Virus record (IMG/VR): IMGVR_UViG_3300030060_001506
Location: 1-28,338 of that record
Direction: 5' to 3' (one strand)
DNA from: a virus
DNA: 28,338 nucleotides
The position numbers and the translations under genes are program-made. A model generated the notes under the pieces. It did no database searches and was not told where the DNA came from. It was given only the letters and a program-made list of their open reading frames with translations. Below, piece by piece: positions 1-28,338 of the stretch (position 1 is its first letter; each line of letters opens with the position of its first letter).

Positions 1-492
1 AGATCAACAGGTGATGGCACATCTGATGCTACGGCTATCTATGGTGTGGATGATATTTTAGAAGCAGTTTACAGAAACTCTTCAAGTGTTGATACACCTC
101 TTACAAAAATTAATAGATCTACATATCAAGCTCTTTCTAATAAAACATCAACAGGTCAACCATCACAATATTATGTTCAAAGATTTATTGATAAAGTTAC
201 AATCACTTTATACTTAACACCAGGTTCATCAGAAGCTGGTAATTTTTTAAATTTTTATTTTGTAAAAAGAATACAAGATGTTGGTGACTATACTAATGCA
301 ACAGATGTGCCATACAGATTTGTTCCTTGCATGGTATCTGGTTTAGCTTTTTATTTAGCGCAAAAATTTAAACCTGAATTATCACAACAAATGAAACTAT
401 ATTATGAAGACGAATTACAAAGAGCATTAGCAGAAGATGGTTCTTCTTCAAGTTCATTTATAACCCCGAAAACTTATTATCCAAATGTCTAA
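1..492 (+). CDS. Phage head-tail connector-region structural protein (5' truncated)
   Basis: The reading frame is open from the first base, so the true start lies left of the window; an in-frame GTG at 46 is not needed as a start. About 163 codons are visible. The core (NRSTYQALSNK, then QYYVQRFIDKVTITLYL and NFYFVKRIQDVGDYTN, then VPYRFVPCMVSGLAFYLAQKF) resembles a protein that recurs in marine and SU10-like phages next to adaptor genes. That memory and the neighbours support a connector or neck role; the sequence shows no enzymatic motif. The C-terminus is serine-rich (SSSSSF) and the next gene starts inside it with an 8-base overlap, suggesting coupled translation. Structural role fairly likely, exact position in the virion unknown. 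Confidence 0.7.
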   Translation, partial: RSTGDGTSDATAIYGVDDILEAVYRNSSSVDTPLTKINRSTYQALSNKTSTGQPSQYYVQRFIDKVTITLYLTPGSSEAGNFLNFYFVKRIQDVGDYTNATDVPYRFVPCMVSGLAFYLAQKFKPELSQQMKLYYEDELQRALAEDGSSSSSFITPKTYYPNV

Positions 493-982
493 TTTTGCAA
501 AAGGTAAATTCGCTAAATTTATATCTGATAGATCAGGGATGGAATTTCCATACAAAGAAATGGTAAAAGAATGGAATGGATCTAGAGTTCACGTATCAGA
601 GTTTGAACCAAAGCAACCACAATTAGAGCCAAAGCCACACGGAGCGGATCCACAAGGTTTACCCATGGCAAAACCTGATAGAACAGAGCCAGCAACATCA
701 AATATGTTACCTGGTAATCCTTTTAATATTACATCAGGAAGCACTACGATTACAGTAACAGAACCTAGCCACGGTAGATCTAGCTCAGATACAGTCGTTT
801 TTAGAAACGTCGACGGATCACCTGGAGGAGTTGCTTTTACAGTGTTTGAAAATTCTTCAGGATTTAGTATAACAGTAACAGGAACAGATAATTATACGTT
901 TACATTAGGATCGACTCCCACTGTAACGGAAAGAGCAGGAGGAATGTTTGTAACGGCAGGGCCGGTAACATTAACACCATAA
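485..982 (+). CDS. Conserved phage structural protein with C-terminal beta module
   Basis: A 165-residue protein starting with ATG inside the end of the upstream gene. The N-terminal third (KFAKFISDRSGMEFPYKEMV, then EWNGSRVH and FEPKQPQLEPKPHGADPQ) is a conserved block I recall from marine phage genomes between connector proteins. Residues about 76-142 form a threonine/valine-rich beta module with the pattern TVTEPSHGRSSSDTVVF, similar to a module at residues 105-165 of the nozzle-like protein encoded at 8766. No signal peptide or catalytic motif is visible. Its stop overlaps the next ATG (TAATG), so it is likely co-translated with the adaptor. Probably a minor virion or neck protein; function unknown. 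Confidence 0.7.
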   Translation: MSNFAKGKFAKFISDRSGMEFPYKEMVKEWNGSRVHVSEFEPKQPQLEPKPHGADPQGLPMAKPDRTEPATSNMLPGNPFNITSGSTTITVTEPSHGRSSSDTVVFRNVDGSPGGVAFTVFENSSGFSITVTGTDNYTFTLGSTPTVTERAGGMFVTAGPVTLTP

Positions 983-1689
983 TGGCAGGACTAAGTTATT
1001 CAGGATTAATTACACAAATTAGAAACTACACAGAAGTAGACTCTAATGTTTTAACTGCTGATCAGTTAGAAAATATTATTTTAAATGCGCAATATAGAAT
1101 TATGCGTGATGTCCCTATCGATGCTGATAGAAAACAACAGATAGGTAATTTAGTTACTGGACAAGAAACAATAAATGCTCCAGGAGGAGCTTTATTTATT
1201 AGAGCAATACAAGTTTATGATTCTACGTCTGCTACTACAGGAGCAAACGTATTTTTACAGAAAAAAGATGTTACATATTTACAAGAATATATCTCATCGA
1301 CAGAGTCATCAAAAAGAGGACAACCTAAATATTATGCTATGTTTGGTGCTGCTACTGGAGACGGAGATACTAACTCTGGCAGGATGATGTTTGCACCTGT
1401 ACCAGATACAACATACAAATTTAGAGTGCATTACAATAAAATGCCAGCAACTTTGGCCTCTGATAATACGACTAACTATATCAGTCTAAACTTCCCAAAT
1501 GGGCTATTATATTGCTGTCTAGCGGAGACATATGCCTTTTTAAAAGGTCCAGCAGATATGTTGACACTTTACGAAAATAAGTATAAACAGGAAGTAGATA
1601 AATTTGGTGTAGAGCAAATTGGCAGAAGAAGACGAGATGACTACACTGATGGGGCTGTTAGAATAACGATACCATCGACAACACCTTAA
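982..1689 (+). CDS. Phage adaptor protein (SU10-type head-tail adaptor)
   Basis: A 235-residue protein. The N-terminus (YSGLITQIRNYTEVDSNVLT, then DQLENIILNAQYRIMRDVPIDADR) and the C-terminal part (FPNGLLYCCLAETYAFLKGP, then LYENKYKQEVDKFGVEQIGRR) match the usual pattern of the SU10-like adaptor family: a helical N-terminal bundle, a beta-rich middle and a helical return. Family knowledge: such proteins form the ring under the portal that joins the capsid to the short tail. It sits directly after connector-region genes, as expected. The basic stretch GRRRRDD near the C-terminus may contact DNA or the portal (inference). Stop at 1687-1689 runs into the next gene's Shine-Dalgarno. Confidence 0.75.
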   Translation: MAGLSYSGLITQIRNYTEVDSNVLTADQLENIILNAQYRIMRDVPIDADRKQQIGNLVTGQETINAPGGALFIRAIQVYDSTSATTGANVFLQKKDVTYLQEYISSTESSKRGQPKYYAMFGAATGDGDTNSGRMMFAPVPDTTYKFRVHYNKMPATLASDNTTNYISLNFPNGLLYCCLAETYAFLKGPADMLTLYENKYKQEVDKFGVEQIGRRRRDDYTDGAVRITIPSTTP

Positions 1690-1700
1690 GGAGTTTTATT

Positions 1701-2138
1701 ATGGCAATAACATCGGCGATATGCACAAGTTTTAAACAAGAGCTTTTAGTTGGAACACACAACTTTACAGCTACAACTGGAAACACTTTCAAGATAGCTC
1801 TGTACACGAGCGACGCAACTTTAGGAGCTGGAACAACAGCTTTCACATCATCTAACGAAATTACTAACACATCCGGGACTGCCTACACTTCGGGTGGAGC
1901 GACATTAACAAGCGTAACTCCAACAACAGATAGCACAACGGCTGTTTGTGATTTTGCAGATGTTAGTTTTACAAGTGCATCGTTTACAGCAAATGGCGCA
2001 TTAATTTATAATGATACTCAATCAGATAAAGCAGTAGCAGTTATTGCTTTCGGTGGTGATAAAACTGTATCTAGTGGAACTTTTACAATTCAATTCCCAA
2101 CAGCAGACGCTACAAACGCTATCATAAGATTAGCGTAA
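1701..2138 (+). CDS. Conserved small phage virion protein, beta-rich
   Basis: A 145-residue protein preceded by a strong ribosome site (TAAGGAG at 1687-1693, seven bases before the ATG). The sequence is rich in Thr, Ser, Ala and Val and follows a layout I recall from many phages: SFKQELLVGTHNFT, then FKIALYTSDATLG, then TAYTSGGATLTSV, and a C-terminal block VIAFGGDKTVSSGTFTIQFP. No cysteine cluster, membrane segment or catalytic motif is seen. Its position between the adaptor and fibre-like genes suggests a decoration, tail or fibre-attachment role, but this is inference. It has its own Shine-Dalgarno, unlike most neighbours, so it may be translated at a high level. Confidence 0.7.
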   Translation: MAITSAICTSFKQELLVGTHNFTATTGNTFKIALYTSDATLGAGTTAFTSSNEITNTSGTAYTSGGATLTSVTPTTDSTTAVCDFADVSFTSASFTANGALIYNDTQSDKAVAVIAFGGDKTVSSGTFTIQFPTADATNAIIRLA

Positions 2139-2151
2139 GGGAGAGAAACGG

Positions 2152-3504
2152 ATGTCCGTTACTCGAACTTTCACAGTAACGGTAGTCTCTACCGGTTCTG
2201 GTAATAAATATTTTATTGATGGTGTACAACAAGCTACCTTAGAATTAGTTGAAGGTGCTACGTTTAGGTTTGATCAGTCTGACAGTTCAAACAGTGGTCA
2301 CCCTTTAAGATTTTCCACAACAAGTGGTGGCTCACATTCTGGAGGTAGTGAGTATACCACAGGTGTTACAACAAACGGGACACCAGGTTCTTCTGGTGCT
2401 TACACACAAATTCAAGTTGCCTCTAGTGCACCAACTTTATATTATTATTGCACTGTTCACTCAGGAATGGGAGGACAAGCAAATACACCTACCACTGATT
2501 TTTGGGGAGCGGGAAACTGGAGTGCTGGTCTTTGGGGAATAAGTGAAGCATTTACATCAGGTTGGGGTGTTGACGCTTGGAATACTGGTGGATCATGGGG
2601 ACAGGCAAATGACGAAGTAGTGCAACTAACTGGTCAAGGTATAACCGCATCTTTAGGAGAAGTTATATCAGGAGCAAACCAAGGTTGGGGTAGAGATGCT
2701 TGGAATGCTGGACCATATGGAGAAAGTTTTAATCCAGTAGTTACATTATCTGGTCAATCAATTACATCTTCAGTTGGCTCACTTACTGCTTTTAACGAAC
2801 AGGGTTGGGGTAGAGATACTTGGAACTTTGAAAGTTGGGGTTTCAGTGGTTTAACAGTAGAGGTAACTGCACCTGATGCAATTGTATCGGACTTAGGTCC
2901 TAACGGTTGGAGTAATGCGTCTTATGGTGAAAATGGTTGGGGAATGTTTACTCTTAATCCTGCAGATGCCGTAGGATTAACAGGTCAACAAATAACTTCA
3001 GCAGTTCCTAGTCAGCTTGATATACCAGAACAGATTCAAGGTCTTTCTATAACTAGTTCAGTTGGATCAATAGTTCCACTTCAACAGGTAGTAGGTTTAT
3101 CTGGTCAATCAATATCTTCTTCAGTTGGTTCTACAACATTTGATTTAACTTCCATAGTAGTACCAACAGGTCAACAAGTAACTTCATCAGTTGGAAGCAC
3201 AATAGAAGGTCTTGTAGAATTTGTGCCAGTAACAGGTGTTGCAGCAACTTTATCTGTAGGATCTTTAGATTTAGGTGAATTTATTGTAGGATTAACTGGT
3301 CAATCAACTACGCTTTCTGTAGGATCTTTAACACCTGCAGATGTTATCGGATTAACGGGACAAGAAATAACGTCCTCTGTAGCAGGATTTGGAACTGCAA
3401 CTGGCTTTGGAATTCAGGCATATTCTGATGTTGACACAGGCTCAAATTCTTCGTATACAAATGTTGCAACGGGATCAAATACAAGTTATACTGACGCTGC
3501 ATAA
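2152..3504 (+). CDS. Virion fibre-like protein with N-terminal cupredoxin-like domain and repeats
   Basis: A 450-residue protein in three parts. Residues 1-112 look like a cupredoxin fold: His50 in SGHPLRF, then YYYCTVHSGMGG supplying Cys100, His103 and Met106, the four-ligand set of type 1 copper proteins with the C-x2-H-x2-M spacing of amicyanin. Residues about 116-270 carry four tryptophan/glycine repeats (GWGRDAWNAGPYG, GWGRDTWNFESWG and relatives). Residues about 156-415 hold some ten degenerate repeats of the type LTGQSITSSVGS, 18-30 residues apart, which suggest a repeated beta scaffold. Context (adaptor before, tail fibre after) indicates a virion component. Copper binding is predicted from residues only. 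The ribosome site is the GGGAGAG just before the ATG. Confidence 0.7.
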   Translation: MSVTRTFTVTVVSTGSGNKYFIDGVQQATLELVEGATFRFDQSDSSNSGHPLRFSTTSGGSHSGGSEYTTGVTTNGTPGSSGAYTQIQVASSAPTLYYYCTVHSGMGGQANTPTTDFWGAGNWSAGLWGISEAFTSGWGVDAWNTGGSWGQANDEVVQLTGQGITASLGEVISGANQGWGRDAWNAGPYGESFNPVVTLSGQSITSSVGSLTAFNEQGWGRDTWNFESWGFSGLTVEVTAPDAIVSDLGPNGWSNASYGENGWGMFTLNPADAVGLTGQQITSAVPSQLDIPEQIQGLSITSSVGSIVPLQQVVGLSGQSISSSVGSTTFDLTSIVVPTGQQVTSSVGSTIEGLVEFVPVTGVAATLSVGSLDLGEFIVGLTGQSTTLSVGSLTPADVIGLTGQEITSSVAGFGTATGFGIQAYSDVDTGSNSSYTNVATGSNTSYTDAA

Positions 3505-3517
3505 TAGGAGATAAAAT

Positions 3518-4750
3518 ATGGCATCAACATATACACCACTCGGTATAGAACTTCAGGCAACTGGTGAAAACGCCGGAACGTGGGGAACTAAAACTAATAC
3601 AAACTTACAAATTTTTGAACAAATTGTTGGTGGATTTACACAACAATCAATAGCAGGTGGCGCACAAACTACAGCATTATCTGTATCTGATGGATCAACT
3701 GGAGCAACTTTATCCCATAGAATGATTGAGTTTACTGGTACAATTTCAGGAAATCAAATTGTAACTATTCCACTAGACGTACAAACTTTTTACTACTTAA
3801 GAAATTCAACATCAGGTTCACACACAGTACAATTTAAATACACATCAGGATCTGGTGATTCGTTTACTTTTGCAGCAGCTGATAAAGGAGACGCTGTTGT
3901 GTTTGCAACTGCAAACGATGGAACTAATCCAGACATTCACACTTTACCAGCTGGTAACGTAACGACTGCTGGAACACAAACTTTAACAAACAAAACGTTA
4001 ACTTCTCCTAAAATAGGAACTTCTATTTTAGACACTAACGGAAACGAAGTAGCTTTAATTACAGCTACAAGTTCAGCAGTTAATGAAGTTACTTTTGTAA
4101 ATGCCGCTACAGGAAACAATCCATCAATTGACGCTTCAGGTGGTGATTCAAATATAGGTATAGCATTAAAAACAAAAGGCACAGGAGTAATTCAAGCAGA
4201 GGACTCAGGCGGAAACGTGTCCGCAGTAAAAATAGCAGGTAAAGAATCTATTTGGGTTCCAGCAGTTGCTATGTATCCAAACACAACAAACGGGTGTGCA
4301 GACATAGCTCAAGTAGAATTATCAAATGGACCTGAAATCAAAACTTTAGATTTTGATAAGGACTCAGATGAAAACGCTCAATTTGCTGTTGCGTTTCCAA
4401 AGTCTTGGAACGAAGGCACAGTAACTTTTCAAGCGTACTTTACAGCAGATTCAACAAACACAGGAACTGTATCTTGGGTGTTAGCGGGTGTTGCTTGCGC
4501 AGACAATGACACTATTAACGCTACTTTTGGAACAGGTGTAGCACCGACAGCAAAGGCACACAGTGGTACAGCAAACGATTTAGATGTTACAGCAGAAAGT
4601 GGAGCAGTTACAATAGCGGGATCTCCTAGTACGGATGAGGAAGTTTACTTCCAAATAACAAGAGATGTGTCAGCAGACTCATTAACTGCAGATGCTAAAC
4701 TATTAGGTATTAAATTATTCTTCACTACAGATGCTGCTAACGATCTATAA
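3518..4750 (+). CDS. Tail fibre / tail spike-like protein
   Basis: A 410-residue protein. The N-terminus (YTPLGIELQATGENAGTWGT, then KTNTNLQIFEQIVGG) is a recurrent anchor block of marine phage fibre proteins. The middle (TAGTQTLTNKTLTSPKI) is a motif typical of phage fibres and tail-collar proteins. The C-terminal half, from about residue 243 (ESIWVPAVAMYP) to the end, looks like a separate beta-rich domain of the sort used for trimerised fibre heads or receptor contact. No sugar-degrading catalytic motif is recognisable, so it is better called a fibre than a depolymerising spike. The ribosome site is AGGAG about nine bases before the ATG. Receptor binding is inferred from family and location. 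Confidence 0.75.
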   Translation: MASTYTPLGIELQATGENAGTWGTKTNTNLQIFEQIVGGFTQQSIAGGAQTTALSVSDGSTGATLSHRMIEFTGTISGNQIVTIPLDVQTFYYLRNSTSGSHTVQFKYTSGSGDSFTFAAADKGDAVVFATANDGTNPDIHTLPAGNVTTAGTQTLTNKTLTSPKIGTSILDTNGNEVALITATSSAVNEVTFVNAATGNNPSIDASGGDSNIGIALKTKGTGVIQAEDSGGNVSAVKIAGKESIWVPAVAMYPNTTNGCADIAQVELSNGPEIKTLDFDKDSDENAQFAVAFPKSWNEGTVTFQAYFTADSTNTGTVSWVLAGVACADNDTINATFGTGVAPTAKAHSGTANDLDVTAESGAVTIAGSPSTDEEVYFQITRDVSADSLTADAKLLGIKLFFTTDAANDL

Positions 4751-4759
4751 GGAGGATAA

Positions 4760-5644
4760 ATGGCAGGATTTGGTTACACAGTTCTAGGTTTTGGCTCTGG
4801 AGGAGCACCAAAAGTAGAATATTCAATGGATTTTTATATCGTTGCTGGAGGCGGCGGAGGCAGCGGGCCTAAAGGTGCTGGCGGAGGCGGCGGCGGTTCA
4901 AGAGCCTTTAGTTCACAATCATTATTTACAGGAGACGTAGCAACAATAACCGTCGGAGCTGGAGGACAACTGGGAGTTCCCGGAGGTCAACCATCAGGTA
5001 AAGGAAGCAATACTTCTATAGCCTCTACAACAACAGGATTTACAACTTTAGATACCACTGGAGGCGGTCAAGGAGGACCCGCTTCAGGTGGAACTGGTGG
5101 CGCAGGTGGGGGTTCTACATTCCCATCAACCAATAACAATGCAGGAAACGAAGGAGGATATGATCCTCCTGAAGGAGCCGATGGCGGCGCAGGTGCCGGC
5201 CCTAGATTTGGCGGTGGCGGCGGAGGCGGTGGTGCCTCTGGAACTAACGGCAGTAATGCTAGTGGTGGCGGTGGCCCTGGCGGTAACGGGACCACAACAA
5301 CTATTACTGGAGCATCTGTTACTTTAGCAGGTGGTGGCGGAGGTGCCACTCAATCAACAGGAACTCACGGTGCTGGTGGTTCTGGTGGTGGAGGCGCTGG
5401 AGGACCCGGTGCTGGAACACCTGGAACAGCAAACACTGGTGGCGGTGGTGGCGCAGGCCAAGGTAATCCAAATAATCCTGGAGGATCAGGAGGCTCTGGA
5501 ATCGTATTTGTAAGAGCACCAACTCTTTCTTTTGATAAAATTACTATTACTGGATCAACAAATACAAAAACATCAACTCCTTCACCTGATGGGTCAGCAA
5601 CATTATTAACTTTCAATGAGTCAGGAACTTTTACGATAGGTTAA
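4760..5644 (+). CDS. Glycine-rich phage tail-tip / adhesin-like protein
   Basis: A 294-residue protein, very glycine-rich from about residue 34 to 252, with many runs of four to seven glycines broken by Ala, Ser, Asn and Pro. It opens with FYIVAGGGGGSG and ends the glycine region with GGSGGSGIVFVRAP, both hallmarks of the glycine-rich phage domain in tail-tip proteins. Polyglycine type II sandwiches in T-even-like gp38 adhesins are the known structural precedent (analogy, not proof). A short non-glycine C-terminus of about 45 residues follows. The ribosome site is very strong (AAGGAGG at 4749-4755). The GGC/GGA repeats make the locus locally GC-rich and open to slippage. Likely displayed at the fibre end and a host-range determinant. 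Confidence 0.75.
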   Translation: MAGFGYTVLGFGSGGAPKVEYSMDFYIVAGGGGGSGPKGAGGGGGGSRAFSSQSLFTGDVATITVGAGGQLGVPGGQPSGKGSNTSIASTTTGFTTLDTTGGGQGGPASGGTGGAGGGSTFPSTNNNAGNEGGYDPPEGADGGAGAGPRFGGGGGGGGASGTNGSNASGGGGPGGNGTTTTITGASVTLAGGGGGATQSTGTHGAGGSGGGGAGGPGAGTPGTANTGGGGGAGQGNPNNPGGSGGSGIVFVRAPTLSFDKITITGSTNTKTSTPSPDGSATLLTFNESGTFTIG

Positions 5645-5646
5645 TC

Positions 5647-6114
5647 ATGGCACATTTTGCAAAATTAGATGAAAATAATATTGTACTTCAAGTAGTAGTT
5701 ATTGGAGACGGTGTTTCAACAAGTGATGGACCTTTAGGAGAAAATGATATGCATCCAGATGGTGAAACTTATACTGCAAATTTGTTAGGTGGTCGTTGGA
5801 AACAAACTTCTTACAATAATAATTTTAGAAAAGAATATGCAGGAATAGGATCTTATTATGATGAAGAAAAAGATATATTTATAAGACCTCAACCTTTTCC
5901 TTCTTGGTCACTAGATTCAAACAGTGACTGGCAACCCCCAGTAGCACGACCTGAAGGAGAACATACTAAATATACAAATTCTGAAGGTGTAGAAGAACCT
6001 TATGCTGAAATTTATTGGAGTGAAGAAAGTGGAACATGGCTTGCAGAAACACATGACACTCCTGCTACTAAGTACGCTTGGAATTCTGATACATCTACTT
6101 ATACAGCTTTATAA
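5647..6114 (+). CDS. Conserved marine phage virion-associated protein
   Basis: A 155-residue protein. It starts MAHFAKLDENNIVLQVVVIG, continues with GGRWKQTSYNNNFRKEYAGIGSYYD split over residues 50-73, and has IRPQPFPSWSLDSNSDWQPP in its middle. This arrangement recurs in cyanophage and other marine phage genomes, usually near tail fibre genes. Function is not established; fibre chaperone, fibre-tip partner or small virion protein are all possible. It is the last gene before the AT-rich oxygenase cassette, and the 38 bases after its stop contain no obvious terminator hairpin. Rich in Trp, Tyr and Pro, with no membrane segment or catalytic motif. Confidence 0.65.
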   Translation: MAHFAKLDENNIVLQVVVIGDGVSTSDGPLGENDMHPDGETYTANLLGGRWKQTSYNNNFRKEYAGIGSYYDEEKDIFIRPQPFPSWSLDSNSDWQPPVARPEGEHTKYTNSEGVEEPYAEIYWSEESGTWLAETHDTPATKYAWNSDTSTYTAL

Positions 6115-6152
6115 AGATAAAAAAATAGTATATAAGTTTTTAAAAAAGAAAT

Positions 6153-6743
6153 ATGAAATTAAAATATACATATTGGTATTTTAAATCTGTTTTAACAGAT
6201 AAGTTTTGTAAAAAGATAATTGATTTAGCAAAGAAAGAACAAAAATCAGTGGCTAAGGTAGGAGTTGGTACAACTGATAAAAAAACTAGAGACTCTCTTG
6301 TCTTATTTTTAAATGATCCCATAATATATGAAACCCTAGGTCCTTATATACATACAGCCAATAAAAACGCTGGATGGAATTTTCAATGGGAGTCAACCGA
6401 AGCAGCTCAATATACTGAGTACAACAAAAAACAACATTACAGATGGCATCAAGATGCTTGGGATCAAGCTTATACAAACGTAGAAGAACCCTCTACTTAC
6501 GGAAAGATTAGAAAAATATCAGTTAGTTGTTCATTGAATGACTCAAAAAAATACAAAGGCGGTAAACTTCAATTTGATTTATCCACGCCAATAAAAAAAG
6601 ATAACATTGTAACTTGTGAAGAAATTTTACCAAAGGGATCTATTGTTATATTTCCGTCTTTTATTTGGCACAGAGTAACACCTGTTACTCAAGGGACTAG
6701 ACAATCTTTAGTTTTATGGAATTTAGGAAATCCTTATGTTTAA
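6153..6743 (+). CDS. 2-oxoglutarate/Fe(II)-dependent oxygenase, PKHD-type
   Basis: A 196-residue protein with the double-stranded beta-helix ligand set: His99 and Asp101 in HYRWHQD, distal His173 in FPSFIWHRV, and Arg183 in TRQSLVLWN, ten residues later, to hold 2-oxoglutarate. The order and spacing fit the prolyl-hydroxylase-like PKHD group. Such enzymes hydroxylate proteins or small molecules using Fe(II), O2 and 2-oxoglutarate; the substrate here is unknown. The whole domain fits the length with no targeting signal, so it should act in the host cytoplasm. First gene of the AT-rich cassette; its stop lies inside the next gene (8-base overlap). The ribosome site is weak and A-rich. Confidence 0.85.
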   Translation: MKLKYTYWYFKSVLTDKFCKKIIDLAKKEQKSVAKVGVGTTDKKTRDSLVLFLNDPIIYETLGPYIHTANKNAGWNFQWESTEAAQYTEYNKKQHYRWHQDAWDQAYTNVEEPSTYGKIRKISVSCSLNDSKKYKGGKLQFDLSTPIKKDNIVTCEEILPKGSIVIFPSFIWHRVTPVTQGTRQSLVLWNLGNPYV

Positions 6744-7335
6744 AAATTATAAAGTTTTAAAGGGAATAATAAATAAACAAGTCTGCGATATTGCCGTAAG
6801 ATATTGTGAATTAACAAAAACCAAAGCTAAATATTTATTAGACAATAATTTAATTCCTTTTGATTCCACAACTTATGGAATTTTTGGTGATGGTCAAATT
6901 CCTAAAAAAGATGTTTTTGCTTATTATGGAAGTGATTTTTTTGATTCTTTATTAGTGTTTTTAAAAAAAGATATGGAAAGAGAAACTAATAAAAAACTAA
7001 AATGTATGTATTCTTATTTTAGGATTTATACTAAAGGCAGCGTATTAAGTTCTCATAAAGATAGAAAGGCTTGTGAATTTTCTACAACTTTAAATTTAGG
7101 TGGAGATCCCTGGCCTATTTATTTTTTAATTGACGACAAAGAAGTTGAAATTACGCTAAAACCTGGAGACATGATAATTTATAAAGGCGCTGATCTAAAA
7201 CACTGGAGAAATAAATTTAAAGGTAAAAAATGTTATCAAGTTTTTTTACATTACACTGATGTTAAAAGTAAAACTTCCCTAAACGACGGAAGAGCCGTTT
7301 TAGGCATATCAACAAAAATGAGGAACCATGGATAG
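6736..7335 (+). CDS. Putative 2-oxoglutarate/Fe(II) oxygenase
   Basis: A 199-residue protein of different sequence from its neighbour but the same fold pattern. His107 and Asp109 lie in SSHKDRKACEFSTTLNLGG, then comes LKPGDMIIYKGADLKHW with candidate distal ligand His156, and QVFLHYTD closes the core. The canonical 2-oxoglutarate-binding Arg about ten residues after the distal His is not obvious; Arg158, Lys165 or Gln168 are alternatives. I recall similar proteins, with the HW-R and QVFLHY signatures, from marine phages as oxygenase-like hypotheticals. AGGA at 6725-6728 gives a ribosome site inside the upstream gene. Activity likely but less certain than for the first gene. Substrate unknown. 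Confidence 0.7.
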   Translation: MFKNYKVLKGIINKQVCDIAVRYCELTKTKAKYLLDNNLIPFDSTTYGIFGDGQIPKKDVFAYYGSDFFDSLLVFLKKDMERETNKKLKCMYSYFRIYTKGSVLSSHKDRKACEFSTTLNLGGDPWPIYFLIDDKEVEITLKPGDMIIYKGADLKHWRNKFKGKKCYQVFLHYTDVKSKTSLNDGRAVLGISTKMRNHG

Positions 7336-7915
7336 TATAAAAGTTATAGATTTATTTAGATACCCACTAGGAGTTTCTAATCTTAAACAAGATATTAAAG
7401 AACTAATAAAATTTACTAAAGAAGTAAAAAGAAATGAAAAGAATGTGTCTAAAACAAATAAAAGAGGTTTTCAAAGTCCGTCCAATCTTGATAAATATAA
7501 TAAACCTGTGTTTAATAATTTATACTCAAACATATTTAAATTAGCTGGGAAATTTTCTAGTATCTATAATTTACAAAAACCAATTAGGTATGGAAATGCC
7601 TGGATAAATATAAACCCTCAATATAGTTATAACACTGCGCACACTAGTCCAAGCACAGCTATTAGTGCTGTGTTTTATATACAAGTTCCTAAGAATAGTG
7701 GACAAATTATTTTTAGAAGACCAGAAAAATTAATAGGCTATTTAGAAGATAAAGATATTCATACATATAATAATTTTAATTCCTCTCTACAAGTTTTTAC
7801 ACCAAAACCAAATCAACTGTTTTTATTTCCTAGTTGGATAGAGTATGAGGTTAGTCAAAATTTATCTAAACAAGATAGAATATCATTAGCTATAAATTTT
7901 GAATGCACACGATAA
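7328..7915 (+). CDS. Oxygenase-like protein of the TIGR02466/PF13759 type, ligands probably lost
   Basis: A 195-residue protein whose C-terminal half follows the putative 2OG-Fe(II) oxygenase family pattern: GNAWININPQYSYNTAH, then AVFYIQVPKNSGQIIFRRP, PNQLFLFPSWIEYEV and DRISLAINF. In that family the first metal pair is H-x-H or H-x-D and the third ligand is the His of FPSW-x-x-H. Here the first pair reads His105-Thr-Ser107 and the third position is Tyr173, so two of three ligands seem replaced while Arg184 remains. The N-terminal ninety residues are Lys-rich and helical-looking. It overlaps both neighbours in the cassette. A pseudoenzyme or partner for one of the intact oxygenases is a reasonable inference. 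Confidence 0.65.
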   Translation: MDSIKVIDLFRYPLGVSNLKQDIKELIKFTKEVKRNEKNVSKTNKRGFQSPSNLDKYNKPVFNNLYSNIFKLAGKFSSIYNLQKPIRYGNAWININPQYSYNTAHTSPSTAISAVFYIQVPKNSGQIIFRRPEKLIGYLEDKDIHTYNNFNSSLQVFTPKPNQLFLFPSWIEYEVSQNLSKQDRISLAINFECTR

Positions 7916-8235
7916 TAAAAAGGTTTATTAAAAATTTACAATCTTTTGAATACCCAGATTCAAAAACGTCTTGGAATGTAGCAGGTATTTTAAAAAATCA
8001 AAACGCCTATTATAAGTTTGATGTTAAGGACATGCATAAACTATCAAATGGGGAACTTGTTAGATCAGGTAAAACTGATAGTAAAGCAGATAAAATTGTA
8101 ATTGAATTTAAAAACAAATGGGTTATCATAGACACGAAAGAATTATATAATTATATTAAGATAAATAAGACTAAAAAAGTTTATCTAGAAACATTATTGG
8201 ATAAATTAGAATGGAACATACTTATAGATAAATGA
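7903..8235 (+). CDS. Hypothetical protein in the oxygenase cassette
   Basis: A 110-residue, lysine-rich basic protein that I do not recognise with confidence. Visible features are SWNVAGILKNQNAYYKFDV, the central SGKTDSKADKIVIEF followed by KNKWVIIDTKELYNYI, and a Lys/Leu-rich C-terminus. The alternation of beta-like (KIVIEF, KWVIID) and helical segments suggests a small alpha/beta domain. No catalytic motif or membrane segment is clear. Its start lies 13 bases inside the upstream gene without a good Shine-Dalgarno, and its stop overlaps the next start as ATGA, so it is probably made by coupled translation. Position between two oxygenase-like genes suggests a shared role, but nothing in the sequence shows what it is. 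Confidence 0.55.
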   Translation: MHTIIKRFIKNLQSFEYPDSKTSWNVAGILKNQNAYYKFDVKDMHKLSNGELVRSGKTDSKADKIVIEFKNKWVIIDTKELYNYIKINKTKKVYLETLLDKLEWNILIDK

Positions 8236-8714
8236 AAGTTATTGATAATTTTTTACCAAAAAAAGAGTTTTTAAATCTTCAAAATGCATTCATGTCTCAA
8301 GAGATGCCTTGGTACTTTCAATCTGCAATAAACCAATATTCTTCGAAAGATGAACTAAACTGTTATTTTACACATGGTCTATATTTTCAACATCAAGGCT
8401 ATAGCAATTATTTTAATTATGTAAAACCGATTCTTGAGTTTATCAACCCAAAAGCATTAATTAGAATTAAAGCAAACTTGTACATGAAGACTGAAAAAGT
8501 AGAGGTACATAAACCACACGAAGATTATTATTTTAAACATCAAGGAGCTATATTCTACGTAAATACAAATAATGGAAAAACGATTTTACATGACGGAACT
8601 AAAATTGACTCTATCGAAAACAGGCTTTTATTGTTTGACTCAAGTAAAAAACATAGTAGTAGTTCTACTACAGACTCTAAATGTAGAATAAATATCAATT
8701 TTAACTATTTTTAA
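8232..8714 (+). CDS. 2-oxoglutarate/Fe(II) oxygenase, prolyl-4-hydroxylase-like
   Basis: A 160-residue protein of a compact oxygenase type common in cyanophages. It starts MKVIDNFLPKKEFLNLQ, has the first metal pair His96 and Asp98 in HKPHEDYYF, then GAIFYVNTNNGKTILHDGTK, distal His141 in SSKKHSS and Arg152 in CRININFNYF as the likely 2-oxoglutarate ligand. The pattern IFYVNTNNGKT resembles the strand pair of P4H-like enzymes. Substrate unknown. It is the last cassette gene and is joined to the previous one by an ATGA overlap. After its stop, 51 non-coding bases lead to the nozzle-like gene. Confidence 0.8.
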   Translation: MKVIDNFLPKKEFLNLQNAFMSQEMPWYFQSAINQYSSKDELNCYFTHGLYFQHQGYSNYFNYVKPILEFINPKALIRIKANLYMKTEKVEVHKPHEDYYFKHQGAIFYVNTNNGKTILHDGTKIDSIENRLLLFDSSKKHSSSSTTDSKCRININFNYF

Positions 8715-8726
8715 GAGACTTATTTA

Positions 8727-8742
8727 GGCTATGTTTTTAGCC
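8727..8742. other. Small hairpin at the cassette/virion-gene boundary
   Basis: GGCTA at 8727-8731 pairs perfectly with TAGCC at 8738-8742 around a six-base loop, and TTT/AAA outside it can extend the stem after one A-A mismatch. No T-tract follows on the plus strand, so it is not a standard intrinsic terminator. It may be a weak transcription or RNA-processing signal. Confidence 0.3.
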
Positions 8743-8751
8743 AAAAATTAG

Positions 8752-8757
8752 TATAAT
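8752..8757 (+). promoter_or_regulatory. Possible -10 element (TATAAT) before the nozzle gene
   Basis: A perfect TATAAT lies nine bases before the ATG at 8766. No convincing -35 hexamer is found 15-18 bases upstream. Used as a promoter it would give an almost leaderless transcript. In DNA this AT-rich a chance match is quite possible, but the site coincides with the end of the oxygenase cassette, where a fresh start of virion transcription would make sense. Confidence 0.25.
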
Positions 8758-8765
8758 GGTATATT

Positions 8766-10922
8766 ATGGCATTACAAAAAGTACAGTTCTTACCAGGCTT
8801 CAATAAACAACTTACCGAAACTCAAGCTGAGGGACAATGGGTAGATGGTGATAACGTAAGATTTAGATATGGCTCACCAGAAAAAATAGGTGGCTGGAAT
8901 CAACTAGGAACTGATAAACTTACTGGTGCAGCGAGGGCCATGCACCATATCGTAAATAGTAACGGAGTAAAATATTCTATTATAGGAACTAATAGAATAT
9001 TGTATGCATACTCAGGAGGTGTGTTTTATGACATACACCCGATTCGAGAAACCACTACACTCACTAACGCTTTTACTACGACTAACGGATCCGCTGTGGT
9101 TACAATAACTTTTTCTACAGGACATGGTTTAAACCCTGGAGATATAGTTTTATTAGATAATTTTACTACAATTACAAACTCAAACTTTAGCTCTTCTGAT
9201 TTTGACGATAAAAAATTTATGGTGACTAGCACACCAACTAATGTCACAATTACAATAACGATGGCATCAAATGAATCTGGATCAGGTGCTACAACATCTG
9301 GAGGTATTAGAGTTCAATCTTATTATTCTGTTGGACCTGCAGAACAGTTACCAGGTTTTGGTTGGGGATTAGGTTCTTGGAGTGGTGAGGCGGCAAACCC
9401 ACAAACATCAACTTTAAACGGAGCGCTGTTAGATGACACTGCCGGAACAGGTGGATCAGGAACAAGCATAACACTAGCAAGCACAACAAACTTTCCAACA
9501 ACAGGAACAAACTTTGTAAAAGTAGGAACGGAAGAAATATCTTACACAGGAGTTTCTGGTAATGACTTAACAGGAATTACAAGAGCAGTTAGAGGAACAA
9601 CAAGAGCTGCACACTCAGACGGAGCAACCGTAACTAATACGTCTGACTTCGTAGCGTGGGGCGAGGCGGCTTCAGGTGACTTAGTTATTGATCCAGGTCT
9701 TTGGTCTATAGATAACTTTGGTAATAAAATTATTGCTTTAATTCACAACAAACAAGTTTTTGAATGGAATGCAGATTTATCTAATGCAAACGCAACAAGA
9801 GCTACAATTATTTCTGGCGCACCAACGGCATCTAGAGATATGATTGTATCTACACCGGACAGACACTTAGTATTTTTTGGAACAGAAACAACAATAGGAA
9901 CACCAAGCACACAAGATCAAATGTTTATTAGATTCTCTAATCAAGAGGATATTAACACTTACACACCTACAGCTACCAACACAGCAGGTACACAAAGACT
10001 TGCAGATGGTTCTAGAATCATAGGGGCAGTTAGAGGCCGTGATGCAATCTATGTTTGGACGGATACTGCTTTATTCACGCAAAGATTTATTGGTCCACCT
10101 TTTACTTTTGGTTTTGCGCAAGTAGGAACTAACTGTGGACTAATAGGACAGAACGCTGCGGTAGAGGTAGATGGTGCTGCATACTGGATGTCAGAGAATG
10201 GTTTCTTTAAATATGCTGGTGCTCTACAATCACTACCATGTTTAGTAGAAGATTTTGTTTATGATGATTTAAATACAACAGCCAATCAACTTATAAATGC
10301 TGGATTAAATAATTTGTTTGGAGAAATTAATTGGTTTTATTCTTCATCAGGGTCAACAGTTGTAGATAGAGTTGTGACTTACAATTATTTTGAATCCACA
10401 CCACAAAGACCAATATGGACAACAGGAACATTAGATAGAACAACATGGCAAGACTCTGCAGTATTTGGAAAACCCCATGCTACAGATTATGACGCTAGTT
10501 CAAATAATTCTTATGATGTTGTTGGAAACACTGATGGTTGCACCATATATTATGAACACGAAACTGGCACGGATCAGGTTACATCTACAGCAACAACAGC
10601 CATAACCTCAAACATACAGTCTGGGGACTTTGATATTTCTCAAGGTGGTGATGGTGAGTTCTTTGCAAAGATTAGAAGATTTATACCTGACTTTTTATCA
10701 CAAACAGGTAACACACAAATTACATTAAACTTAAGAAACTTTCCAAATAACACCGAGGCAAGTTCAGCTCTTGGTCCTTTTACAATCACCTCATCAACAG
10801 AAAAAGTTGATACGAGAGCTAGGGCAAGAGCAGTATCTTTAAAAGTTGCAAATACAGCTGCAGCACAGAGTTGGAAACTTGGTGGATTTAGGTTAGACAT
10901 ACAACCAGATGGAAGAAGATAA
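8766..10922 (+). CDS. Tail nozzle / DNA-stabilisation-like protein (P22 gp10 or T7 gp12 role)
   Basis: A 718-residue protein. The N-terminus (LPGFNKQLTETQAEGQWVDG, DNVRFRYGSPEKIGGW, then AMHHIVNSNGVKYSIIGTN) is the characteristic beta-propeller opening of phage stabilisation/nozzle proteins that close the short tail. Two inserted beta modules follow: residues about 100-185 with TGHGLNPGDIVLL, and about 214-300 with VKVGTEEISYTGVSGNDLTG and TRAVRGTTRAAH. The propeller resumes with GLWSIDNFGNKIIALIHNKQ, and the C-terminus holds RFIPDFLSQTG and SWKLGGFRLDIQPDGRR. It is clearly richer in G+C than the preceding cassette. Its stop overlaps the next start (TAATG). Nozzle role is a family-level inference. 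Confidence 0.75.
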   Translation: MALQKVQFLPGFNKQLTETQAEGQWVDGDNVRFRYGSPEKIGGWNQLGTDKLTGAARAMHHIVNSNGVKYSIIGTNRILYAYSGGVFYDIHPIRETTTLTNAFTTTNGSAVVTITFSTGHGLNPGDIVLLDNFTTITNSNFSSSDFDDKKFMVTSTPTNVTITITMASNESGSGATTSGGIRVQSYYSVGPAEQLPGFGWGLGSWSGEAANPQTSTLNGALLDDTAGTGGSGTSITLASTTNFPTTGTNFVKVGTEEISYTGVSGNDLTGITRAVRGTTRAAHSDGATVTNTSDFVAWGEAASGDLVIDPGLWSIDNFGNKIIALIHNKQVFEWNADLSNANATRATIISGAPTASRDMIVSTPDRHLVFFGTETTIGTPSTQDQMFIRFSNQEDINTYTPTATNTAGTQRLADGSRIIGAVRGRDAIYVWTDTALFTQRFIGPPFTFGFAQVGTNCGLIGQNAAVEVDGAAYWMSENGFFKYAGALQSLPCLVEDFVYDDLNTTANQLINAGLNNLFGEINWFYSSSGSTVVDRVVTYNYFESTPQRPIWTTGTLDRTTWQDSAVFGKPHATDYDASSNNSYDVVGNTDGCTIYYEHETGTDQVTSTATTAITSNIQSGDFDISQGGDGEFFAKIRRFIPDFLSQTGNTQITLNLRNFPNNTEASSALGPFTITSSTEKVDTRARARAVSLKVANTAAAQSWKLGGFRLDIQPDGRR

Positions 10923-11086
10923 TGGCAAAGATAGTACAAATATTAACAAGACCTAGTAAAGAATATAGACAAGATGTGGCTGATGCACAAGTTAGAGATC
11001 TTGATGCTATTATACAAAAATTAAACACAACGTTTCAACAAGAATTAAAGGATGAAGTAGACGCACAAAACTTCTTTTTAAATTAA
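10922..11086 (+). CDS. Small conserved marine phage protein (54 aa)
   Basis: A 54-codon gene set between the nozzle protein and the next gene with TAATG overlaps on both sides, which itself supports it being real. It starts MAKIVQILTRPSKEYRQD and ends EVDAQNFFLN. The middle is a predicted helix rich in Asp, Gln and Leu. I recall short proteins with the same LTRPS opening and FNFFLN-like ending in marine phages, always beside the nozzle gene. It may be a small virion or assembly factor. There is no membrane segment or cysteine. Confidence 0.65.
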   Translation: MAKIVQILTRPSKEYRQDVADAQVRDLDAIIQKLNTTFQQELKDEVDAQNFFLN

Positions 11087-11427
11087 TGTCAAATAGTTTT
11101 ATAAATGCAAAAGTAGATTTAACAACGACTGATAACACAACGTTGTATACAACACCCACTGCCAATGTTTCTTTGATTAAATCATTGTTAGTGTCTAATG
11201 ATGCGGGATCTGCTTGTAATATTGATGTTACTTTAACAGACAGCTCTGGTAATGTGTTTAGTTTATTTAAAACTAAATCTATAGCATCTAATACAACAAC
11301 CGAACTTTTAACTCACCCTCTTGTAGTAGAGGAAAGTGAGATAATAAAAGTACAGGCTAGTGACGCGAACGAGCTGCACGTCATAGCTTCTATACTACAG
11401 ATACAGCCAAGAGAGGTAACAACATAA
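11086..11427 (+). CDS. Conserved small structural protein, beta-sandwich-like
   Basis: A 113-residue Thr/Ser/Val-rich protein. Segments such as TLYTTPTANVSLIKSLLVSN, NIDVTLTDSSGNVFSL and ESEIIKVQASDANELHVIAS read as alternating beta strands, with hydrophilic turns, of a small sandwich domain common among phage neck and tail accessory proteins. It begins and ends with TAATG overlaps, so it is coupled to both neighbours. No catalytic residues stand out. A decoration or tail-completion role is possible from location, but the function is not known. Confidence 0.65.
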   Translation: MSNSFINAKVDLTTTDNTTLYTTPTANVSLIKSLLVSNDAGSACNIDVTLTDSSGNVFSLFKTKSIASNTTTELLTHPLVVEESEIIKVQASDANELHVIASILQIQPREVTT

Positions 11428-11597
11428 TGTTAGAATTAAAGCCAGAAAAAATTATAGAGACTATATCTAACCTAAAAACGGGTGAGATATATAAAGATGA
11501 AAAGGAGTGGAAAGCTAAAGGAGTGCCAGAAAAGGACATTCGAAGAGATGTTAAGGTGATTATGCCAAGTCTTGATTTATTTCCAAAAACCAAGTAG
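11427..11597 (+). CDS. Small conserved phage protein (56 aa), possibly extended by -1 frameshift
   Basis: A 56-codon gene beginning at a TAATG overlap: MLELKPEKIIETISNLKTG, then EWKAKGVPEKDIRRDVKV and IMPSLDLFPKTK before TAG at 11595-11597. I recall similar small proteins next to the nozzle block in marine phages. The -1 frame stays open past this stop for 18 further codons (VDWSLQDLKPAYNNLAKL) and ends in TGA at 11648-11650, overlapping the next ATG as ATGA. Five A residues at 11585-11589 directly before the stop could permit slippage, giving a 74-residue product, or a single-base indel may have shortened the gene. The in-frame product is the safe annotation. Confidence 0.6.
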   Translation: MLELKPEKIIETISNLKTGEIYKDEKEWKAKGVPEKDIRRDVKVIMPSLDLFPKTK

Positions 11598-11646
11598 ATT
11601 GGAGTTTACAGGATTTAAAACCTGCCTATAACAATTTAGCTAAATT

Positions 11647-13170
11647 ATGACAATATCAAGAGGACAGATGAAAAGACAATTATACATGGGCGGCGGCATT
11701 ATGGATATCGTGCCTAGAGAACAAGCTTTATTAGGCGGTATTAAAAGAGCCGTTAAGAAAGTTACTAAAGGCGTAAAGAGCATTGCAAAGTCTGACCTTG
11801 GTAAAGCTGCATTAGCTGGAGCTGCACTATATGGATTAGGTGGTGCTAAGTTTTTAGGTGGTGAGGGTATATTTAAAGCCGGTCAAGGACTTCAGCGTTT
11901 TAGAAATTTTGCTAATTTACCCTCGGCTATTAGTGGTTTATTTACTGGAGTGCAAAATGTAGATGCGCCTGATCTTGATATTGTATCAGGTAAATTTTCT
12001 ACAAGTCCAATTGGAAAATTTTTAACTAGTAAAACTGGTGGCAACGCACTTAAATTAGCAACACTAGCTGGAGTAACTGGTTTCTTAACAAGCACACTTG
12101 GTATGACAGAAGAACAAGCTGAAGAAGAATTAGCTAGAGATCCATCAGGATATTTAGAACAATATTACAGAAATTTAAATCCACCAACTGCAGATACAAA
12201 TTCAGAAGAGTATGAAGCAGAGGTTAGAGACTTTGTTACACGTAACACATCAGAGTATGCTGTAGGTGGTAGAGTAGGTTTTTCTGAGGGAACATATAAA
12301 GATTTTGAAGAATTTATGATGAAAAGATCAGAATCTATGAGTGAACGACAAAAAGAAGAACTTAGAGAACAATTTGAAAAGTATATGAGAAGTAAAGACC
12401 CTACTGTAGAGGCAGCAGAAGGTGGTAGAATAGGGTTTGCTAACGGTCCAGTATTACCACCAGATACAACACAACCTGTAAATCCTTTTGGACCAAAACC
12501 AGGGGACTTTGGAATAGAAGAAGACATCCCAATAAAAATGGCAGGTTATGGCTATAACGAAGCAATGTCAGATACTTTTGATATGTATAATGACATGAAG
12601 AAAAATGGTCTTATACCTCCAACTATGACTTTTGATGAGTTTTTACAAGAAGTTGTACCGGAGATGAGTAAGATGAAAACAGAGGGAAGAGGCCTAGCGG
12701 CTATAGGTGGTAGAATGAATTTTGATAAAGGAACACCTGAAGGACTAGGTTCACTTATAGATGAAGAGATGGTTGTAATAATAACACAAGACGAAGATGG
12801 TAATCCAAAATTAATACAAGTGCCGAAGTCACAAGTAGAAAAAGAATCGGGAATGAGAATGCCAACAAGAAGTATGAAGGCTAAAGGTGATACTGCAAGC
12901 ATGAACGCTATGCAAGCAGCGGGCATCGAGGGACTACCTATTAGGCAAAATCCAAAAGGTGTTAAGGAGCTAGATCTTAGAAAAACTGGTGGATTTATAC
13001 AACCAGTTGGTATAAAAGAAAAAGCAGATGACATCCCAGCGATGTTATCAAATAATGAATTTGTATTTACAGCAGATGCTGTAAGAGGTATGGGTGGCGG
13101 CGATGTTAACAGAGGCGCACAAAGACTATACGATCAAATGAAAATGTTAGAAGTAGGAGGAAAAGCATAA
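11647..13170 (+). CDS. Large internal/virion protein with GGR-F repeats
   Basis: A 507-residue protein. The N-terminal 75 residues are basic and glycine-rich (KRAVKKVTKGVKSIAKS, then ALAGAALYGLGGAKFLGG) and could associate with membrane. Three copies of a short motif follow: GGRVGFSEG (207-215), GGRIGFANG (259-267) and GGRMNFDKG (354-362). The C-terminal block from about 443 (LRKTGGFIQPVGIKEKADD, then IPAMLSNNEFVFTADAVRGM) is highly characteristic of marine phage proteins in this position. Role unknown; the location before large ejection-type proteins suggests an internal virion or assembly component. No clear Shine-Dalgarno precedes the ATG, so translation probably depends on a ribosome finishing at the TGA at 11648-11650. 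Confidence 0.65.
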   Translation: MTISRGQMKRQLYMGGGIMDIVPREQALLGGIKRAVKKVTKGVKSIAKSDLGKAALAGAALYGLGGAKFLGGEGIFKAGQGLQRFRNFANLPSAISGLFTGVQNVDAPDLDIVSGKFSTSPIGKFLTSKTGGNALKLATLAGVTGFLTSTLGMTEEQAEEELARDPSGYLEQYYRNLNPPTADTNSEEYEAEVRDFVTRNTSEYAVGGRVGFSEGTYKDFEEFMMKRSESMSERQKEELREQFEKYMRSKDPTVEAAEGGRIGFANGPVLPPDTTQPVNPFGPKPGDFGIEEDIPIKMAGYGYNEAMSDTFDMYNDMKKNGLIPPTMTFDEFLQEVVPEMSKMKTEGRGLAAIGGRMNFDKGTPEGLGSLIDEEMVVIITQDEDGNPKLIQVPKSQVEKESGMRMPTRSMKAKGDTASMNAMQAAGIEGLPIRQNPKGVKELDLRKTGGFIQPVGIKEKADDIPAMLSNNEFVFTADAVRGMGGGDVNRGAQRLYDQMKMLEVGGKA

Positions 13171-13994
13171 TGGCAGAAGTAGTAAGAACAGCCCCAGCAG
13201 AGTTTATTGAAGCGGGTGCAAAAACATACCTAGACGATCTAACAAAAGCGATTGGTGATTTTAAAGGTCAAGATTTATCTCAAATTATGGGTCGACAGTT
13301 TGTTGCTGGACCTGGTGCATTAACAACACAAGCAGAGGGTTTAGCCACTGGTCTTGGTGGTTTTGAGCCTTTCTTACAACAAGCACAACAATTAAGAGGA
13401 CCTACAGCTTATCAAGCTTATTTATCACCTTTTCAACAAGATGTTATTGATACAACATTAGCAGAGTTTGATGTACAAGCTGCAAAAGGCTTACCTTCAT
13501 TAGCTGCTCAAGCTATTGGCGCTGGAGCATTTGGTGGTGGTAGAGAAGGTGTACAAAGAGCTGAGTATCAAGCGGCGAGTGACAGAAACAGAGCAGCGTT
13601 ACAAGCACAATTATTAGGTCAAGGATTTACACAAGCACAAAATTTAGCTGCACAAGACTTCACTAGAAATCTGCAATTAGCTCAACAAACACCTGCATTG
13701 CTAGGTCAACAGATTTCAGCACTAACAGGTTTAGGAGCGCAGCAAGCAGCGAGAGAACAACAATTATTAACAGCTGATCAGCAGTTAGCATCAAGACAAG
13801 CATTACAACCATTAGAGGCAGCACAACAATTTGGTTCTGGTGTTACACAATTAATTGCAGGATACCCTGGTAAAGAACAAATATTACCACCAGCAGCTAC
13901 ACCATCACCGTTAGCTACAGGACTTGGAACTGCATCAACATTAGCTGGTATTTACAGATTAATTAATCCAGCACCAATAAGAATACAAAGTTAA
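13170..13994 (+). CDS. Ala/Gln-rich internal virion (ejection-type) protein
   Basis: A 274-residue protein starting at a TAATG overlap. It is dominated by Ala, Gln, Gly and Leu; residues about 120-235 look like long amphipathic helices. Conserved-looking blocks are YLSPFQQDVIDTTLAEFD, AIGAGAFGGGREGVQRAEYQ and NRAALQAQLLGQGFTQAQN, which I recall from marine podovirus-like genomes. Composition and place resemble the helical ejection proteins of P22 and T7-like phages, which enter the envelope with the DNA. A Gly/Ala-rich patch (IGAGAFGGG) could be flexible or membrane-active. No enzyme motif. Ejection role is inferred, not shown. Confidence 0.65.
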   Translation: MAEVVRTAPAEFIEAGAKTYLDDLTKAIGDFKGQDLSQIMGRQFVAGPGALTTQAEGLATGLGGFEPFLQQAQQLRGPTAYQAYLSPFQQDVIDTTLAEFDVQAAKGLPSLAAQAIGAGAFGGGREGVQRAEYQAASDRNRAALQAQLLGQGFTQAQNLAAQDFTRNLQLAQQTPALLGQQISALTGLGAQQAAREQQLLTADQQLASRQALQPLEAAQQFGSGVTQLIAGYPGKEQILPPAATPSPLATGLGTASTLAGIYRLINPAPIRIQS

Positions 13995-13995
13995 T

Positions 13996-14847
13996 ATGAG
14001 CAGAACATTAAAAAGACCAATGTTTAGAAAAGGCGGAGAAGTCATGGAAGGTATTATGACTGGTATAAAGCCTAGAAAAATGTTTTCTCTTGGAACAGAA
14101 GATCAAACCATAGTAGATAACGTAAGACGTAGAATAAGTTTAATTGATGCTGTGGCTGGTGGAGGAAGTCCATTGTCAGATCCTTTTACACAATTTTTAT
14201 TAACAGCTGGCCCAGATTTAGTTGCAGGAAAAGCAGCAGGCGGAACTAAACTACAAGAAATACTTGGTGGTATTAAACCAGGTTTAGATAGAGCAGTAAA
14301 AACTCAACAGTTAAAAGACGCACAAAACAGAAAATTAGCTACACAATTAATTGCTAAATCAAAAATAGGCAGTGCTGAACAAGCATGGAGAGACTATGGA
14401 AAAGACTCAGGTTTAACTAAAGAAGAGTTTATAAGAGAGTTTGCTCAAAAAGAATTATTTAAAAAGAAAACAAACCCAGAAGATAGAAGAGTTCAATCAG
14501 ATCGAGATATATCACAAGATCTTGGTAAATATAAAGATTTCTTAAGAAACCCTAAATACAATCCATTGCAAAAAAATCGTATTACAAACGTAATAAACCA
14601 ATTGAATAAAAATCCAAAATTAGAAGCAGAAGTAGATATAAGTAATCCTTTTATTTCAAGAGATGACTATGAAATTGGTCAAAATGTAAAAGTAAAAACT
14701 CCAGAGGGAACTATAGAGGAGCGTAGAGTTTTTGTGCCTAATGATAAAGATGATTTTCAACCAAGCCTAAAATACTTTTTAGTAGATGCAAATGCATTTT
14801 TCTTTTACGATGCACAAAATAACAGGTTGATTGAAGCACCGAATTAG
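13996..14847 (+). CDS. Putative internal virion protein (283 aa)
   Basis: A 283-residue protein, one base after the previous stop. The N-terminus (MSRTLKRPMFRKGGEVMEGI, then MTGIKPRKMF) is a recognisable start shared by marine phage proteins at this site and echoes the GG-x-x-x-G style of the 507-residue protein. Middle residues about 90-160 are helical and charged, with AEQAWRDYGKDSGLTKEEF. The C-terminal part (IGQNVKVKTPEGTIEERRVF, then DANAFFFYDAQNNRLIEAPN) looks like a small beta domain. Function unknown; co-transcription with the 1400-residue protein supports an internal virion or assembly role. The next gene has a strong AAAGGAG site soon after this stop. Confidence 0.6.
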   Translation: MSRTLKRPMFRKGGEVMEGIMTGIKPRKMFSLGTEDQTIVDNVRRRISLIDAVAGGGSPLSDPFTQFLLTAGPDLVAGKAAGGTKLQEILGGIKPGLDRAVKTQQLKDAQNRKLATQLIAKSKIGSAEQAWRDYGKDSGLTKEEFIREFAQKELFKKKTNPEDRRVQSDRDISQDLGKYKDFLRNPKYNPLQKNRITNVINQLNKNPKLEAEVDISNPFISRDDYEIGQNVKVKTPEGTIEERRVFVPNDKDDFQPSLKYFLVDANAFFFYDAQNNRLIEAPN

Positions 14848-14859
14848 AAAGGAGTTTAA

Positions 14860-17800
14860 ATGTCTGATACATTCAAACTACCGGACGGCTCTATTATAAT
14901 AGAAGACACAGAAGAAGTCGTTGACGAAGTAATCAAAGATAAAGACCTACAATTACAAGAAACAACAGAAGTAGAAGAACCTGTTGGTATAGACGTTTTA
15001 AAAGAAAAAGGCATCATCTCACCATCAAGTATTACAGGATCTCCTACTGAGGAGATGGTTAGAGGGATTAGTAAAATTGTAGATAAAGTGCAAGGTAAAG
15101 AAATAGAAGAAGATGTTTCTCTTGTAGAATCTTTAGTTGGAGCTGGTGTGAGCAGCGCTATAAAAATACCAAAGGGTTTAGTTACATTTGGAACTTTACT
15201 ATTTGATATTTTTCAAGAAGAAGGCATACCTTATGATGAAACATTAACAGGTAGATTAACTGAAGCTTTTGAACAAACAACACTGGGTAAAATAGAACAA
15301 GCATCATCAGAAGTTGCAGCAGAAACAGCGGCAGGTAAAATTACAGAAGCTATTGGTCAGTTATATGGTGCAGGTAAAATAGCACAAAAGACAGCTATAC
15401 CTGTCATAGAAAAAACATCTCGAAAAGTTAGACAATTAGTAAGCGCCATCAAAGGTGGTAGATATGTTAAGACTACAAACAATGTAAACGCAGCAAGAGC
15501 TGTTAAAAAAGCAAATGATTTAAATAAAATAACAGGCAAAGATAAATTTATAGCCATTGCTGTTGGTGGAGGAGTTGGTGGTGGTTTTATAGTATCTGAT
15601 GTAGAGAAGATTGGTACGTTTGGTGATTGGGATTTTTTAGATTTTTTACCAACAGGATTAGATAGAAATCAACGAGAACAAGGTGCTGAAGATGCACAAA
15701 GACAATTATTAAATAGATTAAAGTTTGGTGCAGAGTTAGGATTTCCTATTATACCTGCTGTAGTAGGTACAATTAAAACTGGTAAGCTTATTACGCAGTT
15801 TGGTAAAGATCTTGCATATAGTGATAGTATGCTAGAGAGATGGGTAGACAGGTTTGTTGGTCGACCGTTTAGATCTAGAAGTAATAAGACTCAAGAATTA
15901 TTTGATGGTATACAAAAATTAGAAGGTAAAAAATCTGCTATAAAAGTATTAGCCAAAGACGCTGCTGCAGATTTTGATGATACAATAAGAGCTATATCAA
16001 AAGAAACGAGTGGCGCGGCGCAAGCATTAAAAGATCCAGATGCCATGTCAAAACTTATATCTGAGTTTATGTTTAAATCTACGGATGATGTTGTAAAAGG
16101 TAAGTCAATAGCTTTTCCTGGTTTTTCTAACAAATCTTTAAAAAGATTTAGAGAATCCATGAGTGAATTAGGTGTATCTAAAGGTTCTGTAAATAAGATT
16201 ATTAAAGACTCTGCAGCTTTTAGAAATACCACAGCAGGATTAAAATCATTAATTAGTGCAAGTAAAAATGTTGTAACAGGCACAGAAAAATTAAATAAAA
16301 TATTAAATGAAAGAATAAAAAATCAACTCACTGTAGATTACAAAATTATAGATGACAACAGAGGTTTATTTAATGGTTATAGACCAACAGCTGAAAGTAT
16401 AAAAGAAGTTGCACAGATCTTACAAAAATATGCAAGAGCAAACGGTAAGAGTTTAGATGATGCTACTGCTAATAAATTAGTAACTGATGTAACTAAAAAT
16501 GCATTTAAAGATAAAACAACAGGTGCTTTAGTATTTGATATTGGAGAACAAAGCGCATTAGCAGATAAAGCTGTGCAAAGAATTAACATGGGTAAATATA
16601 TTACTACAGGTAAATTTAAACCTGATGGTAAAGGTGGCCTTATACAAAAAGAAGCTGATCTTACAGCTTTTAAAAAATTATTTGGTGAATACAGAAATGC
16701 ACAAAAAGGTATTTATGCTGTGGCATCTGAGTTAGGTGAGACTATTGCAAGAGATAAATTTTATCAAACACTATTAGATGACAGTAACAGAATAGCTGCA
16801 GCGATAAAACAAGGTAATCCTGACGTTATCAGAGGTCAAATAGGTAGACCTATATTTTTTAAAAATTACAACGATGCTGTTGTAAATTTACCTAATCAAG
16901 ACATAGCAAAAGTACCATTAAGTTTAAAAACAGCTTTACCAGAAACAATATATAAAAGTCCGTTAGATGGATACTTTACAACAATTCCATATGGTGAAGC
17001 CATTAGAGTTGGTGATGCTGTAGTTGGTAGTGCACTTACTAGAAGTGCAATCTATAGAGCTTTGATGTTAATACCAAAAGGTTTATCACAAGCTGCAAAA
17101 ACAATTTTAGGTCCTTTTACACACGCTAGAAACTTTTTCTCTTCTATGTTTACAACAATACATCGAGGAAACATTCTAATACCACCTGAAAAAATAGTAG
17201 AGTTTTTAAACAGATCTAGAAAGTCTGTGCAGCCACAGTTGTTGTATAGAATGACAGGTAATCCTAAATATAGAAACGCACCCGCAGATCAAGCACTATA
17301 TAGATTCTTATTAGAAGAAGGTGTTACCAACCAGAACATTGTAGCTAGAGAACTTGAAGGTATTTTTTCTGATATCACACAATTAAGAACAGCTAACATG
17401 ACAACGGATAAGTGGTTTAATAAAATATTAAACACAGGCACACGAAAATTTAAAAGACTGTATGATGTTGCACAAGATTTATATACAGCAGAGGATGACC
17501 TATTTAGAGTGTATAATTTTTTAGCAGAGTTTTATAAATTAGATAATGCATTTAACGTTGCAATTAAAAAAGGTATTAGAGACATAAATGGTAAAGTAGT
17601 GACACAAGCAACTAAACCATCAGAACTTGAACTAATGAAAGAAGCAGCACAGATTGTAAGAGAAACTGTGCCAAACTACGCGTATGTTTCTGATTTTGTA
17701 AAAGGTGTTAGACGATCTCCACTTGGAAGTTTTGCTGCCTTTCCAGCAGAAATATATAGAACAGGCGTAAACACAACTGTTAGAGCACTAAAAGAAATTA

Positions 17801-19062
17801 AAGATCCTGTTAGAAAACAAATTGGTTATAACAGTTTAGTTGGACAAGGATTTACGTATGCTGTAATACCAGTTATAGCAACAGAAGCATTTAGAACTTT
17901 ATATGGTATCACTAGAGATCAAGTTAATGCTCTTAGAGAAGTATTACCAACATGGTCAGAAGACAACACTATTTTACCTGTGTATGAAGATGGTAAATAT
18001 AAATATATAGATTTTAGTCATGGATTTTTTTATGACACAATGATTGAACCTGTGCAAACTACTTTATCAACAGTGCAAAGAAACCCAGATCAACCTTTGG
18101 TGCCACAGCTTTTAGATGGTTTTGTAAAATCTACAGGTAAAGTTTTTCAACCTTTTATTCAAGAATCGATTTGGATAGGAACTGTATTAGACCTATTTGC
18201 TAGAAAAGGAAGAACGAAAGAGGGCAGACAAATATGGAATGAAAGAGATGAACCAGGTGACAAACTTTCATCAGCAATAGAATATGCAGCTAAAGAATTA
18301 TCTCCAGGATCTAGAGAACAGCTAATAAGATTATACAAAGCGTTAACTGATCAAACTATAAAAGGAACAAAATATGAAATACCTGATGAGCTTATGGGAT
18401 TATTTGGATTTAGAAAAGTGCCAATTAATCTTGAAAAAACGCTTAAAGTTAGAATACAACAATTTAACACAGACACACGTAACGAACGTAGATTAATTTT
18501 CGCTGACACAAGAACAGGAGATCCTGTGAAAGATGATAATATAATCATTAGACAATTTGTCAAAGCAAATAAACAAAGGTATGAAACATACAGTAAAATG
18601 AGAAGATTATATGATTCTGTAAAAGTTTTAGGTATGAGAGATGAAAAAATAGCAGAAGAGTTTAGCGATAGAAATGCTATAAGACTTTATGGTTTTATAG
18701 AAAATAATAAATTTGATCCTTTTGGTGTAAGCACAGACGTAATAGCAGCATATGCAAAAGAATCAGATGAAAAAAATATACCCAATCCTTTAAACAAGAA
18801 AGTATTAAAAAAACTAAAGAAAATGAGAAAAGATATGTCTAAATTAAAATTAAACCAAGAATTTAATATTGATGTAGAGAAGTATCTATTACCAGAAGCA
18901 GATACTAGCATGGTGCCACCATTACCAGAGCAACCACAACCAAATCCAGCGATAGTTCAAAGTCCACCACCTATGACAACACAAGGGTTGACACCAACAG
19001 AACAAGCTTTATTATCGGAAGAGGAGCGAATGATAGCGCTTAGAAACAGAGGATTAGTATAA
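14860..19062 (+). CDS. Giant internal virion / DNA-ejection protein (1400 aa)
   Basis: The longest gene here. The size is close to T7 gp16, and its position at the end of the virion module fits a channel-forming ejection protein. The first 45 residues are very acidic. Hydrophobic, glycine-rich segments occur at about 230-247 (FIAIAVGGGVGGGFIVSD) and about 291-305, and a further one lies near residues 990-1010 (FTYAVIPVIATEAF), all able to enter a membrane. The rest is mainly charged helix. The C-terminus is proline/glutamine-rich (PPLPEQPQPNPAIVQSPPPM). I see no lysozyme-like or transglycosylase catalytic motif, unlike T7 gp16. The ribosome site is AAAGGAG, eight bases before the ATG. Confident as a gene, moderate on role. 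Confidence 0.65.
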   Translation: MSDTFKLPDGSIIIEDTEEVVDEVIKDKDLQLQETTEVEEPVGIDVLKEKGIISPSSITGSPTEEMVRGISKIVDKVQGKEIEEDVSLVESLVGAGVSSAIKIPKGLVTFGTLLFDIFQEEGIPYDETLTGRLTEAFEQTTLGKIEQASSEVAAETAAGKITEAIGQLYGAGKIAQKTAIPVIEKTSRKVRQLVSAIKGGRYVKTTNNVNAARAVKKANDLNKITGKDKFIAIAVGGGVGGGFIVSDVEKIGTFGDWDFLDFLPTGLDRNQREQGAEDAQRQLLNRLKFGAELGFPIIPAVVGTIKTGKLITQFGKDLAYSDSMLERWVDRFVGRPFRSRSNKTQELFDGIQKLEGKKSAIKVLAKDAAADFDDTIRAISKETSGAAQALKDPDAMSKLISEFMFKSTDDVVKGKSIAFPGFSNKSLKRFRESMSELGVSKGSVNKIIKDSAAFRNTTAGLKSLISASKNVVTGTEKLNKILNERIKNQLTVDYKIIDDNRGLFNGYRPTAESIKEVAQILQKYARANGKSLDDATANKLVTDVTKNAFKDKTTGALVFDIGEQSALADKAVQRINMGKYITTGKFKPDGKGGLIQKEADLTAFKKLFGEYRNAQKGIYAVASELGETIARDKFYQTLLDDSNRIAAAIKQGNPDVIRGQIGRPIFFKNYNDAVVNLPNQDIAKVPLSLKTALPETIYKSPLDGYFTTIPYGEAIRVGDAVVGSALTRSAIYRALMLIPKGLSQAAKTILGPFTHARNFFSSMFTTIHRGNILIPPEKIVEFLNRSRKSVQPQLLYRMTGNPKYRNAPADQALYRFLLEEGVTNQNIVARELEGIFSDITQLRTANMTTDKWFNKILNTGTRKFKRLYDVAQDLYTAEDDLFRVYNFLAEFYKLDNAFNVAIKKGIRDINGKVVTQATKPSELELMKEAAQIVRETVPNYAYVSDFVKGVRRSPLGSFAAFPAEIYRTGVNTTVRALKEIKDPVRKQIGYNSLVGQGFTYAVIPVIATEAFRTLYGITRDQVNALREVLPTWSEDNTILPVYEDGKYKYIDFSHGFFYDTMIEPVQTTLSTVQRNPDQPLVPQLLDGFVKSTGKVFQPFIQESIWIGTVLDLFARKGRTKEGRQIWNERDEPGDKLSSAIEYAAKELSPGSREQLIRLYKALTDQTIKGTKYEIPDELMGLFGFRKVPINLEKTLKVRIQQFNTDTRNERRLIFADTRTGDPVKDDNIIIRQFVKANKQRYETYSKMRRLYDSVKVLGMRDEKIAEEFSDRNAIRLYGFIENNKFDPFGVSTDVIAAYAKESDEKNIPNPLNKKVLKKLKKMRKDMSKLKLNQEFNIDVEKYLLPEADTSMVPPLPEQPQPNPAIVQSPPPMTTQGLTPTEQALLSEEERMIALRNRGLV

Positions 19063-19682
19063 TGGATTTAGGACCAGGAGGATTAAGTAGCCCAGGACCA
19101 TCAGGATACGGTGGTGGATATGACGCCACTACCACAGGACCATCAGGAGGAGGTGGTGATAACAATGATCCTTATCAAGGTTTTGTACAAGCATCTAAAC
19201 CAAGAGGATTAACTGCAATACAGCGTGCTGTTCAAAACACAGTTCAACAAACAAAAGATTTTTTATCACAACCTGTGAATCAAAGAGGTATTATAGGTAG
19301 TTTAATAGGTGGTGCTTTACTTGGACCATTTGGAGCTTTAGTTGGTGGATCACTCGGACAAAGATATGGTGGAAACGTATCAAGTTTTTTTCAAGGTCCA
19401 ACACCAAATACTGACAACACAGAAATAGATATGTTAACAAGAGCCGGAATGATGCCAAATCAATTTACGATGCCAATAAATACATCTGGTATTACAGGTA
19501 TAGATATAGCTAACTTTCCTCCAAATATGGAATTATATGCAGACTCTAGTCTTAAAAATCAAAATAGACAGATATTGGAAAATATATTAAACCCAGATTT
19601 TAAAATAGATGAAACTCTTGATAGAGAAGATATTAAAAGAAATAGAGAACGAGAACTTCTTAACGAAATATTGACAGGATAA
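19062..19682 (+). CDS. Glycine-zipper protein, possible membrane-active virion protein
   Basis: A 206-residue protein joined to its neighbours by TAATG overlaps. Residues 1-35 are Gly/Pro/Ser-rich and disordered-looking. Residues about 75-100 (RGIIGSLIGGALLGPFGALV) form a hydrophobic glycine zipper with repeated G-x3-G spacing (G79/G83, G84/G88, G91/G95, G95/G99), a pattern of membrane-inserting helices in pore-forming and outer-membrane proteins. The C-terminal 40 residues are charged helix (DETLDREDIKRNRERELLNE). It follows the giant ejection protein, so insertion into the host envelope during DNA entry is an attractive idea; a lysis role is the alternative. Not assigned to a named family. 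Confidence 0.6.
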   Translation: MDLGPGGLSSPGPSGYGGGYDATTTGPSGGGGDNNDPYQGFVQASKPRGLTAIQRAVQNTVQQTKDFLSQPVNQRGIIGSLIGGALLGPFGALVGGSLGQRYGGNVSSFFQGPTPNTDNTEIDMLTRAGMMPNQFTMPINTSGITGIDIANFPPNMELYADSSLKNQNRQILENILNPDFKIDETLDREDIKRNRERELLNEILTG

Positions 19683-19891
19683 TGCCAAACGGAAAACCAC
19701 CAAAGACAACCGGCGAACATTTAGTATCTCTCTACGGATACGTGCAAGGATTTAAAAGACAGATAGATCATTTACATCAAGACGTAGGAAAGTTAGAAAA
19801 GAAAACAGACACAGTTATTTATTGGATTATTGGTGGTGCGTTTACAACTATACTAACACTTGTTGGTTTATTTAATTTATTTATTAATTAG
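19682..19891 (+). CDS. XhlA-like small membrane protein, possible holin
   Basis: A 69-residue protein with an N-terminal soluble part (TTGEHLVSLYGYVQGFKRQI), a short coiled-coil (DHLHQDVGKLEKKTDTV) and one C-terminal transmembrane helix (IYWIIGGAFTTILTLVGLFN). This layout is that of XhlA-type haemolysin/holin-associated proteins, known to help in phage lysis. No endolysin gene lies in the window. It is the last gene of the virion operon and ends tail-to-tail with the minus-strand helicase gene, overlapping by four bases. Holin function is a guess from topology; a small virion or ejection membrane protein is also possible. Confidence 0.5.
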   Translation: MPNGKPPKTTGEHLVSLYGYVQGFKRQIDHLHQDVGKLEKKTDTVIYWIIGGAFTTILTLVGLFNLFIN

Positions 19892-21312
19892 ATCCAAGAC
19901 TTTAATTCTTCACCCATTATCTCTGTAGCAATATTAACTTTATTACGTAATGATTTTACAATCTTATCATCAATAGTATCTTCTGCCATAATATCAATAT
20001 ATGTCATAGGTTTCTCTTGGCCTATACGATCTATTCTAGCTTCTGATTGCATTCTCTTTTCAAGATCATAACCATTTGAATAATAAATCATTGTTGATGC
20101 ACCTGTAAGTGTAATACCATAACCACCTGTTTGTGGTGTACCAATTATAAATCTAACTGGTGACTCAGGGTCTTGTATCTTCTTAATTGCTTTTTGCCTG
20201 TCATCTGTTGATGTATCACCAAAATATGTAACAACCGTATTATTGCCATATTTTTTTGATATAGCCTCTACAATTTTTTCTATGTCATGTCTGTAGTGAG
20301 CCCATATTACAGCTTTGCCCTCTACTTCATCTAGTATATCCATGAGTTGTGTTATACGATTATTTTTAAGATCTTGCACTGTGCCGTCATTTGATTTGAA
20401 ATGACCACAAGTTATCTGATGTAATCGCATAAGTTGTGTAATAACAGTTGCAGATGTAACCATCTTACCATTTAAGAATGCAATAGCTTCTTGCTTCATT
20501 TGCTTATAAACTTTCTTTTGTTCATCTGTAAGTTCTACAGTTCTTTTCATGTATGTTTTTTTAGGTAGATCTAAACAATCATCTTTTAATACACGATAAG
20601 AAAAAGGTTTTAGTTTTTCTGATAGTTCTGCTAGATTTCTGTATCCAACTACAATCTCTACTTGTCTACCAGATACATTTATTTTTCTACACACAGCATA
20701 TCTAGTTCTAAATACATAATATGATGATTGATCTAATAAATAAGGATCTAAGAAATAACATTGTGTAAACAAATCTAAAGGTGATTTTGTAACTGGAGAA
20801 CCTGTAAGTATTCTTCTATATTTTGTAAGTGGTCTTAGTGATACTATATTTTTAGTACGTTTAGCTGCAGGGTTTTTTATAGTGGTAGACTCGTCTATAC
20901 CCATTAATACTTTGTGACTATTTAAAAATCTCTCTGCAAACTGCATACCTTTTTTAGTAGAGAATGCTTCTACATTCATGATTAGTATGTGAAGCTCTGC
21001 GCCAGTTTTAAACAGAGGTTGTAAATCTTTTGCCTTTGGATCTGTTCTCCATAAACCAACCCTTTTTTCTATATAATCAGGCATATGGTTTGGTATTTCA
21101 CTATCAAACCAGTTCTTATAAACACCCTTTGGTGCAACGATTAAAGCACCATTTATCTTGCCAGCATTATAAAGCATGGCAATATTATCAATTAATACTT
21201 TTGATTTACCTGTACCCATCTCCATAAAATACGCAAAAACTTCTTTATCCCATGACATTTCAAGGGCTTTCTTTTGATGAGCAAAAGGCTTGCTTTTATA
21301 TTTGTAATGCAT
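19888..21312 (-). CDS. SNF2-family (SF2) DNA helicase/ATPase
   Basis: A 474-residue protein with all core motifs: Walker A MEMGTGKSK (31-38), DEST as the DEAD/H box (140-143), LTGSPV (169-174), and in the second RecA domain GTPQTGGYGITLTGAS followed by QSEARIDRIGQ (422-432), a SNF2 hallmark. It lacks extra DNA-binding or nuclease domains, as is typical of phage SNF2-like proteins. Such ATPases translocate on double-stranded DNA; the phage role may be in replication, recombination or removing bound proteins. It is the only minus-strand gene here, starting next to the divergent gap at 21313-21383. Its ribosome site is weak (AGAAAG, far from the ATG). Confidence 0.9.
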   Translation of the reverse strand: MHYKYKSKPFAHQKKALEMSWDKEVFAYFMEMGTGKSKVLIDNIAMLYNAGKINGALIVAPKGVYKNWFDSEIPNHMPDYIEKRVGLWRTDPKAKDLQPLFKTGAELHILIMNVEAFSTKKGMQFAERFLNSHKVLMGIDESTTIKNPAAKRTKNIVSLRPLTKYRRILTGSPVTKSPLDLFTQCYFLDPYLLDQSSYYVFRTRYAVCRKINVSGRQVEIVVGYRNLAELSEKLKPFSYRVLKDDCLDLPKKTYMKRTVELTDEQKKVYKQMKQEAIAFLNGKMVTSATVITQLMRLHQITCGHFKSNDGTVQDLKNNRITQLMDILDEVEGKAVIWAHYRHDIEKIVEAISKKYGNNTVVTYFGDTSTDDRQKAIKKIQDPESPVRFIIGTPQTGGYGITLTGASTMIYYSNGYDLEKRMQSEARIDRIGQEKPMTYIDIMAEDTIDDKIVKSLRNKVNIATEIMGEELKSWI

Positions 21313-21351
21313 AATATATTTTAACTTTCTATTGGAAGCATATATATTATG
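21310..21351. promoter_or_regulatory. 10-bp inverted repeat in the divergent intergenic region
   Basis: CATAATATAT at 21310-21319 and ATATATTATG at 21342-21351 are perfect reverse complements, separated by 22 bases. They bracket the gap between the minus-strand SNF2 gene, whose start codon lies in the left arm, and the plus-strand replication genes. Such a dyad could be an operator for a dimeric regulator or paired promoter elements. The AT-only nature of most of the arms weakens the case. Confidence 0.4.
21321..21348 (+). promoter_or_regulatory. Candidate sigma70-type promoter for the replication module
   Basis: TTAACT at 21321-21326 and TATATT at 21343-21348 are 16 bases apart and resemble -35 and -10 hexamers. 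A start near 21355 would leave a leader of about 29 bases before the ATG at 21384, with AAGAAGGA at 21366-21373 as ribosome site. This also argues against the upstream GTG at 21351 as a start codon. Confidence 0.5.
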
Positions 21352-21383
21352 TGTTAAACAATGTCAAGAAGGATATATTACTA

Positions 21384-21719
21384 ATGGCAACAGTCTTTGT
21401 TATACAAGACATACCAGGATCTAAAATAGGTGCACCTAAAATTAATATTATAGGGGCAACAGAGTTTGGTAATTTAAAAGTATTATTACCAGAAAACTCA
21501 CAAATTATTTTGAGTCCAGCATATGTAATACAAACTTTACGAAAAAAATTACAAGAATATAAAAAAGACGATTATTTATTACTTACAGGCGATCCTGCCA
21601 TAATTGGTGTGGCCTGTTCTATAGTATCTGATATTACTAATGGTAAATACAACCTCTTAAAATGGGATAAACAAGAAAGAAAATACTATCCTGTAGAAAT
21701 AGATTTATATAAGACTTGA
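21384..21719 (+). CDS. Conserved phage protein of unknown function, early region
   Basis: A 111-residue protein when started at ATG 21384, the choice supported by AAGAAGGA ten bases upstream; a GTG at 21351 would add eleven residues but lies at the presumed transcription start. The pattern MATVFVIQDIPG, then GNLKVLLPENSQIILSP, LLLTGDPAIIGVACSIVSD and YNLLKWDKQERKYYPVEIDL is one I recall in many phages, always near replication genes. The hydrophobic core and GDP-x-x-I-G segment suggest a small alpha/beta fold, but no enzymatic motif is clear. First gene of the rightward replication operon. A promoter for the next gene overlaps its stop codon. Confidence 0.65.
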   Translation: MATVFVIQDIPGSKIGAPKINIIGATEFGNLKVLLPENSQIILSPAYVIQTLRKKLQEYKKDDYLLLTGDPAIIGVACSIVSDITNGKYNLLKWDKQERKYYPVEIDLYKT

Positions 21720-21743
21720 CAATAATATAAAAACCTATATATA
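21716..21743 (+). promoter_or_regulatory. Near-consensus sigma70 promoter
   Basis: A perfect TTGACA at 21716-21721 and TATATA at 21738-21743 are 16 bases apart. The -35 overlaps the stop codon of the preceding gene. Transcription would begin near 21750, only about ten bases before the ATG at 21760. It is the best promoter match I found, likely read by host RNA polymerase. Confidence 0.6.
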
Positions 21744-21759
21744 GAAAGACGAGAAAGTT

Positions 21760-22314
21760 ATGACAAAAATAAATTTTGAAAACGATAGAATGCAATCGGT
21801 GGAGCAAATAGATTCCGCTAAACGATTATCCGACAAAGTGTTGGAGTTAAAAGATTTAGAAGATGAGATTGCAAATGCAGAAGAGTCTCTAAAAAAATTA
21901 AAAGAGAAAGCAAAAGTAGTTTCATCTGTAGAGATACCTGCAATGATGGATGATATGCAGATTACAAAATTAAAGCTGAAAGATGGCGAGTCAGTAGAGA
22001 TCAAAAAAATCTACGGCGCTTCTATTCCGAAAGATCAACAGGATGCAGCTTTTCAATGGCTTCGTAACAACGGTCTAGGTGATGTTATTAAAAATGACAT
22101 TACCGTTACCTTTGGTCGTGGCGAAGACAACAAGGCGGCAGCATATGCTGACCTTGCAAAGGGTCAAGGGTTTGAGCCAGTTCAAAAGATTGGTGTAAAC
22201 CCTATGACTCTAAAAGCTCTTGTAAGAGAACGTCTTGAGAATAATCAAGATGTCCCTAAAGAGCTGTTTAAACCGTTTGAGGGTAACCAAACAAAAATAA
22301 CAAGGAGAAACTAG
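21760..22314 (+). CDS. Conserved phage replication-region protein with coiled-coil
   Basis: A 184-residue protein. Residues about 20-52 form a heptad-like coiled-coil (DKVLELKDLEDEIANAEESL, then KKLKEKAK). A compact domain follows with TKLKLKDGESVEIKKIYGAS, then GLGDVIKNDITVTFGRGEDN, and a C-terminal part MTLKALVRERLENNQDVP. The segment GDVIKNDITVTFGRGED is a signature I recall in many tailed phages, located beside a presumed single-strand DNA-binding protein and DNA polymerase. Function not established; a replication accessory or recombination mediator is possible. Begins just after the TTGACA promoter and carries the AAGGAG ribosome site of the next gene near its end. Confidence 0.65.
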   Translation: MTKINFENDRMQSVEQIDSAKRLSDKVLELKDLEDEIANAEESLKKLKEKAKVVSSVEIPAMMDDMQITKLKLKDGESVEIKKIYGASIPKDQQDAAFQWLRNNGLGDVIKNDITVTFGRGEDNKAAAYADLAKGQGFEPVQKIGVNPMTLKALVRERLENNQDVPKELFKPFEGNQTKITRRN

Positions 22315-22316
22315 AA

Positions 22317-23039
22317 ATGAGTGACGCGAAACAAGTAGCAACTAAAAAAGAAAACTTGCCTTCAGCTTCATTATTTGAAGCAGATGCGCAAGCTGGTTTT
22401 GAGAATGTGAAGACAGAGAGTCTGGCTCCACCTATCTTAAAACTTTTACAGAACGGATCAGCAGAAGCGCAGAAACGTAATCAAAATTATGTTGAAGGTG
22501 CAGAGCCTGGTATGTTCTTAAACACTGTTACGAAACAGTTATATGATGGTGATAAAGGAATACAGGTTATTCCATGTCATTATAAATTAGAATACCAAGA
22601 ATGGGCAGATTATGGGACAGGTTCAGGTAGACCTGAAATGATCTATCCTGATACTTCGGATATTTTAGAAAAAACTACAAAAGGACCTGATGGTAAAGAT
22701 AGATTACAGAATGGTAATTATATCTTAACTGTTGGTCAACACTTTGTGATTATTATAGGTGACAGAGGTTCTGAAACTGCGATGATATCCATGAGTTCGT
22801 CTCAAGGTAAAGTTAGCAGAAAATGGAACTCCATGATGAAGTCTATTAGTTTAGATGGTAAGAATGGTCCTTATACACCACCATCGTTTAGCCACATATA
22901 TAAATTATCTTCTGTATTAAATACAGGAAAAGGTAATCAATGGTATGGCTACAACGTTGAAAAAATTGGAATGCTAGAAGATGTCAAGATGTATGAACGA
23001 GCGAAGAAGTTCTACGAAGGCATTAAGAATAAAGCATAA
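22317..23039 (+). CDS. Conserved phage protein, putative single-stranded DNA-binding
   Basis: A 240-residue protein with a strong ribosome site, AAGGAG at 22302-22307. Recognisable blocks: LAPPILKLLQNGSAEAQKRN, YVEGAEPGMFLNTVTKQLYD, GDKGIQVIPCHYKLEYQEW, and SSSQGKVSRKWNSMMKSI followed by YTPPSFSHIYKLSSV. I recall this protein in marine and other phages within replication modules, sometimes annotated as a DNA-binding protein. Its size, mixed beta content and position just before primase and helicase fit a T7 gp2.5-like role, but the acidic tail expected of such proteins is not seen here (it ends in GIKNKA). The DNA-binding assignment is therefore tentative. Confidence 0.6.
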   Translation: MSDAKQVATKKENLPSASLFEADAQAGFENVKTESLAPPILKLLQNGSAEAQKRNQNYVEGAEPGMFLNTVTKQLYDGDKGIQVIPCHYKLEYQEWADYGTGSGRPEMIYPDTSDILEKTTKGPDGKDRLQNGNYILTVGQHFVIIIGDRGSETAMISMSSSQGKVSRKWNSMMKSISLDGKNGPYTPPSFSHIYKLSSVLNTGKGNQWYGYNVEKIGMLEDVKMYERAKKFYEGIKNKA

Positions 23040-23047
23040 ATGATTTT

Positions 23048-23078
23048 GGGGGTTGTGATCCATAACTCCACACCCCCC
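23048..23078 (+). promoter_or_regulatory. GC-rich hairpin before the primase gene
   Basis: GGGGGTTGTG at 23048-23057 pairs with CACACCCCCC at 23069-23078 around an 11-base loop, with nine of ten positions matched. It is strikingly GC-rich for this genome. No T-tract follows on the plus strand (GAAACACAAAG), so an intrinsic terminator is unlikely. It ends 16 bases before the primase ATG at 23095, so it could affect translation initiation, RNA stability or transcription pausing. Confidence 0.5.
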
Positions 23079-23094
23079 GAAACACAAAGTGGTG

Positions 23095-24627
23095 ATGTCA
23101 GACGTAGATAAATTTATAAATATATTTGAAGGTTCGTATAGTGCATACGGTCAAACTAGAAAGACAGATGAGTTTGATGAAAGAGGAAAGCACAAAACAA
23201 AATCTTTTATAATAAAACAAAAACCTACCAAACAAATGTTCTTTGATCATTTGAAAGGTAAAGATCCTGCTCTTGGTATTATCCCTATAAACGAAGAAAA
23301 TAAATGTAAATGGTCATGCATAGATATTGATGTATACAACGGCTTTGATCATAAAGAATTAATTAAAAAAATAAGAGAATATAAGTTTCCATTATTAGTG
23401 TGTAGATCTAAGTCAGGTGGTGCACATGTGTTTTTATTTACAGATAAATTTGTGCCTGCAGCATTATTTAGAAGTAAATTAAAAGATATGGCTGCCAAAT
23501 TAGGTTATGCAAACGCAGAAATATTTCCTAAACAAAATAAAGTAGACATGAATAAAGGTGGTACAGGTAGCTTTTTAAATTTACCTTATCATAATGCATT
23601 GTTGTCTGTGAGATACGCAATTAAAGATGATGGGTCAGCGATGGATATATATCAATTTTTTGAAGCGCATGATAAACTAAAACTAACAGAAGATCAATTA
23701 TCTAAATTGTCTTTTCAAGAAGAAAAAGTTGTTGACAATCTACTCAAAGGTGCGCCACCATGTTTGGTTACAATCGCAAAACAAGGAATACCCAACGGTC
23801 AAAGAAACAATGCACTTTATAATTTTGGTGTGTATTGTAAAAAAAGATTTCCTGACACATGGGATCGAGAGCTTTTTAAATACAATGACGCGTATTGTGA
23901 ACCACCATTAGATAAAAAAGAAGTAGATACATTAATTAAATCTATTGATGGCAAAGAATACAATTACAAATGTAAAGATGAACCCATCGCATCTTATTGT
24001 AATTCTAAAAAATGTGTAATGCAAGAATATGGTGTTGGTGATGGTGTGCCGGAAACAGAAATAAAAGAGATACAGAAATATGATTCTGATCCACCTTTGT
24101 ATTACGTAACAATAGGTGATGAACAAGTGGAAGTAGAATCACAAGACTTGCATGAACCAGATAGATTTTCTCTTAAGTGTTTAGAACAAATTAATCAAGC
24201 CATGCCACCAGTCGGTAAACTAATCTGGAGAAAGGCGATAAACAAATTACTAAAAGATACGATACCAATAGAAGCTCCGGAGTCTACAAAGATAGATGTG
24301 CAACTTAAAGAGTTACTGGTTGATTACACAACTAAGATACCTGGTAAAGATTGGGGAGATATATTACGTGGATTATCTTTTACAGAGGACGAAGTAAGTT
24401 ATTTTAAATACAAAGACTTTTGGAAATACATAATAAGAACAAAACTTTGGGATACAAAGAAATATACAAAGGCTAAAACTGCTAGAATGTTAGAAACTTT
24501 ATTTGGAGCAGAGGAGATACCAGGTAAAATAAATAATAAAAGTGTTAGGTATATTGCTGTAAAACAACAGGAAGTTAATAAACCTATTGTTAGAAAGACA
24601 AAGATGAAGGAGCCACCTTTTGCGTAG
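23095..24627 (+). CDS. AEP-superfamily primase (TOTE-like)
   Basis: A 510-residue protein from the ATG at 23095; in-frame GTGs at 23089 and 23092 are alternatives. Archaeo-eukaryotic primase motifs are clear: motif I WSCIDIDVY with Asp77 and Asp79, motif II CRSKSGGAHVFLF with His111, and AEIFPKQNKVDMN holding the third acidic residue (Glu142 or Asp151). Residues about 235-284 (NGQRNNALYNFGVYCKKRF, then PPLDKKEVDTLIKSI) look like a PriCT-type domain, followed by a Cys cluster at 293, 302 and 307 that may bind zinc. The rest is unassigned. It should make primers for the DNA polymerase encoded downstream. No helicase domain is fused; a separate UvrD-like gene follows with an 8-base overlap. Confidence 0.8.
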   Translation: MSDVDKFINIFEGSYSAYGQTRKTDEFDERGKHKTKSFIIKQKPTKQMFFDHLKGKDPALGIIPINEENKCKWSCIDIDVYNGFDHKELIKKIREYKFPLLVCRSKSGGAHVFLFTDKFVPAALFRSKLKDMAAKLGYANAEIFPKQNKVDMNKGGTGSFLNLPYHNALLSVRYAIKDDGSAMDIYQFFEAHDKLKLTEDQLSKLSFQEEKVVDNLLKGAPPCLVTIAKQGIPNGQRNNALYNFGVYCKKRFPDTWDRELFKYNDAYCEPPLDKKEVDTLIKSIDGKEYNYKCKDEPIASYCNSKKCVMQEYGVGDGVPETEIKEIQKYDSDPPLYYVTIGDEQVEVESQDLHEPDRFSLKCLEQINQAMPPVGKLIWRKAINKLLKDTIPIEAPESTKIDVQLKELLVDYTTKIPGKDWGDILRGLSFTEDEVSYFKYKDFWKYIIRTKLWDTKKYTKAKTARMLETLFGAEEIPGKINNKSVRYIAVKQQEVNKPIVRKTKMKEPPFA

Positions 24628-26122
24628 AATAATTATCCCTGGTCCACCGGGCACGGGTAAAACACATAGACTCATGGAGCTGTTAGATAACGAATTAAAT
24701 TTAGTTAAGACAGACCCTGAAAAGATAGCATACATAGCATTTAGTAACGCTGCAGCTAACGAAGCTAAAAAAAGAATTACAAATGATAAAATAATTGTAA
24801 GCACCATGCATGCTCTTGGTAGTAGAGAATTACAATTAAATACCTCTTCTTATTTATTAAAAGGAGAGAAGTGGAAAGGTTTTAAAAATTTTTCTAACAT
24901 ATGCGCTGACCTATCTTTTGAAAGCTATATTAATGAATCAGGATACCCACAATATAAAAACTCTCACATGAAGATTATAGAATACGCCAGAAATAAAAAG
25001 CTGTCTTTAGCTGATGCTGCTGTAGAACTTGATTTACATTACAGCGTAGATATTTGGCTAACCGAACAAATCTATGCAGACTTAGAAAAATACAAAGATA
25101 CTACAGGTATGTTTGAATATTCTGATATGATTTCCAAGTTTGTCGAGGGAGACAAGTGTCCACCACTACACTGTGTTTTCCTCGATGAAGCCCAAGATCT
25201 GAGTCCTCTGCAGTGGGACATGTTCTTTTACATAGAGAGTAAGTGTGCTCGTTCATACATTGCAGGGGATGATGATCAAACTATTTATACGTTTCAAGGG
25301 GCTGACCCAAACATATTTATTGATTTAAAAGGACATTTAGATCCACAGATACAATCGCGTAGAGTTCCTAGAAAAATACATAAACTAGCAGAATCTATCT
25401 TTCCTCACATGACAACTCGTCTAGCTAAAAAATGGGAGCCGAGAGATGCTGATGGTAAAGTTATTTATAATGTAGATTTCTTCTCACTAGATCTATCAAA
25501 AGAGAACTGGATGATATTAACTAGAACAAATAAAATGATGGAGAGACTACGAGAACATTTGTACGATTTAAATTTAAGATTTGATTCTAAAGCTCAAGAA
25601 CTATTACCTAATAAAATGTTAACTGCATATAGAACCTGGGTAAGACTTAATCAGGGTGCTTCTGTAAGTAAAGATGAAGTAAAAGATTTATGGGACTATC
25701 TTACAGTTAAACAAGGACATTTAGTGCGAGGTTATGCAGGTGGCAAGACTTTGGAAACTATTGACTCGATTAATATTGAAGGACTGAGAGAACACCACGG
25801 GCTTCGAGCAGCGGGGGGCTGGGAAACATTAAACTTTCCAGAAAGCAGTAAGATCTACATTAGAACCATTCTAAAGAACGGTGATGATCTAATGAAACCT
25901 GCAAGAATAAAATTATCTACAATACATAGTGTAAAAGGTGAAGAATGTGATAACGTTGTTTTGTTTACAGATTTAGAAAGAATCATCTATGAGTCAGCGC
26001 AGAAAGATTCTGATCCAGAACATAGAACTTTTTTTGTAGGTATAACAAGAGCAAAAGAAAAACTATTCATAACCAATCAAGATTATGAATATCAATATAA
26101 CATAGGAGGACCAATAATATGA
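24620..26122 (+). CDS. UvrD/Rep-like superfamily 1 DNA helicase
   Basis: A 500-residue protein with canonical SF1 motifs: Walker A IPGPPGTGKTH (6-16), motif Ia AFSNAAANEAKKR, motif II LDEAQDLSPLQWD with DEAQ at 189-192, motif III GDDDQTIYTFQGA, motif IV near RRVPRK, motif V STIHSVKGEECDNVVL and motif VI FVGITRAKEKLF. It is shorter than bacterial UvrD (about 720), so the accessory 1B/2B domains are reduced. It translates from a TTG at 24620 with a perfect AAGGAG seven bases before it, which fixes the start. It overlaps the primase gene and likely unwinds DNA with it. Ends in an ATGA overlap with the next gene. Confidence 0.9.
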   Translation: MRRIIIPGPPGTGKTHRLMELLDNELNLVKTDPEKIAYIAFSNAAANEAKKRITNDKIIVSTMHALGSRELQLNTSSYLLKGEKWKGFKNFSNICADLSFESYINESGYPQYKNSHMKIIEYARNKKLSLADAAVELDLHYSVDIWLTEQIYADLEKYKDTTGMFEYSDMISKFVEGDKCPPLHCVFLDEAQDLSPLQWDMFFYIESKCARSYIAGDDDQTIYTFQGADPNIFIDLKGHLDPQIQSRRVPRKIHKLAESIFPHMTTRLAKKWEPRDADGKVIYNVDFFSLDLSKENWMILTRTNKMMERLREHLYDLNLRFDSKAQELLPNKMLTAYRTWVRLNQGASVSKDEVKDLWDYLTVKQGHLVRGYAGGKTLETIDSINIEGLREHHGLRAAGGWETLNFPESSKIYIRTILKNGDDLMKPARIKLSTIHSVKGEECDNVVLFTDLERIIYESAQKDSDPEHRTFFVGITRAKEKLFITNQDYEYQYNIGGPII

Positions 26123-26382
26123 CAGATATAAATATGTTTGAAGAAACGATGGATGAAAAGAAACCACACTACAAACAAGTAGGTGGATCCCATTACATGT
26201 ATTTTGACATACAGCCATACGAGTTTATTTCAAAAAATAATCTCTCGTTCTTTCAGGGCTGTGTTGTGAAATACGTTTGCAGGTACATGCACAAGAACGG
26301 GGTCGAAGATCTTGATAAGATCATTCACTATTGTCAATTAGAAAAAAAGAAGTTAAAAGATCTAAAGAAGAAAAAGAAATAA
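26119..26382 (+). CDS. DUF3310 family protein (T7 gp1.7-like)
   Basis: An 87-residue protein with the DUF3310 pattern: KPHYKQVGGSHY, then IQPYEFISKNNLSFFQGCVV and KYVCRYMHKNGVEDLDKIIH. The family includes T7 gp1.7, described as a nucleotide (dTMP/dGMP-type) kinase; how far this extends to a short version is uncertain. The C-terminus is a run of lysines. TAGGAGG at 26103-26109 is its ribosome site, and the start overlaps the helicase stop as ATGA. Its stop overlaps the polymerase ATG (TAATG), tying nucleotide supply and polymerase production together if the kinase idea holds. Confidence 0.8.
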   Translation: MTDINMFEETMDEKKPHYKQVGGSHYMYFDIQPYEFISKNNLSFFQGCVVKYVCRYMHKNGVEDLDKIIHYCQLEKKKLKDLKKKKK

Positions 26383-28241
26383 TGTTTACAGCACAAATAG
26401 AATGGGACTGTCCTGATAGCTTTCCAGATTTATCTGGTGCAAAATATATTGCAGTTGACTTAGAGACTAAAGATCCAGACTTAAAATCAAAGGGGTCTGG
26501 AGCCATACAAGGACATGGAGAAATAGTTGGTATCGCAATAGCTGTGGATGGTTGGTCTGGTTATTATCCCATTGCACATGAAGGTGGTGGTAATATGGAC
26601 AAACGAATAGTTTTAGAATGGTTTAAAAAAGTTTGTGCGACAGATGCTGTAAAAATATTTCATAATGCAATGTATGATGTATGCTGGATAAAAGCATATG
26701 GTATACCTATTAACGGACATATTATGGATACCATGGTTATGGCATCTTTAATTGATGAAAATAGATTATGGTACACATTAAACAGTATTTCATTTGATTA
26801 TCTTAGAGAAGTAAAAGATGAGAAAGCTTTGAAAGAAGCTGCAGAGTCTTGGGGTATAGATCCTAAAAAAGAATTATATAAATTACCTGCAATGTATGTT
26901 GGAAGTTATGCAGAGAAAGATGCGGAACTTACATTAGAATTATTTAAAGTTTTGTCTAGAGAAATAAGTAAACAAAATCTTACAAATATATTTGATTTAG
27001 AAACACAATTATTTCCATGTTTAATTGATATGAAATTTAAAGGGGTGTGTGTCGATGTCGAACATGCTCATAGATTGAAGAAAGAGTTATCACAAAAGGA
27101 AGAAGAACTCCTATTGTCAGTAAAAAAAGAAACAGGATTAGATGTTCAAATATGGGCAGCAAGATCGATTGCCAAAGTATTCGACAAGCTCTCCTTAACT
27201 TACCATAGAACCGAGAAAACAAACTCACCTTCATTTACAAAAAATTTCCTTTCCACACATAATCATCCTATGGTTAAAAATATAGCAAAAGCTAGAGAGA
27301 TAAACAAGGCACACACAACTTTCATAGATACCATACTAAAACATCAATATAGAGGTAGAATACATGCAGATATAAACCCTATTAGATCAGATCAGGGTGG
27401 CACAGTTACAGGTAGATTTAGTTATTCTAATCCAAACTTACAACAGATACCCGCAAGAAATAAAGATCTAGGTCCAATGATTAGATCTTTATTTATACCA
27501 GAAAAAAATCACAAGTGGGGTTGTTTTGATTACAGTCAACAAGAGCCAAGACTTGTAGTGCACTACGCAGCAACCACAGAGCCAATCTGTTTTGATAATT
27601 CTGTTTCAAATATTGTAGATAAATTTAAAGATGATACCGTAGATTTTCATCAAATTGTAGCAGACATGGCAAACATATCTAGAACACAGGCCAAGACAAT
27701 TAATTTAGGTCTTTTCTATGGTATGGGTAAAAACAAATTACAAGCAGAACTTGGTTTAAATACAAAGGAAGAGGCAGAAGATTTATTTAATCAGTATCAT
27801 CACAACGTACCGTTTGTTAGAGATTTAATGAACTATACTTCAAAGACAGCTCAAACATCTGGATCTATTGGCACGTTATTAGGACGTAGATGTAGATTTA
27901 ATAAATGGGAACCAGCTCAATTTGGTATGCATAAACCCATGGACTATGAAGAAGCTGAAAGAACTTATGGAAGAGGTAGAATTAGAAGAGCGTTTACTTA
28001 TAAAGCTTTGAATAAATTAATTCAAGGATCTGCTGCAGACATGACTAAGAAAGCAATGGTAGATTTATATGGTGAAGGTGTAATACCACACATTCAAATA
28101 CACGACGAGTTAGATATCTCAGTTGAATCTGATGACGCGGCAAAAAAAATAATTGATATTATGGAGAATGCTGTTAGTTTGGAAGTTCCCAATAAAGTTG
28201 ATTATGAGTCAGGTAAAACTTGGGGTGATATATATGGATAA
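26382..28241 (+). CDS. polA: DNA polymerase I-like (family A) with 3'-5' exonuclease
   Basis: A 619-residue protein from ATG 26382, chosen because the ATG forms a TAATG overlap with the previous stop and is followed by exonuclease sequence; a TTG 51 bases upstream would only add lysine-rich residues overlapping DUF3310. Exonuclease motifs: VDLETK (Asp26, Glu28), FHNAMYD (Asn95, Asp99) and YAEKD (Tyr176, Asp180). Polymerase motifs: A CFDYSQQEPR (Asp383), B RTQAKTINLGLFYG (Arg434, Lys438, Tyr446) and C IHDELD (Asp575, Glu576). No 5'-3' exonuclease domain, as in T7. The residue equal to E. coli Phe762 is Leu442. It should be the phage replicase, working with the primase and helicase encoded upstream. 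Confidence 0.95.
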   Translation: MFTAQIEWDCPDSFPDLSGAKYIAVDLETKDPDLKSKGSGAIQGHGEIVGIAIAVDGWSGYYPIAHEGGGNMDKRIVLEWFKKVCATDAVKIFHNAMYDVCWIKAYGIPINGHIMDTMVMASLIDENRLWYTLNSISFDYLREVKDEKALKEAAESWGIDPKKELYKLPAMYVGSYAEKDAELTLELFKVLSREISKQNLTNIFDLETQLFPCLIDMKFKGVCVDVEHAHRLKKELSQKEEELLLSVKKETGLDVQIWAARSIAKVFDKLSLTYHRTEKTNSPSFTKNFLSTHNHPMVKNIAKAREINKAHTTFIDTILKHQYRGRIHADINPIRSDQGGTVTGRFSYSNPNLQQIPARNKDLGPMIRSLFIPEKNHKWGCFDYSQQEPRLVVHYAATTEPICFDNSVSNIVDKFKDDTVDFHQIVADMANISRTQAKTINLGLFYGMGKNKLQAELGLNTKEEAEDLFNQYHHNVPFVRDLMNYTSKTAQTSGSIGTLLGRRCRFNKWEPAQFGMHKPMDYEEAERTYGRGRIRRAFTYKALNKLIQGSAADMTKKAMVDLYGEGVIPHIQIHDELDISVESDDAAKKIIDIMENAVSLEVPNKVDYESGKTWGDIYG

Positions 28242-28243
28242 TT

Positions 28244-28338
28244 ATGGCTTACTTAAACGCAAACATTCCTGTAGAATATGCTCAAATAAGGAGAGAATAT
28301 TTATATGATCTTAAAAGTCATCATGGCGAAGTTGAAGA
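28244..28338 (+). CDS. Conserved phage protein, 3' truncated by the window
   Basis: A frame opens with ATG two bases after the polymerase stop and stays open to the right edge (31 full codons). It reads MAYLNANIPVEYAQIRREYL, then YDLKSHHGEVE. This opening, including MAYLNANIP and YDLK-x-HHGE, resembles a phage protein I recall near DNA polymerase genes, whose function is not known. No strong Shine-Dalgarno is seen, so coupled translation after the polymerase is likely. Only the first part is visible. Confidence 0.6.
   Translation, partial: MAYLNANIPVEYAQIRREYLYDLKSHHGEVE

Follow-up and report, generated by a model that had tools for sequence, protein, structure and literature searches.

Oxygenases of the kind arrayed here rank with the most frequent "auxiliary metabolic genes" of ocean viruses, and the explanations published for them are nitrogen signalling, iron/haem supply and DNA repair. 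An auxiliary metabolic role was proposed for the 2OG-Fe(II) oxygenases of cyanophages (Sullivan 2010; PMC3037559) and again in a seasonal survey (PMC11561400). In HTVC023P-type pelagiphages, the co-location of a 2OG-Fe(II) oxygenase with a "ferrochelatase" was described in terms of partner auxiliary metabolic genes (Wittmers 2022; PMC9599517). In that account the partner was read as a haem ferrochelatase, and the oxygenases were "frequently nearby, although not adjacent". A word search of the text found no halogenase, carbamoyltransferase, sulfotransferase or tail fiber. The HTVC027P transcriptome names one 2OG gene, gp73, and the accessible part of that source gives no temporal class for it.

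The locus described here lies in a window of 28,338 nucleotides, the whole stretch of DNA that was analyzed, which comes from a marine phage, probably with SAR11 bacteria as host. It belongs to the same lineage as the Wittmers 2022 system and shares its families phrog_61, phrog_81 and phrog_2954. In the present locus, however, the presumed ferrochelatase belongs to the oxygenases, the genes directly adjoin one another, and the slot that they occupy shows a link with adhesin type and with further tailoring enzymes.

Layout of the cassette

A cassette of five genes spans positions 6153-8714 of the window. All five are on the + strand, and every start in the ORF calls is ATG. The cassette genes and their neighbors are as follows.

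2152-3504, + strand: w2152, tail fibre-like protein (phrog_30742/phrog_693)
3518-4750, + strand: w3518, tail-region protein (phrog_31104), upstream of the Gly-rich gene
4760-5644, + strand: Gly, very glycine-rich tail protein (PF21722 Gly_rich_2), candidate substrate
5647-6114, + strand: h155, small phrog_7759 protein that adjoins the Gly-rich tail protein in many phages
6153-6743, + strand: O1, 196 aa, PF13640/phrog_61 2OG-Fe(II) oxygenase, possibly PKHD (PiuC)-like
6736-7335, + strand: O2, 199 aa, phrog_2954 2OG-Fe(II) oxygenase, mislabelled "ferrochelatase"
7328-7915, + strand: O3, 195 aa, PF13759/phrog_81 oxygenase-fold member, likely pseudo-oxygenase
7903-8235, + strand: U, 110 aa, partner protein
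8232-8714, + strand: O4, 160 aa, phrog_274 2OG-Fe(II) oxygenase, mislabelled "DNA endonuclease V"
8766-10922, + strand: vir, 718-aa structural protein of the virion (phrog_3287), which bounds the slot downstream

Consecutive genes overlap by 8 (O1/O2), 8 (O2/O3), 13 (O3/U) and 4 bases (U/O4), bearing out an earlier description of four oxygenase-superfamily genes and a 110-residue protein packed with overlaps of 4-13 bases. Between the cassette and its flanking genes lie 38 noncoding bases upstream (6115-6152) and 51 downstream (8715-8765), and its GC content falls to 27-32%, against 37-53% in the surrounding genes. Promoter-like sites in the region were no more numerous than expected by chance, and when the region was compared with phages at the DNA level, fragments alone were recovered.

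Oxygenase-superfamily proteins and their small partner

In the profile searches proposed in the earlier note, matches above the Pfam cut-off were obtained for O1 (PF13640, 52.6 bits) and O3 (PF13759, 68.6 bits); O4 fell below the PF13640 cut-off (E = 0.012), and O2 had no relevant Pfam match. The same note had three of the proteins retaining an H-x-D motif and a distal His, and this proved correct. The triads are H99-x-D101...H173 in O1 (plus R183), H107-x-D109...H156 in O2 and H96-x-D98...H141 in O4 (plus R152), each of them 99-100% conserved among 140-153 relatives per protein. O1 additionally matched the PKHD/PiuC hydroxylases weakly (E = 0.005-0.011), with ~60-70 residues aligned. Its motif resembles that of the PKHD-type hydroxylase PiuC, a likeness from which the substrate cannot be inferred.

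O2 fits phrog_2954 at 2e-40, a family labelled "ferrochelatase". It was the sole oxygenase modelled, and its predicted structure (pLDDT 89) has the double-stranded β-helix anticipated by the earlier note over the whole chain. The model matches P4H, PHD2, PiuC and SnoN at Z ~16, the small-molecule epimerase SnoN tying with P4H as the top match, and matches a bacterial P4H solved with EF-Tu (4iw3) at Z 15.4. The predicted fold is thus like that of the prolyl hydroxylases (Pseudomonas putida P4H with EF-Tu, PHD2), with an identity of 10-16%. A profile comparison with O1 was not significant, and O2 is placed in the oxygenase superfamily because of its fold; on the basis of the model it is confidently predicted to be a 2OG-Fe(II) oxygenase of P4H/PHD2 type. 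Because the 199-residue chain models confidently as a prolyl hydroxylase-type β-helix throughout, rather than as a chelatase, the "ferrochelatase" label is wrong; no PF00762 match was found at E values up to 1.

O4 fits phrog_274 at 6e-48, a family labelled "DNA endonuclease V". Profile-profile comparison gave 96-98% probability to related oxygenase families of this set over nearly the full length, and O4 is placed in the oxygenase superfamily because of this homology. The endonuclease label is contradicted by that homology and by the invariant HxD...H...R motif, and no match to pyrimidine-dimer glycosylase (PF03013) was found at E values up to 1.

O3 reads H105-x-S107...Y173, and its relatives have His at both changed positions. 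Two of three ligands have therefore been lost (HxH...H to HxS...Y), while a close relative retains all of them; the O3 homologue of L009 reads HxH...H. From these substitutions O3 is likely to be a pseudoenzyme with the oxygenase fold rather than an active oxygenase.

U occurs only where oxygenases are present and had no match in named phages. Its weak Pfam and PHROG matches (baseplate wedge, translation repressor) were not repeated across U members and were therefore dropped. The U model (pLDDT 92.6) shows weak similarity to PD-(D/E)XK folds (Hjc, RecU, NhoI, I-Ssp6803I), with a best Z of 8.5 (3.1 Å over 97 residues), a level that a common arrangement can reach. All matches at Z of at least 5 were nucleases or resolvases of this type, with Foldseek E values of 0.05 or worse. 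Residues D40, K64, D77 and E80 are invariant in 90 members. The likely catalytic Asp and Lys of the nucleases are mostly replaced: by our own mapping, made without residue-level superposition, position 25 is Asn in 73 of the 90 and Asp in 7, and position 42 is Arg in 75 and Lys in 7.

Slot turnover and adhesin type

HTVC023P-type pelagiphages have a hypervariable slot, bordered by w3518, Gly and h155 on one side and by vir on the other, and the cassette is one version of its content. The slot position was found again in phage contigs within Pelagibacteraceae single-cell and other assemblies. Divergent oxygenases packed among virion genes, as first noted for the window alone, recur in the same tail-tip slot across the lineage. 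The number of oxygenases in the slot ranges from 0 to 10 among relatives, and their order is shuffled. HTVC025P has no array. The identical five-gene set is kept only in two near relatives (L010/L011), and in L008/L009, although the virion protein is 98% identical, there are already two extra oxygenases. The suggestion of a fixed multi-subunit unit is therefore not upheld: the genes are not scattered singly in the lineage, but the five-gene set is not conserved either. The only frequent core is O1+O2, present in 30 of 38 arrays. Other residents of the slot are Trp halogenases (27 ORFs), carbamoyltransferases (11) and sulfotransferases (9), together with TylF methyltransferase, Asp/Arg hydroxylase, JmjC_2 and radical SAM-SPASM proteins.

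Slot content depends on adhesin type. Loci with a LamG-like fibre module never contained oxygenases (0/20), compared with 53/64 other loci. On the vir tree, where starred branches require at least 14 label changes, trait pairs ran ~8 against and 0 with an association of oxygenases and LamG-like module (p ~0.008). This exclusivity arises in part because both fill one slot. Of the 29 oxygenase arrays whose upstream sequence is long enough to judge, 20 are accompanied by a tail protein very rich in glycine (a Gly content of 35% or more across 60 residues), compared with 1 of 31 oxygenase-free loci; 9 of the 29 lack such a neighbor, and when phylogeny was considered the link came to 4.4 pairs to 0 (p ~0.125). 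At least eight phages, and likewise the locus L055, carry the Gly-rich + h155 pair or h155 alone with no oxygenase nearby, showing that the adhesin does not need oxygenases.

Gly-rich segments beside oxygenases (172) contain more Pro than those without (20), 6.4 versus 4.1% (p = 6e-4), and their Tyr and Cys contents also differ. With relatedness and lineage uncontrolled, these differences are no more than a hint.

The same neighborhood is found in unrelated phages: HTVC033P, the T4-like HTVC008M, Mosig, S-SM1, S-RSM4, S-MS29 and S-CAM8, and DSL-LC04 has it with a single oxygenase. T4-like cyano- and pelagiphages (S-SM1, S-RSM4, S-SSM5, P-RSM4, HTVC008M, Mosig) likewise carry runs of 5 to 9 small oxygenases that include O1-, O2- and O4-type genes, most adjoining h155 and a Gly-rich tail protein. 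They differ in phage type, in gene order and members, and in that no U was found. Arrays of 3 to 10 are common, contrary to the premise that these oxygenases are common as single genes in marine phages. Outside the lineage, a Gly-rich or h155 neighbor was seen for 6/12 arrays of at least three versus 1/15 in the comparison, a weak difference (p = 0.02). O4-type genes also adjoin replication genes in P-SSM7 and P-SSM2 and therefore also live outside the tail-tip slot.

Candidate targets of the enzymes

A slot filled with shuffled tailoring sets, and with none when the tail protein is of a different type, suggests decoration of the part of the virus that contacts the host. We therefore favor, at a probability of about 0.45, a hypervariable tail-tip tailoring locus of which the cassette is one filling and whose enzymes modify virion tail adhesins. 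The adjacent Gly-rich tail protein, one of several targets named in the earlier note, is plausible in that arrays lie beside such proteins in unrelated phages too, and the structural matches of O2 include protein hydroxylases, one of them the prolyl hydroxylase solved with EF-Tu. Weighing against this reading are the Gly-rich/h155 loci that lack oxygenases, the 9 arrays with no very Gly-rich neighbor, the slight Gly link once phylogeny is considered, the O4-type genes beside replication genes, and the tie of SnoN with P4H. The enzymes would probably be made together with the virion proteins, late in infection. Using Fe(II), O2 and 2-oxoglutarate, they would hydroxylate side chains of neighboring adhesins, the Gly-rich protein (4760-5644) and its partner h155 being the first candidate substrates. 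In relatives, hydroxyl or aromatic groups may be changed further by the halogenase, carbamoyl-, sulfo- or methyltransferases of the same slot. O1 and O2 would supply the core activities and O4 an optional one; O3 may be a copy that lost its activity recently and now either serves in binding or decays, and U would be an accessory protein with a binding role. Such chemistry would alter the host-contact surface, possibly with an effect on adsorption, and would turn over quickly together with adhesin type.

Alternatively, the enzymes might modify components of the infected host (its surface polysaccharide or lipid, receptors in the outer membrane, EF-Tu or ribosomal proteins), for example to block superinfection or redirect translation; the tail-gene site would then only give strong late expression. 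The similarity of O2 to the P4H solved with EF-Tu fits this reading, as do the weak PiuC/PKHD matches of O1, the action of sulfo-, carbamoyl- and methyltransferases on glycans and small molecules too in known pathways, and a P-SSM2 carbamoyltransferase that adjoins sugar enzymes. We consider it unlikely, since it leaves unexplained why arrays track adhesin type and recur beside Gly-rich/h155 pairs in unrelated phages. Somewhat less likely still is a recombination hotspot that collects morons of unrelated function with no joint role. Hypervariable content and order, low GC and the loss of the O3 active site are as such a hotspot would have them, but its residents are strongly skewed to small-group-transfer and oxidation enzymes, O1+O2 recurs in 30 of 38 arrays, U tracks oxygenases, and arrays avoid LamG-like loci.

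Auxiliary metabolism, in which 2-oxoglutarate drawdown or iron/haem management with the "ferrochelatase" partner would serve the nitrogen and iron economy of host and phage, has been published for cyanophages, HTVC023P-type phages and a seasonal survey (PMC3037559, PMC9599517, PMC11561400). It appears improbable here: the partner is predicted to be an oxygenase itself, bulk 2OG use requires neither several divergent families per slot nor halogenases and sulfotransferases alongside, and members of the lineage that bear a LamG-like fibre lack oxygenases in this slot. Modification or repair of DNA or RNA bases, a role suggested for 2OG oxygenases encoded near uvsX in cyanophages, is very improbable. 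A P-SSM7 2OG gene does adjoin uvsX, U resembles the Hjc/RecU/NhoI folds, and the name "DNA endonuclease V" implies such a role; against this, AlkB/TET-type and endonuclease V families are absent from the Pfam matches, hydroxylases of proteins and small molecules are the nearest to O2, the likely PD-(D/E)XK residues are mostly missing from U, and the array lies among tail genes rather than replication genes.

Within the adhesin-tailoring reading, a more specific and still doubtful proposal is that natural-product-type enzymes (hydroxylases, halogenases, carbamoyl-, sulfo- and methyltransferases, radical SAM enzymes) form a swappable set with which these marine phages diversify their own Gly-rich adhesins post-translationally, the set being exchanged together with the adhesin. 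Such diversification would be akin to the tailoring of ribosomal peptides. With two family names wrong and a slot that depends on adhesin type, the question posed by these oxygenases becomes one of the chemistry of the virion rather than of the metabolism of the host. Should virion proteins prove to be modified, phages would have a novel means of diversifying their receptor-binding surfaces.

Cassette layout and lineage

The five ORFs that the earlier note placed in one cassette among the virion genes were borne out as first described, with successive overlaps of 8, 8, 13, and 4 bases:

6153-6743, O1, 2OG-Fe(II) oxygenase superfamily
6736-7335, O2, same superfamily
7328-7915, O3, same superfamily
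7903-8235, U, 110-aa partner protein
8232-8714, O4, same superfamily as O1-O3

The cassette starts 38 bases past the small protein gene h155 and ends 51 bases short of vir, which encodes a 718-aa virion structural protein. Its GC content is 27-32% as against 37-53% in the surroundings. Pfam cut-offs were passed by O1 (PF13640) and O3 (PF13759) and were not reached by O2 or O4, which matched phrog_2954 (2e-40) and phrog_274 (6e-48), respectively.

The source record is a viral contig of 29,486 bases. Over its length, the 718-aa protein shares 42-49% identity with the counterparts in HTVC023P and 023Pt_psg01, and we therefore call the lineage HTVC023P-type. We infer a SAR11 host; the same gene neighborhood occurs on a 62-kb contig from a Pelagibacteraceae single cell. 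Contigs of this phage type are also binned within Maricaulis, Flavobacteriaceae, and Verrucomicrobia assemblies (L406-L418), probably through phage contamination of MAGs. No PHROG match at E 0.01 was found for a 1400-aa ORF past the virion genes (14860-19062) or for a 283-aa ORF (13996-14847). A helicase (phrog_62; 19888-21312, minus strand) is the sole large minus strand gene.

Identity of O2, O3, O4, and U

PHROGs and many GenBank records name the O2 family "ferrochelatase" and the O4 family "DNA endonuclease V." Both labels are wrong. The O2 triad His-107, Asp-109, and His-156 is invariant in 153 relatives. An AlphaFold2 model from 59 sequences (pLDDT 89.4) best matched the solved structures of SnoN, prolyl hydroxylases (P4H and PHD2), and PiuC, with Z-scores of 15.0-16.5 and root mean square deviations of 2.2-3.6 over 149-175 residues. 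This hydroxylase-like fold, the invariant triad, and the lack of a PF00762 match exclude a ferrochelatase. In O4, His-96, Asp-98, His-141, and Arg-152 are 97-100% conserved (148 relatives), and profile comparison aligned nearly all of O4 to four further oxygenase groups with 96-98% probability, excluding endonuclease V. The ferrochelatase name underlies a proposed partner-AMG role in haem/iron metabolism (PMC9599517) and the interpretation of a seasonal enrichment of phrog_61 and phrog_2954 (PMC11561400); the enrichment stands, and the chelatase reading falls.

The O3 family ligands, H105-x-H107...H173, are 90-100% conserved. O3 in the window has H-x-S...Y at these positions and its near relative L010 has H-x-N...Y, L011 being identical there; L009 (74% identical) retains H-x-H...H. 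The reading frame is intact, and dN/dS point estimates against L011 are 0.28 for O3, 0.28 for O1, and 0.26 for O2. Judged by its ligand residues, O3 is probably dead, with either a remaining binding role or a recent loss of ligands.

The U model (pLDDT 92.6) bears a weak resemblance to the PD-(D/E)XK folds of Hjc, RecU, NhoI, and I-Ssp6803I (best Z-score 8.5); where, by our mapping, the catalytic Asp and Lys would lie, Asn and Arg predominate. With low confidence, we take U to be a binding protein. In an independent scan for U, an oxygenase directly adjoined it in 67 of 78 new loci and lay at most three genes away in 73, usually with vir downstream.

A slot that depends on tail-gene type

Loci around vir were collected irrespective of oxygenase content and reduced to 84 distinct loci with at least 2 kb upstream. 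The slot before vir turns over: the number of oxygenases in it ranges from 0 to 10, their order is shuffled, and L008/L009 carry two more than the window despite a 98% identical vir. O1 and O2 co-occur in 30 of 38 arrays. U was present in 11 of 53 oxygenase-bearing and 0 of 31 oxygenase-free loci (p = 0.006, a statistic that ignores relatedness).

Slot content depends on the type of tail gene. In 20 loci the slot is taken up by a LamG-like fibre module, which we assigned by reading its sequence rather than by domain search. These 20 have no oxygenases, which occur in 53 of the 64 others. The vir tree has at least 14 label changes across starred branches, and its trait pairs are 0 with and about 8 against (p about 0.008), an exclusivity partly built in since module and oxygenases take up the same slot. 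Of 29 arrays whose upstream sequence was long enough, 20 have a very Gly-rich tail protein, as against 1 of 31 oxygenase-free loci; allowing for relatedness (4.4 pairs to 0, p = 0.125), this link is consistent, not proven. Nine arrays adjoin tail proteins of other kinds.

Arrays recur beside h155/Gly-rich tail proteins in unrelated phages. Among 39 named phage records with h155, the gene nearly always adjoins a Gly-rich protein in those examined; screening of S-SSM5 and P-RSM4 found h155 and not the Gly-rich protein. Oxygenases, mostly in arrays, lie beside h155 in HTVC033P, HTVC008M, S-SM1, S-RSM4, S-MS29, S-CAM8, S-SSM5, P-RSM4, DSL-LC04, HTVC023P, and 023Pt_psg01. They are absent there from HTVC025P, Melnitz, Bellamy, CRP-207, CRP-143, phiPsal1, ct2KA10, and Greip, whose stretch ends with its record so that a neighbor could be missed; the tail proteins therefore do not require the enzymes. 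Gly-rich segments beside oxygenases are richer in Pro (6.4% versus 4.1% in segments lacking such neighbors) and poorer in Tyr, by a statistic that ignores relatedness. In the window, h155 (5647-6114) has the top dN/dS among compared genes (0.49 against L011, 0.40 against L009), which fits a fast-evolving tail-tip protein.

ORFs between oxygenases clustered as Trp halogenase (27 ORFs), carbamoyltransferase (11), and sulfotransferase (9); others encode TylF-like and other methyltransferases, a radical SAM-SPASM protein, and further oxygenase types (DUF6445, a weak 2OG match; JmjC_2; and Asp/Arg hydroxylase). Their chemistries are those of tailoring enzymes. The order carbamoyltransferase-O1-O2-h155 is common to S-MS29, S-CAM8, S-SSM5, and P-RSM4. 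Slots of relatives L263, L315, L308, L321, and L232 hold methyltransferases, a radical SAM-SPASM enzyme, and a small ATPase whose weak APS-kinase match might, questionably, indicate PAPS supply for sulfotransferases. In the SAR11 phage Mosig, genes annotated pcyA and haem oxygenase (L005 9525-10208 and 8972-9538) lie directly past the array, although pelagibacters are not known to make phycobilins.

Possible role of the arrays

Our leading, still tentative reading (probability roughly 45%) is that the oxygenases would be made together with virion proteins and would hydroxylate them, the substrate being adhesins. Action on host targets is unlikely, and accretion of the genes as morons somewhat more so. 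A metabolic AMG role appears less probable again, and nucleic acid is the most doubtful target. Earlier proposals for such phage oxygenases were 2OG/NtcA signalling and DNA repair (PMC3037559).

In the literature collection that we searched, no paper tied these oxygenase arrays to adhesins. Oxygenases were already known from marine phages, and their co-location with the mislabelled ferrochelatase had likewise been reported for the HTVC023P-type lineage. As far as we have checked, the corrected O2 and O4 identities, the adhesin-dependent slot with its co-resident tailoring enzymes, the probable pseudo-oxygenase O3, and the U family lack an earlier description.
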